From Romanomermis culicivorax (lineage: Eukaryota > Nematoda > Enoplea > Mermithida > Mermithidae), in assembly GCA_963922205.1 (NCBI GenBank), contig CAWUHX010000218.1, positions 558,001-622,000 on the forward strand: 64,000 nt of DNA, in the 5' to 3' direction. Each line of letters begins with the position of its first letter. The first letter of the stretch is position 1. The notes under the pieces are model-generated. The model was not told where the DNA came from and ran no database searches. It saw nothing but the letters and a program-made list of their open reading frames with translations. The position numbers and the translations under genes are program-made. Of the stretch, positions 1 through 64,000 are shown one piece after another.

Positions 1-240
1 GAAGAGGCCTGTACCAGACAAACACTGGTTGGAAATAAAATTTTGAACAGTAAAGAGCATCAGTCAATTGACAGAATATCCATATAATTATTACATTCCA
101 CAGTGGGTTACAAGCCCATTTTTCGATATTCTTCAATTACAAATTTTCGACTCCCAGAATTTAAATTTGGCCCCTAGAAATTTAAGCCTAGGGGCCATTT
201 GGCTGATGATTTTCAAAACAAAAATACCTGTCCTCAGGTC
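1..240. repeat. Right half of a CAGCC-type hAT-like element
   Basis: Matches 22940-23185: GCCCATTTTTCGATATTCTT, ATTTAAATTTGGCCCCTA and the GGGGCCATTTGGCT palindrome half. It ends near AAAAATACCTG (232). No coding sequence. Confidence 0.75.
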
Positions 241-1183
241 ATGTCATGGTATAAGTTTTTGTTCAGTAATCACAATTTTTTTTGTACGAGCTTCTTTGTA
301 TATATAAAAAGATTGCCTAAAGATTTATATATGAAGAAAATTTTTTACTCTAGCCTGACAGCAATGATTTTCTCATAGATTTATTATGTATCGATTTCTT
401 GTATCCAGTTCACTTCCATCCGAAATACTCTGATTGTATCATACACGTGCAAAAGTTCGGAAATGTCACTTCTTGTCAAAAAATTTTGATCTCGAACCTT
501 TTCATATGAAACCTGAGGCGAGGAAAACATGCGTGTATTATGTTTGGAAATGACAAAATATGTGAATATTCCCAATTTGAAAGGTTCAATATATTAAACG
601 GCACCGTATTTTTGCTAATGAAATATTCAAAATATATATCAAATCTCTTCGATCAAACATTGAAACGTTTTCGTGCTTTTCTTCATTCTTTGGAAAAATA
701 CTTGTCTGAGCTTTGACTGAAAAATTTTATCACACATGATCAAACATTGAATTTATTGACAATCTTATGTTAAAATTATCTATGTTTTGAACCTTCTTTG
801 CTCTCCAGATTACCAAATATATTAGATATATCATATGAAATATTAAACAAATACCAGATATATGTAGTATCAAATCACAGATATGGAAAATTGAATTGGA
901 AAAGCATTTATTCAATCGCATAAAAAATGATATGGAATGCTATGTAGTTGAAAGCGATCATTAATGAAGAAAAATCCATAGAATTTTTTATAGAAAATGT
1001 GAAAAAATTCAATTCAGAATGCAGAAAACTGTTTCAACCTGACATACACATATAGCAGTTTATGAGTTGATTTCAAAACAGGAGTAAAAATCGAAAAATA
1101 CTTGTCAAAAATTTTCAGTTTCACGGTTTCGGTTTTGGAAAAAACGACGGTTTTCACGGTTCCGGTTAACCGGAACATCTCTA
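241..1183. repeat. Undefined sequence ending in a TAGAGATG-type right terminus
   Basis: No gene is visible. The last 60 bases have AACCGGAAC repeats and end GGAACATCTCTA (1183), the right terminus of the TAGAG family. The left end is not found and may lie before the window. Confidence 0.55.
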
Positions 1184-1534
1184 GTCAATAACTGTATCAA
1201 GCTGACTGGAAACACGGTTCAGGTCTGCGGTCTCGGCAGGGATCAACCGAGACAAAAATTTTAGCGGAACTGAGACAAAGTTGTCGGGACCGGAACAGGT
1301 GCGCACTGAAATTAAAAAACTCAGGCATATTAATTGATTCGATACATAGTTAGATTTGATGAAAGCAATAACTAAAATTGAACAGAGTATTCACATTTCT
1401 AAGAAAGTCATTTAAAATTTATACTTTCGAATCTTATAGCATGCAATCTATACTTCAAAAACATTTTCAGGATTTAATCGAATACGCCCAAAATTGGCAA
1501 TATCACTAATCGTACGCATAGTTTTTTAGCATTT

Positions 1535-1976
1535 TACAAGCCATGGCTTGTTGGACTGACGAAATGGCTTGTAGAGTTTCAGTCCAACAAGCCAAAATGG
1601 CTTGTCGTTTTTTGCTTTTTTACACTGTAAAAATAGTCATTTTTTCAATCATTTTATTCAATAAGTTTTGATATACAACTTATGTTTCAGAAAATAATGG
1701 GTGCCATCCAAGTGATCGATAAGTTGTTACATTAAGTAATGTCTTGTCATATTTCCGTTTTTTAAATCTTATTGAATAAATGTTGAATGATATACTCTCT
1801 TTTGATCGATTGCCATGATGCTCAATATACATTTCTTTAAAAAATAACCTAGCATTGGAATTTATTCACGTATACTGATATTATAAAATTGGCTTGTAAA
1901 AATTTGGAATGGCTCGTAAAATTTTTGGTCAACAAGCCACTTGGCTTGTGACTCGTGAGTCAACAAAAACCCTGGT
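1535..1976. repeat. ACAAGCC-palindrome element
   Basis: Repeated ACAAGCCATGGCTTGT-type palindromes at 1537-1605 and 1890-1950, ending AACAAAAACCCTGG. A similar patch occurs at 30074-30145. Probably hAT-like ends; boundaries unclear. Confidence 0.55.
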
Positions 1977-1983
1977 CCCATTA

Positions 1984-3800
1984 TCACTCATGTCGATAAA
2001 AAAAATATTTGGGGACCAAATGGCCCTTTATCATGAGTCCCATTATCCCTCATGCTAATGAAAAAAATTTCATCAGCAGTTGGTCCGGTTGACAAATGAT
2101 ACTTCGTTGGTCTGAAATTATTGTGCGAGTTGGTCGATTCTAATAACTTGCTATTACTGACTTCAGATTATATCCAAAATAGAGAAAAATGTTCGTCAAC
2201 CAAATGGCGAAAAAATCACGATCGATCATTGATAGTTGCATGAGAATATTCCGAAAAATGAATTTCACGACTAAGGCCCCGAAATAAAAATTTTTAGCCG
2301 CTAGGAGCAGAAAAAGTTACTTTTGCCAGCCTATCCATCCAAAACTCATAAAATTCAGTTTTAAGCCAGAAACTGATGCGAACTCTTTAAGGTACAAGGG
2401 AAGTAGCTTTTAATCATTTTTTGCTGAAATTAAGCGAATTATCAATTTTAGAGTGATCAACTAAAAATTTATCTGTGCAACCAAATTTTTCCCCCGAGTT
2501 GCACATTGTACCTTGGCCTCACGAGGATTTGGGTGCGCATAAAACATATACAATAGTAACACAGATCCGTGTATCATGTAAGACCATAAACGCGAAGTGC
2601 TCCCGGGGCGAAAATGATGTTCATCAAAACGCAAATAGAGTTTTCATTCAGACATATTCAAGAACATGCATGAACGATGCATCTTTATTTCTGACACATA
2701 GCCGAAGTTTGTTTGACTTGCCGCAGATTTTATCTGCTGCTTATGCATAAGCTTGATAACTGGAATCTAACGTAATACTAAGAGTTTGCAAAACTTCTCT
2801 ACATGTCCACTTTAAAAAGCATGATAAGCTTATTCGGTAATTACTGAGGAACTGAGGGCCGGGAATTAAAACTTTAGGAGAGAAGTCCCTGAAGAAAAAA
2901 AATCGATTCTTCCATAAGAATTTCTAAACAACGGTTCAACAAATACCGTCAAATGGCGTAACTTCGGACCATTGACAACTTTTAAATGGCGTATCTTCGG
3001 AACCTCTGGACGAAAACGCTTGAATTTTTTTATAAAATAGTGGTCGCAATGTAGATTACAATTGTGCAAAAGATTGTAATGCTAACTGCCACAAAAGACT
3101 TTTTAAAACATTTTTTCAAAGAAATCATAATGAAAACGATGTTCTGTCTATCGTCTGAAGTGATATATATGGGTAAATTTGGACACTGGTAACGTTTTAA
3201 AAAATCAACTTTCAACGATAATTTGGTGCAAAACGATTATGTGCAAGAACAGAGTTGGCGGGCATTGGGTTTTTGGGTTGAAAAATTCGGCATTTTTGGT
3301 TTTTTTCAAGACAAAAAATATATTTTAAGATTCTGTTCTCAAGAATACAAATTTTTCCCAGATTTAAGAATAAATTGAGAATTGAGTGAACTGTAGTAAC
3401 TGCAATGCAGTCTCTTCCGACACTGACATGATAACAGATTTGAGATGAGATTACACAGCCTAACAAAAATTTAATTTTTACATCGCTGTTAGGAAGAAAT
3501 TCGTAGCCGAAAAGTAAAGAAAAATATAAACTTCCCGACAAAATCTGTAAAATTATGTGAATTCTCGCAGCATTCGATTTCTTTTTGAATCATAGAAACC
3601 GTTTTTTCGATCAATTTTTCTTACCTCACTGACGTGGTTGGAGAAAATGTAGGTACGATTTTTATGCCAATTGGTATTTGGTGCGGTCCGATGAAAATAT
3701 CTTCAGTTATGTTTTTATCAAACTTTTGGCACAAAACTTTTTAAAGGTTTTCAGTAAGATCTTTTAGGGGGAGCAAATTTTTTTGAGCCATTGGCACAAA
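1984..3800. other. Region without recognised genes
   Basis: Short frames only, with no domain recognised. 2340-2520 contains an inverted copy of the GTTGCACAGATAAATTTTTG-type repeat. 3560-3930 resembles the right half of the 40805-42108 element and ends GCGCAAAAAAACACTG, with a small MITE (about 3838-3898) inside. Confidence 0.6.
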
Positions 3801-4099
3801 TATTTTTGGCCCTTTGTGCCAATTGGTACAACAAATCATACCTGTAAGAGGTCCGACCAGTTAGGTGGGGGGGGGGGTAAGTCCAATTACGGGTATACAA
3901 CAAAAATGTCCGTGCGCAAAAAAACACTGGTTAAAACGAACCGGCGCCAGGCGCCGGGAAATTTTGAGATTTGGACGATCTAAAATGCATCTTTTCTATA
4001 TGAAAACTCCAAATTTTTTTCCACATCTGTGGAAAGACTGCAAAAATTTTTTCCACATCATGGTGCAAATACGGAAAAAAATTGTGACTAGCATTTTCA

Positions 4100-4610
4100 C
4101 CTGTGTTTTTTTGCTGAAAACTTTTTGCCTCATTTGAGGAAAAAGCTCAAAATTTTTTTTCCTCATGAGAAAAAATCAAATTTTTAAGTTTCCTTGCTTA
4201 AAAATCGCTCAAAATCATATCTGATGTATTTTTTGAACGTTTCTCATTAACTTACATCTTATTCCGCCAAGAAACTGATATTTTTACGCCGAAAGTTTCG
4301 AGCTATGACCTGCTAGTAAATAAATACTTAAATGAGTTTACATGAGCAGCCAAACAAGAAAATAATTCAACGGCATAACCTTTATTTCTTATAAAAAACA
4401 ACCTAATTTACAGTAAACTTTGATAAAAAGCTAACAATGAAAAATAAAATTTTGAAACCGATTCTGACCAGCTGACAATCTAACATAAAGGTATGAACTT
4501 GGTCACAGGGCTTTTTTTCTGCAAAGACCAATTCCAATGTGCAACATGGGGAAAAATTTTGGTTGCACAGATAAATTTTTGTTTGTTCACTCTAAAATCA
4601 ATACATGTCA
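4100..4610. repeat. Partial copy of the 34540-35813 element
   Basis: Begins CTGTGTTTTTTTGCTGAAAA and follows 34545-35095 throughout (TTCCGCCAA, GAGCTATGACCTGCT, GTTGCACAGATAAATTTTTG). The right end is not recognised. Confidence 0.75.
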
Positions 4611-4862
4611 TTCAACATTTATTCAATAACATTTTAGAGCCGTTAATTCATTAAAATTCAGGAAACATTTGAGATTTTGGAGTTTGATCGAAGTCTAATC
4701 TATACAAGCATTGTGCACATTATACCGCATTACAAATTACATACATTACCAGAGCTCCCCAAGGTCAGATTTTTTAGGTAGGGGTAAAGTTGAAAATTTT
4801 CGGGGGTAGTGAAGCTGAATGTTCACTAAACACTTCATTTTGTCTCTAAAGTAGGTAACCAG

Positions 4863-6384
4863 TAGAGGTGCAACGGTTCCACTTTTAAGCAATTATCGGT
4901 TCCGGTTCTCAAATTTTAACTATTTCGGTTCCGGTTTCGGTTCCAAAGTTTTAGGAACCGATCGGTTTCGGTTCCGGTTCCACTGCTAATATATAATGGG
5001 CTGCAAAAAATTGGATTTAGAAAGAAAAAATCTCGTGTCCTTCAGCTTGTAAGTTGTAAAACATTATGGGCTAAAAATTTGGATAAAAAAGTAGCAACAG
5101 ATTCAATTTATATCGATTTTCAGAAAGCATTTGATACTGTTTCTCATGAAAAACTGTTTGGAAAATTAGCTTCCTATGGCATATCTGGTTTTTTATTGAG
5201 ATGGTTACATGGTTCTTTATTTAATAGGACTCAACAGGTAAAAATTGGCAATTGCTTCTCTAATCCAATTAAGGTTACTAGTGGGGTTCCTCAGGGTAGT
5301 GTATTGGGACCAACATTGTTCCTAATTTTCATAAATGATATATTTGATGGTATTAGCAGTGAAATTTATCTTTTTGCTGATGATGTGAAAATATTCAATG
5401 CTATAAAAAATGCTGAAGTACTACAAGGCGATCTTGTCAAAGTTTATGAATAGTCGTTGAAATGGCAATTATCTATTTCTCTGGAAAAATGTTCTGTTTT
5501 GCATCTTGGGAGTAATAACCCCAAAGTTGAGTATTATATAAACGATTTTCTGATTCCTACTGTTTCAGAGATGAAGGATCTTGGTGTTATGTTCAATGAA
5601 AAATTGTCAGCAACTGCCCATTGTAATTATGTGGTTAAAAAAGCATCTATAGGGTGGCAAATTTGATTTTAAAATGTTTTCACTCTAACTTTAATGAATT
5701 AAAAATCAGGGCTTTTAAATCCTATGTTCTCCCTATCCTGGAATATGGTTCACCACTCTGGAATCCTTGTCCGGTTGGGGATACTAAATTGGTAGAGAAA
5801 GTTCAACGAAGGTTTACAAAAAGACTTTTTGGATATAAAGATTTAAGCTATAAGGAGCGCCTCAACAAATCTGGCCTTGATGACCTTGCATTTAGACGTA
5901 CGTGTATCGACCTATCTTACATGTTCTTAATTTTGAAATTTAAAGTTATTCCACCCGACTTACTTTTCACTTTGAGTCCATTCAATTATCGCGCGTCTAA
6001 TTTATTTGAATTGTATAAATCGAAATATAACTCTAATGCTTTAAAACATGATTTTTGCTCGCGAAATATTGATGTTTGGAATTCCCTACCCAATGATATC
6101 ATTCATTCGAACAACATGCCCTGCTTTCGGTCTAAATTGCGTCGTTTTTTAAAGCTCAATTCGCACGTGCTTTTGTCACGTTCATGAGCTTTTCTGTATT
6201 AGTCGCTAGAGGACCGAAAAGAACCGAAAAGGAACCGATTGTTCTCTTTTATTTTCTCGGTTCCGGTTCCGGTTTCGGTTCTTTAATTTGGCCTTACTTC
6301 GGTTCCGGTTACGGTTCCGGTTCCTACATTTTCATCGGTTCTTATCGGTTACGGTTCCGGTTCCGATTACCCGTTGCACCTCTA
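4863..6384. mobile_element. TAGAGGTG-type hAT-like element carrying a LINE fragment (1522 bp)
   Basis: Ends are TAGAGGTGCAACGGTTCC and its inverse (GTTGCACCTCTA). A perfect 8-bp target-site duplication GTAACCAG lies at 4855-4862 and 6385-6392. Both subterminal regions are built from CGGTTCCGGTT repeats. The centre is a LINE fragment rather than transposase. It is inserted in the CAGAG-type element 4750-6459. Confidence 0.9.
5041..6190 (+). pseudogene. 5'-truncated CR1/Jockey-like LINE reverse transcriptase
   Basis: The frame from about 5073 has the RT palm: YIDFQKAFDTVSH, SGVPQGSVLGPTLFLIFIND and the catalytic FADD (LFADDVKIF). It then has the thumb region and a C-terminal block with YVLPILEYGSPLWNP and the final VWNSLPNDI, typical of CR1/Jockey-type LINE tails. 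It is broken by an in-frame TAG at 5451-5453 and a frameshift near 5650; the frame then runs to TGA at 6185-6187. The 5' half of the element, including the endonuclease, is missing. It is embedded in a hAT-like element. Confidence 0.87.
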
Positions 6385-7057
6385 GTAACCAGTGACAAAT
6401 TTTTAAGACTTCAGCTGGGGGTAATACCCCTCTCATACCCCTCCCCATGGGGCTGTCTGAACATTACAAATTACATAAGAAATCGACGGTTAAGTCCTCT
6501 ATGATGACAAGTCAGAGCCCAAAAAAGCTATTAATTTTTCCTGCCTGAAACACCGGAAAATTTTTTTTGGGTACCTATTGACATTCAATCGCAGTCTAGA
6601 ATGATGTCTTCAATTTCCATCTTCAACAAACGCAAAAGTTCAGGTTGCAAACGTTTAAAAAATTCCAAGCATCAAGAGAAAAAATTGAGAGAATTGATGA
6701 AAAATCTCTATTTCCGGCGACATAATTGACTGTTAACCATTAGAAAATGAAGCTAACTTGATTGATAGGAACTGTTGAACATTAATTAGTAAGTCGAACT
6801 AGATATGCTAATGGCCGCGCCTGATAGAATATAGTAATAAGTATACCCATGACCGGCGCGAAACGCCAGAAAATTTTGAGATTTTGACCCTTTTAAGTCC
6901 ACCAAAACGTCTCTTTTCGGCTTTGAATTCCCCCAAATTTTTTCCACAATGAGAACCATACCCAAAAATTTTTTCCTCATTCCGGAATTTTTTCCCAAAA
7001 AGATCCCATATTTTGAGGAAAAAAAACGGTGTGCTGAAGGCCGGGATGCCTGACTTG

Positions 7058-7367
7058 CATACCTGTAATTGGGTGGGGGGGAGGTTGTGGGGGACCCCCA
7101 CCCCCAACTTGGTCGAACCCTATACCCAAATGTCGAGACCCCCCACCCCCAACTTGGTCAACCCTATACCCAACCTCCCCCCCGAAAGTCGGAAAAATTA
7201 GAAAAAATGAGGAAAAAAGTGGTTTTTTTGCGAAAATTTCCGAAATTTTTACGACTTTTCTGGGGCTTTTCCGACCGCCCTCCCCAAAATTTTGAAAATG
7301 TTGGAACCCCCACCCCAAAAAATTACGTTCACCCCCCCCCCAACTGGTCGGACCTCTTACAGGTATG
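7058..7367. mobile_element. Poly-G MITE (CATACCTGTA family), 310 bp
   Basis: Terminal inverted repeats CATACCTGTAA / TTACAGGTATG. Flanks CTGACTTG (7050-7057) and CTGATTTG (7368-7375) match at 7 of 8 bases. Internal G- or C-runs flank a core reading AAATTTTTCC..AAAAAA in other copies. Open frames across it are Pro/Gly shadows of the poly-G tracts. Confidence 0.85.
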
Positions 7368-7528
7368 CTGATTTGAAATTCCGCGCGAGGCGCTTGAAAA
7401 TTTTCAGTATTTACATTTGAAAACGTATATAATGCATTTTCGACATCTCAAAAATTTTGACCAATCAAAAAGAGGGCGGTAATTTCGGCCAATCAAAAGA
7501 GGGCTAACACTTCGCCTTTAATGCTTAG

Positions 7529-8730
7529 CACTGTTTTTTTTCCACGAACTTTTTTCCACAAATATGTAAATGGGTCAAATTTTTTTCCACATGTGGAAAA
7601 AAAATTTTTTCGTCTTAAAATCCTCGTTTTTGGCTTAAAAATGCTCACAGACGCTTTATCGCACTGTTTTTGAGCTATTTCAAGCCTTCCGGTGTTTTTA
7701 GAGAAGTTAATTCATTAAAATTGTAATGTTCGACTTAAAAGCCTAATCTACAAGCATTGTTGAACAAATTTTCTAGCAAACTATCCAAGAGCATAATTGA
7801 CTTGAATCAATGGTCAAGTCCTCTATGATGACGAAAGCCCAAAAAAGATGTTAATCTTTCCGGCGCTTTGCGCCGGAAATTTTTTGGGTATATTGACATT
7901 CTGGGATGCTGGAAAATCAATTTTCCGGACATTTATTTCAAGAATTAGATTCCAATTTTGTGTTCAAGAGTCGTAATTTCTAGAATTTTACTTGAAAAAT
8001 GTTAAAATCTGTTATTTATTTGTAAACTCATGAACTTGGTCGAAAATATATAAGTAAGAAGAGTATAAATTTCCGAAAAATATTTCCATGAAGCTTTTGA
8101 ATTGATTTTACGTTAGCAAAGAAATGATCGCATCATAAAGCATAGAGATTTAACGTATATTGATCTTTCTCAAAAGGAAAAAATGCAAATCTTCATTAAA
8201 TATTATGATAAAATGTTGAAGATTACCAAGTAAAACATGAGATAATACGTTTAAGATGATAAAAACGGTTATAGATTAAGTGATAAATGAAGGTAGACAC
8301 ATACCTGTAAGACCTCCGACCAGTTGGGGGGGGGGGGGGGGTAAATCCTAAATTTGGGGGGGGGGGGGGTAGGAAAAAGTCGAAATTTTTCCCAAAAAAG
8401 GCCAAAAAACTACACTTTTTTGAAAATTTTTTTAATTTTTTCCAAACTGGGGGGGGGGGGGAATGATTTTGGGTACTGGGTTGGCCAATGGTGGGGGGGG
8501 GGGTCCCCCCCAAGTACAGGTATGGTGGGTAGACATGATAAAAGCCGCGCCTGAGCTACTTAATGAATAATGATGATTATTAAAGTTATAATCGGCGCGA
8601 AGCGCCGGAAAATTTTGAGATTTGGACCTCCTAAAATGCATCTTTTCAATATGAAAACCCCGAATTTTTCTTCCACATTTGTGCAAAGACCTCAAAAAAT
8701 TTTTCCACATTCCAGTGGAAAAAAACAGTG
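7529..8730. mobile_element. CACTG-TTTTTTTCCAC hAT-like non-autonomous element (1202 bp)
   Basis: Ends CACTGTTTTTTTTCCAC and GTGGAAAAAAACAGTG are inverted. Perfect 8-bp duplication ATGCTTAG at 7521-7528 and 8731-8738. No transposase. It contains the GCGC hairpin motif twice (about 7859 and 8592) and a poly-G MITE at 8300-8524. The same backbone recurs at 33626-34372 and 39606-40584. Confidence 0.92.
8300..8524. mobile_element. Poly-G MITE nested in 7529-8730
   Basis: CATACCTGTAAG ... TACAGGTATG with four G tracts of 9-14 bases. The flanking GGTAGACA recurs at 8292-8299 and 8528-8535, three bases beyond the right terminus. Sister copies of the host element lack this insert, which defines the empty site. 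Confidence 0.87.
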
Positions 8731-8739
8731 ATGCTTAGT

Positions 8740-11700
8740 GTGCCCAGCGGTGTTTTGTGAACTTGCTAACGTCAATATACAGTAAACAAGATATGAGAAA
8801 AGTTATTTCTTTGTTCATACTCACATGTTTTTTAACATATACACCGGACAAGTAAGCCACGCGCCGATTCGGCAATATGACATGAAACAAAGAACAGCTT
8901 CGATCATAAAAACCTATCAAAGCTCGAAATAAATACAAATACGAATAATAACATAGCATGGCAAGAATATCACATGAAATAACAACATTACGTATAGTTT
9001 GTTTTCATGAAATGCTTACATAATGATAAAAACTTAGCACTCTCACTTGTCTACACAAATTGATACTACACACCGGTAATTGGGCGGAGGGATCCCCAAT
9101 TTGGTGGAACGTAGTACCTAAATGTTGCCACCTTCAAACGGGAAAATTTTGGAAAAACCAACTTTTTTTGGAAGATTTTCGAAATATTCGGCTTTTTTTA
9201 TGACCGCTAACATTCTAGGACCTCTACCCCCCCCAAACTGGTCGGATCTATTGCACGTGAATCATACTATAAATTCTCGTAGTCAACAAATTGTTAAAAT
9301 TTAAATGATTTTTTTCTTAAATATCTAGTTTCGTTGACATGATTTACCAGAACCTCATGAAAATCCCTGATAGTCTTTCCAGCTTTCTCATTTGGGAGAA
9401 TCGCAATAGAAAAATTGACAATAATTTATTGATCTACATTTTCCAATCCAAAAAAACTTATATTTCGAAACAAGTAATTTGCTTCCAATTTTTCGACAGA
9501 AAAGAAAAATCAACGTGCAGAGGATTATGAAATTTTTGTACTAAGTTGAGGTTTGACTCCAGATGGTAATATACAACAATACCCCTAATCCTACAGAAAA
9601 ATTTGCGACAAGAAAACTTCGTGATGAATATGTGTAATATATACAAGAAGTACAAAAAATTGTAAAGAGGAAGTGAGCCGACGTGCTTCCGTGCATAAAA
9701 ACAAGCTACATAGAAAAACTGTAAGATTTGGGCAAATTTCGCGTGTTTCTCGATGCTGTAAATTTTTCTGCAAATTTAACGAGCTGAAGCTATTATTTTG
9801 TTCCCGTACGCAATTTTCCGTCGGAACTACTGTTTCTTTCCCGCCGGCCTTTCCCAAATGCGAAAAGGGGTCACAATTTTTTTCTTGTTTTTCCCCAAGT
9901 CGTTTTTGCGCTTAAAATGCTCTAACACGCTTTATTTAGGTGTTTTCGAGCTCTTCCGAACATTCTGATACTTTAATTAATTAAAATTTAGAAAAAAGAT
10001 TGAAATTTTTGAGTTTGAGGCACCGTTTTGCCTCAAATGCAGTGTTTTGAGAAAAAAATTTGGGAATGAGGAAAAAATATTTTGGGCATGGATCATAGTT
10101 CTCATGGTCGAAAAAAAAATTTGACAGTTCAAACCCGAAAAGATCTATTTTGGTGAATAACTTTTGACGCTTCGCGCCGGTCATGAATATGATTTTCTAG
10201 CAGGCGCGGCTTTTAGCATACCCACTTCCAGTTACTGATTAATCTTCAATAGTTTCTATCAATTGAATTACCCCACCTCTTTTTTTATTCGTCGAGTCAG
10301 TATTTTGCCGAAAATTGAAATTTGTCATCAATCCTATCAAGTTTTTCCCTCGCTGACTTGAAACTTTCCAAACGTTTCCAACGAGAACTTTTGCATTTAT
10401 AATTTATGAAGATTGAAGACATCATCGTATACTGTAAATTCGAAGCTTCTATTAAGCAATGTCTGTTGCCATTATTCATTTACCAGCGTTTTAGAATCGC
10501 AGAAATGAAAAACGATTTGATATATATATAAGGGATGTCCCAGGCCCCGGCACCGGAGTAGCTGCCCCAGGCAGGGTCTCGGCTTGGCCCTTGTTAATCG
10601 TTATTCGCTGTTCACTATTACTGATTTTTTATTCGCTGCTCACTATTAATGATTTGCTAGAAATGAATAAGCATCGATATCTTTAATCAGAATCATAGAC
10701 GAATTCATGGAAAATCTATCGTTAATATGCTTTAAACTGTTGTAGAATATCAATGCGTCGTTTATTAGCCTAACACGACTCACCTGACTAGAATGTTCAC
10801 TATATTTTTCAGAAGTTAGTCATTTCGAAATCATCAAAATGTTTGCGTATACATCAAAAATGCAGAAGAATATTCACGGCCACATTATAAACGTTATTAA
10901 AAATGTCGAAAATTTTTGGAAAATGAGGAAAAAAGTTATGGGTATGGTAAACTATCCAAAGCATAGTCTCTTCGAATTACATGAGAAATCGACCGTTAAA
11001 CCTCTATGGTGACAAGTGAGAGCTCAAAAAGATGTCAATGTTTCCGGCGTCGAGCGCCGGGAAAATTTATTGGGAATTGACATTCTGTGACGTTCGAAAA
11101 TCGATTTTCCGACATTTATTTCAAGAATATAAATTTTCTGTTCAAAAAATTCCAAGTCCTAGAAATTTAGAAAAGCTGAGTACATGTTTCCGAAAACTAC
11201 TTCCAGGAAGCTTTTGAATTCAATTTACCTTAAGGAAAGAACAATCGCTCCAAAAAGTTTAGAGAGTTTACGCGTTGATTTTTCTCAAAAAAATGTGCTA
11301 AAACCCGCGCCTGAGCTATGTAGATAATAAATAATAATGGTTATTAAAGTCATAACTGGCGTTGAGCACCGAATAATTTTGAAATTTGAACCTTTAAAAA
11401 TTCATCTTTTCTATATCCTAGCCTCAAAATTTTTCTCACTTTTCCGAATTCCCCCTCCAAAAAAGCACGATTTGGGAAAAAACCGTGGTGTTGGAATTGA
11501 GAAAAAACCAGCCTGAAAATGAAATGTTTGCGGGGTTGTCGATATCCATCTCAAATGAAATTCAAGGATGCGTGCCAGAAAATTTTTTTTTTTTTTGATA
11601 GAAATGAAATTCCGCAATATTTGCTTGAGTTTCAATTTCCACCTTGGGTCGAAAAGTTTAACTCCAATTTTATGGAAAACGGCCGAAGGTAACCTACAAT

Positions 11701-12070
11701 TGAACCGAGCGGAAATTTCTGTTCTGATCGGTTACGTTCCGTTCCGTTTCGCCGGAAAAGGCAAGTATAAACGGGCCTTTATAATTGTTTTTTCAACGTA
11801 ACGGATCGTCAACAGCTTAAAACATTCAGCCTAAAAATGCACCTTCGGTCGGAAAAGATAACTGCGATTTTGCGGAAAACGACCGACGCTAACGTCCAAT
11901 CGAATCGAAGAGAAACTTCCTCTCCGTCAGAAAAGGCAAGTATAAATTTTAAACTTACTTTTATACATATAGAATTATATAATTATATAATATTTAGACC
12001 TTTAAGAAAATGGGGGGAAATTTTTCTATGAAAGCCGAATGATTTACTTTACGAAATGTAAGTTTAGGTA
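8740..12070. other. Repeat relics, no gene recognised
   Basis: 9070-9256 is a decayed poly-G MITE. 9975-10215 is a GCGC-hairpin repeat in reverse. 10602-10655 is a two-copy tandem repeat (ATTCGCTG(T/C)TCACTATTA). 11030-11420 is a GCGC-hairpin repeat. 11646-11965 holds two diverged copies of a unit about 200 bp long (GGAAAACG(G/A)CCGA, GGCAAGTATAAA). Confidence 0.6.
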
Positions 12071-12079
12071 TGTAAGAAG

Positions 12080-13596
12080 TAGTGATGTTTGGGGGATATC
12101 CGGATTTTCGGTTATCCGGATATCAGGACATTCGAACGTTTCATAAAAAACTTTCAACACAAATGCCGAATAAAAATAGGAAAGTCACAGCACTAAATGG
12201 ATTTGTTGAACAGGCTATAATTAAATCGAAGCAATCTAATTTTTGAATAACATAAATTCGACGTGATCAACTAAAAAGTTTGAGAACTAATTATTAACAC
12301 GTTATACTTTTATTGACAAACTTGCAGTTTTTCTGTCTTATTTTCGGTTTGTCAACTCCTGTGGCTGACATTTTCTGCTTGTTTTTCGAATCTTTATTCT
12401 GATTTCCTTCATCTGACTGATCAACAATCAGAGGTACCCAACGTCCGATTTTTCTGGTAGGGGTAAAATTGGAAATTTGCGGTAGTAGTGCAGCTAAATG
12501 TCTACTGAACACTTCATTTTGTCTCAAAATCAGGCACCCAGTGATGAATTTTCAGGACTTTAGGCAGGGGTAATACCCCCCTCATACCCCTCCTAATGGG
12601 GTTGTTTGTCAACAATACTATTTTCTAGGTGGAATAAATCACCCAAAGAATTTATACTAGTAAATTTTTTTCAATGTCTGTCTTTGCGGACTCCTCAGAA
12701 TTTATCAAATCCCACTTGAAAAACAGTCTGTTGTGTAGGTAGTAAATTTTCAGCACGTTCAGTTCAAAACGTAAATAATTTCCTACTGTATGTTGTCCCT
12801 TAAAATTTGTCAATAAGAAATTGAGACAAACAAAAAGATCAAGTGATTTCAATTTTGCCCATCACATTTTTCATATATAATCTACTCTGCTTTTCCTTTT
12901 TTAATCAATATTTTTGTCATCAATCTAATCACGGGGTGTACGTTGAAATTTGTAAAATTAATGTTTCTATCATCGCATGGTCACCAAACTGAAATACAAG
13001 GCGCTAACTTATGGCGGACACCATGTTGTGATACAATCGACTGGACGTACCAAACGCAGGAAAAATTTTTTTCTCATTCACGCTTAGTTTTTTTTAGCTT
13101 TTTCCACAAATGTGGAAGAAAATGTGTGCCGTCAAGGAGAACGTATCTTCTGGTGCGTTTTAGAAAGCCAAAATCTTTGAATTTTACAGCGCTTCGCGCT
13201 TTGGGCATACTTATCATTATTAATTCGAATTTGGCTCGAGTGCGGCTCCTAGGAAGTCAAGTACCATTTCTCAATCACCAACACAATCACAATCAATATT
13301 TTCACTCACTAACCAGTGATATTCAACGCTTAGTTTTTGATTCTAGTTTTTCTGATGATTTTATTTTCATTTTTTTTTCTCACTTGATGATTGTTGAAGT
13401 AAGACAATTCAAAACAGGAAAATTTACCTATTGTCATCATTGATGACATCGAAAAACATTTTAGAAGCTTAGTTTTCATAAAATTTAAAAATCGTGAACA
13501 CCAGTCAATTTTGTCACATACATAATTGCCAGATATTTGGATATTTGATCTCTGTAAAAACCCGGATATCCGGATGTCAAAAAGGGAGCATCACTA
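12080..13596. mobile_element. TAGTGATG-GGATATCCGG hAT-like element (1517 bp)
   Basis: Inverted ends TAGTGATG... and ...CATCACTA, with subterminal GGATATCCGGAT palindromes on both sides. Perfect duplication GTAAGAAG at 12072-12079 and 13597-13604. It has no transposase frame and contains the CAGAG MITE 12429-12608. It lies 166 bp beyond the Rab11-FIP stop codon. Confidence 0.93.
12429..12608. mobile_element. CAGAG-type MITE, uninterrupted copy (180 bp)
   Basis: CAGAGGTACCC ... GGGGTTGTTTG with perfect 8-bp duplication TCAACAAT (12421-12428, 12609-12616). It is the reference copy for the family at 4750-6459, 20149-20307 and the ends of 23216-24230. Confidence 0.92.
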
Positions 13597-13769
13597 GTAA
13601 GAAGACAAAACTGTCTGAAACTTCAAACTATCTGGTGCGTTCTGGTATGACTATTGGACATCGCGCAGGCTCACTTTGATTTGCACAAAAATGTATATAA
13701 GACCGAAAAATCGCCAAGAAGGTATATGCATATATAAAAACAAATATTTGGAAGCACCAAAATAGATAT

Positions 13770-13973
13770 TCACCTGATCGTCGAAAAAATAGCTTCAACT
13801 TTCGTAACTGGATAACGCGCGGAAGACGCTCGAGAAAATGGCCCCAACAATAAATCCGGTTGAGCATCTATAACTCTCAGTGTTAACTGATCGATATAGT
13901 CTTCTAAATCCCTAATACGTTTAAGGCATCGGCTAATTTCTAAACGTTGCTTTTTGACGGTATCTAATAATTC
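13770..13973 (-). CDS. Rab11-FIP exon 5 (Rab11-binding domain and stop)
   Basis: The acceptor CTATATCCAG precedes 13973. The exon encodes 67 residues: ELLDTVKKQRLEISR, then LKRIRDLEDYIDQLTLRVID, then AQPDLLLGPF and a short Ser/Arg tail to TGA at 13772-13770. The heptad-like helix with the invariant Tyr-Ile-Asp is the Rab11/Rab25-binding signature. No AATAAA is seen between the stop and the transposon that begins 166 bp downstream (13604). Confidence 0.85.
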   Translation of the reverse strand, partial: ELLDTVKKQRLEISRCLKRIRDLEDYIDQLTLRVIDAQPDLLLGPFSRASSARYPVTKVEAIFSTIR

Positions 13974-16900
13974 CTGGATATAGAAAGACCTTTTTTAAAA
14001 AGTAACAGAGGTACCATAAGTATTAAACCACTAAGGCGAACTTTAGATTTTACGTTGAACAGACTAACTGAATGGAGACGATTTTTGGTTCTACGACAAA
14101 CATTGATTGAAAATAAAATCACAATGTTATAGTGCGAACATGATTTTCATAATGTACTGCTTACTTCCCAAATACTTAACCTGGACAGTGGACCTTATCA
14201 ACGATTGTTGTAACATAATGTAATGTGATATTATTAGAACATAACATCATCTTCAATTTACGGAAAATTTTATCTTCGTTGATGAATAATACCCTTTTAA
14301 TTCTACAACATAATCTTTAATAATTCAGTACCGCTTTAGACATTAATTCGAATGTTGAATCTGGATCAAAACCGCCAGCTTTACCGAATGAGGACATTCT
14401 TTTCCAATAATTATCGTTAATGGGCGTAGAAAAGAATTCTTCTGCGGAAAAAATTAGAATATGAATTATTATTGCAGAAAGATAAGCTCCGATGAAGAAG
14501 AAAGAGCCTTTTATGTTCATGCATACAGCAATGCGGATGAAAGATATATCTACGTAAACTCTCCTCTAGGAGTCACCGTTTATATGGAATACACAGAATT
14601 CATAAAGTCTTATGACTAGCTTGACCCTAAGAACGTTAATAATGAAAATAAGGGCCTGAATCGGGTTTGGAATTTCCGGCCCTGCCCGGCCCGAAGATTT
14701 AATTTAGAAGCGCGAACCCGGCCCGGTCGGGTTCGAGCTTCAACCTTGAGGCACGGCCCGGTCCGATTAAAAAAAAGCCCCAAAGCCCGACCCGAAAGTC
14801 CGATTTTAAGACACACTTTCTGAGAAAATTCAGCTTCTCATACAGAGAGTTATGATAAGAAAAGTTAACCCTACCTGAAAATCACACACTTGGTATAACT
14901 TGATGCGCTAGGAACGCAAGTGATATTCATTTCGTCTGAAAATTAAAACTCGCATAGCTACAATAAGACAGAAATTGACAATTTTCGACTTTTGGCGTAC
15001 ACTTTTTTCATCGTTTGATAGTTTAGGTACGTCAGACATCGTGTTTTGAAAATTTACCCAATATTAGGCCAAGCGATGGGCCACAATTTACTGTAGGATT
15101 CAATAGTGTAAAGTACGTAGTGCTCGAAACATCAAATTTTGAAAGCGAAAATTTTCACTTTTTTCATAAAAATCAACAATCTACAGCTAAAGCTCTGAAG
15201 CACCAAAAAATTCCCTATTCGATAAATAGTTTACCACGTCTTCTACCTACTGACAAATAATTACAGAAATTCATGTACTGCTGGAGGGTCGCAGTACTTG
15301 GAGTATGAACACCATCAATTGCGACCTCTATTGTGAGACAATCAAAACTTGCTACATTTAAAACATGAGACATCGTTCGTAGCGCATCAAGTTACACCAA
15401 ATATTTGATTCTCAGGTAAGGTCAATTTTTTACTTATCACAACTGAGTTGAATCTTCTCAGAAATTGTGTCTTAAAAATTTTGTGTAAATGCAATTTCAT
15501 TTTTAAGAGCAAAAAAAAAACGGAAGCAAAGAAAGAGTTTGAGTAAAGAGCACAGTTGGTCGGGCCAAGCTTTGGCTACTTTGTCCATGGTTTTTGGTTT
15601 AAAAACATTGAAAAATCAAAAATCTTTTGGTTTTCTTCATGAAACGTACACTGAAAAAATTAGGTTTCACGAACGAAATTTATTTGATACAGTAATCACA
15701 ACGAACATAATCAAAAACTATAACTTGCACATCAAAGTTTTCCGGGCTTTCTAGCGCTTTTGAAAAATAGGTCGGCCCGGCCCGACCTTAGAATTTTATC
15801 AGACATCCCGAACACGACCGAAATTCAGGCCCTAATGCAAATATTCCATTTTTGATCAGACCTTTGACGCAATACAAATACATATTCCCATGAAGTTCTT
15901 GACACAGTCCCTGACTCTCAGACTATTTAGCCGACTTGAAGGAAAAAATCTCAAGCGTTATTTTTTCAAACAATACCAGAGTTTCTTTTTGTCGGTCCAG
16001 AGTACAAACGAAAATTTTGGCTTCGTTTGTACCAGTACAAACGAAAATTTTAGCACAAAAAAATTTTCTGTCGCTCAACAACCGTCAGTATTCAGTATCA
16101 ATGGACTTGTTTGTTATGCGTCCGCATCGATAACGACAGATCAGCAGCTATGGCATAATAATAAAAGCTTTTGTGGAGTATTTCACTAGTGCATGTTCTG
16201 TGCCTCATGATCAAGTGTTTTAACTGTGTGAATTCGTAGTCTTCTTATGTGTCTTGTGAAAATGGCCAATATATTCATATTTCACATCACGTTTGTTGCA
16301 TTTTATAACAATGAATGATTTTTTAAGCAAACTTTCGCAAATTTTTGAGTACAAACGGTTTTTGAGAGGTCATTTGTACCAGTACAAATGGACCGAGTAC
16401 AAAAAAAACACTGATACCGAAGATAAAATTTCGGATGGTTAGCGACACTTAATTCCACCATGTCTCTTTAATCCTCCTTGCAGACCTTTGAACTCGATTA
16501 CATGCATGTTATGTTCGTGATAAAAAGATAAGCTTGAAAAAATCATCCAAAATATCAACCAGATGTCTGTCACTAACTAACCGTCGCGTTGAAAGATTTT
16601 CAATTACCGAAGTTGTTGTTCGCTTCGATTCCGTTCCTCGCGTTTGAAACTTCATTATCGGGCACAAGATCTGGCTTTTTAGTTGATAAATCATTCCTCA
16701 AAACTTCTTTCTCTACCGGTATTTCAGCGTTGCAGATGCTCGCTCGATTAAAAATGGGCAAATTTGACGACTTCTGCACTACCTTGGAGCTACTATCACT
16801 GGCAATGTTAGAAACTTCTAAGTTTGAATACTGAAAGTTAGAAAACTCTCAGCAGGCGCATAGGTATTAGATATCTTGCTTACAAAATTATTCGTTTTTT

Positions 16901-19900
16901 CTGTTGAACGGTTATTGTGCTTGTGTCCTGCGAAGAGAGATTATTTTCATTTCACGAATCATTAAAATAAGATGTACCATACATGGCCACGGTCAAAATT
17001 TTAGGGTAGGGAAAAATCCTAAAATTGACATATAGCAAATCATTTTTGTGACAATGATAAAAGTCAATTTTAGATGTGTTTGCTTTGCTTTTCGTATTTT
17101 TGGGATTATGTTGGTGATAAAAACTGGAAGCATTGTTTTTCTGAAATAAATAAATGAGCATGTTGATTGATGATAAAACCAAACGTTTCTAAGCAGCATC
17201 AAAAATGAAATTGATTCTTATTTTCCATCAGGAAGCTTTGAAAGTTTTGATGTATTGGCTCCTGAAAAGCTCCCTCAGAAAGAATCAGAAATCCTTTTAT
17301 ATGGCACTGATGCAATCAATGACTTGGCATTGAAATTTCAGCTTGATGCAGCTGCAACAGCAAGTGAGTGGACCCAGGCACTTCTTCAAATCATCAAACA
17401 GAGTGACTTTTGCCGCTTTCAGAAGACTACAGCTGTTACTTTCTGGCAGCATTTTCTAAAAAAAGACAGTGGCATTATCTGGGGAGAAAATATCAAGAAG
17501 CTGATCCATATTGTCCTGATTTTGCCTATTGGCAGTGCTGATGCCGAACGAGGCTTTTCAATAATGAACCATATACGCACATCAAGGCGATCAAGACTCG
17601 AAGGAATAAGCCTGGATGCTTTGATGCGCTTAAGAATAAATGGCCCAAATGATTTGGAACAGTTCAAAGCATCAAAATATGCAAAGGCATGGGTTGCAGA
17701 AAACCACATGCGCACTGATGACCCTCATAATCGAAAAAAGAAAACAAGAAAGGAAATGAAATTGGATGATACTGAAATGGAAGATGATGTGTATTTGCCA
17801 ACCAGTAACTTATTTTGATGTTCTCATACTTATTGTCAACCATATACTGTGCATTGCTTGCATCAGTTATTTTTTGTCAATGTATTTTTCTTTGTAATTT
17901 TTGTAATTTTGTCCAAAAATCGCCAGATAGCAAATGGTTACTCTAAAGTTTAGGGTAGGGATAATGTATACCCTATGTATACCCTGTGGCCATGTATGAG
18001 ATGTACAATATCTGTTAATTCTTTGTATATATAGCTCGACAAATTTACCAATCCTCATTATCAGACTAACCCATAGGGAGTATTAGGGCCGTGCACAAGG
18101 GGGACCGGGGAGGGGGGCGGCCGCCCCCCTTGAGGCAGCATGCAAACTGTGTATCGCGTAAAATCAAAATTTTCTAGGGCTATTCAGTTTAAAAAATTTA
18201 GTCCGCCCCCCCCATGAAAAAAAAAAAAACTACCTTAGTAAAAATAACTCAGAGGTCGAGCGAAATGGGAGAAAAATGACTTAGTAGTCAAAGAAATTTT
18301 TGGAAGTGTCATACTGATATGCCAATTTGAACGGACCAGATCAGAAACAAGACACGAAATTACCCGATCATTTTGTTGAACCTGGACCCGATATTCTTAA
18401 AATTTTGGACTCGGATCCGATATTCGTATAATTTTGAACTCGGACCCGATATTCTTAAAAATTTGGACTCGGACTCGATATTCTTAAAATTTTGGGCCCG
18501 GATCCGCACCCGATATGCTACTCGATATTAGAGATGCATGAGGTATCAGGACTCGAAACAAGATCTGAAAGTACCTGACCATTTTGTTGAACCCGGATCT
18601 GGACCCAAATCATATACGCACAGCATAGAAATTTTGCTGCGGGTCAGCCAGGAAAGAAGGTGGGATACAAATTTTTTTTCTCGTTCATGATAACGAAAAA
18701 AAGGTCTTAGATAAGTCTTCTAATATCCAAGCACCATATTCTTCTACTTATATTAGTTAGACTTGTGCAATTATTTGCTCAGACTGTTTAATGTTACTTT
18801 TTTGGAATCATGTATGCTTTGTCTAGAAAAATTGTCAAACTACAGCATAATTATCATTTTTATGACAACGTTCTGTACTCTCTTGCTCATTTTCTTTTGT
18901 CATCTTCTCAATCATTGCTGGGAAAGTCAAATCTGCTGGGGGTCAATCAAAGTCTGCTGGGGTCAAACCTCCTTTCACGTGCATGTATGACCGGAACCAT
19001 ACATGTAATTGGGGGAGTCCTATAGGCATACCTGTAAGACCTCCGACCAGTGGGGGGGGGGGGGGTAAATCCGAAATTCGGGGGGAGGCGGTCGAAAAAA
19101 GTCGAAATTTTTCCCAAAAAAGACCAAAAAACATACACTTTTTTGCAAATTTTTTCCAAACTGGGGGAGGGGGGTTGGGTGATGTTGGGTACATGGTTGG
19201 CCAAGTTGGGGGGGGGGTCCCCCAACCCCCTCCCACGTACAGGTCTATAGGAACCCTATCCCAGATATCGTTGGCTAACCATTGGGCGACCCTCCAGGAT
19301 TTTCCAACTCTATAGCTAGCCATATGGTAGTCATAGGGACCTACCGTACTTTTGGCCGGAAAAATACTAAAAAAATGTCAATTCTTAACAAAAAATCGTC
19401 AAAAACGTCAATTTTCTCTGCGCTTCGCGCCATGAACACATTTTTTACGGTTTCTTAAAACAAAAATTACTATTTTTAAACCGTTTTTGGACCTTTTCGT
19501 GAAAACATCGAATTCTTTTCCTTCAAAGACTCCTCCTTCCTAAAATTTTTGGGAATTAGTGGCCACAAAAATACAAGCAAAATCGTGTTTTTTAGCGTAG
19601 AAAAAAAATTCTTTAAAGATTGTTTGCGGATCTATGTACATGCAAACAGAGGCTCGCCTCGTAGGAAAAAACTATAGTGCGCAAAAGAAATGCACATTTT
19701 TTATAATATTTTTGACTTCCCATGCTTATGAAGTAACTGAGAGGAAGGATGAGAATTAAAGCTGTAGAGGGCGCAAAAGCTCACCGTATTGAGGGAACCA
19801 CTGAATCATTCACCATCTCCTGCGATGTGGCACAGCGAGCAAAAAAAAATTCGCGGTACAGAAGTAAGTACTAACCTTCATCATATGAGATTTGACCCCT

Positions 19901-21530
19901 GACGATCCGGGGGATGTCCTATCCCTATAATGACGGAGATAATTTTAGTAAGATTGAAAAACGTGTCAGAAACTCAAAAATGTACTTGCGTCTATTTTCT
20001 TGGAATTCTTCACTTTTTCGGCGAAACTGAGTACATACTCGTACATTCGCTTTGATGAACAGATATATTGGAAATTTATTTTTAACAACCTGCTACTCGA
20101 AAGTTCTTGAAACAAACTGATGTCTTAAACCCACATTCAAAATTAAGACAGAGGTCCCCAAGATCAGATTCTTCAGGTAGGGGTAAAATCGAAAATTTGC
20201 GGGGTTAGTGTTGCTAAATGTCCACTAAACACGTCATTTTGTCTCGAAATTAGGCAGACAGTGACCGATTTTAAGGACTTTAGGTAGGGGTAATACCCCC
20301 TCATACCTGGTCGGAGATCAAAATCAGATGACTAAAAACTAACCGAGGAAGTGACTAGAATTGGAAAGCAAAATACGGTGGCCATCAAGATGCCAGGAAA
20401 ATTTTATTTATTATGGAATTAAATGTTACCGAATGCTTTTTTAACAGCCATTTTCAATCCGCGAAGATTATTGGTCTTTTGTGATGATAGAGAGAGGCTG
20501 TCGAATCGATCATTGACCGGCACCTCCAGATTTTCTTTGTAAATAAATTCTATGCGAATCGATAATTCTCCAATGTATTTGTGTTCATCTTGCTTGCCAC
20601 TTTTGCCTTTCAATGGGTACCAACAGCTGTGCGGCCGTGTATCGTAAAGCTCGTAGAATTCATCCAAAGGAAGACGAATTTGGCCGATGAATTCATCCAA
20701 AAACGCCATTTTGTTATATACAATGAGCGTCAAAATGGAGAATTTGTTCTTGAAAACGCTTGAAAAAGGTCATTTCATGGACAATTTATATTTTCAGAAA
20801 GATTTACAATTTGGAAGGCGTTAATTTTGATAATCATTAGCAAATGTTCATTAGCACTAGCAAAAAAATTGTACTTTCTTAAAATTTTCAATATACTTTT
20901 TCTTTCGAGAGCTGTGGAAGGATCGGAAATTGGTTTAAAACTACTTGAAATCAATTCTTAATATATGATATCATTGAACCTTTTTCATTTGGGCCTGTAC
21001 TCCCAAGTATTTTCCAAAAGATTTGTCGACTTTTCTGGAATCTGTAAAAAACCAACCCAATAAAAAAGCACAAAAATGAGTGGTTTTAGTCTGAATTACG
21101 GAGATGTACGGAATTCTGAAATATTATTTTAGGGTAATTTTGCAATGGAACGGAAAAGCCCATAACGGAAGGTGGTGTAATGAAGCACTTTTGTTCCGTG
21201 GGTCGTTTTTTGATCACCTTGTACACGCAGATGAAGTGCCAAAAAAAGGTTATACTAACGGGCGTTTCAGGATTGATACTTTAGATGAGCAGAAACTTAC
21301 AATTCGCAGTCTTCATTCCACGTTGGATCGGTGGTTTTCAATGCAACGGATGTCCGGAATTTGACATCGTCTAGCTGTATCACGACGTAAGTGTCCATCT
21401 TCGCTGAAAATATGATGCTGACATGAACGTTTAAACTTGCCAATAATGGTTCCAATTACTTACTTCTACTCTTTCCAATGTTTCGCCCAGCACATACTGT
21501 TGCCGTGATTGAGTTAGCATTTTTTGACAT
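13770..21530 (-). CDS. Rab11 family-interacting protein (class I-like: C2 domain plus Rab11-binding domain), five exons
   Basis: Host gene on the minus strand with coding exons 21530-21464, 21403-21301, 20758-20430, 14441-14332 and 13973-13770. They total 813 bp, giving 270 residues plus TGA. All four introns are GT-AG and every junction keeps the frame (phases 1, 2, 1, 0). Residues about 7-125 form a C2 domain (KMDTYVVIQL, PTWNEDCEF, FLDEFIGQI are visible). Residues about 205-250 resemble the C-terminal Rab11-binding domain, with RDLEDYIDQL followed by LRVIDAQPDLL, like the family's YIDNLLVRVME block. Known class I FIPs bind Rab11-GTP through this helix and membranes through C2, acting in endosome recycling. 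At 270 residues it is much shorter than typical class I FIPs: the long linker between C2 and RBD is almost absent. Unrecognised middle exons within the 6-kb intron are possible, but the phases already match without them. ATG at 21530 is the first Met before the C2 start. Confidence 0.86.
14332..14441 (-). CDS. Rab11-FIP exon 4 (linker to Rab11-binding helix)
   Basis: The acceptor TTTTTTCCGCAG precedes 14441. The exon has 110 bp, enters in phase 1 (matching exon 3) and leaves in phase 0 before GTACTG. It encodes EEFFSTPINDNYWKRMSSFG, then a Gly/Asp stretch, then DSTFELMSKA, which looks like the start of the helix leading into the Rab11-binding domain. Another donor-like GTAAAG lies inside the exon, but its phase does not fit exon 5. 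Confidence 0.72.
14650..15834. mobile_element. CCCGGCCCGA-rich hAT-like element with long foldback arms
   Basis: Ends AAGGGCCTGAAT and ATTCAGGCCCTA are inverted, with GGCCCGGCCCGA-rich subterminal parts. Flanks ATGAAAAT (14642-14649) and ATGCAAAT (15835-15842) match at 7 of 8. Inside, about 14800-14930 and 15370-15486 are inverted copies sharing TTTTAAGACACA, TTTCTGAGAA and AACTTGATGCGCTA. It lies in Rab11-FIP intron 3. Confidence 0.83.
15977..16413. mobile_element. Short hAT-like element with GTACAAACG inverted repeats (437 bp)
   Basis: Left CAGAGTTTCTTTTTG..GGTCCAGAGTACAAACG; right GGACCGAGTACAAAAAAAACACTG is its inverse in outline. Flanking 8-mers differ, so no target-site duplication is claimed. 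It lies in Rab11-FIP intron 3. Confidence 0.65.
16978..17998 (+). mobile_element. CATACATGGCCAC hAT element with terminal transposase exon (1021 bp)
   Basis: Ends CATACATGGCCACGG and CTGTGGCCATGTATG are inverted. TTTAGGGTAGGG occurs subterminally at both ends. Perfect duplication AGATGTAC at 16970-16977 and 17999-18006. It retains only the last exon of a transposase (17232-17818) and so is a deletion derivative. Confidence 0.93.
17232..17818 (+). pseudogene. hAT transposase C-terminal (dimerisation) exon
   Basis: The frame opens after an acceptor-like TTTTCCATCAG and runs to TGA at 17816-17818. Visible blocks: KLIHIVLILPIGSADAERGF, FSIMNHIRTSRRSRL and LDALMRLRINGP. This is the conserved hAT C-terminal dimerisation region of the ZNF862/KIAA1586-like group (domesticated relatives share SADVERGFSxMNxI). 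The DDE catalytic part is absent. The tail is Lys-rich then acidic. The frame is unbroken, so it decayed less than other relics here or is fairly young. Confidence 0.85.
18371..18515. repeat. Tandem repeat, about 33-bp unit, four or so copies
   Basis: Units read approximately GGACCCGATATTCTTAAAAT then TTTGGACTC, with variants. Four successive copies are visible. Probably part of a transposon subterminal array. It lies in intron 3. Confidence 0.75.
18598..18990. repeat. Dispersed repeat shared with 42895-43310
   Basis: Both copies share CACAGCATAGAAATT, a GTCAGCCAG block, TAGAAAAATTGT and a run of TCTGCTGGGGGTCA units, followed by a MITE end. About 400 bp, same orientation. Confidence 0.75.
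19027..19243. mobile_element. Poly-G MITE (CATACCTGTA family), 217 bp
   Basis: CATACCTGTAAGAC ... CGTACAGG. Flanks CCTATAGG (19019-19026) and TCTATAGG (19244-19251) match at 7 of 8. It is inserted in an older related element that begins CATACATGTAATTGGGGG at about 18999. Confidence 0.82.
20149..20307. mobile_element. CAGAG-type MITE, right end lost
   Basis: CAGAGGTCCCCAAG and the body motifs GGTAGGGGTAAAA and GGGGTAATACCCCC are present. The expected GGGG..TGTTTG end is replaced by unrelated sequence. It lies in Rab11-FIP intron 3, close to exon 3. Confidence 0.75.
20403..20421 (-). promoter_or_regulatory. Stop codon and AATAAATAAA just inside intron 3
   Basis: On the minus strand the reading frame of exon 3 continues past its donor for G-N-I and meets TAA at 20421-20419. 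It is followed within about 16 nt by AATAAATAAA (20412-20403). This would support an intronically polyadenylated transcript encoding a C2-only protein of about 169 residues. It is inference: no cleavage site can be seen directly. Confidence 0.4.
20430..20758 (-). CDS. Rab11-FIP exon 3 (C-terminal half of C2 and linker)
   Basis: The acceptor CTTTTTCAAG precedes 20758. The exon encodes FSILTLIVYNKMAFLDEFIG, then WYPLKGKSGKQ, then GELSIRIEF. These match the last C2 strands of class I FIPs (FLGQ, WYxLxxKPGKK, RGELEVxIxF). The tail NDRFDSLSLSS followed by LKMAVKKAF resembles the FDLSMKDKxRSPFxKLKDKxKGK block that follows C2 in this family. It ends in phase 1 at donor GTAACA (20429). Reading through the donor gives a stop after three more codons and an AATAAA just beyond. 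Confidence 0.88.
21301..21403 (-). CDS. Rab11-FIP exon 2 (C2 domain core)
   Basis: The acceptor is TATTTTCAG at 21404. The exon encodes KMDTYVVIQLDDVKFRTSV followed by a PTWNEDCE block, the most diagnostic part of the C2 domain. It ends in phase 2 (TT) at the donor GTAAGT; joined to the C that opens exon 3 it makes a Phe codon, as expected in the family motif WNEDCEF. Intron 1 is only 60 bp. Confidence 0.87.
21464..21530 (-). CDS. Rab11-FIP exon 1 (start codon, first C2 strand)
   Basis: The exon runs from ATG (21530-21528) and encodes 22 residues reading MSKNANSITATVCAGRNIGK and two more. This matches the first beta strand of a C2 domain (xVTVxxARNL). It ends in phase 1 at a consensus donor GTAAGT (21463-21458). 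Only 223 bp separate the ATG from the hAT-like element that ends at 21754, so promoter and 5' UTR must be compact or lie within that element. Confidence 0.8.
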
Positions 21531-22124
21531 AATGATGTTCAATAAGTCATGTCAAGCAATAAGGGGAAAATGATGGCAAAAATTTTGCACAGAGAACGGG
21601 GCGATAACCGTACTTAAACAAGATAAACAACGGAGAAAATGATTCATCTACAATGCAAAGGACTGAGAAAATATTTCTCGGAGATTGATTACTGGATATT
21701 AAAGGAATAAGACTTCGTCTATTGCACTTCTTGACTTGACAGTGGTAAACCACTAGAGATGAAACGGTTAACCGGAACCGTTATTAAACGAACAAAATTT
21801 TAGAACCGGAACTGAATAATACTAAATTTTAGAACCGGAACCGGTATATAATTTTTCAAAATATCGGTTCCTAAACGGTTCTTCTGATAGTAAAAAAGAC
21901 TATTTTCAACTTAACACTATTTTTTCATCAAATTTCAATAAACGAAATTAAAAACGACCAAATCATATTTCATAAACAAAAGTTTTTCGGCTGTTTCGCC
22001 GTCTAACTTTTTTCGGCGAGGCTTGCTCATCGATCAACGTCTCACATTATATTTCCTGACTGTTCACGTTTTTATAGAACCTAGCCGAATATTGTTTAAG
22101 TATAGTGTGGTTGGTAGTTGATCA

Positions 22125-23180
22125 CAGCCTTTTTTTAGTTATTTTAGGGGCCGGGGACCCTAAAAGTTTGGAAATGGAGCCTAGAATTTTATAGGTCTAG
22201 AAGCCATCTTGGCTCCTGAAATTTGACTTATTTATTTATGTCTTTAAGAATTATAGTTATTTTTATTCAATTTTAGATTTAAAGTAAGTGTTTTACAGGC
22301 TCTAAAATTATGAAACACCGAAAATTTTCCGGTGCTTCGCGCCGAATCTCATTTTATAAATTTTCCAATTGTTATATTCACTGTTTTTCTACAAATCAAA
22401 CTTTCATGTGGAAAAAATTCTCGAAAAAGGGAAAAAACATGGGGTTTGACAAGGAAAAGATGCATTTTGGTGCATTTAAGAGATCAAAATCTGAATATTT
22501 CCTATTTTGTAACTATTATTTCAAATATGGAGCCGAATTTGAATTCGTGATCATAATGTCGGCGATTTTCATAAATTTCAAGTTTTATTTGAATGTTTCA
22601 AACTTATGAAAGCATCAACATATTTTTCAATTTGTAAAATGATATATACATGTTTTTGAGCGTTGTATGTTTATGGAATACGCTATTCCCGTTTCCAGCA
22701 TTTTAGAGTGTCAAAATCTAAAAAAAAAATTCGTTGCGTAGCGCCAGAAAGACATTGGAAACATCAGAACAATAAAAACAGAAGCTGCGTTTTCAAAACC
22801 CTATACTTTTGAGTCAGAAAGAAATGAACTCATGTGCTATGTTGGAAGAAGGTTTGTGCATAAACAAACAAAATATCGTGGTTTTGCATAAAAAATTTTC
22901 TTTGTAAAAAGATATCTCGGCCGATCTTTGTACACGTAGAAAAAACCTTGTAACCAAAAACGATGGTTGGATATCAAATTTTGAACAGTGATTTTTTTAA
23001 CACGTGTCAACTGATAGAATATCTATATAATTGAATTATATTACGTTCCACAGTATATTAAAAGCCCATTTTTCGATATTCTTAAATTGAAAATTTTTGG
23101 CTCCCAAAATTTAAATTTGGCCCCTAAAAATTAAGGCCTAGGAGCCATTTGGCTCATGGTTTTCAAACCAAAAAAGCCTG
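22125..23180. mobile_element. CAGCCTTTTTTT hAT-like element (1056 bp) nested in 21754-24402
   Basis: Ends CAGCCTTTTTTTAG and CAAAAAAGCCTG. GGCTCC/GGAGCC palindromes lie near both ends. Flanks GTTGATCA (22117-22124) and GTTGAGCA (23181-23188) match at 7 of 8. Its right half matches window bases 11-235. Confidence 0.83.
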
Positions 23181-23215
23181 GTTGAGCAGTGAAACATATA
23201 AATATATTATTACAT

Positions 23216-24230
23216 CAGAGCACCCCATGGGGAGGTATGGGGGGGTATTACCCCCCTCTTAGATTTGGAAATTCATTTACTACCCCCATAAAAACAGCTC
23301 ACTATAACAAAAAATTTTTGTAGACTTCATCCTCTCCCCAGTAGGTTATACTAATTCGAGAAAAATTGCAGAATGTGTGATTCTGAGGAACTACTCACTG
23401 CTCTTTTTGACATATTTACTGAGCAAATGATAATGGGAAAGTATGCAACTTCTGTGCCATATAGCGATTTTTGGGAAAGGATATCAGCACATTAATATAT
23501 ACTACTTGTAGGAAATCATTATAAATATAATTGGGAGATGAAATAATGCGTTATGTATATGAGATTAATAAAAAAATCGCCCCTTGCGAAGAAAAACATT
23601 ATGTTCTTAAAATTCTGCCTCTTCATGCTCTCCTTTCCTTTTCCCCGCTTCTGCGTTGGGTCTTCTGTGCGCATGGTTACCCAAGCTGTGGCATACTTTC
23701 CTGCTATGAGTTGAGACATGTGAAGTCTGTTGACGTGGATCAGGAGTGGTACTTGGTTTCAAACTCGTAGTTCATAGTGTAATGGGATTAATAATACCAA
23801 AGCCACATTCAGCATCAGGACTTTCAATTGGAAGCACTGTTCCAAGCCTGATCAGTGATGGGATAAGCCCATACTGCTGAAGATGCTGGTTGAAACAATG
23901 TTTCCAAACGGATGCTGTGCCCGATTCTTGAAATGTGCAGGAATCAGTTGGCACAACAGTCCTCAAAGTGTGACTATTCTGTACGTATAATTAGTGCATT
24001 AAAGTTGCATGATTGGGAGCTAGAAAATGGAGTTGAAATAGTAAATGTTTTTTGACTGACAAAACTGATTAATGCCCCTACTTTATGCTTTTTAAAGTTC
24101 GAGAAATTACAACTCCCCCTCCTTAGCAAGAAGCTGAGAGCAAAAAAAAAAGGTCACGGCATATTTCAAGTACTACCCTTAAAATTTAAGATTTTACCCC
24201 TACCTAAATTTTCGACCTTGGGGACCTCTG
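23216..24230 (-). mobile_element. CAGAG-type element with decayed hAT transposase (1015 bp)
   Basis: Ends CAGAGCACCCCATGGGG and CCTTGGGGACCTCTG match the CAGAG MITE termini. Flanks TATTACAT (23208-23215) and TATGACAT (24231-24238) match at 7 of 8. It carries minus-strand transposase pieces, so it may be the larger relative that explains the 180-bp MITEs. Confidence 0.8.
23519..23966 (-). pseudogene. Decayed hAT transposase C-terminus (ZNF862-like)
   Basis: Minus-strand frame 23966-23772 has TDSCTFQESGT and TVLPIESPDAECGFGIINPI. This parallels the ADAERGFSIMNHI block at 17232-17818. A second piece (23719-23519) continues with AGKYATAWV and MRTEDP, parallel to ASKYAKAWV and MRTDDP there. The middle is deleted and frames are broken. 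Confident as a relic of the same transposase group. Confidence 0.8.
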
Positions 24231-25149
24231 TATGACATAATAATATATTACTTGACAATTCGACGTCAATAGATGTCGATATCTATACTTTGTATAGGAA
24301 CCGGAATCGTACAGATCTTAAATTTTAGAACCGGAACCGCTATTCTAAAAATCGAGGAAGCGGAACCAATATTCTTCAAAATCAAGAACCGTCGCACCTC
24401 TATAAACCACCCGCTAGAATGGCAGAATAAACACAAAAGGTCACTCATTTATACTTACCACTAGTGTGAAAATATATGTTAAGCTTTCAATATTCATAAA
24501 TTATGTATAATTGAACAAAAAATTAATAGTCTGAGGAGGAGGTAGACAAGAAATTGAAATTTTCCATGAGAAAAATTGTACATTCGTTCTAAACAATACG
24601 CCCTGTTTTAATTCAAAATTAGTTCATTTTTTGGAGCACAGCTTGCACATGCTTACAGTGCGTCCGTGAGCATATTGTTACTTTCTCAGAGTTGAATTTC
24701 TTTTTTTCGTACGATAAGATGATAGAAATATTCTCGTTTGCGGGAACATCAAGCATACAAAGCTACGGGTGCTCATTTTCGAATAATTACAAATCTAGCA
24801 CAATAACATACGATAAACAGAGTAATAAGAAAAGAGCGCGCACCTTTTCCACATAATATTTTTTCATTTTTTGTGTTTATTAGAGGCAAACAACCAAGAA
24901 TTTGGACTCTTCAACCAGCAAGAACTTCTGTCGTTGTCCTATGCTGGTGATGCTCCAGTCAATTCCCCAATACAAAAAGTTTATGTTCTCGAAAGTCAAA
25001 TTTTTAAGGACTGCAGACAAACTTTGTGAGAATTATCGAGGAAAATTTAAATTTTCGTCAAATACGTCAAGAAAATTCAATACTAAATATTTCTTTCGAA
25101 TATGTTGATGTTTGAAAGCTGTGTATAAGTCACAGGCCCGTATTTAGAG

Positions 25150-27012
25150 TAGTGATGGACCGATGCATCGGCCGATTGTTGCGTTTTTCTGCCATCGGCC
25201 ATCGGCCGATGTTTTGCCAAATAATCGGCCGATGGCTGATTGTTTGGCAGCTTTTTGTTACAATGAATGCAGGTGCATATGCTTAAAAAACAGATTGTTT
25301 ACATACATATTTTACAGTTACCTTAGTAAATACAATATTTTTTTGTGAAAATGGTTGTTTTCATGTCTAGCATATTTGCCCTGTGTTGCCATTGACGAAC
25401 TAGATAACAAGAATTGGACAAGCTATGAATGGGATATTTTAGCTGCGGCGGTAAGAATATGCTTTAATACATGTATAATGTATCCACACCTTAGATAATT
25501 ATGTTTTGGTAGCTTGTCAATTTGTTAAAATCTTTTGCAGAAACTGTAAAAATCTATGAATCTAAAAACGCCTGTATTTGGGAGGAAATAGCTGAAGAAA
25601 AGTAAGCTAGATTTTGTGCCTAAATTTTTTTGAAAAACATAAATTCAAGAATCGTATGATTAAGAATTTTACGCCACTCAATCTACAATTTCAACTTTCC
25701 TGGATTGGGTTCATTAAAGGAGGAATTGTCGGGAAAAATGTATCAATATTTTTATAGAAATGATAATCGAGCCCCCTTTAAACCCATTGAAGACAATAGA
25801 CTTCATGCTTTGGCATCTTTACGAGATCCTAGATTTAAAAAATGGATTGAAATTTGAAATATAACACATATTGATCATACAAATCAAAATTAAATAATTT
25901 AGGCTTTCTGTGATCCTCAAGCAGAAGACAAAGCTGAACTATAGTCTGTTTTTTTATAAAATGCTTCCGAATAGAAAAGTGACACAAATCAGTATTTTTG
26001 TCAAAATCGTTTTGCATAAAGCCCTTATTCTAAATTTTTCACTCGAAAAATTGTTAAGGGTTAGGTCAGTATGCTCACCAATTTCCATTTCTATATAATA
26101 CCTATATTGTTTATCAAAAAATCGTGAAAATCTAAAATACTACTTACATTTCACCTTCATTATTTAGAAGCATTTCAAGAAAAAACGACTACAGCTTTGG
26201 CTAGAATGGTTGTCGATCAAGAACAACAAAATCAACGCTTTTCTGAAAATACGGTTCAAAAATTTGAACGAATCTTCAAACTCATTCTCCAAACTTTCTC
26301 ATTAAGCCACAATTAATACTAATGTAAAAAATTCAAGCATTTACACAAAACTGACCAATTTCAGGCACTATTTGAGCATTGCAAGTTCATCTGAAGATGA
26401 GCTGTAGCCCGAAAAATACGCAATGTCAACATTTGAGCAAGCAAAAGTCATTCTTTTGGAATACATTGCTAGAATAATGGAAGCAAAATGCTGCAACAAA
26501 ACCAGAATTAGCTAATGTGAGTCAAAATAGTGTGCAGTTGGAAATAAGTTTCATTATGAAAAAAATTTCTTTAGCCTTCCATGAAATTTTCATCAGCTCC
26601 AATTGGGTCAGTAGCTAGTGAATGATCATTTAAAAAAGTAAAAGATGTTAGAAGTGGAAAAAGATCCCGTTTATTGCTGAGATTGGATTCAATAGTGCAA
26701 ACTGGAAAAACAAGCTGAAGTTGAAGAAGCTTCTAGTGAACTCAGCAATCAAAGTGAAGGTAGTACAACAGATGCCGTTGTTGATGACAAATTGGATGAA
26801 TGAAATGTTGTTAATTATTGAATGTTTAAAATATCAGTAGAACTTGGTGAATAATTCATAATAATTTCAAATTTATTACAGTTTAGCAACTTCCGGTCGC
26901 ATTTTGTACATAATACAGCGGATGCATCGGCCGATGGCCGATGCCATCGGTGACCCTGGCCGATGCATCGGCATCGGCCGATGGCAAATTTTTGGCCATC
27001 GGACCATCACTA
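25150..27012 (+). mobile_element. TAGTGATGG-CATCGGCCGATG hAT element with decayed transposase (1863 bp)
   Basis: Ends TAGTGATGGACCGATGCATC and CATCGGACCATCACTA; CATCGGCCGATG repeats fill both subterminal regions. Perfect duplication ATTTAGAG at 25142-25149 and 27013-27020. It is inserted in an older CCCGTATT-type element that resumes at 27021. Confidence 0.93.
25400..26810 (+). pseudogene. Decayed hAT (ZBED-like) transposase with intron traces
   Basis: Pieces of a transposase in several frames: SYEWDILAA just before a GTAAG donor (25451), resumption after TTTTGCAG (25541), then HALASLRDPRFKK (25806-25845), equivalent to the family motif LATLLDPRFK, then VVDQEQQNQRFSE, and an acidic SSELSNQSEGS tail to a stop near 26800. 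There are many frameshifts and stops. The dimerisation domain is not seen. The paralogue at 31626-32690 is similar throughout. Confidence 0.75.
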
Positions 27013-27553
27013 ATTTAGAGGGGGAAGGGGGTAATTCAACCCTCTAAATTTTTTTACATTAAAAATTTTCAACAATATCATTGTACACATCACAATTCTT
27101 AAATTAAATTATTCTTTTCGTCAAACAGAATTCAGCCCTAATCCAAAGACATATAAGATAACCGAAAATAACTCGTTTCTATTACAAATATGATTTTCTT
27201 TATATCCAGTAAATTCTAAAAAATTTGGAAACTCCCCCCTTTTTTAAAAATCCGGAATACGGGTATAAGAAGCCGGCGCAGAGTGCGGGAAAACTTCGTG
27301 TATTTTCTATTTTGAAACGCCCAAAAATGCATATATGACCAGGAAACAATATAATCTAAAGGAATGTCGGGCCTCAAGTTGCACCTATGCAAAAATTTTT
27401 GGTTGCTCCATCTAAAATTGATAAATTCGCTTAATTTCATCATAAAAATGAATACAAGCTTTTTCCTTGTTACTTCATTCAGTTCGCGCCAGTTTTAGAT
27501 TATTAAAACTGAATTTCAAGATTGGCAAAACTAACTTGTTCGGCGTCCAGCGG

Positions 27554-27700
27554 GGGCATACCTGTAAGAGGTCCGATCAGTCGGGTGGGTAAACCTGAAA
27601 TTTGGGGGGGGGGGTCGAAAAAAGTCGTAAATTTTCCCCAAAAAAGGCACTTTTTTACCAATTTTTTCTAATTTTTCCAAGGTTGGTGGGGGTTGGGTAA
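27554..27700. mobile_element. Poly-G MITE, truncated, abutting the LINE 3' end
   Basis: Left end GGCATACCTGTAAGAGGTCCG, G11 tract and the AAAAAAGTCG core are present. The right terminus is missing at the junction with LINE sequence. Confidence 0.75.
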
Positions 27701-30700
27701 GGCAATATTGGCCACAGTCAGTTGTTCCTTACTAGAAGAATCTAGTTTCAAACCAAAGACAAAATTGAGTATATCTACATTGAAATTTGTATAATTTTTT
27801 TTCAACAGTTGTACAATCTTTACCCAAAAATCTATCAGTCTTGGACATAAGACTATTGTGTGCAAAACATCTTCTCTACAGGACTCATTTTGTGATATAC
27901 AAAATTTACAGTTTGAATCTTGGTAGTTATTCATATGATTAATTTTGGATCTAGTTAGAAGTAACCGGTGTACAATTGCAAAATGAAGATTTCTTGTACC
28001 ACCGTCCAAAAATTTGCACTTTGATAAGCTTAAAAGTTTATTTATATCCAATAAACTTTCATTTAAATTTATTACCCAATAGAACACTGACTTTTCATTG
28101 GCCAGATTTCCTTTTCTAATACAAAAATACAACAATTTAGTGGTTACTTTATTCAAACTGATCACTTGATTGTTCAAGATAATTTCACTTTTATCTGTGT
28201 ATCTGAGACCAGTTTTAATTTCTGCTAATCAAATTTTTTTTTACAATTCTGGAACATTTAGTGTGTTCAGTCGCCTTTTAGAAGCATTCCTAACTTTTTC
28301 ATAGAAGTATTCAAAAATTTGCATGTCCGTCATTTTCAACCTTCTGTATCTAAGTAAAAGCATCAAGCTCATGGCTTCAATTTTCGTAGGAACATCAGTA
28401 AGATTTATGCCTCCCAATTCTACTGGTAGTTTTCACGTATTAATTGCAACAAAACTCCTTTGGCTAGATGTTGCCCAAATGAAACTTGCAGAAGATCGTT
28501 CAATGTTTTTTACAAAACCTGGTGAGACCTTACAAAAAATGGATGCGTACCATAGCTTGGAGAGATAATATGTATCAATTATTTTTGCTCGTGCATAATA
28601 GGAAAGGTTGAAACTAAAAGTTCTTGTTTTAATATCCTCAAATTCGTGAGAAATACCATTAAGGTTTTCTAAACTACTAGTGCCTAGTTTATCGAAATAG
28701 ATTCCATAAATTTTAATCTTTTCTACAATAAATTCTTCAAAAATATCGGGAACCTGAATATTTACAGCACTTCCAGAAAGTAAAATTCTTGTCTTTGCTT
28801 TTTTAGAGTTGCACCACTAATCTTTTGGAACATTTCATATATTTGAAAGATTCTTTGTACAGATTGTAAATTTTCAACAAAGAAGTTTCTGTCATCGGCA
28901 TAATTGCATAGTTTTACTGATTGGCTTAAAATTTTTATTCCATTAACTAAATTATCCCTTCTAATAAAATTACAAAGTACCTCAGAAGCCAAAACATGGA
29001 TTGAAGCTGAAAGTGGACAACCTTGCCCAGGGTTTTTTTCCGCACGCCTTCATCCGCACCGTGCGGAAATGACCCAAAATTTTTTCCGCACACGAAAATT
29101 TTTTCTGTTCGAAGTTTAGATCATTTGAAAAATGTGTGAAATGAGCGAAAATTATAGATTGCTAAGAAAATAATGTAAAGTATCTGTTTTTCTAGCTCAA
29201 AAACATTATTTTAGCTTGACTGAACAAAATTAATAGTTGCTGCTGTCATTTCTGTGATTAGAGCCGATGATTTATAGATTTCAATCGATTTTCCAACAGG
29301 AAACATTTGAAATTTTTGAGTTTGATCGAAGTCTAATCTACAAGCATTGTGGAAAAAATTTTCCAGCAAACTATCCAAGAACATAATGACTTTGAATTAC
29401 ATGAGAAATCGACGGTGAAGTCCTCAATGATGAAAAGTGAGAGCCCAAAAAAAACTATTAATCTTTCCTGCCTGAAACGCCGGGAAAATTTTTTGGGTAT
29501 CGACATTCTGCGATGCTGGAAAATCAATTTTCCAAACACTTATTTGAAGAATTAGATTCGAATTTTCTGTTCAAAAGTCGTAATTTCTAGAATTTTATGT
29601 TTGAAAAATTTTAAAACCATTATTTTATTCACACACTCTCATGAACTTGGCCGAAAAGATATGAGTGAGAAGTTCCGAAAACTACTTCCATGAAGCTTTT
29701 GGATTGATTTTACGTTAAGAAAGGAATAATCGCTTCAAAAAGTTTGGAGACTTGACGTATTGATCTTTCTCAAAAAATGTGTCGAGGGAAAAATGTGAAT
29801 CTTCATTAAATATCAAGATGAAGTATTGAAGATTACCAATTAAAACATGAGATAATACGTTCAAGATGATTAAAACTATTAAAGATTAAATGATAAATGA
29901 AGGTAGACATGTTAGAAGCAGCGCCTGAGCTAGGAAATAAATAATAATGCTTATTTAAGTTATAACCGGCGCGAAGCGCCGAAAAATTTTGAGTTTATGA
30001 CCTTCTAAAATGCACCAAAATGCATCTTTTCTGTATCCGATATGATCAAACACATGACTCAAAAAATTCTGACAAGCCATTTTGGCTTGTTGAACTAAAA
30101 TTCTACAAGCCATTTTGTCAGTCCAACAAGCCATGGCTTGTAAAAGGCTAAAAAAACTATGCATACCTCTACTCTCAAGTCTACACATTATACGGGATAC
30201 AAAACGGGTACCGAATTACTCGGGTAATGGTTTTCATTTTGTACCCGGGTACCCGGTGTCAAGCTCTAATGAAGATCAATATTAAATCTCAATTTTCAAC
30301 AAAATCCGAACCTAATACTGAAGATAACTAATTGATGAATGGGATGAGGAACTTCAAATCATGAAAACCATGCACACTTAACTTCCGATGCGTCACACCA
30401 GAGAATTTTTGAACAAAGGAGCTACTGAAATGTTGGAAAATGTATTCTAGAGATAATTTGTAATACTTTCGGTGTAGATTTTTCCTAGAAAAATGATGGT
30501 ATTAAATAAATGTGTGGAGAAATCTGGGAAAAATCAGCAAATTCGTATGAAAATTCCAATTCACACTACAAAGTGACGAAATTTACTCACTCTAGCAGAG
30601 ACATATAAGATTGATGGAAACAATCAGGGACAACCGAGAAATCAAAGTAAACTTCTTTTTGGCTGCGCTTCGGCTAAATTGTAGTTAATATAAATTATTT

Positions 30701-31551
30701 TCTTTGCCGGCGCGGAGCGCCGGAAAAATTTGAGATTTTGACCATCTAAATTGCACCAAAATGCACCTTTTCATCAATGCCAGCAGTAGAAACGCCCAAA
30801 AAAATTTCCGTTCTGTGCGGAAAATGCCCAAAAATTTTTCCACACAGCCCAAAAAAAGTCCGCACTGTGCGGAAAAAAAACCCTGACCTTGCCTAATTCC
30901 TCTACTGATTTTAAAAGGGAATGTTTCATAACCATTGATCAATAAAGACGAAGTTGCGTATCCACTCTTGTATATTATTTTTATTCACCTTATGAATTTT
31001 GAACTAAAATTAAAATACTCTAGTGTTCGAAACACAAAATGCCATTCCATTATATCAAAAGCAGACACTTGATCCACTGAAAGTAAAATGCCAGTTAGAT
31101 CTTTCTCATTTACATAATTGATTACATTGTAAATGGCAGTCAAACCATCTCTAATGTCTCTTCCTTGGACTGCACATGTTTGACTTTGATGGACAATTTT
31201 AGGCATAACTTTTTTAAGACAATTAACTAGAATTTTTCCCAAAATTATATAGTCAACATCTAACATGGAAATTGGTCTCCAATCGCTTCTCTCAGTTTTG
31301 TCACTATCGTTTCCTTTATAAATTTGAGAGATGATACTGTGATACATGGACTGACAAAGTTTACCTTCTTTAAACATGGTCATGTAAACATTTTTAAAAA
31401 CAGGAACTAGTTGATCCAAAAATTTTAAGTAAAATTCTATTGGAAGACCATCGCTACCTGGAGACTTTCCCTTTTTAAAGGATTTTATAGCAAGTTTCAC
31501 TTCAGTTTCAGAGATGTCTTTTTCAAAATCTTGATTGTCACTAGTGATGGA
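27701..31551 (-). pseudogene. L1/Tx1-like LINE ORF2 (RT to C-terminus), split by a hAT element
   Basis: Minus strand. From 31551: GKSPGSDGLPIEFYLKF, SDWRPISMLDVDYIILGKIL and QTCAVQGRDI, all classic L1/Tx1 RT blocks. An in-frame TGA at 30987-30985 follows FSSKFIR, then FKISRGIRQG just before the insertion at 30893. After the insertion it resumes at 29027 with the remainder of the RQGCPLS block, and the catalytic YADD lies near 28895. The end (28177-27701) carries HRLLLTRSKINHMNN and a CKFC..H..C zinc-binding motif (zf-RVT). Several stops lie between 28200 and 28760. The 5' part with the endonuclease is absent, cut off by the hAT element at 31552. Confidence 0.9.
29028..30885. mobile_element. 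CAGGGTTTTTTTCCGCAC hAT-like element inside the LINE (1858 bp)
   Basis: Ends CAGGGTTTTTTTCCGCAC and GTGCGGAAAAAAAACCCTG are near-perfect inverted repeats. Perfect 8-bp duplication ACCTTGCC at 29020-29027 and 30886-30893. The LINE coding frame is continuous across the empty site. No transposase. The interior has GCGC hairpin motifs (29475, 29969, 30708), a CAAGCC-palindrome block (30060-30145) and a GGGTACCCGG patch. Confidence 0.96.
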
Positions 31552-32955
31552 CCGATGCATCGGCATCGGCCGATGCATCGGCCGATTGTTGCGTTTTTCT
31601 GGCGTCGGCCATTTTTACAGTTTCTGCCAAATCTTTTGCAGAAACTGTAAAAATCTATGAATCTAAAAACGCCTGTATTTCGGAAAAAAATAGCTGAAGA
31701 AAAGTAAGCCAGATTTTGTGGCTAAATTTTTTTGAAAAACATAAATTAAAGAATCGCTGATTAAGAATTTTACGCCACTCAATCCATATTTCGACTTTGC
31801 TGGATTGGGTTCATTGAAGGAGGAATTGTCGGGAAAAAAGAATCAATATTTTTATAGAAATGATAATCGAGCCCACTTTAAACCCATTGAAAACAATAGA
31901 CTTCATGCTTTGGCATCGTTACTAGATCCTCGATTTAAAAAGGATGGATTGAAATTTGAAATATAACACATATTGATCATACAAATCAAAATTAAATAAT
32001 TTAGGCTTTCTGTGATCTCTCCTTGTTTTGGAATAGTAGATTACTAGAATAAGGGAAGAAAAATTCTGAACTAGCTTTGGTTATAATGGTTATCGATCAA
32101 GAACAACAAAATCAACGCTTTTCTTAAAATATGGTACAAAAATTTGAATGAATCTTCAAACTCATTCTCCAAACTTTCTCAGTAAGCCACAATTAATAAT
32201 AATGTAAATAATTCAAGCATTTACATAAAACTGATCAATTTCAGGCACTATTTGGCCATTGCAAGTTCATCTGAAGATGAGCTGTAGCCCGAAAAATATG
32301 TAACGTCAACATTTGAGCAAGCAAAAGCCCTTGTTTTGGAATAGTAGATTACTAGAATAAGGGAAGAAAAATGCTACGACAAAACCAGAATTAGCCAATG
32401 TGAGTCAAAATAGTGTGCAATTGAAAATAAGTTTCATTATGAAAAAAATTTCTTTAGCTTGCCTTGAAATTTTCATCAGCTCCAATTGGGTCAGTAGCTA
32501 GTGAAAGATCATTTTAGAAAGCAAAAGATGTTAGAAGTGGAAAAAGATCCCGTTTATTGCTGAGATTGGATTCAATAGTGCAAACTGGAAAAACAAGCTG
32601 AAGTTGAAGAAGCTTCTAGTGAACTCAGCAATCAAAGTAAAGGTAGTTCAACATATGCCTTTGTTGATGACAAATTGGACGAATGAAATGTTGTTAATTA
32701 TTGAATGTTTAAAATATCAGTAGAACTTGGTGAATAATTCATAATAATTTCAAATTTATTACAGTTTAGCAACTTCCGGTCGCATTTTGTACATAATACA
32801 GCCGATGCATCGGCCCATGGCCGATGCCATCGGTGACCCTGGACCCTGGGCCAAAAATTTGCCATGCCATTGCCGATGCCATCGGTGACCCTGGACCCTG
32901 GGCCAAAAATTTGCCATCGGCCGATGGCAAATTTTTGGCCATTGGTCCATCACTA
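31552..32955 (+). mobile_element. Second copy of the CATCGGCCGATG hAT element (1404 bp)
   Basis: TAGTGATGGACCGATGCATC ... GGTCCATCACTA. The body 31626-32800 parallels 25536-26930, with several internal deletions. Flanks ATTGTCAC (31544-31551) and TATGCAAT (32956-32963) do not match, so no target-site duplication remains. The right subterminal region has a tandem duplication (32820-32935). Confidence 0.88.
31626..32690 (+). pseudogene. Decayed hAT transposase, paralogue of 25400-26810
   Basis: HALASLLDPRFKK is preserved here at 31910-31950 better than in the other copy (LLD rather than LRD). DQEQQNQRF and the SSELSNQS tail are also present. It is broken by stops and deletions and non-functional. 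Confidence 0.75.
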
Positions 32956-33058
32956 TATGCAATATTGGTTGACGGAAAGCAAAACGTGACCTTGGTTTCG
33001 AAAAATTGCCTTGAGAGTGCATTTTTTAAGACTAATAATGGCAAGCAAGTGAAATTTT

Positions 33059-33244
33059 TTGTCATGTTATAATCAGGTGTTTTCCATTTTAGTGATCATT
33101 GCGTCATCAGAGCGTAATTTTTCAACATTTGGCTTTGTTTACTCTAAGTTGCATAATCGATTGTCATCTTCGTCGGTCGAAAAGCTAGTCTTCATAAAAT
33201 TCAACGCCAAAAATTTTCTTGACGATGCATCAGTATACATATGA
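33059..33244 (+). pseudogene. hAT transposase dimerisation-domain remnant
   Basis: The frame encodes ASSERNFSTFGFVYSKLHNR followed by LSSSSVEKLVFIKFN, the hAT C-terminal dimerisation motif (family form SERxFSxxGxIxxKxRNRLxxxxVExL). A splice-acceptor-like TTTCCATTTTAG precedes it. It lies just outside the right end of 31552-32955, in a different family from the ZNF862-like relics. Confidence 0.8.
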
Positions 33245-33625
33245 TTTTATTTGTTATGATAAGGAATCTGTGAATTTTTGCTAAAAATCAGGAAATATGA
33301 TCTGAAAATGTTTAGCTTTATGAAGAATAAAACTTTAGAGATGTTGCATTTGCTTTTGATGTATACTTAATTCAGATCCACAATTATGAAATAAAAAAAA
33401 ACTCTGATTAAACCCAGAAAACCCAAATTCGAAATTTTGAAGATGGGTTTTTTCCACTTATGGTTCCCACTTAATCTCACTGATTGAATAGATGAAGTTA
33501 AATTTCTATTTATTCATCATTCATTGACAATCTCAAAGTTTTTTGAAATAATTAGTCAAATAGAATTCGCTCGCGTTCGACGCCAATAGAAGTAGCTAAT
33601 AATATACCCATTGATTAGGCGCGAA

Positions 33626-34372
33626 CACCTTTTTCCACAAACGTGGAAAGGGGTCAAATGTTTTTTCCACATGTGGAAAATTTTTTTTTCGTCTTAAAAT
33701 CCTCGTTTTTTTCGCTTGAAAATGCTCATCAACGCTTTATTTAAGTGTTTTTGAGCTTTCTAAAGCATTCTGATAATCATTCTGGTCATACATCTCAAGA
33801 ATTAGATTCAAATTCTGTGTTCATAAATCGTAATTTCTGAAAATTTATCATTGGAAAAATTTTAAAACCATTAATTTGTTAGTAAACCTTTCATTAATTT
33901 GGCCGAAAAGCTATGAGTCAGAAGCGTATAAATTTTCCAAAAATACTTCCATGAAGCTTTTGAATTGAATTTACGTTAAGAAAGGAAGACACGCTTCAAA
34001 AAATTTAGAAAGTTGACGTGTTGATCTCCCTCAAAAAATCTATGAAGGAAAAAATGCGGATCTTCATTAAATATAAAGACATATTATTCAAGATTGCCAA
34101 GTAAACATGAAATAGTACGTTTAAGATGATGAAAACTATTAGAGATTAAATGGTAAATGAAGGTAGACATGCATAATAATAATTATTAAAATTATAACCG
34201 GCGCCAAGCGCCGGAAAATTTTGAGATTAGGACCCCCTGAAATGCACCAAAGTGAATCTTTTCAATATGAAAACCCAAAATTTTTCTTCCACATTTGTGG
34301 AAAGACCTCAAAAATTTTTTTCACATTCCAGATTTTTTTCCACATTATAGTGCAAATGTGGAAAAAAACCGT
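33626..34372. mobile_element. TTCCAC hAT-like element, copy of 7529-8730 (about 750 bp)
   Basis: Left CACCTTTTTCCAC, right GTGGAAAAAAACCGT. Flanks GGCGCGAA (33618-33625) and GGCGCGCA (34373-34380) match at 7 of 8. The target is itself a GCGC hairpin motif. Confidence 0.75.
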
Positions 34373-34539
34373 GGCGCGCAAAGCGCCGAGAAAATTTAGC
34401 CTTTTCAGCCTCTAAAATGTGTGAAAATCAGGACAATTTAATGTCCGACCACCCAAAAAGTTTGTGCCAGGCACAAACGGAAATTTTTTTACAAGTCGGT
34501 TCCCTTTCCAAATATGGTCCAAACTGGCATTTTCGGACC

Positions 34540-35813
34540 AGTGTTTCTTTTTGCTCAAAACTTTTTGCTCCATTTGAGGAAAAATCCCAAAAAAATTTTC
34601 CTCTTTAGGAAAAATCAATTTTTTTAGTTTCCTTGCTAAAAAATCGCCCAAAATCATTTCTGATGTGTTTTTTGAAAGTTTCTCACTAACTTGCATCTTA
34701 TTCCGCCAAAAAACCGACTTTTTTTGCAAAAAGACTCGAGCTATGACCTGCTTGTAGATAAAAGTGAGTTTACATGAGCAAGAGAATAATTCAACAGCAT
34801 AACCTTTATATATTATATTTCTTTGACGACATAAAACAACCTAATTTTGACATAACATAAATACAAAAAGACATAGCAAAAATAAGACATAAAATCGAAC
34901 AGTAAACTTTGATAAAAAGACAACAATTAAAAATAGAATTTTAAAACTGATTCTGAACAGCTGACAATCTGACATGAAGGAATGAACTTGACCACAGGGC
35001 TTTTTTCTGCAAAGACCAGGTTCCAGTGTGCAACTTGGGGAAACATTTTGGTTGCACAAATAAATTTTTGGTTGTTCACTTTAAAATCAATAAATTAGCT
35101 TAACTTTATCGAAAAAAACATCAAGAGCTAGCTTTCTTCTATTTCATTTGGTTTGATTCGGTTTCAGGCTTTTAAAACCAAATTTTTTGAGCTTTGAAGA
35201 GAAAATGAAGATTGGAACGAGTAACTTGTTCGGCGCCAAGTGCCAAAAATTTTTCTGGCATATTGATATTCTAGAACGCTGGAAAATGAACCTTTTCAAC
35301 TTTTATTTCATAGACAGAAGGTTCAATTTTTCAGTGAATTCGATGAATATTCAGTCGGGCAGCTCACAACAATAACTAGGAAAGCAACTAAGAACTTTGA
35401 TTCTTCAACCAGCAAGAATTCCCACTTGGATTCGAAAAGTTGCTTTTAATGATCGCAAAATGACTTTGGGAAAATAACCGAGAAAAATCTTGCTTTTCGT
35501 CAAATTCTCAAAAAAATGACACAAGATCAAACATTTAATCCATAATATCTTGATAATTAAAAGCTATAAGTATTAGCTAGAATGAAATTTTCTAACCGCG
35601 CATTGGAATAATGTAAAAAAATTATTAACTACTTAAAATTCGGCGCGAAGCGCTGGAAAATTCCGACAATTTTCAGTTTTAAAACGCGTAAAATCCATCT
35701 CCAGACAGGAAACCATCAAAAAATTTTCCTCAAAGTGGTGTCTGAGCACAAAAAAATTTTCCTCAATTTCAAAAAAAGTTCCTCAAAAATGGTCGACTGA
35801 GAAAAAAACTTCG
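34540..35813. mobile_element. CAGTGTTTCTTTTTGCTC hAT-like element (1274 bp)
   Basis: Starts CAGTGTTTCTTTTTGCTC and ends GAGAAAAAAACTTCG, imperfect inverted ends. Perfect duplication TTTCGGAC at 34532-34539 and 35814-35821. The left 550 bp match 4100-4610 in direct orientation. Confidence 0.87.
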
Positions 35814-36264
35814 TTTCGGACTCCTTAAGATGCCATCTATCGAGATCAGTTCGAAAATCCAGGGGCTCATGGCATTCAGGAACTCATTTGCATAAAATCT
35901 GCACACATGTCACATAGTTCTTATCATTACAGAAAAATCCCAACTGCTTCAAGAATCGAACCTGGTCCACCAGCCTATGATACCCGTATCCAAAATTTTC
36001 AAAAAGGGGGGGGGGGGAATTTCCCAAATTTTTTTAGAATTTACTGAATAAGAAGAAAATCAAAATTATTTAAAGAAGACTTATTTTCAGTTAGTTTATA
36101 TGTGCCTGGATTAGAGGCTAAATTCTATGTTCGACGAAAAGTTTGTAAATATAATAATTTAATTTCGGAATTGTGATGTATGTTATTGCTAAAACTTTTT
36201 TTCTAAAAAAAATTTTTTTTGGGGGGGGGGGGAATTTCACTCACGGTTTCACTAGAAAGTATAA

Positions 36265-38145
36265 ATACTGTATTCCTTGAAGACCCTTGATACTTTTTAA
36301 CTAACAACTTCATTTGGAAGAGCCTCAACAGCCCTGCGCCCTATGGGCGCAGCTGCTATACCATAAGCCTAAGCCTAAGGAAAATTTTAAAGGAAAAATA
36401 AATGTCTACTCACTAGTCACAGAAAGCCATGCTCAAAATTAACAAACAACTCATATACAATAGTTAGGCTGAAGGCCGGAACCGACTTTTAAAATTTAGC
36501 CCACAAACGCCCAAAAAGCTTTGTACCATTAAAAATTTTTTGTGCCAATTTGAAAATCTCTGGTTTTTTGTTTTTTTTCCAAAATCATTGGGAAATTGTT
36601 TTTTCGCATTATTCGATCTTCTAGGCATGTATTGGTGTCTATCTAAATCAACAAAACAATTAATTTAGTTGAATTGATTTCACTACAAAGTAGGAAAAAG
36701 TCGTATTTTTATGATACATTTCATACTCAAAAGATGTAATATAAATCAATCGATCGATATCCTTTGTATCCATCTTGCAACCACACATTTAGTACATGAG
36801 TCAACTTTGCTATAATTTGCTCACAAAAAAGTAGACGCTAAATTTTTCGTGGAGTATACTCCGACCATACGGGTTGACATCCATTGATCCATATCATCGT
36901 CAAAATGTTATAGAACATGATTGAGCTTAATATCCTGAATTTATTGTTACGGTAAGCTTTTTAATTTTCTGAGCTCGAAATTTCAAAATATAAATGAGAC
37001 AACAATAATAAAATTCTATACAGATCAGTTAAGCATACTGTAGTTTAACAGAGAGAGGAGCTTTTGAGTGGTTCATTTTTATGGGACTTGACGTCGCTAC
37101 TAAGAAGAAAAAATCGTACAAAAATATGTATCTATCATGCAAGCGAGAATTGTATATATAATAACACCCATTTGCTGTAGTTATAGCTCGCAGACAGGTT
37201 TGAAAAGCAAAAATTTGGAAACATCTGAAATGTCTATGTGTGACCTTCAACTGCAGTTTGTAATATTAATAACATATATATGTAATAATCTATCAATTTA
37301 AAACCCTCTTATCGGAAACGGTATACTTAAAAATTGTGTCATTTCAACTTCTCTGTGCATACATGTATATATATGTGATGCATTGATACAATTCCGTAGT
37401 TGATTTCTTTTGAGTTTGGATTACGTACATTGTGTATTGTATATTTCTCTTTATTTGTAATTTTTTTCTTTTTCTTGAATTTGCGCCTTACATATCGCAT
37501 ACTCTGCTCCATTTTTACTTTTCTTATGTTCTTCACTCATCGTTCCTTTCTTGTGTGCCCGCTATTACTGTATTTCTATTGCTAAATAGGGATTTCTTAT
37601 AGCATAAAATAATGACACTTTCGATAAGATTAATCCTTCGGGTAAATTACGGATGACGGTGGCCACGCCGAAATATCTCTGACGCCGGTTTTTGGGGGGT
37701 TTTCATGATGAAGGGAAGAAAGAACAAGCGAAATTATGCATGGGAAAAGCGCCAAAGCAAGGTTATGGGGAAAAATTTGCATAATTATTATGCAGTGTGA
37801 CGCCGCCGTAGGGGTGGCTACTGCCATGACTAGCGAGTAGACATTAATTTTTCCTTTAAAATTTTCCTTAGGCTTAGGTTTAGGGTACAGCAGCTGCGCC
37901 CGTAGGGCACAGCGCTGTTGAGGCTCTTCCAAATGAAGTTGTTTAGATAAAATAGTACCAAGGGTCTTAAAGGAATTCTCTCTAATTTTAAGACTACATA
38001 ATAATTATGCAAATTTTTTCCCATAACTCCGCTTTGGCGCTTCTCCCATGCCTAATTTCACTTGTTCTTTCCTCCCTTCATCATGAAAACCCCCAAAAAC
38101 CGGCGTCAGAGACATTTCGGCGTAGCCACTGTCATCTGTAAAAAC
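36265..38145. repeat. Foldback block with two nested sets of inverted repeats
   Basis: Arm pair 1: about 36270-36420 against 37828-37985 (GAAGAGCCTCAACAG, GCGCCC..GGGCGC, AAAATTTTCCTTAGGC shared in inverse). Arm pair 2: about 37640-37797 against 37997-38143 (CGGTTTTTGGGGG, TTTTCATGATGAAGGGA, AAATTTGCATAATTATTATG). The right arm of pair 1 is the spacer of pair 2. No coding sequence recognised. Confidence 0.82.
36421..37630. other. AT-rich region without recognised features
   Basis: Lies between the outer arms of the foldback block. Short frames only, no domain or terminal repeats recognised. Confidence 0.6.
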
Positions 38146-38996
38146 TCCAATACTTCTAACTGCCATTTTAAGGCTCCCTAACTAGTCTTAGATAATACAG
38201 GGAGCTTCCAGCAGTTTTTTACATAGTTATTTTGATGTACCAAACATTCTAAAGAATTAGACCAGAAAAAACCATAGAAAAACCAAAAAAATTATTACCA
38301 AAAAGTCGAAATTTCAAAAGTTTGGTTTTTTCCAACCCTGCAAACAACATACTCTTTTTTGCCAATTTTTTTAATTCTTTCCAAACTGGGGGGTCGGGTA
38401 TATGGTTGGCCAAGTTGGGGGGTACCCCCCAATTACAGGTATGATATGGATTAGTCAAATTACACTTTTCTGATGCAAAATTCTATTCTGCATTCGCTTT
38501 AGTTTTGGGTTGTTCTTGAGATATCCGTCGACGACTGGCAATAACCCGGATTACGTTTGAACTTACGTGTCTAGTCGAGTCAAATAAATCTTTTTATTCG
38601 GTCTCCAAAACTCAAAAAATTTGGTTTTAAATGGCTGAAACCGACGCAACAACAAGAAAACTAGTTTGCGGTGGTTTATCCGATAAATCTAAGCAAATTT
38701 ATCGATTTTAGAGTGAGCAACCAGAAATTTATCTGGGCAACCAAAATCTTTCCCCATGTTTCACCATACATGTAACGGAAGCCCCGAGGTCTGGGGGGGG
38801 GAGGTTGGGCCACTTTTTTGAGGCCGGTGGTCAGTAATTCCCAATATTTTGGGGGGAGGGGTCTCTGAAGGAAAATAAATTTGATTTTTTTCACGAAAAA
38901 AGTCCGAAAAACAGTTCAAAAAATAGTAATTTTTGTCTAAAGAATGATATAAAATTTATTTATAGCGCGAAGCGCCGAGAAAATGAACGTTTTTGA

Positions 38997-39228
38997 TTAT
39001 ACCTGTAAGACCTCCGACCAGTTGGGGGGCGGGGGGGGGGGTAAATCCGGAATTTTTGGGAGGGGGGGGGGGTAGAAAAAAGTCGAAATTTTTCCCGAAA
39101 AAGGCCAAAAAACATACACTTTTTTGCAATTTTTTTAATTTTTTCCAAACTGGGGGGGGGGGGGGGGGGTTGGACGATTCTGGGTACAGGGTTGGCCAAG
39201 TTGGGGGGGTCCCCCCAAGTACAGGTAT
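38997..39228. mobile_element. Poly-G MITE (232 bp) with perfect duplication
   Basis: ATACCTGTAAGACC ... AAGTACAGGTAT. Perfect duplication GTTTTTGA at 38989-38996 and 39229-39236. It contains G tracts of up to 18 bases. Confidence 0.9.
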
Positions 39229-39605
39229 GTTTTTGACCATTTTTTGTTCAAAAATTGACATTTTGCATCAAAAAATTGACATTTTATCGACCAAAAGTAT
39301 GGGGGTCCCTTGGGCTACCCTACGGCTAGCCATAGGATTGGAAAATCCTGGGGGGCGGTCACACCTGTACTTGGGGGGTTTTGGGGGACCCCCATACCTG
39401 TACTTGGGGGGGGGGGTTGGGTGGACCCCCATACCTGTACTTGGGAGGGATTGGTGGGGACCCCCCTCAACTTGGCCAACCCTGTACCCAAAATCATCCA
39501 CGCTCCCAACCCCACCAGTTTGGAAAAAATTAAAAAAATTTGCAAAAAAGTGTATGTTTTTTGGCCTTTTTTGGCAAAAATTTCGACTTTTTTCTACCCC
39601 CCCCC

Positions 39606-40584
39606 CACTGTTTTGTTTTGCACGAACTTTTTTCCACAAATGTGGAAAGGGGTCAAATTTTTTTTCCACATGTGGAAAAAAATTTTTTTCGTCTTAAAAT
39701 CCTCGTTTTTTGGCTTAAAAATGCTCACAGACGCTTTATCGCACTGTGTTTGAGCTTTTTCAAGCCTTCCGGTGTTTTTAGAGAAGTTAATTCATTAAAA
39801 TTGGAGACAAAATTGAAATGTTCGACCTAAAAGCCTAATCTTAATCTAATCTACAAGCATTGTTGAACGAATTTTCTAGCAAACTATCCAAGAGCATAAT
39901 TGACTTGAATTACACAAGACATTAATGGTCAAGTCCTCTATGATGACAAGCGAAAGCCCAAAAAAGATGGTAATCTTTCCGGCGCCAAGCGCCGAAAATT
40001 TTTTCGGGTATATTGACATTCTGGGATGCTGGAAAATTAATTTTCCGAACATTTATTTCAAGAATTAGATTCCAATTTTGTGTTCAAGAGTCGTAATTTC
40101 TAGAATCTTACTTGAAAAATTTTAAAATCTGTAATTTATTTGTAAACTCTCATGAACTTGGTCGAAAATATATGAGTAAGAAGAGTATAAATTTCCGAAT
40201 GGTATTTCCATGAAGCTTTTGAATTGATTTTACGTTAGCAAAGAAATAATCGCATCATAAAGCATAGAGACTTGACGTATTGATCTTTCTCAAAAGGAAA
40301 AAATGCGAATATGAGATGCTACGTTTAAGATGATGAAAACTCTTATAGATTAAGTGATAAATGAAGGTAGATATGATAAAAGCCGCGTCTGAGCTACTTA
40401 ATGAATAATGATTATTATTAAAGCTCCGGAAAATTTTGAGATTTCGACCTCCTAAAATGCACCAATATCTTTTTAATATGAAAACCCCAAACTTTTCTTC
40501 CACATTTGTGGAAAGACCTTAAAAATTTTTTCCACACTCCAGATTTTTTTACCACATTATAGTGCAAATGTGGAAAAAAACAGT
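39606..40584. mobile_element. TTCCAC hAT-like element in a poly-C tract (about 980 bp)
   Basis: CACTGTTTTGTTTTGCAC ... GTGGAAAAAAACAGT. It is inserted in a run of C within a MITE, so the duplication (C8) is not informative. It is close to 7529-8730 without that copy's nested MITE. Confidence 0.83.
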
Positions 40585-40606
40585 CCCCCCCCCAACTGGT
40601 CGGAGG

Positions 40607-42156
40607 CATACCTGTACTTGGGGCGGGGGGTTGGGGGGGACCCCCCAACTCGGCCAACCCTGTACCCAAAATCATTTCCCCCCCCCAACCCCCCCCAGTT
40701 TGGAAAAAATAAAAAAAATTTTCAAAAAAGTGTATGTTTTTTGGCCTTTTTTGGGAAAAATTTCGACTTTTTCCTACCCCCCCCCCCAAAATTTCAGATT
40801 TACCCAGTGTTTTTTTTGTGCCAAAACATGGTTTTTGGCACAAAAAAATTTGGAATGGCACAAAAAATTTTGAGCGTTTGTGCCAATTGGCACAAAATTT
40901 TTGGCTGATCAAACATTGAATTTCCTTGATTTTTAGACGTTTCAAGGACTGAAAATGCAAAAATTTTTCGGCGCTCCGCGCCGACACGTCGATTCAGATG
41001 ACAGTTGAATAGTTCGTATTCCGGAACAGATAGCTCTAACAATACTACATATAGCAAAAGAACAAAGTTAGATTTAGAATCAGCATTCTTTTTTCGACCA
41101 GAAAATCTAAGTTTCGTGTGGTACAGTTCAGTAGAACGAAAAATAATTCACGCCAAATGAGAAAACCCGCCCTGAAAAGTTTCGTAACTATCATAGACTA
41201 ATTTGAAATTTTCGGCTACAGTAAACCATGATACCGAAATGAAAAAACGCAAGTGATATTCAAATATCGCAACGCTATGTTGAAGAAAATAGATAATTAT
41301 GCAAAATTCACTATCGTGCGCTGAAATGGGTTGCTTCTTCGTTGAGATATATGTAATTGTTCGAAATACTTTTTATTTCGTTATTACTGTAGCAACGCTG
41401 TAGCGAATTTTAATTTTTCCGCTGATGAACTTACGTGCCGAATCAATGAATGCCATAATATTTCCTACTCGTAATATTTGACCCGAACGCGAACGATTTC
41501 TCCTCGAACAGTGTTGTGTACCAGTATTGTTGCAACAAACTTCATACGCTGTCAATGACTGATGAACGAAAAGAAATTCTGAATTATTCTCTGTTTATTC
41601 AGTCAGATTCGGATTTAAAACTGAAATTCTTACTTTCTGTGTTTGATTAATTCAAACAAAAAATCGATATAATTGGTGCAATGTTCGGACCGAAAATCCA
41701 CAAAATTTTACACGTTATTTCCTCTAGTATTTACATTGTTAATAAATATATAGATATTCGTAGTCAAAAATTGAATCAATTTGATCATCAATTCTAGAGC
41801 CCTAATTTTCTCGGCATTTCATTTGTTTTTGAGTTGCCGCGAACTATTTTCTTGCACAGTTTTTTCTTATCTCACTGACATGATTAGCTGAAAAATAGGT
41901 AAAGCTGGGCAGGGCACGATTTTTACAAAAAATTAATGCGGTTAAACTTAGCCTTAATTTATATTTTTATCAAACTTTTGGCCAAAAATCTTTCCACAGT
42001 TTTCAGTATATGTTTCTAGTGGAAAAATATTTTTTGTGCCATTGGCACAAATTTTTTTGGCCTCTTGTGCCAATTGGCTCAAATGTCCGTGCACAAAAAA
42101 AAACGCTGGATTTACCCCCCCCCCCCCCCCAACTGGTCGGAGGTCTTACAGGTATG
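40607..42156. mobile_element. Poly-G MITE split by hAT-like element 40805-42108
   Basis: CATACCTGTACTTGGGG (40607) to GATTTACC (40804), then GATTTACCCC (42109) to TTACAGGTATG (42156). Its own duplication GTCGGAGG is at 40599-40606 and, after removing the later MITE, at 42157-42159 joined to 42404-42408. Confidence 0.87.
40805..42108. mobile_element. CAGTGTTTTTTTTGTGCC hAT-like element (1304 bp)
   Basis: Starts CAGTGTTTTTTTTGTGCC; ends GCACAAAAAAAAACGCTG. TTGTGCCAATTGGCACAA palindromes lie near both ends. Perfect duplication GATTTACC at 40797-40804 and 42109-42116. A related right half is at about 3560-3930. Confidence 0.93.
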
Positions 42157-42159
42157 GTC

Positions 42160-42395
42160 CATACCTGTACTTGGGGGGGGGGACCCCCCCCCCCAACTCG
42201 GCCAACCCTATACCCAAAATCATTTTCCCCCCCCCCAACCCCCCCCCCAGTTGGGAAAAAATTAAAAAAATTTGCCAAAAAGTGTATGTTTTTTGGCCTT
42301 TTTTGGGAAAAATTTCGACTTTTTCCTACCCCCCCCCCCCAAAATTTCGGATTTACCCCCCCCCCCCCCAACTGGTCGGAGGTCTTACAGGTATG
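42160..42395. mobile_element. Poly-G MITE (236 bp) inserted beside a MITE end
   Basis: CATACCTGTACTTGGG ... CTTACAGGTATG. Perfect duplication GTATGGTC at 42152-42159 and 42396-42403; the target is the terminus of the neighbouring MITE. Confidence 0.92.
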
Positions 42396-42894
42396 GTATG
42401 GTCGGAGGTCTTACAGGTATGGGGGCGGTCACCCAATGGCTAGCCATATGGTCGACGAGAGGGGGGTTCCCATAGCACTCCCCTCCCCCAATTACATGTA
42501 TGAGTTGCACATTGCAACTTGGCCTGTGCAAAAAAAAACCCTGGCCCCGAAAAGTCGCAGAAATTCATGAAATGTGACTGAAATACAGTGTACATCGATC
42601 ACGTTTATTTAAAGTGTTCCTAAATGTGTACTTGCATATCATATCATAAAACGCACTAATGCAGAAAACGTGTAACGTTACATAGTCAGCTAACAAACAT
42701 TTATATGATTGATTAAATAAAAAGACCCATAATTAAAAATTGATCTTTGGTCAAATGTATTTCAAAAAAAAGTTTCTCGAAAGTTCCGACCAAGTTTTTT
42801 GTGCACTGGAGCGCAGCTTTTGGAGCTCGTACACTAATTCTTTAGGACGTTTTGTGCACATTGCAGAAGACAATTTTTATAACATATGGGTTTT

Positions 42895-43310
42895 CAACAT
42901 ACATGCACAGCATAGAAATTCTGCTGGGGGTCAGCCAGAACAGAGGGTGGAACACAAAATTTATTTTCGTTCATGATAAGGAAAAGAAAGGTATTCTAAC
43001 GTCCGAACAGTATATTCTTACAACTATATTAGTCAGATATGTAGAATAATTATCTTATTATCTATTATCTTAGAATTATCTTAGAATGCACTTTTTAAAG
43101 TTATAATGTTTTTCTTTTGGGATCAAGTACGCCTTGTTTAGAAAAATTGTTAAACTACAGCACCATTTCAATTTTTATGACGACTTTCTCTTCTCTCTTG
43201 CTCATTTTTCTTCATCAATTTCTCAATTATTGCTGGGGGCGTCAAATCTGCTGGGGGTCAGCAAGAATCTGCTGGGGGTCACCACCCCCCCCCCTCCCTA
43301 CGTTCATGTA
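42895..43310. repeat. Dispersed repeat shared with 18598-18990
   Basis: Starts CACAGCATAGAAATTCTGCT and ends with three TCTGCTGGGGGTCA-like units and a C9 run. Confidence 0.75.
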
Positions 43311-43319
43311 TGGTTTTCA

Positions 43320-44330
43320 ATGTGGTTTGTATGCTGCTGTTTTAGCCGATTCTCTCACAACCTGAAATGTCTCACTTTCTTGTTTAGTATGATTTTCGAT
43401 ATTTAAATTTTATGATCTTCATTTCGATATTTGACCAAAATCAAGATTTGAGGAATCTAAATTTTTCGTTGCTAGTTTGATTTTTTGAGTCGTACATGCA
43501 CGCTTTCAATGCGATTTACATTCGGTTCGTCTATGCAAAATTGTTTAATTGACTGCAAATTAGACCGCTTAGGCCTATTCAGAAGTAAAGAATCTTGTGA
43601 TTTTTGTCAGCGACAGTCGGTGGGTGGTAGTCGGCGACTGCACTTCTGAATTGTGCTTTATTCAGGAAATAACTGCTGGCAGAATTCATTTTTCAGCATA
43701 TCAAAATCCATGGAAATTTTTGGCGCTGTGCACTGGAAGTATTTTTATCATCCTTTCTGTTTTGCCTGAATTTATTGAACATCATTCGCTTCAAGCTGAT
43801 TTCTCGCTGGTTAGCTGATTGAAAGCATATGTCATTGCTCAAGTCAGAACACCATTCTAGACTTGGAAGTTAAACCACAGCCCGGAATAAGTCTTGAGGG
43901 CATTCATCTACCAATGTCCTAGAATAAAAAACTCCAAAACATTTTTCCGGTACTTCGTACTGGAAAAGATGGATAATTTACATGCGGTCCATATTTTTTC
44001 ACTTTCACTGATCTCAGAGATGTCGCCAGTGGAATTTCTAGGAAATTCAGAATTTTTTGCCTCAGTTTTTGGTCCCAGCGAAATCGGTTATACTTTAAAG
44101 CTCCAGATGTTAGAATGGTTTCCAGTCTCATAGCCTCTCACTCAGACGTCACAAATAGGGATGCAGCATCACATGAATTCATGTTATGAAAGTGCTGATT
44201 TTTTTCTCACAGTGTACAGATTACTTGGAGGAGGAGGAATTTTTTGTTCAATATTCTCAACTTTGCATTACACAAGTTTAATTGATTCACCATTGAAGAT
44301 TTCATTTTGCAGTGTCCTACAGTAATTTAC
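43320..44330. other. Region without recognised genes
   Basis: Two plus-strand frames (43597-43818, 43894-44133) have no recognisable domain. The sequence is less repeat-like than its surroundings, so an unrecognised exon cannot be excluded. Confidence 0.5.
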
Positions 44331-44340
44331 ATACAAGCAG

Positions 44341-44620
44341 GAAAGTCAGAGAGTAATGTGTTCCATCCACATGGAACCATTTGGCAAAGTCTACATAGGA
44401 GAAACAGGTAGAACACTCAAGACTAAAGTCTCAGAACATGAAATGCAGTGAAGAATCTGAATGAAGAAAGAACTGGAGTGGCAAAACATTGTCTAAAGTG
44501 TGGATGTAGGCAAAGCTTTGATGACACCAGTATACTAATTCATGAAAGCAACACCTTCGAAAGGAAAATTGGTAAGACAAATGGAAATGGAAGTAGCAGG
44601 TTAGTAACATAGGAACGAAA
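44341..44620 (+). pseudogene. Penelope-like element GIY-YIG endonuclease remnant
   Basis: One frame reads GKVYIGETGRTLKTKVSEHE, the GIY-YIG core of Penelope-type elements (YIGxTxRxLxxRxxEH). After two stops near 44450 a second frame continues NLNEERTGVAKHCLKCGC, then SFDDTSILIHE, the downstream half of the same domain. Frameshift and stops make it dead. The reverse transcriptase part is not seen in the window. Confidence 0.7.
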
Positions 44621-44724
44621 AGCATTGAAACAGGCCACACATAGAATAGAACCTTCTTGAAGAAGTTCCTTAGAGGATGCAATGGCCCACCAGGTTAAAT
44701 AGAAAATCTAACTAATCTAACATT

Positions 44725-44796
44725 GTTCCCCATGACTAAGTGGTAACAGCTCTGCCTCACAGTCTCAAAGTTCAAGGGTCAAATCCCAGGGCAAGC
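44725..44796 (+). repeat. tRNA-like SINE head
   Basis: An A-box-like TGACTAAGTGGTAACAGC is followed 36 nt later by a B-box-like GGGTCAAATCCC, a spacing typical of a tRNA-derived RNA polymerase III promoter. The acceptor stem does not pair well, so this is a SINE-type derivative and not a functional tRNA. Confidence 0.45.
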
Positions 44797-45299
44797 AAAA
44801 AATTATTCTAATTGTCATAGCCTGAAGAAGGTAGTAGGTACACCACTGAAATGTCGCTTACCACTGTATTATTGTGTGTTATATTTTGTTGTTTTAATGA
44901 AAGTGTTTCACATTTTTATGTGATTGTAAGGCTAACAATAGCCGACAATGAATTCTTATTATAACCAATCGCAAGCAACATTTCGAAAATTGTTGTGTAG
45001 CTTTACACAGTAGATATTGTTGTATTTAAAAATAATTCGAGGCGTGGGGAGTTTTGGGTGGTAGGCAGGAGAGACAGCCAGGAATCGACCTTAATGCACA
45101 TGTTTCCAACACCCACGAAACTGCTAAACTTAAAGTACTTAAACACCACAATAATTTAACCCAAATTAGAAAACCTTCAGTTTCCTAATTTGAATTCCCA
45201 ATGCTTAGCTGAAAGGAAGAAACGCTTCTCCTATACAAATTTTACCTAATAAAATAAACAACTTAAGTAACCAATATGACAATTACGAAATGAGCGGGG

Positions 45300-47870
45300 T
45301 TATACAATAAAGGTCCCACATGCTGAGGACAACTAGAGGCACGGAGAATAGTGACTAATACAAAAAAACAAGATGAGAACAACAATAAAGGGCTCACCCC
45401 CACACGTACCAAATCCTTGCTACAGATGCTTCGAGGTGGTCCACTTTGCCCAGTCTGAATCGTTCTCAAAAACGAAAAACTACAGTGAAAATCCTAAAAT
45501 CACTACAACAGCTCTCCCTCCTGCAGTAGATTGCCTTAAGCGATCATTACCAGAACAAACAGACTGGCAAGGGGAGAAACTTCATCCTAACAGGCCGTCA
45601 CCAGGAGGAGTAGAAGGTTGCCCATCAGCAGCACTGATGGAGTCCTTGTAGTGTTTTGAGCTGATTTGAGGATGTGTAGGGCAAAACCTCCCGGCCCGAA
45701 TTGTCACTCTGTCCGCACCAATATACTGAAGTGCACCAGCATATTAGTCCATGTGGATGGTAGGGTGAGGGCAGCCACCACCTTTGGGAGATTGGGGGAG
45801 TGAAAATCCGACTAGTCCCAAGAAGATGAATGATGGTGAGTGATTACACGGCAGGTGATGGAAAAGGACAATCTTACAGTGGTGGAAGCCGCTCGTTGTA
45901 GAACATCTTAAAGCAGTACTGTAACAGATGGGTAATGGCTTTGTGGCAGGAAGAAAAACTAGTGAAATATAAAGTATACAAAAGAAGATTGGAATAAAAC
46001 AACTGGGCAAAAAAGAGTAAGGAAAACAAAAAAATTTACTGTACAAAAAATGGTGGAAATCAATGGTGGCAGCAGCATTGGTCCAACAGGGCAGAGCATG
46101 GGTAGTTCCAGTGATCATTGTGATTGCAATAGTGATTGTCACCATGATGGTAGCCATTATGATGATGTGAATCGTGGTGGTCCTAGCCGCTGGTTTGCAA
46201 TGGTCGCCTTCAGCTCTGCAATGCAAGGACAAAGTGCATGTGCATGTGGGAAGTGGTGACAGTGGATTGGTCCGGGGTGATGGAATGGGCTGGGGGATAA
46301 GGGTTGGCATGTCAGATGGAATACCAGCTGGTGGAAGCAGTCACTGTGGCAATAGATTCCATTGCACTGAAAGATCATGGCAGCACAACATCGGAAGTGG
46401 ATGGTTCATCTTGCTGTGATGCTGGAGGTAGATTTGGTAGAGGAGGTGGACTGTGATGGTCATAAGAAAGCTCAGTCAGCCGAAAAGTGATGTAAGGACA
46501 ACTCTTGCATGTTTTGCAGCTGGAAAAATTTGGTGTTGGGATTGATATGAAGTGGGTAAAGAGGGGTGGCAAGCAAAATCGTGTGTGGCTGGTCCGTGAT
46601 CCAGAAACAGGTGTAGTTTGGCAGCATGATTGCTTTGCATGGCAATCTCTGCGAACTTCATATCAGCATATTAGTTGTGGAATTGGCTACAGTTAAGGAG
46701 GCAGTGGCCATTGCCGAAACCCGTGGCTGCAAAATAGAGGAACCCTGCAATTTTGAAATGGTTGAGGTCGTGGCTGTAGTGGACGTAATGGCGGTCAATG
46801 GTGGCAGCATTGAGGCTGCATTCAGCAATGACACCATCATCATCGGGGCAGATAGGGATTGCATTGAAGGCGGTGGTTTGATATCTATTGGCGTAGCTGG
46901 AGATTGTGGGGCTGTGAAAATCGGTTTCAGCAGCAGATTTTTGGGCAATTCAAGCTGGCATTGAACCTCGGCATCGGGTTGGAGCAGGCTAATATATTGC
47001 ATCAAATTGGGCAGCAAGCAGCTCAAAGTGCATCAATGACCTTCTTCATAGAAACCAGTTGAGTGAACTTGGGGTGTTTGCTCGCTTTGGGTCCAGTGAA
47101 TAGGAGCATCAGTGTTTCAATCTCTATGGCAGCTGTTGTGATCATCACCTGTGCTGTGACAAGAATGGTCCTTTTCATGGCTGTGGCAATTGTCACATCA
47201 ACGGGGATCATGACAAGTGTGATGAGAATTGGAACTCTGGGATGGCAGTAATGGAGGCAGCGGCATCAAAGTTTGGTTGGCTGTAGCTTGTTTACTTGCT
47301 GTTTTCGGCGATGGTTTTTCTCATTGGTTTGTCTTTCAGCTGCGAGGTCTCCCCAGTGGTGGAGCTGGCGAGACCAGCCATTTCAGGCACTTTGCTACAG
47401 GTTTTTTGTCTATTTCATTGTTTGCGGCCTTTGACTGTTCTATCACCGGGCACATTACCACCCTCAGCACATGATGTGCTAAGCAACAGCATATATTTGG
47501 ATAGAGGTTCATCAGTTGTTCAGGTTTTGTGGGCCTTTCAGTATTCGACCTCTTCTTGCTGTGGTGTTTTGTGCTTGAGGGAATGCTCGTACGGAGCAGG
47601 CTGTTGAATCAGTTGACCATGTCTATCGAGTTGAGCAGTAGAGGTGCTGGGCTCCTGCAGTTTGTCCATGGGTATGGTCGGTGGTGGCTGAGCAGCAGTC
47701 AGCTGAGGGGCTGATTGGGGAAAAATTGGAACAGTGTGTACTGATAGTGTTGGTTCTGGGGCAACAGGCATAGCAGTGGGAGCCGACATCAAAACAGCTG
47801 AGATTGGTTCACAGAGGGCTGGTGGGTTATAGCGCCAATGGTGCTCCAGGGGCGACATTGTAAGCAGGAT
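45300..47870 (-). pseudogene. GC-richer block of decayed Pro/Ser/Thr-rich frames, origin unknown
   Basis: On the minus strand, frames at 47858-47538, 47026-46658, 46572-46375 and 46310-45744 follow one another and share Pro/Ser/Thr/Gln-rich, His-rich composition. They are separated by stops and frameshifts. On the plus strand the block is rich in GGTGG and GCAGTGG. It lacks the A/T-rich MITEs typical of the rest of the window. It could be a decayed gag-like or host low-complexity protein. I recognise no domain. Confidence 0.35.
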
Positions 47871-47879
47871 GTTAAACCC

Positions 47880-49170
47880 CTATGAAAAATATTAAAATGT
47901 ATCATATTACCATTAGATTGCAGAGCTATTCGTATAAATAATTTTTTTGGTTCTTATATTTGGACCTGGATCTTATGACAAAAGTTCCCATAATTTAAAT
48001 TGAAATATCAATTTTCATTGTTCATTGTTGCATGAAACACTTCAAGCAACAATGATCTGGTTAAAATACTAATTAATAAAGGGCTGAACCACTAAAGAAA
48101 TATTTATTAAACATAATCCTGAACTAATGAACTATCGATATGTTGGTTTCCACATCAGAGGCTGCTTGCAATAAATGAGATGATTGCGAACTTTTTATCC
48201 GAGTTTTTCAAGGAAATGAGAAATCTGCCAAAGTTTCATTCAGCATTTGATCCTCCTTTTCGATCTGGGGGATGTCCGTTGTCACACATTTTGGCGCCAA
48301 TCGCCAGATTTCTAACATGGCTTTATAGCATGTGTTTTCACGACATTACAGTTTTTTATTCTTGTTTGTTTATTATTAACATATCCATATGCATGTTTTT
48401 AGTTTTTTTTCCGTTGTAATAGTATTGGTATGTGGGTATTATTGTGCCTGGGTCATAGCCAAAAATAGAATCTTGGTGTATACAGGAATATTTAGAAAAA
48501 TGAACATAATTATAAGCAAAAGGGGCAGGATGAACAGATACAAAAATAAAGAAAAATGATTATGTTACAACAGAAAAACGAATAAAGAGGGTATGCCAAT
48601 ATAGTATGACAACCCTAAATAAGTAAAAATAAAGTTATGGCTTTAGTATCAAGCTTTGAAATCAAATTAGCAAATTCCCTCCCAAATGTGCATTCGTATT
48701 AAAACAATGATCATATGTTCGACTTTGCATTGGTACACCAATTTATAGTATGACAAAACTAAACAAGTAAATATAAAGTCATAACTTGTCCAATTGGTGT
48801 TGAACTTGCTCCAATTTAAAGCACATTAAAGCAAGTTTGGTACCAGCGCCGGCCAACGACCACCTTTTGTAGAAATAATCTTTGGAAAAATCGAGGTAGC
48901 TCAATTCACGTTTGCTGCCACCTTGGACGAAATTATTAGCGCGAGTTGGGCAAGAAATAACATACACGAAAATCTGACTTCCTGTGATTGCTATTTTCTG
49001 CTAAATCCCACTTAATTTACACTGAAAATTTGTGAGTACACTCAAATATTTGTAACTATTGATTAGCCGTACATCTGAAAGAAATTTTGGTGCTCCTGTT
49101 CTCCACTGTTTTTGAGACGAAACTCGAAAATATCAAATGTTTCCTCAATTTTAATGGTCAGAGCGGGTTC
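47880..49170. other. Region without recognised genes, upstream of the LTR element
   Basis: AT-rich. Contains two similar ATAGTATGACAA(C/A)..AAACAAGTAAA(A/T)ATAAAGT stretches (48598 and 48745), a short direct repeat. No coding sequence recognised. Confidence 0.5.
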
Positions 49171-49174
49171 GGTA

Positions 49175-49774
49175 TGTCAGGGATGGACATAGTCTATCTC
49201 AAAGTTGTGAAGAAATAGCCGAAGTCGACGCGTTTTGCGTCGACGCCGATTTGCATAGACACCGTGCATAAATATGCCGGTCGTCTATGTTTTTGGTCAT
49301 TCAGTGATTATTGTTTGTTTTTTATTGAAAGAAAAATATCGGCGGCCCAGTAGGGCATAAATTTATATTATTTGTTATTTTATTTGTGGTGGAGCACGTC
49401 CGCCTAAAATACAACGACCCTCGGCCGATCGCCTGTGGATTACTCGCAGCGGAGGGAACGCAGGTTAGACCCCGGACTTCTGGAGAGCCACCCAGCGTGC
49501 AAGTCTACATTTACAACTCAGTTCTCGGCCTGACTTCTGATTTTGCCCCTGGTTTGAAGTTACTTGAGCTCAGGGTGTTATCATTTCTTCTGCAGTTCTT
49601 CGGGACGAAAGCAGGAGATCTTTGTTGATTTAGAGACTGACCGAACTGTTGCAATCTGATTCTACCTAAGGTTTCGGCCTGATTAGGTGAATTAGCTAGT
49701 GACTGATTAGGTCTATTTTTGGTATCAAATCCTTTCTTTATATTTCTCAATCTATCCCAAGTCTCATTTCAACA
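49175..49774 (+). repeat. 5' long terminal repeat
   Basis: It starts TGTCAGGGATGGAC and ends TCTCATTTCAACA. It matches 61962-62561 with a constant offset of 12,787. It contains a perfect 8-bp stem hairpin GTCGACGC-GTTTT-GCGTCGAC at 49224-49244 and a TATA-like GCATAAATATG at about 49267. A spurious 80-codon frame inside is present in both LTRs and is not called a gene. Confidence 0.96.
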
Positions 49775-49776
49775 AG

Positions 49777-49794
49777 TGGTGGCTTCTGACTCTC
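49777..49794 (+). other. Candidate primer binding site
   Basis: TGGTGGCTTCTGACTCTC begins 2 nt after the LTR end. Retrotransposon primer sites start with TGG, pairing with a tRNA 3' CCA. I could not assign the tRNA. A donor-like CAAA|GTAACG follows at 49797-49798. Confidence 0.5.
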
Positions 49795-49872
49795 AAAGTA
49801 ACGGAAAATCAGAGGCAAACTCGAGGAGTCAAAAAACCTATTGGTTTTTATAGAGAACTGGGAGGTTACAAA

Positions 49873-52800
49873 ATGAATAAAGACAACCTAGGTGGCCTCA
49901 AGAGCTCCGGTTTGCCCCGAACACCACCGGGAAAAAAGGCCCGTGATGCAGAAAAGTTAATTGTCCTGACTTCAGCTGAAACTTCAGCTGAAGAGGACAA
50001 TTGCTCAGATCACCGGCCTTTATCGGTGGAAAATGAAGGCAATCGACCTACGACCTCGACAGCTGTCGAGAGGGAGGACGACGACGCGATATTATCGGCC
50101 AATGAAGATCAAATTTTCAAAATTCCGTCGTCGACCAACCTCCCCAAGAGAGGCGAATATTTACATCCGCCTATTATGGGACCGGCGCGTCCATTACCGA
50201 AGATGAACATTCCGGTTTTGGATCAACAGCAGCGCCGGCCAATTAATAAACCCGCCCAATTATTCGACACGTACCATCGATTATATTGGGACAATGAGCG
50301 GGAAGAACACCGCGAAATTCCTCGAAAGAGCTCACTGGAGGATAAATTGGACCAGATCATGAACAGGTTAGATGTTTATGATAGCATATTCGCCAACATT
50401 GCTAATACAGGTTCACAGAAAGCCACTAAGGCAAATGAACCGAGGCAAAGCAATGCTGGCTGTTTGGAACAAGGTGGTGCATTGAAGTTTGAGCAGGGCC
50501 AGGAAGAGTTAGCGTGGCAAAATGATGGCATCACTCTTCAGCAAGACTGTAGACGGAAAGACCAAAAGTCAAGTCTCGGTCCTAAAGAGCAGTATATGTC
50601 TCATTTGCCCACTACCTCAAAAGTGGAGCAGAGGGTGAGTAGTTGTGGTTTTGACGAAGGCCTAAAAAACCCAAGTCTGATAAATCCAACTATCTCACAG
50701 CAGAGCAGTTGTATTAGGGGAGAGACCCCAAGTGTCAGGCAGCAGGTCATGCCTACAATGATTCCGATTGATCCAGCTTTATGGGTCAATCCGGCTCAAG
50801 TAGGCCCAACTGTCTATGACATTGAAAGGGCGATCAAACCGAAATTACTGCAATCTGATATGCCAAGTAAACAGGTTCTTGCTTTTATAGTGGAGCTAGA
50901 AGGTGAGTTTCGAAAGAATACTCCCGATGAGGTGAAACTAGAAGCATTAACCCGTTTGTCAAGGGACTTGCCGAAAGAATTGGCCGAAGAGTCAACGACA
51001 TATAGGGAGGCCCGAGACAAGATTTTGAATTATTGTGCTCCAGATTGTAACCTGGACATGCTCAAACGGGATTTATTAGATATTAAGCAGGAACCCGATG
51101 AAGCAGCAACCAAATTTTTAAAAAGGGTTCGAGCACATGTGAATCTCGTTTATCAGAGTGAAACAAAAGAGTTTAAAAATAAAATAATCATTGAAACCTT
51201 TTTCTATAGGAGTTCTTTGACTTATCAATTAGAACTGCAGAAAGACATAGCAAAATTCAAAAATTGGTATGATCTTTCGCAGGCAGTCTATGAGATAGAG
51301 TTAAAGTACCGGAATGCGATTAGGACATTTGGGCCAAGAGAGCAGCCCATGATGATAAATACGGCACAAACGGAAATTGCTGAGGAGCAGCAAGCCGATG
51401 TGAATGTAATCCAAAGACCTTATGAAAGCGAACAAAAACGCAATAGGGACTTTAGAAGACCAAACACAGAAAGGCAAACTCCAATGCAATCTTCGCAAAA
51501 TCAATTGATAGATATAGCAGATGAGGAAGTACTTGAAGTACCTCCGCAGCAGGCCATAATGCCTCGGCAACAGCCTGTTGAGGAGCCAAAAAAGGACTCC
51601 CTCATGGTGGCTTTATCTAAGGAGTTTATCAAAATGGCACAATGTTATGAAGAGATTAGGAACTCGACCAAAGCTCAAGAGGAAGCCATAACTGCTTTAA
51701 CTCAGAAAGTTGATAAAGCGAAAGCGAAAAGTCAACAAGAGGTTCAGCAGCGAAAATGGTGTACTTACCACGAAAATAACACTCACAACACGATTGATTG
51801 TAGAACCTTGAATTTTTATAAAGGTCTGCAAAATCGTGGAAGGGGTGGAAATAGTGGAAGAGGCTTTGGAAGAGGAAGTCCTAGAGGAAGTTTTGGAAAT
51901 TTCCGAGGTAGAGGAAATTTCAGAGGTAATTTCAGAGGAAATTACGGAGGAAGTAGAGGAGGTTTTGGTAACGAAGGCGAAAGGGGAGCTTATCAAGTTT
52001 CGTTTCCTGATGACGAGGCGGAAAATTTGCAAGAATATGCCGAGTTTCAGGAATACGTAAAGTTGAAGAAGCTCAGGGAGCAAATGAGGTTGTTACAGGC
52101 TACCACCCAGCTGATGTTACCAGGACCAAATCTAATGGACCAACAACCAGTAATCGCAAATCAGAGTTCAAATACCCTGTTGGTTCCGCAAAAGGTAGTT
52201 AGTCCGTCGCAAGCCTCCGGGCAGACAGACCAACCGCCAAGTAGTGGTATCAATAGTGTACAGCAAGAGCCAATGATGGAGATGAAGTTGTGTGGTTTAC
52301 ATAATTGTGCCATGGAGAAAGAAGAAAATGTGCCAGAAATAGAATGCAGTGCCGAGTATGGTAGAAAGGCGACTGCAGAGGAACTGGATATGTTAGCAAA
52401 GTACCCTAGAACACAGCCATTTCACATTAAAGTAACTGTGTGTGCTACTACTGCAAAGGCACTGATTGACACGGGAGCTCAGTGTTCGGTGATGTCGGGT
52501 GATTTCTTGAAAAAATCACTTGGACTGGAGTATACAGCGTACCCTAAGATCCTAAAAGTCACTGTCGCCAATGGTAAAGTAGTTAGTGCACATGGTTACG
52601 TTCAATTTCAAATGCAATGTGATTATGGCCGTTTTCCAGTTAAAGCTATCATAATACCAGGGTCCGCAGAAGATTTGATATTGGGAACAGACTTCCTGGT
52701 GCATCCGGAAGTCAATACAGTAATAGATTTTGGAAAAGGTTCAATGACTATGATGGGTGTAAAGAAAAGTATTGATTTGCTAACATCTGATAAGAAAGCA

Positions 52801-55800
52801 ATTCCAATAGTGGGGATGCATAATCCGATGATAGCAGAATCAGTACAAGAAAATTCTATTGAAGAAGATCAATGTTCGACAATTGAGCAGCTGGAAGATC
52901 TAGTTCCAGTAGTGGCTTGTAATAGAATTTACATTCCACATGGAACAGATCAGCTAGTGAAAGCTAAATTGTGGAATAAATCCTCGGCAAATAGAATAAA
53001 TGGAATCATCGTCGAAGGAGATGATTCAGAAACGAGATTCAGAGTAGATGATACTATAGTTGATGGTTCAAAGGAGGACTTTGTATTGATGATCTCCAAT
53101 AATACGGGTTCCGGTTGCCTGATAGAACCTAATCAAGTTCTTGGCTACTGTAACTCCGTATTTCGGGGAGAATCAGGTGTATCAATTTTACAGGCAGGAA
53201 ATAGTGGAGAAAGTAGCCTAGAGGGCATTTTCGATGCCAAGGAATCAAAATTCGATGGAGTTGTGTTTCTGGAAGCATTGTACAAAATGACCTCTAAAGC
53301 TACAGTGTCAGAGGAACAGAAAGAGATGGCGATACGGCAACTCGTGAAATACCGGGATGTATTTAGCCTACCTCATGATCCTCTGACAACTACTCCCCAT
53401 CTTACGTGTAAAATTAATACAGGTGATGCTAGCCCTGTGGCGAAACATTACTACAGAGCTGCCATTGAACGTCGACCGTATATCAGACAACATGTGCAGG
53501 AAATGCTAGACAAAGGAGTCATAGAGCCATCAAGATCGCCCTGGGCGGCGCCATTATTCCTAGTAGGGAAGAAAGATGGGTCGCTCAGGCCGGTTGTTGA
53601 TTTCAGAGGCTTGAACGAGGTTACGAAGGATGATCGATATCCAATACCTAGAATGGATGATTATCTGGACTGCCTCGGGAGAGCAAAATTTTACACGACT
53701 CTTGACCTTAAGTCTGGCTATTGGCAAGTGCCAATGGAAGAAGGCAGTAAAGAAAAGACTGCTTTCCTGTGTCAAGAAGGGTTGTTTCAGTTCAAAGTAA
53801 TGCCCTTTGGACTGAAAAATGCACCAGCCGAGTTCCAGAGGATGATGGAGAGAATCCTTCATCCTCATGTGTGGAAGATATGTCTAGTTTACATAGACGA
53901 TATCATAGTGTTCTCGAATACGTTCAAGGAACACGTAGAAAATTTGAAATTGGTCCTAGATGCTCTGAGACGAGCCCAGCTTACACTTAAACCGGAAAAA
54001 TGCGAATTCCTACCAAAGAAGGTTCATTTTCTTGGTCACATTTTGGATTCTAATGGAATTTCGCCCGATCCGAAAAAAGTGCAAGCTATTAAGGAGTTTG
54101 AATTCCCGGACTCGGTCAAGCGTATGCAAAGGTTTCTCGGAATGCTCCAGTGGTGTAAAAAATTTATACCACATCTGGCAAAGCACGCAGAACCTTTGTA
54201 TAAGCTGACGGCCAAGAAAAGGAATAAATGGCTCGTCACAGAGGATCACTACAAAGCATTTAATGCTTTGAAAGAAGCACTGGTATCGGTTCCATTTCTT
54301 AGGTACCCAGTAATGGATGGCTCAGCCCAATTCATTCTACAAACCGATGCCAGTGGAACAGCACTAGGGGCTGTTCTGTATCAAGAGTCTGGAGACGATA
54401 AGTGGGTCATAGCATACAATAGCCGTGTGCTAAAAGAGGACGAGAAAAAGTGGTGCGCAACCGAAAGGGAGTGCCTCGCGATTATCTACGGCCTCAAAAT
54501 CTATCGGCACTATTTATTGGGGCAGAAAGTATTGATTAAGACAGATCACAGACCACTGTTATCAATGAAAGTCAACACTACAACAAATGACAAATTGAAA
54601 CGGTGGTATGCGATCATAAATCAATACAACCACAAGTTAGAATATGTGCCAGGTAGACAAAATGCTATGGCTGACTTTCTCTCTAGAAAGGATGAGCCAG
54701 AGGATGTGGTGAAATCACCACCGAAGTGGGAAAGTATGTTCAAGTCGGATGTTGTTTCCTCCGATGTCAAAGGAATAATAAAAGAACAACAAGAACAACA
54801 ACAAATTTCCTTGGAGGCCAAGAGGAACAACATCCCCGAAAAGAATAAATCCCACAAGGATAGAAAGGAAGAAGAGGGTGCTCGAAATAGTCCTGAGGAC
54901 GAAAGAGAGCATCCTAAAGGAGTAGAAGCGGTAGTAACCCGAAGCAAAGCTCGTGTTTCTGAAAAGGTGCAGAAAGAAAATCAGGAAACTGATAGATCTG
55001 CGATACCTAAGGAACAAGACAATGTGCAGTGGTTACACCCTAGAAAAGAAGAGGAGTTTGATAAACCAGGAACATCAGGAGGAGAAGAGATATCTATTGG
55101 CCTGATCCCAGATGACTTGATGAGCAAACTGCAAAAAGCAGACGAAAGCTTAAAGCCAATCTGGGATAGATTAGGTGCAAATAGCACCACGAAGTATCAC
55201 ACTGGGTTCTACGAAGAAAATGGTGTATTGTACAGGGAAACTGAGGCAGAAAGCGAAGACCAATTGGTCGTACCCGCAAACCTCAGGGACTCTGTACTGC
55301 ATCAGCATCATGGTGCTGTAATAATGACACACCAGGGTTTCAAAAGAACTCTGAGTGTCATGAAATTGCACTATTGGTGGCCTGGCATGGAAAAAGATGT
55401 CAGGGAATGGATAAAATACTGCGTTGTCTGTCAAATGGCAACTGCAGGAAAGCCATCCATTCCTCCGTTGATACCCATTGTGCCACAAGGTCCATTCGAC
55501 ATTGTATCTGTGGATATAGTAGGAATTTCGCCTTTGGGAGAAAGAATGCCTTATGTTATAGTTTTTCAGGACTATTTCACAAAATGGGTTGAAGCTGAAA
55601 TGATCCCAGATCAATCAGCAAATTCAGTTGTGAATGCGTTCTTAGAAGCTATAATATTTAGGCATGGAACACCAACGAAACTCCTAAGTGACAATGGATC
55701 TTGTTTTACTTCGGATTTAATGAAATCAGTTTGTCATTTATTAGAGTGTAAGAAGATCTTCACTACTGCTTACCACCCTCAGGGTAATGGTATGGTAGAG

Positions 55801-56424
55801 AGGTTCAACCAAACTCTAATAAAACAACTGAGAAAAGTAGCTATCGGTGAACCCGATAGCTGGCCAAGATATCTCAAATCAGTGGTCTTTGCCTACAATG
55901 CTACCCCACACGCAGTGACGAAGGCCTCGCCATTTGCGTTGTTACGGGGCCATGAGGCAAAGTTCGGGATGAATTTGTCAAAAGCCCTTAAAATAGTAAT
56001 GCCCATGAATTATGAGGCATACAAATTCATCCTAACAGACCACTTAACCAGGCTTTATAGTATTATTGCCGAAAATATCCAGAAAGCAGCGGAAGCTAGC
56101 AAAAGATATTTCGACAAGAAAATTAAAACCTCGGTTTTTAAAGAAAATGATTGGGTACTTCTTAAAGTTGATAAGCAAAAGAAACTAGGCTTAACTTGGG
56201 AAGGACCCTTCATTATAACTGATGTTTCCAGGTTAGAGGATAATGTCATAACAATCGCACGTTATGATAATCTTTTGCTACGGCAAAAGGTTTCAGCAAG
56301 TAGGCTGAAAATTTTTCGCTACGAGACTACACGATGGCAGAACTACGTAAAAAATCGATCGAATCGTCTTACTGTACCTTCGCATTTAGCGGAGAGTAGT
56401 GCGACGCCTGATGTAGTTTCGTAG
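49873..56424 (+). CDS. Gag-Pol polyprotein of Ty3/gypsy retrotransposon (2183 aa)
   Basis: A single uninterrupted frame encodes nucleocapsid and enzymes. Residues 1-620 are Gag-like, acidic at the start and with a capsid-like helical part. At about 629-645 there is a zinc knuckle of form C-x2-H-x4-H-x4-C (WCTYHENNTHNTIDC), a CHHC variant, followed by an RGG-rich tail to about 705. An aspartic protease follows with DTGA at about 866 and ILGTDF at about 937. Reverse transcriptase spans about 1200-1400 with LRPVVDFRGLN, PFGLKNAPAEF and catalytic YIDD near 1340. RNase H has TDAS near 1491, E near 1533 and TDHRPL near 1557. A charged Lys/Glu linker occupies about 1620-1740. Integrase has an HHCC region (about 1810-1853) and D-D35-E at about 1880, 1939 and 1976; WEGPF near the C-terminus resembles a GPY/F module. 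Gag and Pol are fused without frameshift or stop, so the ratio must be set another way. All catalytic motifs are intact. Confidence 0.95.
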   Translation: MNKDNLGGLKSSGLPRTPPGKKARDAEKLIVLTSAETSAEEDNCSDHRPLSVENEGNRPTTSTAVEREDDDAILSANEDQIFKIPSSTNLPKRGEYLHPPIMGPARPLPKMNIPVLDQQQRRPINKPAQLFDTYHRLYWDNEREEHREIPRKSSLEDKLDQIMNRLDVYDSIFANIANTGSQKATKANEPRQSNAGCLEQGGALKFEQGQEELAWQNDGITLQQDCRRKDQKSSLGPKEQYMSHLPTTSKVEQRVSSCGFDEGLKNPSLINPTISQQSSCIRGETPSVRQQVMPTMIPIDPALWVNPAQVGPTVYDIERAIKPKLLQSDMPSKQVLAFIVELEGEFRKNTPDEVKLEALTRLSRDLPKELAEESTTYREARDKILNYCAPDCNLDMLKRDLLDIKQEPDEAATKFLKRVRAHVNLVYQSETKEFKNKIIIETFFYRSSLTYQLELQKDIAKFKNWYDLSQAVYEIELKYRNAIRTFGPREQPMMINTAQTEIAEEQQADVNVIQRPYESEQKRNRDFRRPNTERQTPMQSSQNQLIDIADEEVLEVPPQQAIMPRQQPVEEPKKDSLMVALSKEFIKMAQCYEEIRNSTKAQEEAITALTQKVDKAKAKSQQEVQQRKWCTYHENNTHNTIDCRTLNFYKGLQNRGRGGNSGRGFGRGSPRGSFGNFRGRGNFRGNFRGNYGGSRGGFGNEGERGAYQVSFPDDEAENLQEYAEFQEYVKLKKLREQMRLLQATTQLMLPGPNLMDQQPVIANQSSNTLLVPQKVVSPSQASGQTDQPPSSGINSVQQEPMMEMKLCGLHNCAMEKEENVPEIECSAEYGRKATAEELDMLAKYPRTQPFHIKVTVCATTAKALIDTGAQCSVMSGDFLKKSLGLEYTAYPKILKVTVANGKVVSAHGYVQFQMQCDYGRFPVKAIIIPGSAEDLILGTDFLVHPEVNTVIDFGKGSMTMMGVKKSIDLLTSDKKAIPIVGMHNPMIAESVQENSIEEDQCSTIEQLEDLVPVVACNRIYIPHGTDQLVKAKLWNKSSANRINGIIVEGDDSETRFRVDDTIVDGSKEDFVLMISNNTGSGCLIEPNQVLGYCNSVFRGESGVSILQAGNSGESSLEGIFDAKESKFDGVVFLEALYKMTSKATVSEEQKEMAIRQLVKYRDVFSLPHDPLTTTPHLTCKINTGDASPVAKHYYRAAIERRPYIRQHVQEMLDKGVIEPSRSPWAAPLFLVGKKDGSLRPVVDFRGLNEVTKDDRYPIPRMDDYLDCLGRAKFYTTLDLKSGYWQVPMEEGSKEKTAFLCQEGLFQFKVMPFGLKNAPAEFQRMMERILHPHVWKICLVYIDDIIVFSNTFKEHVENLKLVLDALRRAQLTLKPEKCEFLPKKVHFLGHILDSNGISPDPKKVQAIKEFEFPDSVKRMQRFLGMLQWCKKFIPHLAKHAEPLYKLTAKKRNKWLVTEDHYKAFNALKEALVSVPFLRYPVMDGSAQFILQTDASGTALGAVLYQESGDDKWVIAYNSRVLKEDEKKWCATERECLAIIYGLKIYRHYLLGQKVLIKTDHRPLLSMKVNTTTNDKLKRWYAIINQYNHKLEYVPGRQNAMADFLSRKDEPEDVVKSPPKWESMFKSDVVSSDVKGIIKEQQEQQQISLEAKRNNIPEKNKSHKDRKEEEGARNSPEDEREHPKGVEAVVTRSKARVSEKVQKENQETDRSAIPKEQDNVQWLHPRKEEEFDKPGTSGGEEISIGLIPDDLMSKLQKADESLKPIWDRLGANSTTKYHTGFYEENGVLYRETEAESEDQLVVPANLRDSVLHQHHGAVIMTHQGFKRTLSVMKLHYWWPGMEKDVREWIKYCVVCQMATAGKPSIPPLIPIVPQGPFDIVSVDIVGISPLGERMPYVIVFQDYFTKWVEAEMIPDQSANSVVNAFLEAIIFRHGTPTKLLSDNGSCFTSDLMKSVCHLLECKKIFTTAYHPQGNGMVERFNQTLIKQLRKVAIGEPDSWPRYLKSVVFAYNATPHAVTKASPFALLRGHEAKFGMNLSKALKIVMPMNYEAYKFILTDHLTRLYSIIAENIQKAAEASKRYFDKKIKTSVFKENDWVLLKVDKQKKLGLTWEGPFIITDVSRLEDNVITIARYDNLLLRQKVSASRLKIFRYETTRWQNYVKNRSNRLTVPSHLAESSATPDVVS

Positions 56425-57616
56425 CGGCAAAATCTGCCGATTTGCGTGTGTTTATTGTGTATATTTAATAAATATTTATTTTAATTGTGTTTTGTAACGG
56501 TTGAAATCCGTTTTCATATTTTTTGAAATGTAGGATTGTGTTTTAACGAAGCGGGGGAAAAGCTTTTAAAGCGAAAGACCCGTTTTCGTACATTTTTTCA
56601 TTTTACACTTTCTTGGTTAACAACTCCAAATCATTCAAAAGTTTCAAAAGTTGTGTCCCGCGTCTGCTCTTCATTTTCAAATCTTTTCGAAAAATTGTGA
56701 ACGGAAGAACCCTCCCGTGAGGTAATTTGCAGCCGCAAGGGAATAGACTGAAAATGTTTTATACATCTGTCTACTTTTCACAGCTGCAGATTCGGTTTTA
56801 AAAATTTTAAAAATTATTTCGGTGCAAAGAATCGGGCCCACAAAATTTTCGAATGGGTACGCCGAACGATTGTACTCGGACGTACAACGCGACGGACGAT
56901 GAAGTCCAATTTGGGGAGCCGCACCCGCGGCAGAATAATCGCTATTTTTTGGTCGACGGTAAGCAACCATTTTATATTTGTAAATAGTTAGGTAAGAAAA
57001 TGAGCGGAGGTTACGCTCGTCAGGGGTGTTTTGTAAGACTGTTTCTGTGCCCTTTCTCGGACGAGCTACCAACTGGGAGTTGAGAATTTAACACAAAAAA
57101 TTAGGTAGAAGGGGGTGGCAAGGGCCGAACCTAGGTGATCCGAAAAAGACTTCGGTCGAATTAGGTGATCCGATTAGGGGAGGTTTTTGTCATTCCCGCT
57201 CCCTCTGGTTTCCGCAAAGCGTCGAAGAAGGGGATTAGCAGGAGTTAGTCGCGGAGATCAAGGTTGTGATCGATTAAGCGCTGATCGAGTAGCAAAGGTG
57301 CGTTGGGTTAGAGTGAAAAACACCTAATTTCACATATTTTTGCCTATCAATTTTGGTTTCTATAAAGGGACACCCAACGGCCAGAAAGGCTAAAAATCAA
57401 GTTCCCGCTCCAAAAATTTCAAAAGTTCAAAAGTCAAAACGGTGTTCTGCACAAAGGTGCTAGAGTTTCCCCAAAAAGTTAAAGGAGTAATAGTGGGTAA
57501 AATTACCCAAAGAGTGTAAAAAGGGTCACGAAAATGCACATAGGGAATTAGTAGAGTATGTCTGGCTAAAATTTAAATCTCTCCTGAATTTTTTAGACCA
57601 CAATATCCGTCGGGCA
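56425..57616 (+). other. Internal non-coding spacer of the retrotransposon
   Basis: No long frame on the plus strand. It contains a short repeat of TTAGGTGATCCGA-like units (about 57130-57175) and the pyrimidine-rich acceptor at its end. It may be the 3' UTR of gag-pol and/or an intron tail for ORF2. Confidence 0.6.
57575..57596 (+). promoter_or_regulatory. Strong 3' splice site before ORF2
   Basis: A pyrimidine-rich run ending in TTTTTTAG (AG at 57595-57596) lies 20 nt before the ORF2 ATG. With a donor such as CAAA|GTAACG in the leader (49797-49798) this would make a spliced subgenomic mRNA for ORF2, like env messages of some retroelements. The sites are seen; the use is inferred. Confidence 0.5.
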
Positions 57617-60600
57617 ATGCGGATAGCGGAGTTGGAAAGGTGGTTTTTTGCCACTTTTGAGTTCTGGCCGACCAACCCCATCGAGCCGATAATTGTTCCC
57701 ATGGGAAGTGTGGAAAGGGTGATAAAACACCTAGAAAGCAGCACTTTCCGAGGCATGAGCATTATCGGCTTCGATGTAGAGAAGGTGAACCGAGAGGACG
57801 CTGGAAAGCTGTTTAGGTGGGGGTGCGAAAACGAAAAAGGCAACCAGTTTGCCAGATTAGTTTCGTTCGCCCATCTAAATGGCAAAACGTTCGTAATCGA
57901 CTTAACGTTGCTGCAAGAGCAAGAGTGGAACATCTTGTTACATTTTTTACGCTCAGCGACGTTGTTAGTCGGTTACGCCGTTTTGGAAGATATAGTTTCA
58001 ATTATCAATGTCCGTGGATGCGGAAAAAGCACCGATGGTCGCGATTTGTCTGACGCGATTAGGTGTAGTATCAAAGATGGAAATCTAGGAAGATACTATG
58101 ACCTAAGCGTCACGGCAAAGCAGATCATGGGAAGCGAGATTACCAAATCCAGGAAAGCAGGTATCTGCCCTGAGACATTGAAATTGAAGGGACTTTTTGC
58201 CGAAATGTATTTGGCTGATATCGGTCCTCACCAGACTGATTTCAGTCTTTTACGTAATAGGCAAAATGTCGCCAAGGAAAGAGTTCCCGAAGAGATGCTG
58301 CAGTATGCTGGTATGGATGCATACTTTTCTTTGGCAATTTTTATGGGGGCATTTCACTATGGATACGTGATTGAGCTATGTGGGGGAGTTGCCAACTTTC
58401 CTCACGATATAGTCGATCCGTCCCAGATTGAAATACTTTCATATAAATTTTATCAGTTCTACTCATATATAGTTACGGACTACAAACTACGTAACTTTGT
58501 GGGTACACCTGATATTGTGGTTAGGCAGCCCGAGGCTACCTACCACATGATGCGCCAGGAAATGTATGCAAGGTGGGCCACGCAAGTGCAAGAAATAGGG
58601 CCTAAATTCCGTTGTCATAGGGATATCTGCAATCCTAGGAAGGGGAAAGAAAATTTGCCGTGGCGAGGCATTTATCCAAGTGCTTATCGCCAGGGTAAAA
58701 AATTAAAGCCCAATTCCTATGATGAAGCAAGCGATCCCGATGACGACGAAATGGTTAGACCTGAACAGTGCTTGTCGGCAAAGGATAAGTTGCGCCTGGA
58801 GTTGGTAGAGGATATGGCGCAAGGAAAGCAGTATCAGGAACTCACTCAACCAGCGTCTTTAGTTTGGTTCATCGATACAGCCAGGAAAGTTGTCAAGCTA
58901 CCCCAAGATCGTCAAAAGCAAGCACTACTAGATGCCCTAAAAAATCATCTGGTTCATGTGCCTATTGATATTGATCCTGGGGTAGGCTATTTTGACAAAG
59001 ATCACTGGAAGCCTCAGTTGGCGGAGTATGCTAAGGCATTCGAGGAAAAGCGGTTCTCGGAACTGCAAGCCGCTTGTGCCTTAGTCCCGCTGGCCTTTCA
59101 CGTGATCTGGCCCCACAGCAGAAAGGAACTGGACTTTGTAATGGCCGAAATGTTCAGTTACAGGTTCATTACATCGTTCAGCCCAGAGCTGCAGGGCAAA
59201 ATAAAAGAAATGGCTTGGCGGTCAGACGAAAGGCTGTCCCAATATCTTATGTTGGCGAAAACTCTTCCAAACATAGAGTATGAGGTACCCCGCAAAGGTG
59301 CCGGAATATATGTTTGGATGAATCGATTCGGATTTATGCCGATTCGATTAAGATTGTGGAAAAATGCTGATGTGTGCGCGCCGATCCCTGGCAGCCCTGA
59401 CACGATAACTACGGACAGTAAGAGCTATAGCTCAAATCCGTACTATTATGTTAGGTCTATTCGGCTCCAACGTGAACAAATGGAGGAAGAATTTGCAAAA
59501 AACGCGGCGATTTACAACGAAAAACTTCGCCAAATGTCAATTCAATTCGGACTCCAAAAAGACGATACCGCAGCGCCCGAATTGGAAACAAAAGTAGTCG
59601 TATTAGAGCCACCATCGCCAATGAAGGTAGACGACGATATGCCTTCCGATAAACTGGTTATTGACGAAACGAAAGCGGAAACGCCAGATTCGGAGATGAC
59701 GGAAAGTAGGGAGGTAATAGCGTTTTCTGCTGATGGGGGTGTTCCAGGTTTATACTCAGCCAAAGTCGTTCAAAGTATGAGAGAAAAGGGTTGGAACGAC
59801 GAGAAAATATTATTTATGGCTGAGAGGAAAAAGAAAATGAGAGTAAAGGAGAAGGAAAAGAGGAAGAAGGGTATTAAGGGAGCAAAAGTAGAAGCGAAAG
59901 AGGAAGAAAGTAAGACGGCGTCTTCGTCCGTCATATCGACCTCAACTCCTACGATTACCTCCACTACTACCCCCACTTCTCAAATTACTTCTACCTCAAC
60001 TGGAACACCATCATTGGCCACATCTTCAGTGGTCACTGCAACTCTGGATAGCACATCCACAACTAGTCAAGCTTCAGGCGCAATAGGCCTTGCGATGGGG
60101 AAACCGATGCCGAAAGGTCAGGCAAAACCCAGCAAGGACCAAAAACCAGGAGCGGCAGCTAGTCAAGTGCAAGTGGCTGGTCCCAGCAAAATTAAGCAGG
60201 CACAGGCTGCTCAGGTAACTGAAACGCCGGAAGTGACTGCGGAAAAATTCAAGGACAGTCTCTTGGACTTCTGGGATGTCTACCAACCAAAAGCCAGAGA
60301 AGCTGGCCCAATATCATTTTTTACGAGTGCAGTGGCCAAATATTTTGCTTTCGAGCAATTTGAGTCAGAAAGAGTTTTCTTCATGGTAAATGACGCCGTT
60401 AGGGAAATCTACCGGGGCTATGAACAACAGTTCAGAGTCCAGGGAGCGTTTCTCTATGATCGGACTAATTTACCTGAAGAACTCTGGGAGAGGGTCATGT
60501 ATGACTTTCTCCCCAGGTGGCTCAAGTCGGAGAGAGCACCTGATGCTTTTTCCTCGGTAAGGTATTTGGTTATGATGCTATTCCTCGTGTTGGAATGCGC

Positions 60601-61120
60601 CCCGCTATCCCCGATGCATATTGGAAACATTTATGCCAGGGCGATGGTGGCGGCGAATAACCGACTGTTGAGGGTGTATAATAACCACGATACCCCCTTG
60701 GAATATAAAACGGCCTTTCGATCTGTGATGCTTAGTAGCAATCACCAGGTCGGAGTGATGGGAGCCAAAAGAAGTGCCAGTTCAGACTTGCAAAGCTCTG
60801 TTAAGTTCAGTAAAGCTCAAGACGGAAAAACTGGCGCTACTTTGAAGGTTCCCGGACCTCAAGGTCAGGGTCAAGGCCAAGGAAACCAGGAAATAGCTCC
60901 GAGTACGCAAGGAAAGGTGCAAAAGACTGGTAACCGAGGCCGAGGCCAGTTTCAGTTCCACAACCCCAACCGGGGTGGTCGTGGAGCGGTGCGCGGCAGA
61001 GGTGCCGCGCCTCAGGTGCAAGGCAGAGGAGGCCAGCAGGGCCAGTGGGTATGGAGACCTTACGGAGGTCGTGGAGGAGCCCAGAGAGGGGCGCAAGGAG
61101 GCGGCGGGCCGCAACAGTAA
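57617..61120 (+). CDS. Retrotransposon ORF2: DEDDy 3'-5' exonuclease-like N-terminus with RGG-rich C-terminus (1167 aa)
   Basis: It lies 1192 bp after gag-pol, inside the same LTR pair and on the same strand. Residues about 20-245 carry the DnaQ-like exonuclease signature: motif I IIGFDVE (D53, E55), motif [12 protein letters not shown] (D125), motif [14 protein letters not shown] (Y230, D234). All five DEDDy residues are present, as in RNase D, WRN and Mut-7-type enzymes. Residues about 250-680 have no recognised domain. About 715-900 is Lys/Glu-rich, then Ser/Thr-rich, low-complexity sequence. About 880-1050 is a helical block of unknown fold. The last 70 residues are Arg-Gly-rich like an RNA-binding RGG tail, echoing the Gag tail. 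It sits where env would be, but I see no signal peptide or membrane segment. The role is unknown; possibilities are cDNA end processing, degrading host RNA or DNA, or counter-defence. Confidence 0.82.
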
Positions 61121-61961
61121 ATTAGCCGCATAAGTTTTGGCCAAAAAATATTGTTTTCGCATTTATTTTTCACAAAAAACACAAAATACAAAAAAATACA
61201 AAACCACAAAAATACAAAAAAAAAAAAATATAAAATACAAAATACAAAAAAAAAATCTTTCTTATTTGTTGCGTGCTTTAAATTTCTATTCGTTTTTCGT
61301 ACCTCGCATCGCCAAAAAACGGGCATGTATAAAAATTTATTTTTTCACTTAATCTCATTTAAATCTCGCCTTATTTTTTCTTTTTTTTATTTTTTGCTCA
61401 ATCGATACGCCCGGGAGATTTTGATTTTTTTTTTTTTGTGATATGCGTACTAATGTATATATTTTGTAAATTATTTAGATATTTTAGAAAATGTTTTTTG
61501 GCGAGGGCAACGTTGGAAAAAAGGCGGAGGCTTCACGGCGAAACACACAACCAGAAAGAGATAGACAGACAAATGTTCTGTCCCTGGCGTCCAGCGTAAA
61601 GCACGAAACGAAAGGCCACGGGATGGACGGCAACCGAAGACCCTCGGCCCTGGTGCAGGTCAAATTGGATTTCGGCGGTACGCCAACAAAATCAAGCCGA
61701 CGCGGAGTCGTCGATCCGTCGGCGTCCAGACCAAGAGGTAGCGCACCCGGACGGCCTTGTGGATATTCCGGTATGCCTGGTAAAAGACTTGACGTAAGAG
61801 GGTGGTCATTCGGAAAGCTTTCCGCAAGGGGGCATGAATGACCAAAAAGGTTCAGAAAACTGCTTTGACTGTATTAGGGCCTGAAAAGGTTCCAAAATTG
61901 TCATTGCGGCGTAATATGAATCTTTTTAACCTCCCGTTGGTCAGTTTCGAGGCTCGAGGGA
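61121..61961 (+). other. 3' internal region of the retrotransposon
   Basis: It starts with an A-rich stretch of ACAAAATACAAAA-like units (61170-61255). A 116-codon basic frame at 61491-61841 (ATG, Arg/Gly/Ser-rich) could be a small third protein, but nothing identifies it. It ends at the 3' LTR. Confidence 0.45.
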
Positions 61962-62561
61962 TGTCAGGGATGGACATAGTCTATCTCAAAGTTGTGAAGA
62001 AATAGCCGAAGTCGACGCGTTTTGCGTCGACGCCGATTTGCATAGACACCGTGCATAAATATGCCGGTCGTCTATGTTTTTGGTCATTCAGTGATTATTG
62101 TTTGTTTTTTATTGAAAGAAAAATATCGGCGGCCCAGTAGGGCATAAATTTATATTATTTGTTATTTTATTTGTGGTGGAGCACGTCCGCCTAAAATACA
62201 ACGACCCTCGGCCGATCGCCTGTGGATTACTCGCAGCGGAGGGAACGCAGGTTAGACCCCGGACTTCTGGAGAGCCACCCAGCGTGCAAGTCTACATTTA
62301 CAACTCAGTTCTCGGCCTGACTTCTGATTTTGCCCCTGGTTTGAAGTTACTTGAGCTCAGGGTGTTATCATTTCTTCTGCAGTTCTTCGGGACGAAAGCA
62401 GGAGATCTTTGTTGATTTAGAGACTGACCGAACTGTTGCAATCTGATTCTACCTAAGGTTTCGGCCTGATTAGGTGAATTAGCTAGTGACTGATTAGGTC
62501 TATTTTTGGTATCAAATCCTTTCTTTATATTTCTCAATCTATCCCAAGTCTCATTTCAACA
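61962..62561 (+). repeat. 3' long terminal repeat
   Basis: Apparently identical to the 5' LTR over 600 bp. The LTR is preceded by a short purine-rich stretch (GGCTCGAGGGA), a weak candidate polypurine tract. It is followed by GGTA, the target-site duplication, and then by a poly-G MITE fragment. Confidence 0.96.
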
Positions 62562-62760
62562 GGTACTTATATGGTTGGCCAAGTTTGGGGGGTACCTGCA
62601 AGTCCCCCACCAATTACAGGTATGCTTTTTGGCCAAGTCATACCTGTAATTGGGTGGGATGGGGGACCCCCATCGTCAACTTGGTCGAACCACGTACCCA
62701 AATATTGGGACCCCCATCCCCTACTCTGTCAACTGAGCCTAAAAAGTTAAATGTAAGTCA
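62562..62760. repeat. Poly-G MITE fragments flanking the LTR retrotransposon
   Basis: TGGTTGGCCAAGTTTGGGG ... CCAATTACAGGTATG (to 62624), followed by a second start CATACCTGTAATTGGGTGGG at 62639. The retrotransposon landed next to or inside this older MITE. Confidence 0.7.
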
Positions 62761-62896
62761 TAACAATATAGGTAAACTAAGAATCGACATTGGAAAATTA
62801 CTAGAACTAAAAGCCCTTCGTTAAAACGGCTTATAGGTATAATTATTAAAATAGCATTATGGTGCTGCTAGGAGCAAACACTGACAGGGATTATCA

Positions 62897-63191
62897 AAAT
62901 TTGGACTCCTCTGAAGGATGGCTTAGAGAAATCCTTCAATTAGTTGGCGCCGACCATCCTTCAATCTGGAATTTCATTCAAGCATTACAAAGGGACCAAA
63001 GCATCAACCAAATGAAAATTGAATGAAATTTTGCTGGTCAGCAACCACCGCCTAGCAAGTGAAAGTATCGAGACTGTGCATGACGAATTGCTCATATTGT
63101 TGGCCATTTTGATTATGTATGGCTCGGTGCAGGACAAGGTGATGCACTCATTGATTATCTAAGAGACTTGGCCCACAATTACAATTTTTAA
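62897..63191 (+). pseudogene. MULE transposase C-terminal remnant
   Basis: One frame with in-frame stops reads SSEGWLREILQLVGADHP, then SIWNFIQALQRDQSINQMKI, stop, NFAGQQPPPSK, stop, KYRDCA, stop, and ends ALIDYLRDLAHN. This is the conserved C-terminus of FLYWCH/MULE-type transposases in animals (NNxxEGWHxxF..L.G.xHPxIWxFIxALxxEQ, then AGQxPPP and DYLRGIAHN). Three in-frame stops show it is dead; the catalytic part is absent. Confidence 0.82.
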
Positions 63192-64000
63192 ACATTTTGA
63201 GTTATTTAGCAAATGTAAACCGAATGTAGAGTGACCATATCTGTTGAATTTCCTGGGCTGGGCTGTGCTAGGCTGGCTTACTCCGCCGAGTATAATCGAA
63301 AATTGTTGCACTGGCTTACACTACAGTATAAACGAAATTGCACCTCGCTATGCCAGCTTGCGCTAGGCCTGGGGTAAGCCAGTGCAGCAGGCAGTGCAAA
63401 AATCTTGTCAGCCGATTTTAGGCCAGCTTACGCCAACTTTGAAAATTTTGGCATCATTTTTTTTTATTTTTAGCTTCATTTCAAATGAAATTTTGGGCTT
63501 TCCTGGGTTTTCGGAGGCGGGAAAAATTTTGGTGATGTTTTTGAAACACGGAAAAACTTTATTTTTCGTGAAATTTTGCCAACTGCAAAAAATATTTTTT
63601 TGATTTTTCAACTAATATTCGATCAATATTCGTTTTCATTCGCTGATATTCATCATTTTCTAATGTTTATTGTGTCGGAAAAAATTATGGTGATGTTTTC
63701 TAACCATCAAAATAACGTTTTTCTTAATTTTCGCTCTGGTAATATTTTCTAATTTTCGACAAATTTTGACCGAATTAATATTGTTCATTTTTAGAGTTTT
63801 TTGGGATGAGAAAAATTTTGGCGATATTATTAAACCATAGGAAAGCGTATTTTCGATAAAGTCTCACCGGCAAATTTCTATCAAAATTGTTTCTTTCCTC
63901 TGTTTTCTAACCATAATGTAACGGGGCCATGAGGTTTTGGGGGTCAGACGATTTTTTCAGGCAGGGGGTCGCTAATTCCCCAAAAATTTTGGGGGAGAGG
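63192..64000. other. Region after the MULE remnant
   Basis: 63240-63420 has inverted GCTGGCTTAC / GTAAGCCAG and GCCAGCTT-type words, like transposon subterminal repeats. The last 90 bp match 38775-38875 (TAATTCCC..AATTTTGGGGG), so another repeat runs off the window end. Confidence 0.5.

What the first reader, a model, noticed from the sequence alone, without database searches (positions are those of the whole stretch)
57617..61120. DEDDy 3'-5' exonuclease ORF carried by a Ty3/gypsy-class retrotransposon
Seen: a 1167-codon frame inside an LTR pair, downstream of gag-pol, with D53/E55, D125 and Y230/D234 in the order and spacing of a DEDDy exonuclease, followed by a basic/low-complexity part and an RGG tail. 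Established: LTR retrotransposons normally carry gag, pol and sometimes env; DEDDy exonucleases trim RNA or DNA 3' ends (RNase D, WRN, Mut-7). Inference: the element acquired a nuclease that may help cDNA maturation, cut host transcripts or counter small-RNA silencing. I do not know this combination as a described group.
Basis: partly seen in the sequence, partly recalled or inferred. Interest (0 to 1): 0.9.

Follow-up and report, generated by a model that had tools for sequence, protein, structure and literature searches.

The report
Jumping genes carrying an RNA-trimming enzyme
In the genome of a mosquito-parasitic roundworm, several families of a virus-like jumping gene carry an extra gene for an enzyme that probably nibbles RNA or DNA from one end; such a combination was described before in bdelloid rotifers, and here it turns up in another animal phylum and looks long conserved.

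Summary
Confirmed and extended. The window is Romanomermis culicivorax (mermithid nematode), judged by assembly statistics. A Ty3/gypsy element with identical 600-bp LTRs carries gag-pol and a second ORF (57617-61120) whose first ~265 residues are a diverged DEDDy 3'-5' exonuclease. Pfam is weak for this copy (18.3 bits, cut-off 23.6), but a 25%-identical ORF behind the pol of a sister element scores 31.8. Five families share pol followed by this ORF (one place checked in each); D53, E55, D125, Y230 and D234 are invariant in 12 of 12 exo sequences. At least 37 family-A copies exist; exo-domain pN/pS is 0.03. The window copy lacks 190 codons that 20 of 20 other fetched copies have. A separate LTR lineage (B) carries another DEDDy ORF.

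'Not described' is wrong: DEDDy ORF3s are published in bdelloid rotifer LTR retrotransposons and Terminons (Rodriguez 2017). Seven paper searches listed no nematode report. Structure prediction failed. Most likely it is an active accessory exonuclease anchored to RNA by its RGG tail; its target (silencing RNAs or the element's own nucleic acid) is inferred only.

The parts
49171..49174 (.). Target-site duplication GGTA, left copy
   Evidence: 5' flank ends GGTA; 3' flank begins GGTA
49175..49774 (+). 5' LTR, 600 bp, TG...CA
   Evidence: 600/600 identical to 61962-62561
49777..49794 (+). Putative primer-binding site (TGGTGGCTTCTGACTC...), two bases after the LTR
   Evidence: sequence shown; the tRNA was not identified; inference
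49873..56424 (+). gag-pol, one frame of 2183 aa: gag without a CCHC match but with RGG clusters (residues 656-695), protease 852-943, RT 1232-1391, RNase H 1456-1585, integrase 1800-1969
   Evidence: ORF; Pfam; no CCHC pattern; RGG positions
57590..57596 (+). Putative 3' splice site TTTTTAG just upstream of the ORF2 start (subgenomic mRNA?)
   Evidence: sequence; the database gene model P0001 joins pol-linker sequence to the ORF2 N terminus about here; inference, no RNA data
57617..61120 (+). ORF2, 1167 aa in this copy (deletion form of a 1357-aa protein)
57740..58411 (+). DEDDy 3'-5' exonuclease domain, ORF2 residues about 42-265; catalytic codons D53 57773-57775, E55 57779-57781, D125 57989-57991, Y230 58304-58306, D234 58316-58318
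59455..59456 (+). Junction (within a few bases) of the in-frame deletion: 190 codons, residues 614-803 of the 1357-aa form, are absent here
60932..61117 (+). RGG-rich C-terminal tail of ORF2
   Evidence: nine RG dipeptides in the tail of the long form
61950..61961 (+). Polypurine tract AGGCTCGAGGGA
   Evidence: the same 12 bases stand before the 3' LTR in 20 of 20 other copies
61962..62561 (+). 3' LTR, 600 bp
62562..62565 (.). Target-site duplication GGTA, right copy

Best explanation
The feature is an accessory gene of a nematode Ty3/gypsy clade: a stand-alone, probably catalytically active DEDDy 3'-5' exonuclease (RNase D / WRN / Mut-7 / EXD2 superfamily) with a long C-terminal part, of which residues 614-803 evolve fast, and an RGG tail that should bind RNA. 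It is probably translated from a spliced subgenomic mRNA (inferred). It was there before the five families split and has been inherited with pol since. Mechanism I commit to: ORF2 binds RNA through the RGG tail and trims 3' ends in trans, most likely degrading or shortening the Dicer/RdRP-type siRNAs (or their precursors) that silence transposons in this Piwi-less nematode. Shown: the ORF, its place, copy number, invariant catalytic residues, purifying selection, linkage with pol. Inferred: catalysis, RNA as substrate, the siRNA target. The confidence of 0.8 is for an accessory, probably active DEDDy exonuclease; the siRNA target has about 0.4, the element's own RNA or cDNA about 0.35.
For: ORF2 follows pol in 5 of 5 families checked, one place each: A (window), C (L066), D, E, F (L086, L085, L084). 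Exo identity to A is 20-44%, yet D53, E55, D125, Y230, D234 are invariant in 12 of 12 sequences and lie among 24 invariant of 223 columns for five family representatives (P about 1e-5 if columns were drawn at random). Family C scores PF01612 31.8 bits, E=1.5e-7 and matches the window domain at BLASTP E=1e-15; 7 of 13 aligned members hit PF01612 at E<=0.1; profile comparison with family B, itself PF01612 E=2.4e-11, is colinear over exo I-III, E=1e-4, probability 57. pN/pS 0.027 in the exo domain against 0.27 in residues 614-803. Integrase and exo identities rank the families alike, exo being faster: 76/72/54/45% against 44/41/25/23%. Gag and ORF2 both carry RGG boxes. Host context, PMC4323106 (passages): R. 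culicivorax lacks PRG-1/Piwi and shows no 5'-triphosphate siRNAs; HENN-1, which protects small-RNA 3' ends, is lost outside clade V; in T. spiralis (clade I) transposon siRNAs are Dicer products and DNA methylation marks LTR elements; methylation machinery is reported for R. culicivorax.
Against: No biochemical, RNA or small-RNA data. AlphaFold2 gave no usable model (pLDDT 36-37). The window sequence stays below Pfam's cut-off, 6 of 13 aligned members do not hit PF01612 at E<=0.1, and none of the 37 family-A places or 15 D/E/F-type places is among the 80 listed in the PF01612 genome search. The profile against solved structures gave only EXD2 at E=0.09 and Mut-7 at 0.41 among four hits; an earlier, smaller profile gave none of this superfamily, and its comparison with family B had probability 2. 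No sign of an arms race in the exo domain within family A. The window insertion has identical LTRs although its ORF2 lacks 190 codons, so that part is dispensable or supplied in trans.
Confidence: 0.8

Rival explanations
1. ORF2 is an active exonuclease that works inside the element's own particle: it trims the 3' end of genomic RNA, removes untemplated or mismatched 3' ends of the growing cDNA (proofreading), or prepares cDNA ends for integration.
For: Same catalytic conservation; RGG boxes in both gag and ORF2 could bring both to the same RNA; the element is long, 13.4 kb from LTR to LTR; Rodriguez 2017 proposes 3'-end processing of element RNAs (passages); nidoviruses use a DEDD ExoN for proofreading (abstract).
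Against: ORF2 is a separate ORF outside gag-pol, so packaging in fixed ratio is not built in; exo diverges faster than integrase; LTR elements in general do without it (general knowledge).
Confidence: 0.35
2. The domain binds RNA but no longer cuts, like Maelstrom or EXD1, and serves as an RNA chaperone or export factor (compare CERV of Cer1).
For: RGG tail; Cer1 in C. elegans encodes the extra protein CERV, from a spliced mRNA, needed for genomic RNA export (abstract); Rodriguez 2017 cites Maelstrom and EXD1 as inactive DEDD derivatives that keep RNA binding.
Against: All five catalytic residues invariant across families that share only 20-44%; inactive relatives usually lose them (recalled).
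Confidence: 0.1
3. ORF2 is an env-like protein, and the exonuclease likeness is accidental.
For: Position downstream of pol is that of env; one weak hydrophobic stretch near the C terminus (19-residue hydropathy 1.79 at residue 1174 of the long form, just over the customary 1.6).
Against: No Pfam match to an env; the only relevant match is PF01612; the second most hydrophobic region (1.66) is the exo core itself; family C lies above the PF01612 cut-off. Only a crude hydropathy scan was done, no signal-peptide or membrane predictor.
Confidence: 0.04
4. Families A-F and family B took their exonucleases separately, from a shared pool of retroelement DEDDy ORFs as proposed for rotifers (origin, not function; compatible with the readings above).
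For: Family B is a different LTR lineage with its own DEDDy ORF; the integrase tree puts A, C, D, E, F in one clade (100/100) and B in another (100/100).
Against: One clade of A-F plus B is not rejected (p-AU 0.289); no common exo tree of A-F and B was built.
Confidence: 0.5

Closest known systems
DEDDy ORF3 of bdelloid rotifer LTR retrotransposons Juno and Vesta (Rodriguez et al. 2017, PMC5408684; abstract and passages seen)
   Same: LTR retrotransposon with a DEDDy exonuclease ORF after pol; more than one lineage in one genome; proposed roles overlap
   Different: Nematode host; no dUTPase match in pol; D/E/D/D with Tyr here, while the paper says the motif is changed to DEED; 1357-aa ORF with RGG tail; gag without CCHC pattern. 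Direct sequence comparison was not possible (rotifer sequences not retrieved)
DEDDy ORFs of Athena Terminons (PMC5408684, PMC6431247; passages seen)
   Same: Retroelement-borne DEDDy exonuclease
   Different: Penelope-like elements of bdelloid telomeres, not LTR retrotransposons
Cellular RNase D / WRN exo / Mut-7 / EXD2 / Rrp6 (PF01612)
   Same: Motifs exo I-III with YxxxD; family B hits WRN, Mut-7 and Rrp6 chains
   Different: Window domain very diverged and element-borne
CERV of Cer1, C. elegans (PMC10309623; abstract seen)
   Same: Nematode LTR retrotransposon with an extra protein, there from a spliced mRNA
   Different: The abstract does not describe CERV as a nuclease
ExoN of nidoviruses and arenaviruses (PMC7968707; abstract seen)
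   Same: 3'-5' exonuclease domain captured by a mobile replicon; proofreading or immune suppression
   Different: RNA viruses; DEDDh/DEEDh type (recalled)

Membership tests
DEDDy 3'-5' exonuclease (PF01612, DnaQ-like) | DxE (exo I), D (exo II), YxxxD (exo III) in order | tested here: met
   D53, E55, D125, Y230, D234; invariant in 21 of 21 family-A copies and 12 of 12 exo sequences of five families
DEDDy 3'-5' exonuclease (PF01612, DnaQ-like) | Profile score over the curated cut-off | tested here: inconclusive
   window 18.3 bits under 23.6; family C 31.8 and family B 44.2 bits over it; 7 of 13 members at E<=0.1
DEDDy 3'-5' exonuclease (PF01612, DnaQ-like) | DnaQ-like fold with the acidic residues together | tested here: inconclusive
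   AlphaFold2 pLDDT 36 and 37, unusable
DEDDy 3'-5' exonuclease (PF01612, DnaQ-like) | 3'-5' hydrolytic activity | not testable with these tools
   bench assay needed
Ty3/gypsy LTR retrotransposon | LTR pair, short target duplication | tested here: met
   600/600 identical LTRs, GGTA
Ty3/gypsy LTR retrotransposon | PR-RT-RNaseH-IN order in pol | tested here: met
Ty3/gypsy LTR retrotransposon | Dispersed multicopy | tested here: met
   37 places scored out of 4658 first-look candidates, a lower bound
Bdelloid-type DEDDy-ORF3 LTR retrotransposon (Juno/Vesta) | DEDDy ORF between pol and 3' LTR | tested here: met
   window. For families C, D, E, F only the pol side was seen, their LTRs were not
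Bdelloid-type DEDDy-ORF3 LTR retrotransposon (Juno/Vesta) | dUTPase in pol (three of four rotifer lineages) | tested here: not met
   no dUTPase among Pfam matches of gag-pol at E<=1
Bdelloid-type DEDDy-ORF3 LTR retrotransposon (Juno/Vesta) | Common descent of the ORF with the rotifer ORF3s | not tested
   rotifer ORF3 sequences were not fetched; the protein searches returned four entries, three named R. culicivorax and one unnamed
Env-carrying element (errantivirus-like) | Transmembrane fusion protein after pol | tested here: inconclusive
   one weak hydrophobic stretch (1.79) by a crude scan; no env Pfam match

The most novel reading that the evidence does not exclude
Retroelements of two distant animal phyla use exonuclease ORFs of one functional kind as anti-silencing weapons: in a nematode that has lost Piwi and the small-RNA 3'-end protector HENN-1, two LTR lineages each keep a DEDDy enzyme that eats the unprotected 3' ends of the host's siRNAs.
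Probability: 0.25. Interest if true: 0.85.

Novelty: new variant of a known kind. Interest (0 to 1): 0.6.

Why it matters
It moves retrotransposon-borne DEDDy exonucleases from a bdelloid curiosity to a trait found in a second phylum, in at least five families of one clade plus a second lineage in one genome, with invariant catalytic residues and strong purifying selection. That makes the open question of what a retrotransposon does with a 3'-5' exonuclease testable: young, mostly uninterrupted copies in a host with a Piwi-less silencing system.

Tried and rejected
Structure prediction of the exo domain, alone and with three database fragments, gave pLDDT 36-37; no fold search was run on such models. 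Protein search of the whole ORF2 found one entry, an R. culicivorax 'myosin' gene model that holds pol-linker and ORF2 N-terminal pieces; the 300-residue search found three, two named R. culicivorax and one unnamed. In the 120 rows listed (of 188) for pol relatives I saw no PF01612 annotation; a separate ORF2 would not show there. Viral contigs, genome contigs (102) and phages (53) gave no relative. Env reading: disfavoured, not excluded. One recent capture: rejected by families C-F. Whether some elements of the clade lack ORF2 could not be tested: the integrase search of the genome never got an answer. Ustyantsev 2017, cited by PMC6338049 beside Rodriguez 2017, holds no word 'exonuclease' or 'DnaQ'.
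Full report
WHAT IS THERE. The 1167-codon frame 57617-61120 is real. It sits inside an LTR element: LTRs 49175-49774 and 61962-62561 are identical over 600 of 600 bases, start TG, end CA, flanked by GGTA on both sides; polypurine tract AGGCTCGAGGGA. [quoted passage not shown] Gag shows no CCHC pattern but RGG clusters; ORF2 has an RGG tail as well.

WHOSE GENOME. The window is G000:C218:558001-622000 of an assembly of 359,112,060 bases in 595 contigs. PMC10879605 lists Romanomermis culicivorax v2 as 359.1 Mb, 595 scaffolds (passages). The protein hits that bear a species name are also R. culicivorax.

COPIES. The own-genome search scored 37 of 4658 candidates; all 37 are copies of this ORF2 (window included; the other matched stretches are 93-99% identical), and 33 of 37 have no stop in the matched parts. 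The count is a lower bound. Of 20 further copies fetched, 19 have an ORF2 of 1357 aa and one is cut 19 aa short by a TAG; the window copy lacks residues 614-803 of the long form, in frame. All 20 have the polypurine tract and 19 a full 3' LTR, 94-99% like the window's; in the 20th 169 of 600 bases match. The identical LTRs of the window copy point to a recent insertion in spite of its deletion; the missing 190 residues are therefore dispensable or supplied in trans (inference).

SELECTION. Over 21 sequences pN/pS is 0.027 in residues 20-250 (35 synonymous, 6 non-synonymous variant codons), 0.050 in 251-613, 0.27 in 614-803, 0.14 in 804-1100, 0.067 in 1101-1357, 0.083 overall; the DEDDy residues are invariant in 21 of 21. 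Pol of the copies was not fetched, so there is no pol baseline.

IS IT A DEDDY EXONUCLEASE? Alone, the evidence is modest: PF01612 at E=0.036 (whole protein) and 0.0021 (residues 1-266), under the curated cut-off, and no significant solved structure. Sister families settle it. A PF01612 search of the genome gave 80 matches at E<=1e-3 (119 candidates scored); no family-A place is in that list. I read 29 of the 80: 22 are family B (16, L063, four, and C69), six are family C (four, two) and one is a host-like exon; the sorting is by eye. Family C at G000:C130 has RT/RNase H 51% and integrase 45% identical to the window's, followed by an ORF 25% identical to the window's exo domain (tblastn 8e-14; BLASTP 1e-15) that scores PF01612 at 31.8 bits. 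A genome search with that ORF gave 136 match stretches (132 of 2325 candidates scored). Fifteen lie at 23-30% identity, 14 of them without stops, in open frames of 355-1445 aa; most of the other 121 stretches, 34-100% identical, have stops inside. I fetched 10 of those 15: they form families D (5), E (1) and F (4). With A and C that is 12 exo sequences in five families; 20 columns are invariant, among them D53, E55, D125, Y230 and D234. With one representative each, 24 of 223 columns are invariant, and the chance that five named columns all lie among them is about 1e-5. Seven of 13 aligned members (the 12 and P0122) hit PF01612 at E<=0.1, six do not. Profile comparison with family B is colinear through exo I, II and III (E=1e-4, probability 57), although an earlier, smaller alignment gave probability 2. 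Against solved structures the profile gave EXD2 at 0.09 and Mut-7 at 0.41 among four weak hits, two of them unrelated; the smaller profile gave two unrelated ones. Two AlphaFold2 runs failed, so the fold is not shown.

LINKAGE WITH POL. Upstream stretches of one D, one E and one F place hold pol 41%, 74% and 67% identical to the window's over 579, 351 and 379 aa. So pol followed by the exo ORF holds for 5 of 5 families checked, one place each; LTRs were seen only for A (and B). Integrases of A, C, D, E, F form one clade (100/100) among 38 rows. Integrase identities to A are 76 (E), 72 (F), 54 (D), 45 (C); exo identities 44, 41, 25, 23; both trees group A, E and F apart from C and D (the exo tree has long branches and only two firm forks). 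I read this as one old acquisition inherited with pol. Whether clade members without ORF2 exist was not tested.

A SECOND LINEAGE. At G000:C69 an LTR pair (620 bp, 99.8%) encloses a frame that reads as CCHC-gag, RNase H and integrase, and a DEDDy ORF of about 600 aa; this copy appears to lack the RT (read by eye, not tested). The first 319 codons of the ORF match PF01612 at 44.2 bits and WRN, Mut-7 and Rrp6 chains at E 0.0006-0.04. A diverged member lies at C229. The integrases of B form a separate clade (100/100), but a common clade with A-F is not rejected (p-AU 0.289), so one or two acquisitions remain open.

WHAT IS KNOWN. Rodriguez et al. 2017 (PMC5408684; abstract and passages) describe DEDDy ORF3s in Juno and Vesta, acquired at least twice, and in Athena Terminons, and discuss 3'-end processing and silencing. 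PMC6431247 (passages) repeats this for Terminons, and PMC6338049 (passages) calls the DnaQ-like exonuclease a well-known accessory domain of LTR transposons, citing Novikova 2008 (not seen), Rodriguez 2017 and Ustyantsev 2017; a word search of the last found no exonuclease. Seven paper searches listed no title or abstract start reporting such an ORF in a nematode LTR element; some searches showed 20 of 30, 20 of 4,127 and 20 of 30 papers, and the library lacks most subscription journals. I file it as a new variant of a known kind: other phylum, other gag and ORF anatomy, no dUTPase match, five families.

HOW IT MAY WORK. Shown: conserved catalytic residues, purifying selection, linkage to pol. 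Inferred: catalysis; RNA binding by the RGG tail; expression from a spliced mRNA (TTTTTAG at 57590-57596; the gene model P0001 joins about there). For the target I lean to silencing RNAs: PMC4323106 (passages) reports no PRG-1/Piwi and no 5'-triphosphate siRNAs in R. culicivorax, loss of the 3'-end protector HENN-1 outside clade V, and Dicer-made transposon siRNAs with DNA methylation in the clade I species T. spiralis. I did not check HENN-1 in this genome myself. Against it stand the absence of any direct data and the lack of signs of an arms race. Action on the element's own RNA or cDNA is nearly as likely.

Noticed in passing
L041:4526 to L042 about 2050 (G000:C69): A second LTR retrotransposon lineage (family B) with its own stronger DEDDy ORF; 22 of 29 PF01612 places read in this genome are of this family.
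   Followed up: partly
L042:3783-5999: A gag similar by eye to the window's gag, just outside the family-B LTR pair, so a further clade member may lie there.
   Followed up: no
L070 (G000:C116:280135-280257): A single exon that looks by eye like a host Mut-7/WRN-type exonuclease; the only host-like one of 29 places read.
   Followed up: no
L067:3770-5500 (-): A 577-aa open frame, cut by the end of the stretch, of unknown kind, about 4 kb beyond the family C exo ORF.
   Followed up: no
G000:C158:182213, 187991, 193769: Three exo fragments spaced exactly 5778 bases apart, which suggests a tandem array; the first was read and is family B.
   Followed up: no
window 30985-31578 (-), 5654-6187 (+), 17255-17818 (+): Short frames that look, from memory, like non-LTR reverse transcriptase pieces and a hAT transposase C terminus; ordinary repeat debris.
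   Followed up: no
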